A stretch of 15,128 nucleotides of DNA, taken from NCBI GenBank assembly GCA_030044455.1, contig JASHVU010000098.1, positions 1 to 15,128 on the forward strand, read 5' to 3'. A program made the position numbers and the translations under genes. The stretch comes from Acidobacteriaceae bacterium. GTDB lineage: Bacteria > Acidobacteriota > Terriglobia > Terriglobales > Acidobacteriaceae. This document shows, one piece after another, positions 1-15,128 of the stretch (positions are counted from its first letter, which is position 1; every line of letters starts with the position of its first letter). The notes under the pieces are model-generated. The model saw nothing but the letters and a program-made list of their open reading frames with translations, had not been told where the DNA came from and ran no database searches.

Positions 1-1023
1 TCCCTGGCCCTGGCCGCGGCAACTGCCGGCGCTCAGGTTGCTTCCCACGCACCGGCGCTCAGGTCCATGCCTGCTCCAGCCACATCCGCGCCTGCTTCAG
101 CCGCGTCCATGCTAGATCCGATCGTGGTTACTTCAGAGCCCGTGGCTCACGTGAACGGCACAGTCTTGACGCAAGCCGACCTGGTCCGTGAGGAATACGC
201 AATCTTCCCTTACGCCCGCCAGCACAACGGGATTCCGAAAGACATGGAACCCGAGATTCGTCAGGGTGCGATGCGCATGATGATCTTTGAAGAGCTCGTC
301 TACCAGGAAGCCCAGCGGCGCAAAATGACCGTCCCGCCTGTAAGGATGCAGAAGGCCGAGATGGATTTCCGCAAAACCTTTACCACACCGGAAGAGTACA
401 ACGCGTTCATCGAGAGCGAGTTTCGAGGCTCGCAGCAGTTGCTCGATGCAAAGATCCGGCGTTCGTTGCTTATTGATGCCCTGCTCAAGACCGAGGTGCA
501 GAGCAAGAGCCAGGTGACTCAGATCGAGGCACGGGCCTATTACGACAAACATCCCGAACTCTTCAAGATTTCTGAGTCCTATATTTTTCAGACTCTCTCG
601 GTCATCGTGCCCGACAAAGCCACGCCTGAACAGGCAAAGGAGGCACGTGTGCGGGCCGAGAAAGACCTGCCCCAAGCCAAGGCGACGAAGACCAACGATG
701 AATTCGGTCTGCTGGCCGAAAAAGCATCTGACGACGACTACCGGGTGATGGAGGGGCAGCACAAGGCCACACCGGTGGATGAGCTGCCGCCCCCGGTCTT
801 CGAAGCCCTGCACTCGATGAAGGTCGGCGACGTAAGCAACGTCATTCAGGTCGGGCAGGATTTCACCATTCTCCGCCTCAACGCACACATTCCGGCGGGC
901 AAGCAGAGGTTTGAAAACGTGCAAGTAACACTCACCAGAAACCTGGAGCAGCAGAAAACCAACAAACTTCGCGCTGCACTGGACCAGAAACTGCGGCAAA
1001 GCGCAAAGATCGAAGAACCTTAG
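1..1023 (+). CDS. SurA/parvulin-type periplasmic folding chaperone (5' partial)
   Basis: The reading frame is open from base 1. The first codons encode an Ala/Leu-rich segment (SLALAAATAGAQ) that looks like the end of a signal peptide, so the true start lies upstream and the ATG at 67 is probably internal. An Ala/Pro-rich linker follows (about residues 13-40 of the visible 340), then a SurA-N-like helical region opening with 'PVAHVNGTVLTQADL' (about 50-160), and a parvulin-like region (about 215-315) with the family features AREKAE-like helix, 'FGLLAEKASDD', 'PPPVFEAL' and 'MKVGDVSNVIQVGQDF'. The C-terminus is a charged helix. The usual active-site histidines of parvulins (xHIL and GYHII) are absent here ('TLSV', 'GQDFTI'), which points to a chaperone role more than efficient prolyl isomerisation. 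It lies 105 bp upstream of an outer-membrane barrel gene and multiheme cytochromes, so their folding and export is its likely job. Family call is firm; client assignment is inference. Confidence 0.85.
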   Translation, partial: SLALAAATAGAQVASHAPALRSMPAPATSAPASAASMLDPIVVTSEPVAHVNGTVLTQADLVREEYAIFPYARQHNGIPKDMEPEIRQGAMRMMIFEELVYQEAQRRKMTVPPVRMQKAEMDFRKTFTTPEEYNAFIESEFRGSQQLLDAKIRRSLLIDALLKTEVQSKSQVTQIEARAYYDKHPELFKISESYIFQTLSVIVPDKATPEQAKEARVRAEKDLPQAKATKTNDEFGLLAEKASDDDYRVMEGQHKATPVDELPPPVFEALHSMKVGDVSNVIQVGQDFTILRLNAHIPAGKQRFENVQVTLTRNLEQQKTNKLRAALDQKLRQSAKIEEP

Positions 1024-1128
1024 GCGGTTGGGGGCCCGACCGAGCTGGACCCTCTCGACATCGCCCGAAACCGTGAACGTATCAGTTAACCGCAAGACCT
1101 AGCCAAGTAGAGTGACGGATCGCAAACA

Positions 1129-2964
1129 GTGCCGGGTTTCTTTCGAGTCGCGTTGGTTTTGCCCGCCGGGCTGCTGGTTTTGGCGGCCCCGCTTGCCGCA
1201 CAGCTAAAGCTCGGTGACTTCAGTTCAACATTGAACGGAAACGTGTCATCGGGCTATACGGCGGACTTCGGAAACCAGACTTCGTCGGACCATGGCTGGA
1301 CGGCAGGCGGAACGACCAATCTTGGGGGCAGCTTTTACAATCCCAACTTTATTAACTACGCAGCGTCGGTCTTCCTCAACCAGTCGCGCGCCAACTCCTC
1401 GTTTCAATCCATCTCCAACTCCAGCGGCGTTGCCTTGTCGACAAATGTTTTTGGCGGCAGCCATTTCCCCGGCGCCATCACCTATTCCAAGAACTTCGAC
1501 AGAGAGGGCAACTACGGCCTGCCGGGCACTCCCAATTATGTGACGCACGGCAACAATGGGGACCTCGGCATCACCTGGGGCTTGAATCTGCCTAAAGCGC
1601 CCACCTTTACCGCCGGCTTCCAAATGGGCACGGACAATTACACCGTTTATGGATCGGACGATGAGGGCAACAGTTCATTTCATTCGATCAATCTCCATTC
1701 TTCCGATATGCTGCAGGGGTTCAGCATGAACGGCACCTACGACCGTGGCGCGAGCCATTCCCTGGTTCCCGAAGTCGTGAGCGGCGAATCGGAGTCTGAA
1801 ATTCAATCCAGTTCCGACGGTTACGGATTCGGAATTTCACATGCACTTCCGTTGCATGGTTCGGTATCAGCCAATGCCAGCCGCTCAAGCTTCAATACCG
1901 ATTCCGCAGGCTCAACTGCAACCGGCACGGTTGATTTGCTCAACCTGGTCGCAGCCGTCCTTCCGGCGCCGAAACTAACCATCTCGGGCAACGTCGATTA
2001 TTCCGACAACCTGGCCGGGCAACTGGCCGAGGCTGTGGTGAGCGCAGGCGGTGCGGTTCCGGCCAGTCTTGACAATCAGACATCCTATTCTCTTGATACA
2101 CAGGTCACCATGACGTATCTTGCGACTGAGGCAATTCAAACCTCCGTCTACGCCGAGCGGCGCGAGCAGTATTACCAGGATCAGACATATTCAGCCAACA
2201 CGTACGGTGGAAACGGATCTTTCACGCACCGGCTCGGAAACGGCACATTCAGCGCCTCATTGCTCATGGCCGGTAACACCGCGCCTCAGCAGGGAGCGGA
2301 CTCCCTGAGCTTCGCGGCCTCAGCGCATTATTCAGGCGAGCTTGAGGGTTGGATCTTTAACGGCTCGGTGAGCTACGCCCAAAACATGGCCACCCTCCTG
2401 GTGGCGGACATGAACTCGACTTACGACATCTCGGCCAGCGCGCATCGAAGATTCGGCCAGTTCAACGTCAGCGCGGGAGGCTCGAGCGCGAGGACGGCGT
2501 TGACGGGCCAGTCGGGCACTTCAAGCAGCAGTGAAGGCTACAACGCCAGCCTGGGCTACGGCTCCTTGATCGACGCCACCGGCAGCTACTCAAAGTCGAG
2601 CGGCCAGGCGCTGGTCACAGGTGCGGGCCTGGTCACAGTGCCGGTTCCGCCTCCCACGCTGCCCTCCGACTTGGTTGCTCTTTACGGTGGAACCAGCTAT
2701 TCCGGGACACTTTCGAGCGCTCCCATCAAAGGGCTTACCCTTTCCGCCAGCTACAGCAAATCCGACGCCAACACCAGCGACAACGGAACCAATACCACCA
2801 ATCAGAATGAGCAGTACAATGCAATTGTTCAATACCGCATTCGCAAAATGGGGTTTACCAGCGGCTTTGCGCGGCTGGACCAGGGCTTTGGCGGGACATC
2901 GAACCCGCCTTCGATCATTTCGTCGTTTTATGTGGGGTTAACGCGTTGGTTCAACTTCTTCTAA
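1129..2964 (+). CDS. Outer-membrane beta-barrel (porin-like) protein of a cytochrome locus
   Basis: This 611-residue protein starts at a GTG; a TAG at 1108 in the same frame leaves no earlier start, and the ribosome site is weak. Residues 1-24 form a signal peptide ending PLAAQ. The rest is rich in Gly, Ser, Asn, Thr and alternating hydrophobic residues, typical of amphipathic beta-strands with long polar loops. The last residues (GLTRWFNFF) end in Phe, the classic signal for outer-membrane assembly. I see no cysteine and no heme motif. It is longer than general porins and shows no TonB plug. It sits between a periplasmic chaperone gene and an NHL propeller plus 12-heme cytochrome, where porin-cytochrome conduits and the osc system of Geobacter carry barrel proteins. 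Its role as an electron conduit sheath or cytochrome secretion channel is inferred from position only; the family is not recognised by sequence. Confidence 0.8.
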   Translation: MPGFFRVALVLPAGLLVLAAPLAAQLKLGDFSSTLNGNVSSGYTADFGNQTSSDHGWTAGGTTNLGGSFYNPNFINYAASVFLNQSRANSSFQSISNSSGVALSTNVFGGSHFPGAITYSKNFDREGNYGLPGTPNYVTHGNNGDLGITWGLNLPKAPTFTAGFQMGTDNYTVYGSDDEGNSSFHSINLHSSDMLQGFSMNGTYDRGASHSLVPEVVSGESESEIQSSSDGYGFGISHALPLHGSVSANASRSSFNTDSAGSTATGTVDLLNLVAAVLPAPKLTISGNVDYSDNLAGQLAEAVVSAGGAVPASLDNQTSYSLDTQVTMTYLATEAIQTSVYAERREQYYQDQTYSANTYGGNGSFTHRLGNGTFSASLLMAGNTAPQQGADSLSFAASAHYSGELEGWIFNGSVSYAQNMATLLVADMNSTYDISASAHRRFGQFNVSAGGSSARTALTGQSGTSSSSEGYNASLGYGSLIDATGSYSKSSGQALVTGAGLVTVPVPPPTLPSDLVALYGGTSYSGTLSSAPIKGLTLSASYSKSDANTSDNGTNTTNQNEQYNAIVQYRIRKMGFTSGFARLDQGFGGTSNPPSIISSFYVGLTRWFNFF

Positions 2965-2969
2965 AGGAA

Positions 2970-4037
2970 GTGCGGCGGAAACGTCGCTGGGCATCGCCGG
3001 TTCTCGCCCTCATCCTGTTGACCCCGGTCTTTGCATATCCAAAGCCCAAGACCTCTTCACCTCCGGAGCTGTGGGAACTCTCACTGGATGGCGGTCGCAG
3101 GCTTGTCTGGGAGCACAGCTTCGGCTCAGAGTCCGAGGTAAGGAAGGTCGGTTTCTGGGGCAAGGTCGTCGATGTAGTTGCGGGTGCGCCGGAGATGCAT
3201 TCCATGGTGCGTCCTTACAGCGTCGTCACCGACTCTCGCGGACGCGTCATCGTCACCGATCCGGGTGCAGCGGGAATACACATCTTCGACTTCAACGCAC
3301 ACAAATACAAATTCATCCAGCGCATCAAGAACGAGCGTGATTCCATGCTCTCGCCGCAATGCGTTGCCGTAGACGCCCAGGACAATATCTACGTGACCGA
3401 CTCCAATGCCGGCGTGATCTTTGTTTTCGACGCAAACGGCAAATTTCAACGCACGATCGGCAGCCTGCGCGGGGGTGAAGGCTACTACGAGCGGCCAACC
3501 GGCATAGCCATCGACTCTGCCGCGGGGCGCATTTACCTCAGCGACACGCTGCGCAACAAAATTCTTATCCTCGACATGCAGGGCAAGGTCGTGAAATTGA
3601 TCGGCCAAAAGGGAGACGCAGACGGAGATTTCTACTTCCCGACCGAGCTCCGGCTCTCCGGCCCCGATCTGATCGTTGTCGATGCCATGAACTTCCGCCT
3701 GCAGTTTTTCGATCGCTCCGGCAACTTCGAGTCGTCGATGGGAAGCATCGGCGACTGCGCAGGCGCATTTTATCGTCCCAAGGACGTCGCGGTCGATTCA
3801 GAGGGTGACGTCTATGTCGTCGATTCTTCGCTGGGAGCCGTGCAGGTTTTCAATCGAAAGGGCCAGTTGCTGTATTACTTCGGCGAAAAAGGAACTCACG
3901 CCGGCGAATTCCAACTGCCTTCAGGGTTGTACATTGATCAAGAAGACCATGTTTACGTGGTCGACTCATTCAATCGGCGCGTGCAAGTGTTTCATTATTT
4001 TGGTTTGAACAAGCCGGCAGGGGAGGCGCCCAAGTGA
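2970..4037 (+). CDS. Secreted six-bladed NHL-repeat beta-propeller protein
   Basis: The product is 355 residues from the GTG at 2970. That start gives a clean signal peptide (RRKRRW followed by a hydrophobic stretch, ending VFAYP). An in-frame TTG at 2946 would overlap the barrel gene and add eight residues; neither start has a well-spaced ribosome site, so translational coupling is likely. Six NHL repeats follow, each with a Val/Ile-Asp ... Val/Tyr-x-x-Asp ... Phe-Asp/Asn pattern: PYSVVTD, PQCVAVD, PTGIAID, PTELRLS, PKDVAVD and PSGLYID, which fills a complete six-bladed propeller. An N-terminal segment with 'RRLVWEHSF' precedes them. NHL propellers usually bind proteins or other ligands and are not enzymes by default. 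It begins 5 nt after the barrel stop and overlaps the 12-heme cytochrome start by 4 nt, so it is cotranslated with both. A homologous propeller accompanies the second cytochrome module. By analogy with propeller OscD of Geobacter it may shape or dock a cytochrome assembly; that is inference. Confidence 0.85.
   Translation: MRRKRRWASPVLALILLTPVFAYPKPKTSSPPELWELSLDGGRRLVWEHSFGSESEVRKVGFWGKVVDVVAGAPEMHSMVRPYSVVTDSRGRVIVTDPGAAGIHIFDFNAHKYKFIQRIKNERDSMLSPQCVAVDAQDNIYVTDSNAGVIFVFDANGKFQRTIGSLRGGEGYYERPTGIAIDSAAGRIYLSDTLRNKILILDMQGKVVKLIGQKGDADGDFYFPTELRLSGPDLIVVDAMNFRLQFFDRSGNFESSMGSIGDCAGAFYRPKDVAVDSEGDVYVVDSSLGAVQVFNRKGQLLYYFGEKGTHAGEFQLPSGLYIDQEDHVYVVDSFNRRVQVFHYFGLNKPAGEAPK
4020..4026 (+). promoter_or_regulatory. 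Ribosome binding site of the 12-heme cytochrome
   Basis: GGGGAGG lies 7 nt before the GTG at 4034, inside the end of the propeller gene. It decides the GTG start, which overlaps the upstream stop as GTGA and implies coupled translation. Confidence 0.75.
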
Positions 4038-5923
4038 GGCTCCGCAATCTCCTCACCGTCCTGACCATCGTCTCGGCGGCAGCTGTTGCGTCTGGCCAGA
4101 TTACTGGCGACGCGTTGGGCGTGCACGACTTCGCGCCCACCGGTACTTCTCCCGTCACCGGTATGCGGCCCGACGCGTGTTCTTACTGTCATGCGCCCCA
4201 TTCCGGCCTTAACACCGGGTTGTGGAATCAGAAGCTGACCAAACAGATCTATACCACCTATTCCAGCGATACCGAGAAGAACGTCACCCAGCAGCCCACC
4301 ATCGGCGGTCCCAGCAACCATTGCCTAAGCTGTCACGATGGCACAGTCGCGATGGGCTCAACCGTTGTGTTTGGACAGGTGACGACGCACGGGTCGATGA
4401 ATGCGCAGGATGTTTTCGGTAGCAATATGCAGCCGACCCATCCCTTCAGCATGGTGCTGCCGCTGAAAGACAGTATCGACCTTTTTTCTTCGCTGGCCGC
4501 GAATCATCGCACCAACGATGCCACCGGTGCAGTCACGCTGGTGAATGGCAACGTCGAATGCACCTCCTGCCACAACCCGCACGTGCAGGCTAAAGACCCC
4601 GTGGCCCTCAATTTTCTTGTCCTGAACTCTGCCAGCGGCGCGCTCTGCCTCGCCTGTCATAATCCCAATCGGAGAATCAGCGGCCAGGTCAATCCCATCG
4701 AGGACTGGTCGACCGGCGCACACGCAACTTCAACTGCAAAAATCTCGCAGAGCGCCTCGGTGGGCAGCTACGCCACCGTAACCGCGAACGCGTGCGAATC
4801 GTGCCACGCCGAGCACAATTCTGCGGCGGGGTCGCGCCTGCTGCGCGGCTTAAACGAGCAGGATTGCATCGGTTGCCACAATGGATCGAATGTTTCGCCC
4901 ATGCCGGCCTATACCAATGTCTTTGCCGAGTACGCCTCGCCCAAGGTGGGCCATCCCTTTCCTACCTCAAACAATCCCCATGATCCCGCCGAAGCCGTAC
5001 TGCTCAACAACAATCGGCATGCCACCTGCGTCGATTGCCACAATGCGCATAGCTCTCAGATCGTCGCAACCTTTTCCCGTCCTCCACTCATTCGCATTTC
5101 GCAACGCGACATTGCAGGCATAAGCTCGACCGACGGCACCACGGTTCTTACGCCAGCCGTCAATCAGTACGAGAACTGCCTGCGCTGCCACGGCATGAGC
5201 GCGGGAAAGCAGGTGCTTCCGATTTATGGTTATTTTCCCAACCGCGCCGTCTCGGCCGGCGACCCGCTCAACCTGATTCCGCAGTTTGCCCCCACTGCCA
5301 CCTCAAGCCATCCGGTGATGCACGTAAGCAACAGCGCATTCGCGCAGCCCAGCCTGCGCACCCGAATGTTGCAGCTTGACGGCATTACGCAAGGCCGCGT
5401 CATGGGCACCCAGATATTCTGCACCGATTGCCACAACAGCGACGACAATCGCGAGTTCGGAGGAACAGGCGCCAATGGCCCCCACGGGTCAAAATGGACC
5501 CATATACTCGAACGCCGTTACGAGTTCAGCCAGACCGCAACGCCGGGCGGTTTGATCAGCAATCTCTTTCCCACTCCCGACCTCACCATTACCGGCCCCT
5601 ACGCCATGTGCGACAAATGCCACAACCTGGCCAGCCAGGTGGTGAAGAATACCAGTTGGACATATCACAGCAACCACATCAACGATGGATTCTCCTGCTC
5701 CACCTGCCATACGGCCCACGGCATGGGCGCCACCAGCGCCACCATAACCGGTGAGCGGCTCATCAACTTCGACGTGAATGTTGTTGCCGCCAACAACGGC
5801 CAACCAGTCAGCTATAACCGCGCCACCAACAGTTGCGTGCTGGTCTGCCACCAGACGGCGCACAACGCCAACGGCACGGTCACCCACGTTACTTTGCGGA
5901 CGGGTTTTTCGCCGCGCAAATAG
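4034..5923 (+). CDS. Secreted 12-heme c-type cytochrome, three tetraheme modules
   Basis: This 629-residue protein has a signal peptide ending about VASG-Q at residue 22. Eleven CXXCH heme sites are visible (CSYCH at 49, CLSCH at 97, then CTSCH, CLACH, CESCH, CIGCH, CVDCH, CLRCH, CTDCH, CDKCH, CSTCH) plus a non-canonical CX3CH (CVLVCH at 601-606), so 12 c-hemes are expected. There are 34 histidines after the signal, enough for bis-His ligation of all. The layout repeats every four hemes: CxxCHxxH, CxxCHxG, an isolated His-Pro, CxxCHxxH and CxxCH, clear in hemes 1-4 and 5-8 and looser in 9-12. The motifs CxxCHxPH belong to the doubled-CXXCH cytochromes common in metal-reducing bacteria. It closes the chaperone-barrel-propeller operon, so it is probably exported to or across the outer membrane for electron transfer. 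Alternatives are a periplasmic electron store or an oxidoreductase, but no catalytic motif (for example CXXCK) is present. Confidence 0.93.
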   Translation: MRLRNLLTVLTIVSAAAVASGQITGDALGVHDFAPTGTSPVTGMRPDACSYCHAPHSGLNTGLWNQKLTKQIYTTYSSDTEKNVTQQPTIGGPSNHCLSCHDGTVAMGSTVVFGQVTTHGSMNAQDVFGSNMQPTHPFSMVLPLKDSIDLFSSLAANHRTNDATGAVTLVNGNVECTSCHNPHVQAKDPVALNFLVLNSASGALCLACHNPNRRISGQVNPIEDWSTGAHATSTAKISQSASVGSYATVTANACESCHAEHNSAAGSRLLRGLNEQDCIGCHNGSNVSPMPAYTNVFAEYASPKVGHPFPTSNNPHDPAEAVLLNNNRHATCVDCHNAHSSQIVATFSRPPLIRISQRDIAGISSTDGTTVLTPAVNQYENCLRCHGMSAGKQVLPIYGYFPNRAVSAGDPLNLIPQFAPTATSSHPVMHVSNSAFAQPSLRTRMLQLDGITQGRVMGTQIFCTDCHNSDDNREFGGTGANGPHGSKWTHILERRYEFSQTATPGGLISNLFPTPDLTITGPYAMCDKCHNLASQVVKNTSWTYHSNHINDGFSCSTCHTAHGMGATSATITGERLINFDVNVVAANNGQPVSYNRATNSCVLVCHQTAHNANGTVTHVTLRTGFSPRK

Positions 5924-5944
5924 GGACCTGCAACCACAGGCTTC

Positions 5945-6814
5945 TCAAATCACCGTACCCGCCGAGCCTCCGTTCATCTCATTCGACTTGTCGGCATGGC
6001 ATTGCCGGCAGAACTGCGATGTCGAGTTTGAGTTGGGGTTGGTATTACTCGGATTGTAGGGCGCCCGCAGGAAAAACATGGTCGGGTAAGTCCCCTTCGG
6101 CAACCCGGATTGTGAACTGGCGGTGATATTGACCACGTTCATGGTGTGCGGATCGTGGCAGGTGGTGCAAAGCACGACTGCGGTGTTGTTGTACACGCCG
6201 GGCTGGACAAAGAACCCATAGTTCGTCACAAACCGGCTTGACATAGCGCCGGTCATCAGAATCTTGCCATTCGTTTGCGCACAGTCCCAATTAGCGCCTC
6301 CGCCGCCACAATTCAATTTCGCGCTCAGGCCCATCGGGTGATCGCTCAGATAGCTGCTGCTGCCTCCGATCCTGGTTCCGAACATGGTGGGAACTGTATT
6401 CTGTGTCCCATAAGTCGCCGGCAGCGCCTCATAGACTTTGTTTTTCATCATCGCCGACGATGCATAATTCCCGTCGTGGCAGCTCAGACAGGTCAGCATG
6501 CCTTCCACATCGGGGGTATTGGCTGAGAGGCTCGTAGGCAGGACCTCCACATAGGCTCCTCCGCCGGTCGCAATTGTCTTGCCGTAAAGGCTCGAGACGT
6601 CTTCACCCCAGAGCATGTTCGAACCCGCTGACGCGTCGGCTGATTTCGCGCTCCCGTTGCCGGCTGAGCCGCTGTGCGCGGCATGGCAGGCCGAACAACC
6701 TCGACCGGAGTTCATGTGCGCTCCCAGAACGTCGGTAACCGGACCCGCCTTTTGGCCTGCAATGAATGCCGAACATGGGAGGAATATCAGAGCAATCAAC
6801 CCGCGCCGATGCAT
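5945..6814 (-). CDS. Secreted tetraheme c-type cytochrome
   Basis: The 289-residue product has a signal peptide (MHRRG, then a hydrophobic run ending about FIAG-Q). It carries four heme sites: C40-C43-H44, C109-C112-H113, C216-C219-H220 and C269-C272-H273. The mature chain has exactly eight histidines: the four proximal ones and H33, H47, H159 and H223, so each heme can just be bis-His ligated. Two further cysteines (C169, C178) bracket a Gly-rich loop and may form a disulfide. C14 is in the signal peptide without a proper lipobox. The order of motifs (GAH, CSACHxxHSG, LW, CLSCHDG, DHP, CTTCHDPH, CRQCH) matches the first tetraheme module of the neighbouring 12-heme cytochrome, so they are paralogous. 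It is Gly/Ser/Asn/Thr rich. It converges with the 12-heme gene (21 bp between stops) and has its own strong ribosome site. Tetraheme OmcE-type cytochromes form nanowires; a similar polymer is possible but unproven. Confidence 0.93.
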   Translation of the reverse strand: MHRRGLIALIFLPCSAFIAGQKAGPVTDVLGAHMNSGRGCSACHAAHSGSAGNGSAKSADASAGSNMLWGEDVSSLYGKTIATGGGAYVEVLPTSLSANTPDVEGMLTCLSCHDGNYASSAMMKNKVYEALPATYGTQNTVPTMFGTRIGGSSSYLSDHPMGLSAKLNCGGGGANWDCAQTNGKILMTGAMSSRFVTNYGFFVQPGVYNNTAVVLCTTCHDPHTMNVVNITASSQSGLPKGTYPTMFFLRAPYNPSNTNPNSNSTSQFCRQCHADKSNEMNGGSAGTVI

Positions 6815-6821
6815 GGATTAG

Positions 6822-6830
6822 AACCTCCTT
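6822..6830 (-). promoter_or_regulatory. Strong ribosome binding site of the tetraheme cytochrome
   Basis: Read on the minus strand this is AAGGAGGTT, a near-perfect anti-16S match, ending 7 nt before the ATG at 6814. It fixes the start and suggests high translation compared with the GTG-initiated genes of module A. Confidence 0.85.
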
Positions 6831-7044
6831 GGGTGTCCCTCACCTCATCGACAAACCCCTCCCGGGCAAGACATTACGACGGTCATTGGGGACAGTTTTG
6901 TTGGAGAAAAGGCGCAATTCGCCGGAAGGCAAGCAGAACTCTGTTTGAATCCAGGGCAGTTAAATTGGAGGGTTCTCATGATGCTGGCCGGGTTGATCGC
7001 CTGATCGGAGCCATGGAAAGTCCTTTGCGGCAGGTTCTCGATTC

Positions 7045-7060
7045 TGTGATATGAATCACT
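7045..7060. promoter_or_regulatory. CRP/FNR-family operator-like palindrome
   Basis: The site is TGTGATATGAATCACT. It matches the CRP half-site pattern TGTGA-N6-TCACA at 9 of 10 positions and the FNR pattern TTGAT-N4-ATCAA at 8 of 10. Its centre (7052.5) is 41.5 bp upstream of the start predicted from the TCTAAT -10 box, the classical class II activator position. The regulator itself is not in the window. Confidence 0.5.
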
Positions 7061-7087
7061 TTCAGGGCCAGCCAATCCATTTCTAAT
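7059..7087 (+). promoter_or_regulatory. Putative promoter of the 16-heme cytochrome operon
   Basis: The -10 box TCTAAT at 7082-7087 matches TATAAT at five of six bases. With a 17-bp spacer the -35 is CTTTCA (7059-7064), a poor match that overlaps the operator, as expected for an activator-dependent promoter. Transcription would begin near 7094, leaving a leader of about 100 nt. Confidence 0.45.
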
Positions 7088-7195
7088 GTTCCTGCGCAGT
7101 TGTTTTCATTCCATTTGCAAGACGGGTGAGCAATCACGCAGCCGCTCTCGTGCGTTGGGTCGGCAGGCACTTAAATTGGCGCTTTCCCAGGGTTT

Positions 7196-8695
7196 ATGAA
7201 TCTTCTCCATCATCGCATCCGGCTCTCGAGCAGTGTCGCTTCAAAATGCGGCCACCCCGTAGTCTTCAGAATCCTTGCCGTGGCGGCATTCCTGGTCTTC
7301 ATTACGGCGCGGGCGACGGCTGCTATCCATCCCGTTCCGCTCGACCCCAAGGCCGATCCCTCGACCTGCCTCCAATGCCATGAGGACAAGACCAAGGGAA
7401 AGTCAGTGCACTCGGCCATGCAACTGGGCTGCCTGACCTGCCACGAAATTCGCGTGAATAAAGACGTAACGCGCGTCAAGCTGATCACAGCCACGCCGGT
7501 TTCGCTCTGCCTCACATGCCACGCTGACAAAAAGGCCAGCGACATCAAAGGCACAGTCCACCCTCCCGCCGTTCGCGACTGTATGAGCTGCCACGATCCC
7601 CACTCGAGCGACAACAAGAACCAGTTGCTCAAGCCGGAGTCGGGCGATGCCAAAGACAATCTCTGCCTGAGTTGCCACACCACCGGCATGAGCACGCTTG
7701 CCGGCGGCAGCCGCCACGCCGCGCTCGACATGGGCTGCGATACCTGCCATTTGACCCACAAGACCGGACCGGAGCCAACCATCGAGAACAGGTTCCACCT
7801 GACCAAGGCAACGCCTGCGCTGTGCGTCGATTGCCACGACCCCAAGGACGCCGACTTACAAAAGGCGCATAACAACCAGCCCTTCGGCACAGCGAACTGC
7901 GTGGAGTGCCACGATCCCCACCAGTCCGACAAGCCCAAGCTGATGGCAAAGTTCCAGCACGCTCCGTTCCAGGCAGGCGGCTGCGATACCTGCCATGCAC
8001 CGGCAAAGGACGGCAAGGTTGTGCTGACGCAGACTGACGTCAAGTCGCTTTGCGTCACCTGCCACGACGACAAGGCCAAGCTTATTGATAACGCCAAGGT
8101 GCCGCATCCCGGCGCGGCCGGCGACTGCACCGATTGCCACAGCCCGCACGCCAGCAACGAATCCGGCCTGCCCAAGACCGACTCCGTAAGCATCTGCCTG
8201 GGATGCCACAGCGACGTGCAGGAGGAGGCCAAGAAGCCCTTCCATCACCAGCCGGCCTTCGGTTTGGGCTGCGCCACCTGCCACACCCCGCATGGCGGCG
8301 ACAACGATCACCTGCTTCGCGCCGCGGGCAACGCTCTGTGCCTGGAGTGCCACGGCCCCGATTCTGTTCCGCAAAAGACCGACGACGGAATGCTGGCCAT
8401 CTTCAACGGCCAGATCAAGCTGCCGGCCGACTATTACCAGAAGAACCAGGTACCCATCCTGCCGCTCAAGTTCGGCCTCGGACACCCGGTTGACTACCAT
8501 CCGGTCTCAGACGTGATGGACCCGAAAAGCCTGACCAAGATCAAGGCCCATTTGACCTGCCTCTCCTGCCACCAACCGCACGCTTCGGCGCAGCCCAACC
8601 TGCTGGTCAAGGACCAGGCCAACAACATGCAATTTTGCGACATGTGTCACAAGAACCGGCTCAACATGGAAGAGACCGTTTCCCCCGGGAATTGA
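7196..8695 (+). CDS. 16-heme c-type cytochrome with doubled-CXXCH repeats
   Basis: The 499-residue product begins with a long n-region (about 24 residues), then a hydrophobic segment ending ARATAA near residue 43, read as a signal peptide, although retention as a membrane anchor is possible. Sixteen CXXCH motifs run from C58 to H485, about one per 27 residues, an extremely heme-dense chain. They alternate as a repeating two-heme unit: CLxCH, a lone His (often VHP or RHA), then CxxCHxPH, and a Leu-Leu or Lys-Leu turn, repeated about eight times. This is the doubled-CXXCH architecture of extended multiheme 'wires'. The ATG at 7196 has only a weak, close AGGG. The gene follows a CRP/FNR-like site and precedes an NHL propeller gene by 12 bp. 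Likely role: carrying electrons through the periplasm or across the outer membrane; location is not determined by sequence. No catalytic heme motif is visible. Confidence 0.93.
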   Translation: MNLLHHRIRLSSSVASKCGHPVVFRILAVAAFLVFITARATAAIHPVPLDPKADPSTCLQCHEDKTKGKSVHSAMQLGCLTCHEIRVNKDVTRVKLITATPVSLCLTCHADKKASDIKGTVHPPAVRDCMSCHDPHSSDNKNQLLKPESGDAKDNLCLSCHTTGMSTLAGGSRHAALDMGCDTCHLTHKTGPEPTIENRFHLTKATPALCVDCHDPKDADLQKAHNNQPFGTANCVECHDPHQSDKPKLMAKFQHAPFQAGGCDTCHAPAKDGKVVLTQTDVKSLCVTCHDDKAKLIDNAKVPHPGAAGDCTDCHSPHASNESGLPKTDSVSICLGCHSDVQEEAKKPFHHQPAFGLGCATCHTPHGGDNDHLLRAAGNALCLECHGPDSVPQKTDDGMLAIFNGQIKLPADYYQKNQVPILPLKFGLGHPVDYHPVSDVMDPKSLTKIKAHLTCLSCHQPHASAQPNLLVKDQANNMQFCDMCHKNRLNMEETVSPGN

Positions 8696-8697
8696 TT

Positions 8698-8701
8698 GGA
8701 G
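8698..8701 (+). promoter_or_regulatory. Ribosome binding site deciding the start of the second propeller
   Basis: GGAG sits 6 nt before the ATG at 8708. This favours ATG 8708 over the in-frame TTG at 8696, which has no ribosome site of its own. Confidence 0.7.
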
Positions 8702-8707
8702 ATTCAA

Positions 8708-10018
8708 ATGTCCAGCTTCCTCTTCAATTCGACTCGCGCCACCAGGACGCCGGCCCTGCTGCTGATCGCTGCACTGGGTATCGCCGTTCCTTTTGCGGCT
8801 TATGCATCAAGCAAGAAAAAAACTACGGCCGATACAACGCCGGCCGCCGGTCCGCGCACATTCAAATTCGATCCCAAAACCCTTGTCTGGCCGAGCCCTC
8901 CCAACGTCGCGCGCGTTCGTTGGATGGATTACTTTGCGGGGGTCAAAATCGACTATTCTGCGCCCGCCGCCACCAAGACCAAGGCATCCTGGATGGACCG
9001 GCTGGCAGGCACGCAATCGCAACAGGAAAAAGTCGATACCAAGGCATTCCCCTTTCAGTTGATCGGTCCCTACGGCATCGCCATCGACTCGAAGAACAAA
9101 GTCTACGTCGCCGATCAGAAAGTCGGCGCGGTATTCATCTTCAACACTGATACGCACGACACTGAGCTCATCCGCAATGGATACGAGGCGCACTTTGGTT
9201 GGATCAACGGATTGGCGATCGACGACGACGATCGGCTCTTTGTATCCGACGGCAAATTGCACCACGTCCTGGTCTTCAATCCCAAGCATGAACAGGACGG
9301 ACAGATCAGCGAAGGCCTTGTGGACCCGGTGGGCCTGGCCATCGACACGACCAATCGATTCCTCTACGTAGTGGATACCCAGCAGGACCAGGTGATGGTC
9401 TACGATGCCGATACTTACAAGTTACTGCGCCGCATCGGCACGGGCGGCAAGAATCATACGCTCACCAGCCAGGGAGACTTCGGCGCGCCGCAAGACGTGG
9501 CTGTGGATGCCGACGGCAACATCTATGTCACCGACACGCTGAATGATCGCGTTGAGATTTTCGATGCCGATGGCAACTTTATCAGCACCTTCGGCAAAAA
9601 CGGCGATGGCCCAGGTTACTTCGAGAGGCCCAAGGGGATTTCCATCGACAGCGATGGACATATCTGGGTTGCCGACGAGGTTCAGGACCGCCTGCAGGTT
9701 TTCGATAAAGACGGCCACTTACTCACGTACATCGGCTACAAACACGGCGATCTTCCCGGTCAATTCCAGGCGCTGGTCGGAGTCGCCATCGACAAGAACA
9801 ACCGGGTCTTCACTACCGAGCAGTATCCCGGCCGCCTGCAGGAATTCCAATACATCAGCGACGCGCAAGCCGCAGCTGAGAAGCGGCAGGCTGAAGAAGC
9901 GGAGAAACGCGCCACGCAGCATCCGAAGGTGTCTACGCAGTCCTCCACCGGGAAGCCGGCGCCACCGGCAGCGGCTGCTTCGCAGATTGGAACGAGCACA
10001 CCAAAAGCATCGCAATAG
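8708..10018 (+). CDS. Second secreted six-bladed NHL-repeat beta-propeller protein
   Basis: This 436-residue protein has a signal peptide (hydrophobic LLLIAALGIAV, ending AYASS at about residue 34). An N-terminal segment contains 'LVWPSPPNVARVRWMDYF', a Trp-Pro-x-Pro-Pro motif I associate with propellers of cytochrome clusters in metal-reducing bacteria. Six NHL repeats follow: PYGIAID, INGLAID, PVGLAID, PQDVAVD, PKGISID and LVGVAID, each with a Val/Ala-x-Asp strand and Phe-Asn/Asp turn, giving a full propeller. The C-terminal 65 or so residues are different: a charged Ala/Glu/Lys helix, then a Pro/Ala/Ser/Thr tail likely disordered. It lies 12 bp after the 16-heme cytochrome gene and is probably in its operon. 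It is a paralogue in architecture of the propeller at 2970-4037 but longer at both ends. A structural or assembly role for the cytochrome is inferred; some NHL proteins are enzymes (for example peptidyl-amidoglycolate lyases), but I see no evidence for that. Confidence 0.87.
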   Translation: MSSFLFNSTRATRTPALLLIAALGIAVPFAAYASSKKKTTADTTPAAGPRTFKFDPKTLVWPSPPNVARVRWMDYFAGVKIDYSAPAATKTKASWMDRLAGTQSQQEKVDTKAFPFQLIGPYGIAIDSKNKVYVADQKVGAVFIFNTDTHDTELIRNGYEAHFGWINGLAIDDDDRLFVSDGKLHHVLVFNPKHEQDGQISEGLVDPVGLAIDTTNRFLYVVDTQQDQVMVYDADTYKLLRRIGTGGKNHTLTSQGDFGAPQDVAVDADGNIYVTDTLNDRVEIFDADGNFISTFGKNGDGPGYFERPKGISIDSDGHIWVADEVQDRLQVFDKDGHLLTYIGYKHGDLPGQFQALVGVAIDKNNRVFTTEQYPGRLQEFQYISDAQAAAEKRQAEEAEKRATQHPKVSTQSSTGKPAPPAAAASQIGTSTPKASQ

Positions 10019-10095
10019 CCGTTGCGTTTCACGCTTGAAGCGGATTTACCGTTCTTATCCAAATGCGGTTGCCCGGTGGTCTCGACATTAATCTG

Positions 10096-10124
10096 TTGAC
10101 ATTGCTTTCATTTTTATTTAACTT
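10096..10124 (+). promoter_or_regulatory. Putative sigma-70 promoter of the TonB-dependent receptor
   Basis: A perfect -35 TTGACA (10096-10101) is followed, after 17 bp of T-rich spacer, by TAACTT (10119-10124), which keeps the key T1, A2 and T6 of the -10 consensus. The start would fall near 10131. Confidence 0.5.
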
Positions 10125-10359
10125 CTCGAACATCCCATCACGCCGTTTTCCCCCGGCGGAGCTCTCTACTCGCTCGACTCTTCCGGCAAAGCGTGAGCTT
10201 TACACGCAAACCTTCCGCCATTGAACGCGTGAACTGGGCTCCAAATAAGAACTCCAAGCGCTGGTTGCAGGGGTACCGATGAGCGCTGGAGAGTCTACAT
10301 CAGCGCAAATCTACCCGGCGCCAGTCGGGCATGAGCAGTAGAGCTGAATCAAATTTTTT

Positions 10360-10366
10360 AGGAGGA
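10360..10366 (+). promoter_or_regulatory. Ribosome binding site of the TonB-dependent receptor
   Basis: AGGAGGA lies 6 nt before the ATG at 10373. This perfect Shine-Dalgarno selects 10373 over an upstream in-frame start at 10331, which would also spoil the signal peptide. Confidence 0.9.
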
Positions 10367-10372
10367 ATAGCT

Positions 10373-13300
10373 ATGCAAATGGCCGCGACGAGAAAGCTGT
10401 ATGCTTGGGCGCTGTGTTGTTCTCTGGGTTGCACGGTTGCCTTCGGTCAAATTGGTTCCACATCGCTGCGCGGCACGGTCAAGGATTCAAGCGGTGCAGT
10501 CGTCCCGGGCGCAACGGTCACAGCCACCAACCAGGCAAGCGGGATCGCTTATCATACCCAGACAAGTAGCGCCGGCTTTTATGTTTTCCCTGATCTTGTT
10601 CCGGCACACTATCTGGTTACTCTCACCGCCAACGGATTCGGTACTCAAGTTCGCTCCGCTGAACTGCTCGTCAGCCAGCCCGCCACCATCGATTTCGCTC
10701 TTAGCGTTCGGGCGGAAAGCATTACCGTCGACGTCAGCTCAGAGGCTGAATCACTCAACCTGACTGACGCCACCATGGGCAATGCCGTCGGCAACGACAC
10801 CATTCAGGCTCTGCCCATGGACGGCCGCAACCCCATCGCCCTGCTCACCCTCCAGCCCGGCGTGCTCTACATCGGCAACGAGGTTTCTGACAGCCGCCAG
10901 GGTGCCGTAGCCGGCGGACGTTCCGACCAGGGCAACGTTACTCTCGACGGCATCGACGATAACGACCAAGTTTTTGGCACTGCGTTCACAGGCATTCTGC
11001 GCTCCACGCTCGACTCCACTGAGGAATTTCGCGTAGTTACATCAGACGCAACCGCTGCCTCGGGCCGCTCCTCCGGCGCCCAGGTCGACTTGGTCACCAA
11101 GAGTGGCACCAACCATATCCATGGCTCGGCTTACGAGTACTATCGGCCCACTAACACCGTCGCCAACGCCTACTTCTACAAGAACGAGGAACTGACTTCT
11201 GATTCGCCGAACATCCCGCAGAAATACGTCCTCAACACCTTTGGCGGCGCTTTCGGCGGCCCTGTGAAGAAAGACAAGCTCTTCTACTTCTTCAACTACG
11301 AAGGCCAGCGTCAAGCCATCGATGAGGTTGTAGAAGCGACCGTTCCCACGCCCAGCTTCATGGCTGGCGGCCTGCAATATACAAACACCAATAATCAGAC
11401 TGAGCCCTTGACGGCTACGCAAGTAGCCAACATGGATGAGCCCTGCGTCAACAATACCTTCAAGGGCGCACCGGTTTGCCCGGACGGCCCAGGCGCTAAC
11501 GGCGCGGTGCTCAGCTATCTTGCTCCTGTCAAGACATCCACAAATCCCATCGGGGGAGATGGTGGATTGAATAGCGCTGCCCTGTTTTTTACTTCGCCCG
11601 CACCATCTACCCTCAACACCAGCATTCTCAAACTCGACTACACTCCCAATAGCAAGAACCGCTTCTTCGTCCGCGGAAATCTGCAGAAGGACACCACAGC
11701 CGGAGCTGAGAATCTTCCTGGACAGGGCCCGGCCACCTTCTACGACGACAACACCAAAGGCATCGCCGGCGGCTACACATGGATTCCAACCGCGCACATC
11801 GTGAACGACCTCCGCTACGGCTATGTCCGCCAGGGCTGGCAAAGCGGCGGAATCGCCCCGGGTAACTGGGTCGATCTTTACGGCCTCACACAGCCCACGG
11901 CGCAGACCGGCTCCAGCTTGCTCCACGTGCCGGTAAACAACATTACCGACACTCTCAGCTGGAACAAAGGCACGCACACCCTTGCTTTTGGCGGAACCTG
12001 GCGCGGCATCACCAACCACCACTCCGGCAACGGCGGGTCATTTGGTGGCGCCAGCACCAACTACCAGTATGCAAACACCAGCGATTTGCCTGAACCCGCG
12101 GATATGTCCGCCAGCTTTAAAAACTCATGGCAGCTCGCATGGGCGGATCTCATGGGAATCATCCCCGAGTTGAGTTTGCCGTATAACTACGCCATCACCA
12201 GCCCCACCGCGGCGACCGCCCAGCCGGAAGGCGCACCCGTCGTCCGCAACTTCCGTTCCAATGAACTCGAGGGCTACGTGCAGGACGCCTGGCATGCACG
12301 CTCCAACCTGACCTTTACCTACGGCGTGCGCTATACGCTGCTGCAGACGCCTTACGAAACCAATGGCCAGCAAATCTCATACAACATTGACATGGATGCC
12401 TGGTACAAGAAGCGCGAGACGGAAGCATTGCAGGGCCAGGTGTACGAGCCACTCCTGTCGCTGGCTCCATCAGGCAAAGCCAATCACGCTCCAGGATTCT
12501 GGCCCGTACAGAAAAAGGACTTTGCTCCGCGCATTGGAGTTGTGTGGTCGCCTGACGAAAAAACCTCAGTCCGCGCCAGTGCCGGAATGTATTACGACCA
12601 CTACGGTGAGGCGCTCGTGAATAACTGGGACACCAGCGGCGAGAGCGAAATTGGCCTCGCTGCTGAAGTCACCAACACGGCCGACCTGTTGGGCTTCGAG
12701 CAAGCGCCCCGCTTTACCGGCCCGCATAACCTGCCCGACATCACGCTGCCATCGTTCCCAACGACTGAGTCTTACCCCTTCGCGCCCAACGTGGGCAATT
12801 ACGGCATCAACTGGGGCATGGACAACCACATCAAGACACCCTACGCCGAGGCCTACAATTTCTCGATCCAGCACGAGCTGCCAGGCGGTTTCATGTTTGA
12901 AGAGGCGTACGTGGGGCGGCTTGGCCGGCATTTGCTGCAAGACCTGGATCAGGCTGAACCTACCGACTTTGTTGACCCCGCAGGCGGCGGCGACTACTTC
13001 AGCAACGCCGCAATCCTCTCCAAATTGGTCGATCAGGCACCGTTCGGTACCCAGCAGTACGGCATCTTTGCTGGCAGCACGCAGAAAATCAACAACAACG
13101 TCCCCACGATTCCCTACTTCGAGGACGTTTTCTCGTATATGAAGAACTACGACTACATGGGCGAAAGCGCCAGCCAGGCCGTCTACAACGATGCCTGGGC
13201 TCCATTCCGCTACAACAACGGCGAGACCTTTTCACTCTTCTGGATGGACGTGAATCCCTACGGCCTCTTTCCCGGCAGTCCCGGTGCCAACGGAGGCCAG

Positions 13301-14155
13301 CCTGATTTCTGGAACCAGCAGTTCTCTTCGCTCTACGCGATGTCTTCTATCGGCACCAGTTCCTACAACGCGCTCCAGTTCACCCTCCGCCATCCCGCCT
13401 CGCACGGATTGACGGTCGACGTTAGCTATACGTTCTCGAAGTCGATGGATCTGGGCTCTGAAACCGAGCGATCCAGCATCTTCACCAACCAGGATGATGC
13501 GTATGTGAACTTCTCCATCCAGAACACGTGGAACCCCAAGCTCAACAAGGGGGTTTCGGACTTCGATACCCACAGCCTGGTTACCACCGACTGGGTTTAC
13601 GTCCTCCCCGTGGGCCGCGGTAAGGCCGCCCTCGGTGGCATCAATCGCGTCGCTGATGCTTTTCTCGGTGGATGGCAATGGTCTGGTCTCTCGCGCTGGA
13701 CCAGTGGACTTCCTTTCACCCTCCAATCCGTCGCCTATCCCACCAACTTTAACTATCAGGCCTTCGGCTTCAACATCGGCGGCGTCAGAACCCACAGAAA
13801 CATCACTAACGGAATTCCTCATGTCTTCGACCAAACGACGGCGAACGCCATCGGCAACGGCATTTATTTCGGCAGTCCCATTCGTCTGCCCTACGCGGGC
13901 GAAGCCGGACAGCGCAATAACTTCCGCGGCGATGGGTATATGGACATCGACATAGCACTGGCCAAGAATTGGAGCCTGGGCGAATGGGCAAAGCTGAAAT
14001 TTGCCGCCGAGGCTTACAACGTAACCAACACTGTCCGTTTCGACACCAGCCCGGTCGGCTTGGTTGATGGCACCGGCAGCGCGACCCTTGGCACATACGA
14101 CGCCCCGCTCTCTACCTATCGCCGGATGCAGTTCGGCCTGCGGCTCGATTTCTAA
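10373..14155 (+). CDS. Oar-like TonB-dependent receptor with carboxypeptidase-regulatory-like domain
   Basis: The 1260-residue product starts after a perfect ribosome site and has a signal peptide (KLYAWALCCSLGC, ending AFG-Q at about 26). Residues about 30-110 form a carboxypeptidase-regulatory-like beta-sandwich ('LRGTVKDSSGAVVPGATV', 'AGFYVFPDLVPAHYLVTL'). Next is a TonB plug (about 120-260) with 'ALPMDGRNPIALLTLQPGV', 'GNVTLDGIDDND' and 'AQVDLVTKSGTNHIHGSAYEYY', then a long barrel ending in Phe (FGLRLDF). The plug and fused domain place it in the Oar/TonB-dependent family that is greatly expanded in Acidobacteriota, usual length about 1000-1250 residues. Such proteins import large substrates, often polysaccharides, across the outer membrane using TonB energy; the substrate here is unknown and no partner hydrolase gene is visible. 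It has its own promoter, long leader and terminator, so it is probably a single-gene unit. A link to the cytochrome locus is not shown. Confidence 0.93.
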   Translation: MQMAATRKLYAWALCCSLGCTVAFGQIGSTSLRGTVKDSSGAVVPGATVTATNQASGIAYHTQTSSAGFYVFPDLVPAHYLVTLTANGFGTQVRSAELLVSQPATIDFALSVRAESITVDVSSEAESLNLTDATMGNAVGNDTIQALPMDGRNPIALLTLQPGVLYIGNEVSDSRQGAVAGGRSDQGNVTLDGIDDNDQVFGTAFTGILRSTLDSTEEFRVVTSDATAASGRSSGAQVDLVTKSGTNHIHGSAYEYYRPTNTVANAYFYKNEELTSDSPNIPQKYVLNTFGGAFGGPVKKDKLFYFFNYEGQRQAIDEVVEATVPTPSFMAGGLQYTNTNNQTEPLTATQVANMDEPCVNNTFKGAPVCPDGPGANGAVLSYLAPVKTSTNPIGGDGGLNSAALFFTSPAPSTLNTSILKLDYTPNSKNRFFVRGNLQKDTTAGAENLPGQGPATFYDDNTKGIAGGYTWIPTAHIVNDLRYGYVRQGWQSGGIAPGNWVDLYGLTQPTAQTGSSLLHVPVNNITDTLSWNKGTHTLAFGGTWRGITNHHSGNGGSFGGASTNYQYANTSDLPEPADMSASFKNSWQLAWADLMGIIPELSLPYNYAITSPTAATAQPEGAPVVRNFRSNELEGYVQDAWHARSNLTFTYGVRYTLLQTPYETNGQQISYNIDMDAWYKKRETEALQGQVYEPLLSLAPSGKANHAPGFWPVQKKDFAPRIGVVWSPDEKTSVRASAGMYYDHYGEALVNNWDTSGESEIGLAAEVTNTADLLGFEQAPRFTGPHNLPDITLPSFPTTESYPFAPNVGNYGINWGMDNHIKTPYAEAYNFSIQHELPGGFMFEEAYVGRLGRHLLQDLDQAEPTDFVDPAGGGDYFSNAAILSKLVDQAPFGTQQYGIFAGSTQKINNNVPTIPYFEDVFSYMKNYDYMGESASQAVYNDAWAPFRYNNGETFSLFWMDVNPYGLFPGSPGANGGQPDFWNQQFSSLYAMSSIGTSSYNALQFTLRHPASHGLTVDVSYTFSKSMDLGSETERSSIFTNQDDAYVNFSIQNTWNPKLNKGVSDFDTHSLVTTDWVYVLPVGRGKAALGGINRVADAFLGGWQWSGLSRWTSGLPFTLQSVAYPTNFNYQAFGFNIGGVRTHRNITNGIPHVFDQTTANAIGNGIYFGSPIRLPYAGEAGQRNNFRGDGYMDIDIALAKNWSLGEWAKLKFAAEAYNVTNTVRFDTSPVGLVDGTGSATLGTYDAPLSTYRRMQFGLRLDF

Positions 14156-14183
14156 CCTAGGCCTCAACCTGAATTGAGCGGAA

Positions 14184-14219
14184 CAAAAGTGCGGCCCGTC
14201 GACCGGGCCGCGTTTTTTG
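14184..14219. terminator. Strong rho-independent terminator, possibly bidirectional
   Basis: A perfect 8-bp GC stem (GCGGCCCG at 14191-14198, CGGGCCGC at 14204-14211) with a TCGAC loop is followed by G and six T. An A-rich stretch on the left flank pairs with the T-run, so it could stop transcription from either side. It lies 30 bp after the receptor stop codon. Confidence 0.9.
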
Positions 14220-14285
14220 TCCAGAGTTCCTCGGGGACCAAGACTATGTTTTTCTTGCACACCATGCAATCGCTCGTGTCCTCGT

Positions 14286-14294
14286 TGCTATAAT
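14286..14294 (+). promoter_or_regulatory. Extended -10 promoter of the CRTAC1-family gene
   Basis: TGCTATAAT is a perfect extended -10 element (TGnTATAAT). No good -35 is found at 16-18 bp, as is usual for extended -10 promoters. Transcription would start about 7 nt downstream, at or next to the GTG at 14301, implying a leaderless or nearly leaderless mRNA. Confidence 0.55.
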
Positions 14295-14300
14295 CCCGTG

Positions 14301-15128
14301 GTGAACGTATCGCGCCGTCATATTCTTCAGTTATCCGCAACCATTCTAGGTCCCGGCATCCTCGATTTTCTTCGCATGCCATCCTGGCGTTGGTCGAGCC
14401 TGCCAATTCTCGAAGCCGCGTCGATTCCCACCCCGCCGGCGACGCAAAGCGCGTCACCACGAGTGCAATTCGTGGATGTAGCCCGTGAGGCCGGACTCAC
14501 GACGCCCAATGTCTGGGGCGGGGTTGACACCAAGAAGTACATCATCGAGGCCAAGGGTAGCGGCATCGCGTTTTTCGATTACGATCAGGACGGCTGGCTT
14601 GATATTTATCTCACCAATGGATCTCGTCTGTTTACCACATGGCCGGAGGGCAAGGCGCCAACCACCCAGCTCTATCACAACAATCGCGACGGCACCTACA
14701 CTGACGTGACGGCCAAATCGGGCCTCGGCCGTTCCGGATGGCAGACCGGCGTCTGCGTCGGCGATTACGATAACGACGGTTGGGACGACCTGTTTTGCAC
14801 ATTCTGGGGACACAATATCCTGTTCCGCAACAACGGCAACGGCACCTTCACCGATGTAACCAAGGAAACAGGGCTTTGGAACGATGATGTTCGCTGGGGT
14901 TCCGGCTGCACCTGGATTGACTACGATCGCGACGGACTTCTCGATCTTTTTATTGCGAATTACATAAAGTTCGATCCGGCAATGACCCCGGCGCCTGGCG
15001 ACAATGCCTCATGCCAATACAAAGGCGAGCCGGTGATGTGCGGCCCGCGTGGGCTCCCCCCGGGAACCAACCTCCTCTATCACAATAATGGCGACGGCAC
15101 GTTCACTGACGTCTCAGAGAAATCGGGA
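14301..15128 (+). CDS. CRTAC1-family FG-GAP/VCBS repeat protein with Tat-like signal (3' partial)
   Basis: The frame is open from GTG 14301 (or the adjacent GTG 14298) to the window end, 276 codons, and continues beyond. Residues 4-13 read SRRHILQLSA, a twin-arginine-like motif, followed by a modestly hydrophobic stretch, suggesting Tat export. The mature part opens with 'FVDVAREAGL' and carries FG-GAP/VCBS units with Ca-binding Asp-rich loops: FDYDQDGWLD (about 92), GDYDNDGWDD (154) and IDYDRDGLLD (206), alternating with 'LYHNNRDGTYTDVT', 'LFRNNGNGTFTDVT' and 'LYHNNGDGTFTDVS'. The pair in 'SCQYKGEPVMCGP' (C238, C247) is typical of the CRTAC1 family. In this family an ASPIC/UnbV domain usually follows, which would lie outside the window. 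The protein is likely extracytoplasmic; its function is unknown. There is no Shine-Dalgarno, matching the leaderless layout. It is transcribed separately from the receptor gene by virtue of the terminator between them. Confidence 0.87.
   Translation, partial: MNVSRRHILQLSATILGPGILDFLRMPSWRWSSLPILEAASIPTPPATQSASPRVQFVDVAREAGLTTPNVWGGVDTKKYIIEAKGSGIAFFDYDQDGWLDIYLTNGSRLFTTWPEGKAPTTQLYHNNRDGTYTDVTAKSGLGRSGWQTGVCVGDYDNDGWDDLFCTFWGHNILFRNNGNGTFTDVTKETGLWNDDVRWGSGCTWIDYDRDGLLDLFIANYIKFDPAMTPAPGDNASCQYKGEPVMCGPRGLPPGTNLLYHNNGDGTFTDVSEKSG

Follow-up and report, generated by a model that had tools for sequence, protein, structure and literature searches.

A conserved acidobacterial gene cluster combining OmcE-like and MtrA-like multiheme cytochromes with a predicted outer-membrane barrel

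On balance, we favour the reading that the acidobacterial locus described here encodes an extracellular electron-transfer apparatus, in which a cytochrome filament of the OmcE type would be combined with folding factors and a dedicated outer-membrane conduit. The window, i.e., the whole stretch of DNA analysed (15,128 nucleotides), is an entire contig (GCA_030044455.1, JASHVU010000098.1) of a MAG that is 76.5% complete, and the parvulin gene meets the contig edge.

Gene Content of the Locus

The genes concerned are the following:

1..1023, + strand: parvulin/SurA-type peptidyl-prolyl isomerase (PPIase; Pfam PF13145, 5.6e-15, and PF00639, 1.3e-6), 5' end cut at the contig edge
1129..2964, + strand: predicted large outer-membrane beta barrel of 611 aa (AlphaFold2 model), with a signal-peptide-like N-terminus and a C-terminal ...RWFNFF
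2946..4037, + strand: NHL beta-propeller 1 (NHL1; PF01436, 2.2e-26), TTG start at 2946 placed by homology
4034..5923, + strand: 12-heme cytochrome (motif count), residues ~23-220 being an OmcE-like tetraheme module
5945..6814, - strand: OmcE-like tetraheme cytochrome, an inverted paralogue (HHalign against the OmcE/9YUQ pair: 98.1%, E 7.2e-14)
7196..8695, + strand: 16-heme MtrA-like cytochrome (family profile against MtrA, 6r2q_A, E 9e-26)
8708..10018, + strand: NHL beta-propeller 2 (NHL2; PF01436, 7.1e-26)

Counting of heme motifs gave 4 for the tetraheme and 16 for the 16-heme protein, and the label "12-heme" is used because the remaining cytochrome carries 11 CXXCH and one CX3CH. Shuffled controls of the 12-heme, tetraheme and 16-heme proteins contained on average 0.06, 0.01 and 0.15 CXXCH, respectively (maximum 3 in 1000). 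The original prediction had named a SurA/parvulin chaperone, two NHL propellers and cytochromes with 12, 4 and 16 heme motifs, all of which are borne out by the Pfam matches and the counts, and a signal-peptide-bearing barrel ending in Phe, with which the predicted 28-strand barrel and its C-terminal Phe agree. It had also placed everything in one tight operon, but a single operon spanning the window is ruled out by the tetraheme gene, which lies on the minus strand; the collinear units are PPIase-barrel-NHL1-12-heme and 16-heme-NHL2, and a scan of positions 5800-7300 for promoters and terminators found none. Lastly, the first propeller had been started at 2970. Since 18 of the 21 aligned NHL1 relatives (out of 48 listed) begin with MVQ, TTG 2946 is most likely the start, judged by this homology, and would therefore overlap the last codons of the barrel gene. 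The GTG start of the 12-heme gene at 4034 overlaps the NHL1 stop codon. For NHL2, 20 of the 33 listed relatives were aligned.

Relationship of the Tetraheme and 12-Heme Cytochromes to OmcE

The reference for this comparison is PDB entry 7TFS, the tetraheme filament cytochrome OmcE of Geobacter, which has a rise of 34 Å (PMC12954529). The 12-heme profile, built from 34 of the 51 complete relatives and the window protein, retrieved from the PDB OmcE 7TFS (E 8.9e-24) and 9YUQ (1.4e-18), the next match being at 6.6e-5. When the OmcE+9YUQ pair was aligned by HHalign with the first module of the 12-heme family, the E-value was 9.7e-27; the value given above for the tetraheme family (30 of the 45 short tetrahemes plus the window protein) compares with 8.6e-7 to 1.6e-5 for four pieces of the 16-heme family taken as controls. 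A direct hmmsearch of the tetraheme profile against 7TFS was weak (E 0.037). Tetrahemes encoded near a 12-heme gene in distant Acidobacteriota score as high as 145 bits against the OmcE profile. The four distal His and the W, DG and HP columns of the OmcE layout do not vary among the 44 sequences aligned (44/44), in an alignment whose 16 distant tetrahemes were picked by four CXXCH and OmcE score, so that its CXXCH columns are common partly through selection. In the window tetraheme, the most N-terminal of these distal His is H33. The 11+1 heme motifs are kept in all 51 complete 12-heme relatives. By these profile and motif comparisons, OmcE has homologues in the tetraheme and in module 1 of the 12-heme protein, and the tetraheme is thus a relative of a filament-forming cytochrome, which goes beyond the original prediction.

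Whether the 12-heme protein is made of three OmcE modules was also considered and is unproven. Module 2 presents an OmcE-like His layout and HHalign E-values of 1.8e-8 to OmcE and 4.1e-10 to module 1, but we hold it unproven as an OmcE module because other pairs of heme proteins from different families reach 1.9e-8; module 3 does not match OmcE (HHalign 4e-4).

The window tetraheme resembles the OmcE filament protein of Geobacter sulfurreducens in the layout of its four CXXCH and four distal His and in the conserved W, CHDG and HP, but it is divergent and larger (289 aa versus 232 aa for the PDB chain of OmcE). In OmcE, heme 2 is ligated by a His from the adjacent subunit (PMC12203936). Moreover, omcE is predicted to be a single-gene transcript (PMC1829397), whereas the gene of the window tetraheme is accompanied by genes for a barrel, an MtrA-like protein, a chaperone and propellers, and the window cassette has a further OmcE-like module inside a 12-heme protein.

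The 16-Heme Cytochrome and the Predicted Barrel

Searched against the PDB, the 16-heme family profile found MtrA as listed above, with the next best match at 0.0015. Its alignment (30 of the 33 sixteen-motif relatives plus the window protein) presents 16 CXXCH and 16 further invariant His in 31 rows. The window protein scores 182.9 bits against TIGR03508, under the cut-off of 192.2, and 46.4 bits (cut-off 30) over residues 56-226 against Pfam PF22113, which describes MtrC/MtrF domains II/IV, although the PDB profile match is to MtrA instead. From this profile evidence we conclude that the 16-heme cytochrome is MtrA-like, an assignment that the original prediction had not made. No chain named MtrC occurs among the PDB matches of the 12-heme profile.

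The AlphaFold2 model of the barrel, computed from 46 close relatives, shows 28 strands and the C-terminal Phe, with a mean pLDDT of 65.5 and its first 65 residues below 50. Foldseek/VIA comparison of this model returned outer-membrane barrels, among which MtrB (6r2q_B) had the top TM score (0.47) of the 50 rows listed; the comparison does not separate MtrB from TonB receptors. At the sequence level, the window barrel has no Pfam or NCBIfam match; a match to the MtrB/PioB family of Pfam is absent from it, from 40 family members and from 10 distant barrels; and the family profile (35 of the 49 barrels, the window barrel and four database proteins) has no PDB match at E up to 1.

The cassette has in common with MtrCAB/DmsEF-type conduits an MtrA-like cytochrome and a very large predicted barrel, but its cytochrome has 16 hemes rather than 10, its barrel is without a sequence match to the MtrB family, and it adds a PPIase, two propellers and a 12-heme protein that contains an OmcE module. 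The porin-cytochrome clusters of Geobacter, among them OmbB-OmaB-OmcB and ExtABCD, likewise group a barrel with multiheme cytochromes, a likeness of part types. One study on the evolution of Mtr reportedly mentions Acidobacteria. A search by term of the text of Shi 2014 (PMC4245776) found no mention of them. MtrA/DmsE-type genes and porin-cytochrome complexes have been reported in Acidobacteria (PMC3669403, PMC7399161, PMC13264449).

These reports, the homology of the 16-heme protein to MtrA and the large predicted barrel would also suit a porin-cytochrome conduit without filaments. In that case the outer membrane would be spanned by the 16-heme protein and the barrel, and the other two cytochromes, the 12-heme and the tetraheme, would be monomers at the surface or in the periplasm that serve iron, humics or another extracellular acceptor. 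The fold test of the tetraheme may also be counted here: it failed to give a reliable model, with an AlphaFold2 pLDDT of 46.9, and this low-confidence model had no Foldseek match below E 5. We nevertheless regard such a conduit as rather unlikely, since it leaves unexplained why the distal His set of OmcE is kept in both the tetraheme and the 12-heme module and why distant relatives score with the OmcE profile.

Comparison with the osc Operon

Within the osc operon (GSU2494-2504), OscH belongs to the prolyl isomerases and OscD to the beta-propellers. Both kinds of protein are present in the window (PF13145/PF00639 and PF01436), a correspondence of part types. In Geobacter, the osc operon provides, beside a nanowire cytochrome, a folding factor (OscH), secretion candidates (OscE/F/G) and a morphology protein (OscD) (PMC13194489). 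The cassette is similar in its part types. The client differs: it is related to OmcE and not to OmcS. OmcS is missing from the chains that the three cytochrome profiles match in the PDB (searched to E 1 for the 12-heme, 0.1 for the 16-heme and 1 for the tetraheme), for which reason kinship to OmcS was rejected, and the motif count reveals no hexaheme gene within the window. By its client, the cassette is therefore not an osc cluster, and it additionally holds the MtrA-like 16-heme and the 12-heme proteins. Of the osc-comparable machine originally predicted, what stands is a conserved unit joining nanowire-type and porin-cytochrome-type parts.

It could still be argued from the shared part types that the PPIase, the propellers and the barrel mainly fold and secrete a filament, the 16-heme protein being a client or a periplasmic partner and no membrane conduit being formed. 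That none of the three cytochrome profiles matches OmcS, and that the 16-heme protein resembles MtrA, from a conduit family, makes this improbable in our view, although it overlaps the explanation we favour, since one barrel could serve both functions. Least probable is that the same parts work in another direction or place, either in a periplasmic pathway or in electron uptake, for example to oxidise Fe(II): MtrA-like proteins are also present in Fe(II) oxidisers (PMC3669403) and the direction of electron flow is not readable from sequence, but the annotated proteins include none that would be particular to oxidation, and an OmcE-type subunit with a large barrel argues for a surface-exposed system.

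Proposed Mechanism and Its Significance

Homologies, heme counts, ligand histidines and gene order are read from the sequence; from there we infer localisation, the pairing of barrel and cytochrome, polymerisation, the roles of PPIase and propellers, and the direction of electron flow. In the favoured reading of a filament joined to its own conduit, periplasmic electrons would enter the 16-heme MtrA-like rod, which would run through the large barrel, and would then pass at the outer face to the 12-heme cytochrome. The OmcE-like module at the N-terminus of this protein may be the base on which a filament of OmcE-like tetraheme subunits docks. Folding of the barrel and/or the secreted cytochromes would fall to the parvulin. 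Each propeller may partner one large cytochrome (NHL1 the 12-heme and NHL2 the 16-heme protein), probably for assembly or capping. More tentatively, we suggest a single cassette, occurring in many Acidobacteriota families, in which the 12-heme protein would be a covalent adaptor between the MtrA-like rod in its 28-strand barrel and the growing OmcE-type tetraheme filament, a proposal on which we would lean towards doubt.

If true, the adaptor reading would join porin-cytochrome conduits and cytochrome nanowires, which are usually described separately. The cassette is compact and belongs to a major soil phylum, and its filament-type subunit, possible adaptor, MtrA-like rod, single barrel and single chaperone constitute a defined gene set in which the secretion of cytochrome filaments, and their charging at the outer membrane, become testable. 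Acidobacteriota would also join the organisms from which conductive filaments are expected in peat and soil. The cassette was not found described in the literature searched, which fell short of the primary studies on osc and on OmcE homologues; full novelty is argued against by a statement that OmcS, OmcE and OmcZ have known homologues across both bacteria and archaea (PMC12307469, citing Baquero 2023 and others).

Conservation of the Gene Order and Distribution

Gene order was followed in 57 loci located through the barrel, all labelled Acidobacteriota, with testable loci as denominators. The chaperone directly precedes the barrel in 47/47 and is itself preceded by a tetraheme gene in 42/42; NHL1 follows the barrel in 52 of 54 and is followed by the 12-heme gene in 52/52, and NHL2 comes after the 16-heme gene in all 32. 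Conservation of gene order in relatives, on which the original prediction had placed weight, is thus found, and judged by these counts the cluster is a strongly conserved unit in Acidobacteriota. By the same comparison, the gene set of the window is incomplete: the operon copy of the tetraheme, 5' of the PPIase in relatives, lies off the contig, and this copy was not found elsewhere in the 76.5%-complete MAG.

The distribution is patchy: of 36 genomes from the genus to which the window belongs, 8 have the cassette. Among 395 genomes of the phylum, the eight whose 12-heme matches are best (E of at most 1.1e-166; the next is 5.5e-114) are exactly the eight with a barrel-profile match. The 12-heme profile search also found divergent versions in other families of Acidobacteriota; the distant regions were examined in 20 of the 46 genomes with 12-heme matches, chosen for long hits, the window's own genome and five other long-hit genomes being left out. 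In two of the relatives' loci (L043 and L079), ResB and CcsA-type cytochrome-biogenesis genes adjoin the cassette.

Gene Content of the Window

The window is the complete 15,128-bp contig C338 of a metagenome-assembled genome (76.5% complete), and the named organism among its close protein relatives is Terracidiphilus sp. It contains the following genes:

1-1023, parvulin/SurA-type isomerase (PPIase), cut by the contig edge
1129-2964, 611-aa protein, the predicted barrel
2946-4037, NHL propeller 1 (NHL1)
4034-5923, 11+1-heme cytochrome ("12-heme")
5945-6814, minus strand (inverted), 4-heme cytochrome (tetraheme)
7196-8695, 16-heme cytochrome
8708-10018, NHL propeller 2 (NHL2)
10331-14155, TonB-type outer-membrane protein (CarboxypepD_reg + OMP_b-brl_4)
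14217-15128, FG-GAP protein, downstream of NHL2 and the TonB-type gene

The original prediction of three multiheme cytochromes with 12, 4 and 16 motifs was confirmed, the CXXCH counts (11+1, 4 and 16) far exceeding the expectation from shuffled sequences. NHL1 was also rightly called a propeller, but its start had probably been placed 24 bases late: since 18 of 21 aligned relatives begin with MVQ, translation probably starts at TTG 2946, within the 3' end of the barrel gene. The conserved RWFNFF end of the barrel and the NHL1 start thus apparently share the DNA at 2946-2964. The 12-heme start in turn overlaps the NHL1 stop codon, and these overlaps suggest translational coupling of the barrel, NHL1 and 12-heme genes. 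The FG-GAP gene lies on DNA with many partial matches elsewhere in the same genome.

Relationship of the Cytochromes to OmcE and MtrA

Against the PDB, the 12-heme profile matched across its first four hemes the Geobacter tetraheme filament cytochrome OmcE (7TFS, so identified in an excerpt of PMC12954529; E 8.9e-24) and 9YUQ, titled just 'Putative multiheme cytochrome c' (1.4e-18), with the next match at 6.6e-5. The tetraheme profile alone was weak (9YUQ 4.7e-7, best stretch 0.0017; 7TFS 0.037), an unrelated c555 trimer (0.0087) outranking 7TFS. Profile-profile comparison of the tetraheme family with OmcE plus 9YUQ gave 98.1% and E 7.2e-14, versus 8.6e-7 to 1.6e-5 for control pieces of the 16-heme family; with module 1 of the 12-heme it gave 5.9e-18, other cross-family pairs reaching 1.9e-8. 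The OmcE profile scored up to 145 bits on tetrahemes from the distant regions described below (L104; 139 in L105, 127 in L109). We aligned 44 sequences, comprising OmcE, 9YUQ, 16 distant tetrahemes picked for having four CXXCH and for how they scored against OmcE, the first 14 of 31 rows of the tetraheme alignment and the first 12 of 35 of the 12-heme alignment. Four CXXCH, four distal His, a Trp, a DG after heme 2 and an HP are kept in 44/44, and OmcE H31, H58, H149 and H208 correspond to H33, H47, H159 and H223 of the window tetraheme. Heme 2 of OmcE is ligated by a His from the adjacent subunit (PMC12203936, in part). Weak points of the overall reading given below are that the direct tetraheme match to OmcE is weak, that structure prediction of the tetraheme failed and that no surface anchor is visible on the 12-heme. 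OmcS was matched by none of the three cytochrome profiles.

The 16-heme profile matched MtrA (6r2q chain A) at E 9e-26, the next PDB match being at 0.0015; in the sequence file that chain is called 'Cystathionine beta-synthase', apparently a mislabelling. The protein falls below the DmsE/MtrA subfamily cut-off (182.9 vs 192.2 bits) and is also above that of the Pfam family of MtrC/MtrF domains II/IV (46.4 bits). Besides its 16 heme His, it has 16 further invariant His (31 rows) plus one more at 94%; the 12-heme has 12 and 15 (35 rows). These counts are consistent with bis-His ligation throughout. The ambiguous structural match of the barrel is another weak point of the overall reading.

Conservation of the Gene Order

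The barrel is present in 8 of 60 genomes searched (own included), all within the 36 of the window's genus, so the cassette is patchy. The other 7 share the order PPIase-barrel-NHL1-12-heme, with a tetraheme gene ahead of the PPIase. A scan with the barrel alignment (one genome per species), of limited sensitivity since it used two short peptide patterns, gave 57 loci, every title being Acidobacteria or a group within that phylum. Where the available DNA permitted each test, the chaperone-barrel-propeller-cytochrome order of the original prediction was conserved in these loci: PPIase immediately 5' of the barrel (47/47), tetraheme ahead of PPIase (42/42), NHL1 behind the barrel (52/54; exceptions L067 and L050, the latter with an NHL1 match in another search), 12-heme behind NHL1 (52/52) and NHL2 behind the 16-heme (32/32). 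NHL2 precedes the tetraheme in 24 loci, where the genes therefore run collinearly as 16-heme, NHL2, tetraheme, PPIase, barrel, NHL1, 12-heme, with the 16-heme gene outside the examined DNA in some. The 16-heme-NHL2 pair is downstream in 13 loci, 9 of which, like the window, carry an additional inverted tetraheme, and outside the examined DNA in 4.

Being found through the barrel, these 57 loci were selected for having it. Independently of that selection, we compared 12-heme and barrel profile matches (1e-8 for the barrel) in 395 phylum genomes. The 8 genomes that match the 12-heme profile most strongly (E <= 1.1e-166; next 5.5e-114, the line being drawn with the ranked list already known) are exactly the 8 with a barrel match, partial in one (G123, E 2.6e-17); no barrel match at 1e-8 was obtained in the remaining 38 genomes that match the 12-heme profile. 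Among six cassette families, pairwise identities are correlated (r 0.57 to 0.89), a pattern that shared ancestry by itself would also produce.

Wider Distribution in Acidobacteriota

The 12-heme profile matches 46 of the 395 genomes at E <= 1e-20, some across the OmcE-like module only. Twenty regions with long matches, from 12 families, were scored with our own profiles. The 12-heme has an NHL gene ahead of it in 20/20. OmcE-like tetrahemes, defined by a best match to the OmcE, tetraheme or 12-heme-module profile, occur in 17, an ORF that is of barrel size or matches the barrel profile in 16 and a PPIase of the cassette family in 7. No tetraheme match was obtained in L108, L114 and L116, the contig ending by the NHL gene in the last two. 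The 12-heme relatives mostly have 11 CXXCH (10 in L105, L114 and L116; 13 in L117). For ten distant barrels no informative Pfam match was found, OMP_b-brl being below cut-off in one and AMIN occurring in one.

A variant with a 5-heme protein occurs in six regions (L109-L113, L115), with no separate barrel call in L111. The other five read OmcE-like tetraheme, NHL, ~200-aa 5-heme protein, barrel, NHL, 12-heme; a 13-heme protein comes next on the same strand in four and lies inverted and further down in L115. Very heme-rich ORFs occur in L118 (618 aa, 23 CXXCH), L117 (617 aa, 21) and L114 (841 aa, 19). The family of OmcE-like tetrahemes extends beyond Acidobacteriota, since relatives of the L104 tetraheme (P0306, P0309, P0321; 53-56% identity) carry Bacteroidota and Ignavibacteriae names.

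A Putative Electron-Transfer Apparatus

At the sequence level, we showed homology, ligand layout, gene order and recurrence in the phylum; the evidence best supports an electron-transfer apparatus in which an OmcE-type filament subunit would be joined to an MtrA-like outer-membrane conduit. The cytochromes would be exported, the OmcE-type subunits would polymerise, the MtrA-like rod would sit in the cassette's barrel and the 12-heme may act as adaptor; we also infer roles for the PPIase and propellers and a direction of electron flow. The original prediction had likened the locus to the osc cluster, whose client is OmcS: the likeness lies in accessory part types (PMC13194489, in part). By client the cassette is nearer OmcE than OmcS, and in its conduit one part resembles Mtr. 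Acidobacterial MtrA/DmsE homologues and porin-cytochrome complexes have been published (PMC3669403, PMC7399161, PMC13264449; excerpts), nanowires being stated in the last excerpt to be outside its investigation, as have OmcE homologues across bacteria (PMC12307469, excerpt). No description of the cassette was found in the literature searched, which covers key papers incompletely.

Accessory Genes beside the Cassette

Annotation of 20 flanking proteins of relatives gave a PMT_2 glycosyltransferase directly 3' of the 12-heme in 3 of 10 loci (L041, 9492-11009; L042, 10119-11636; L054, 12548-14209). OmcE is reported to be extensively glycosylated (PMC9473688, in part), which makes this gene no more than suggestive of a link to filament glycosylation. 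A TPR pair lies ahead of the operon in 2/2 (L026, L033). ResB and CcsA-type cytochrome-biogenesis genes are divergent from the cassette in 2 of 3 loci (L043, 1730-4670; L079, 1654-4388), the third (L057) having an alcohol-dehydrogenase-like gene in their place; in Geobacter, the cytochrome-biogenesis pair GSU0613-0614 is near omcE by locus number (excerpt of PMC2700814).
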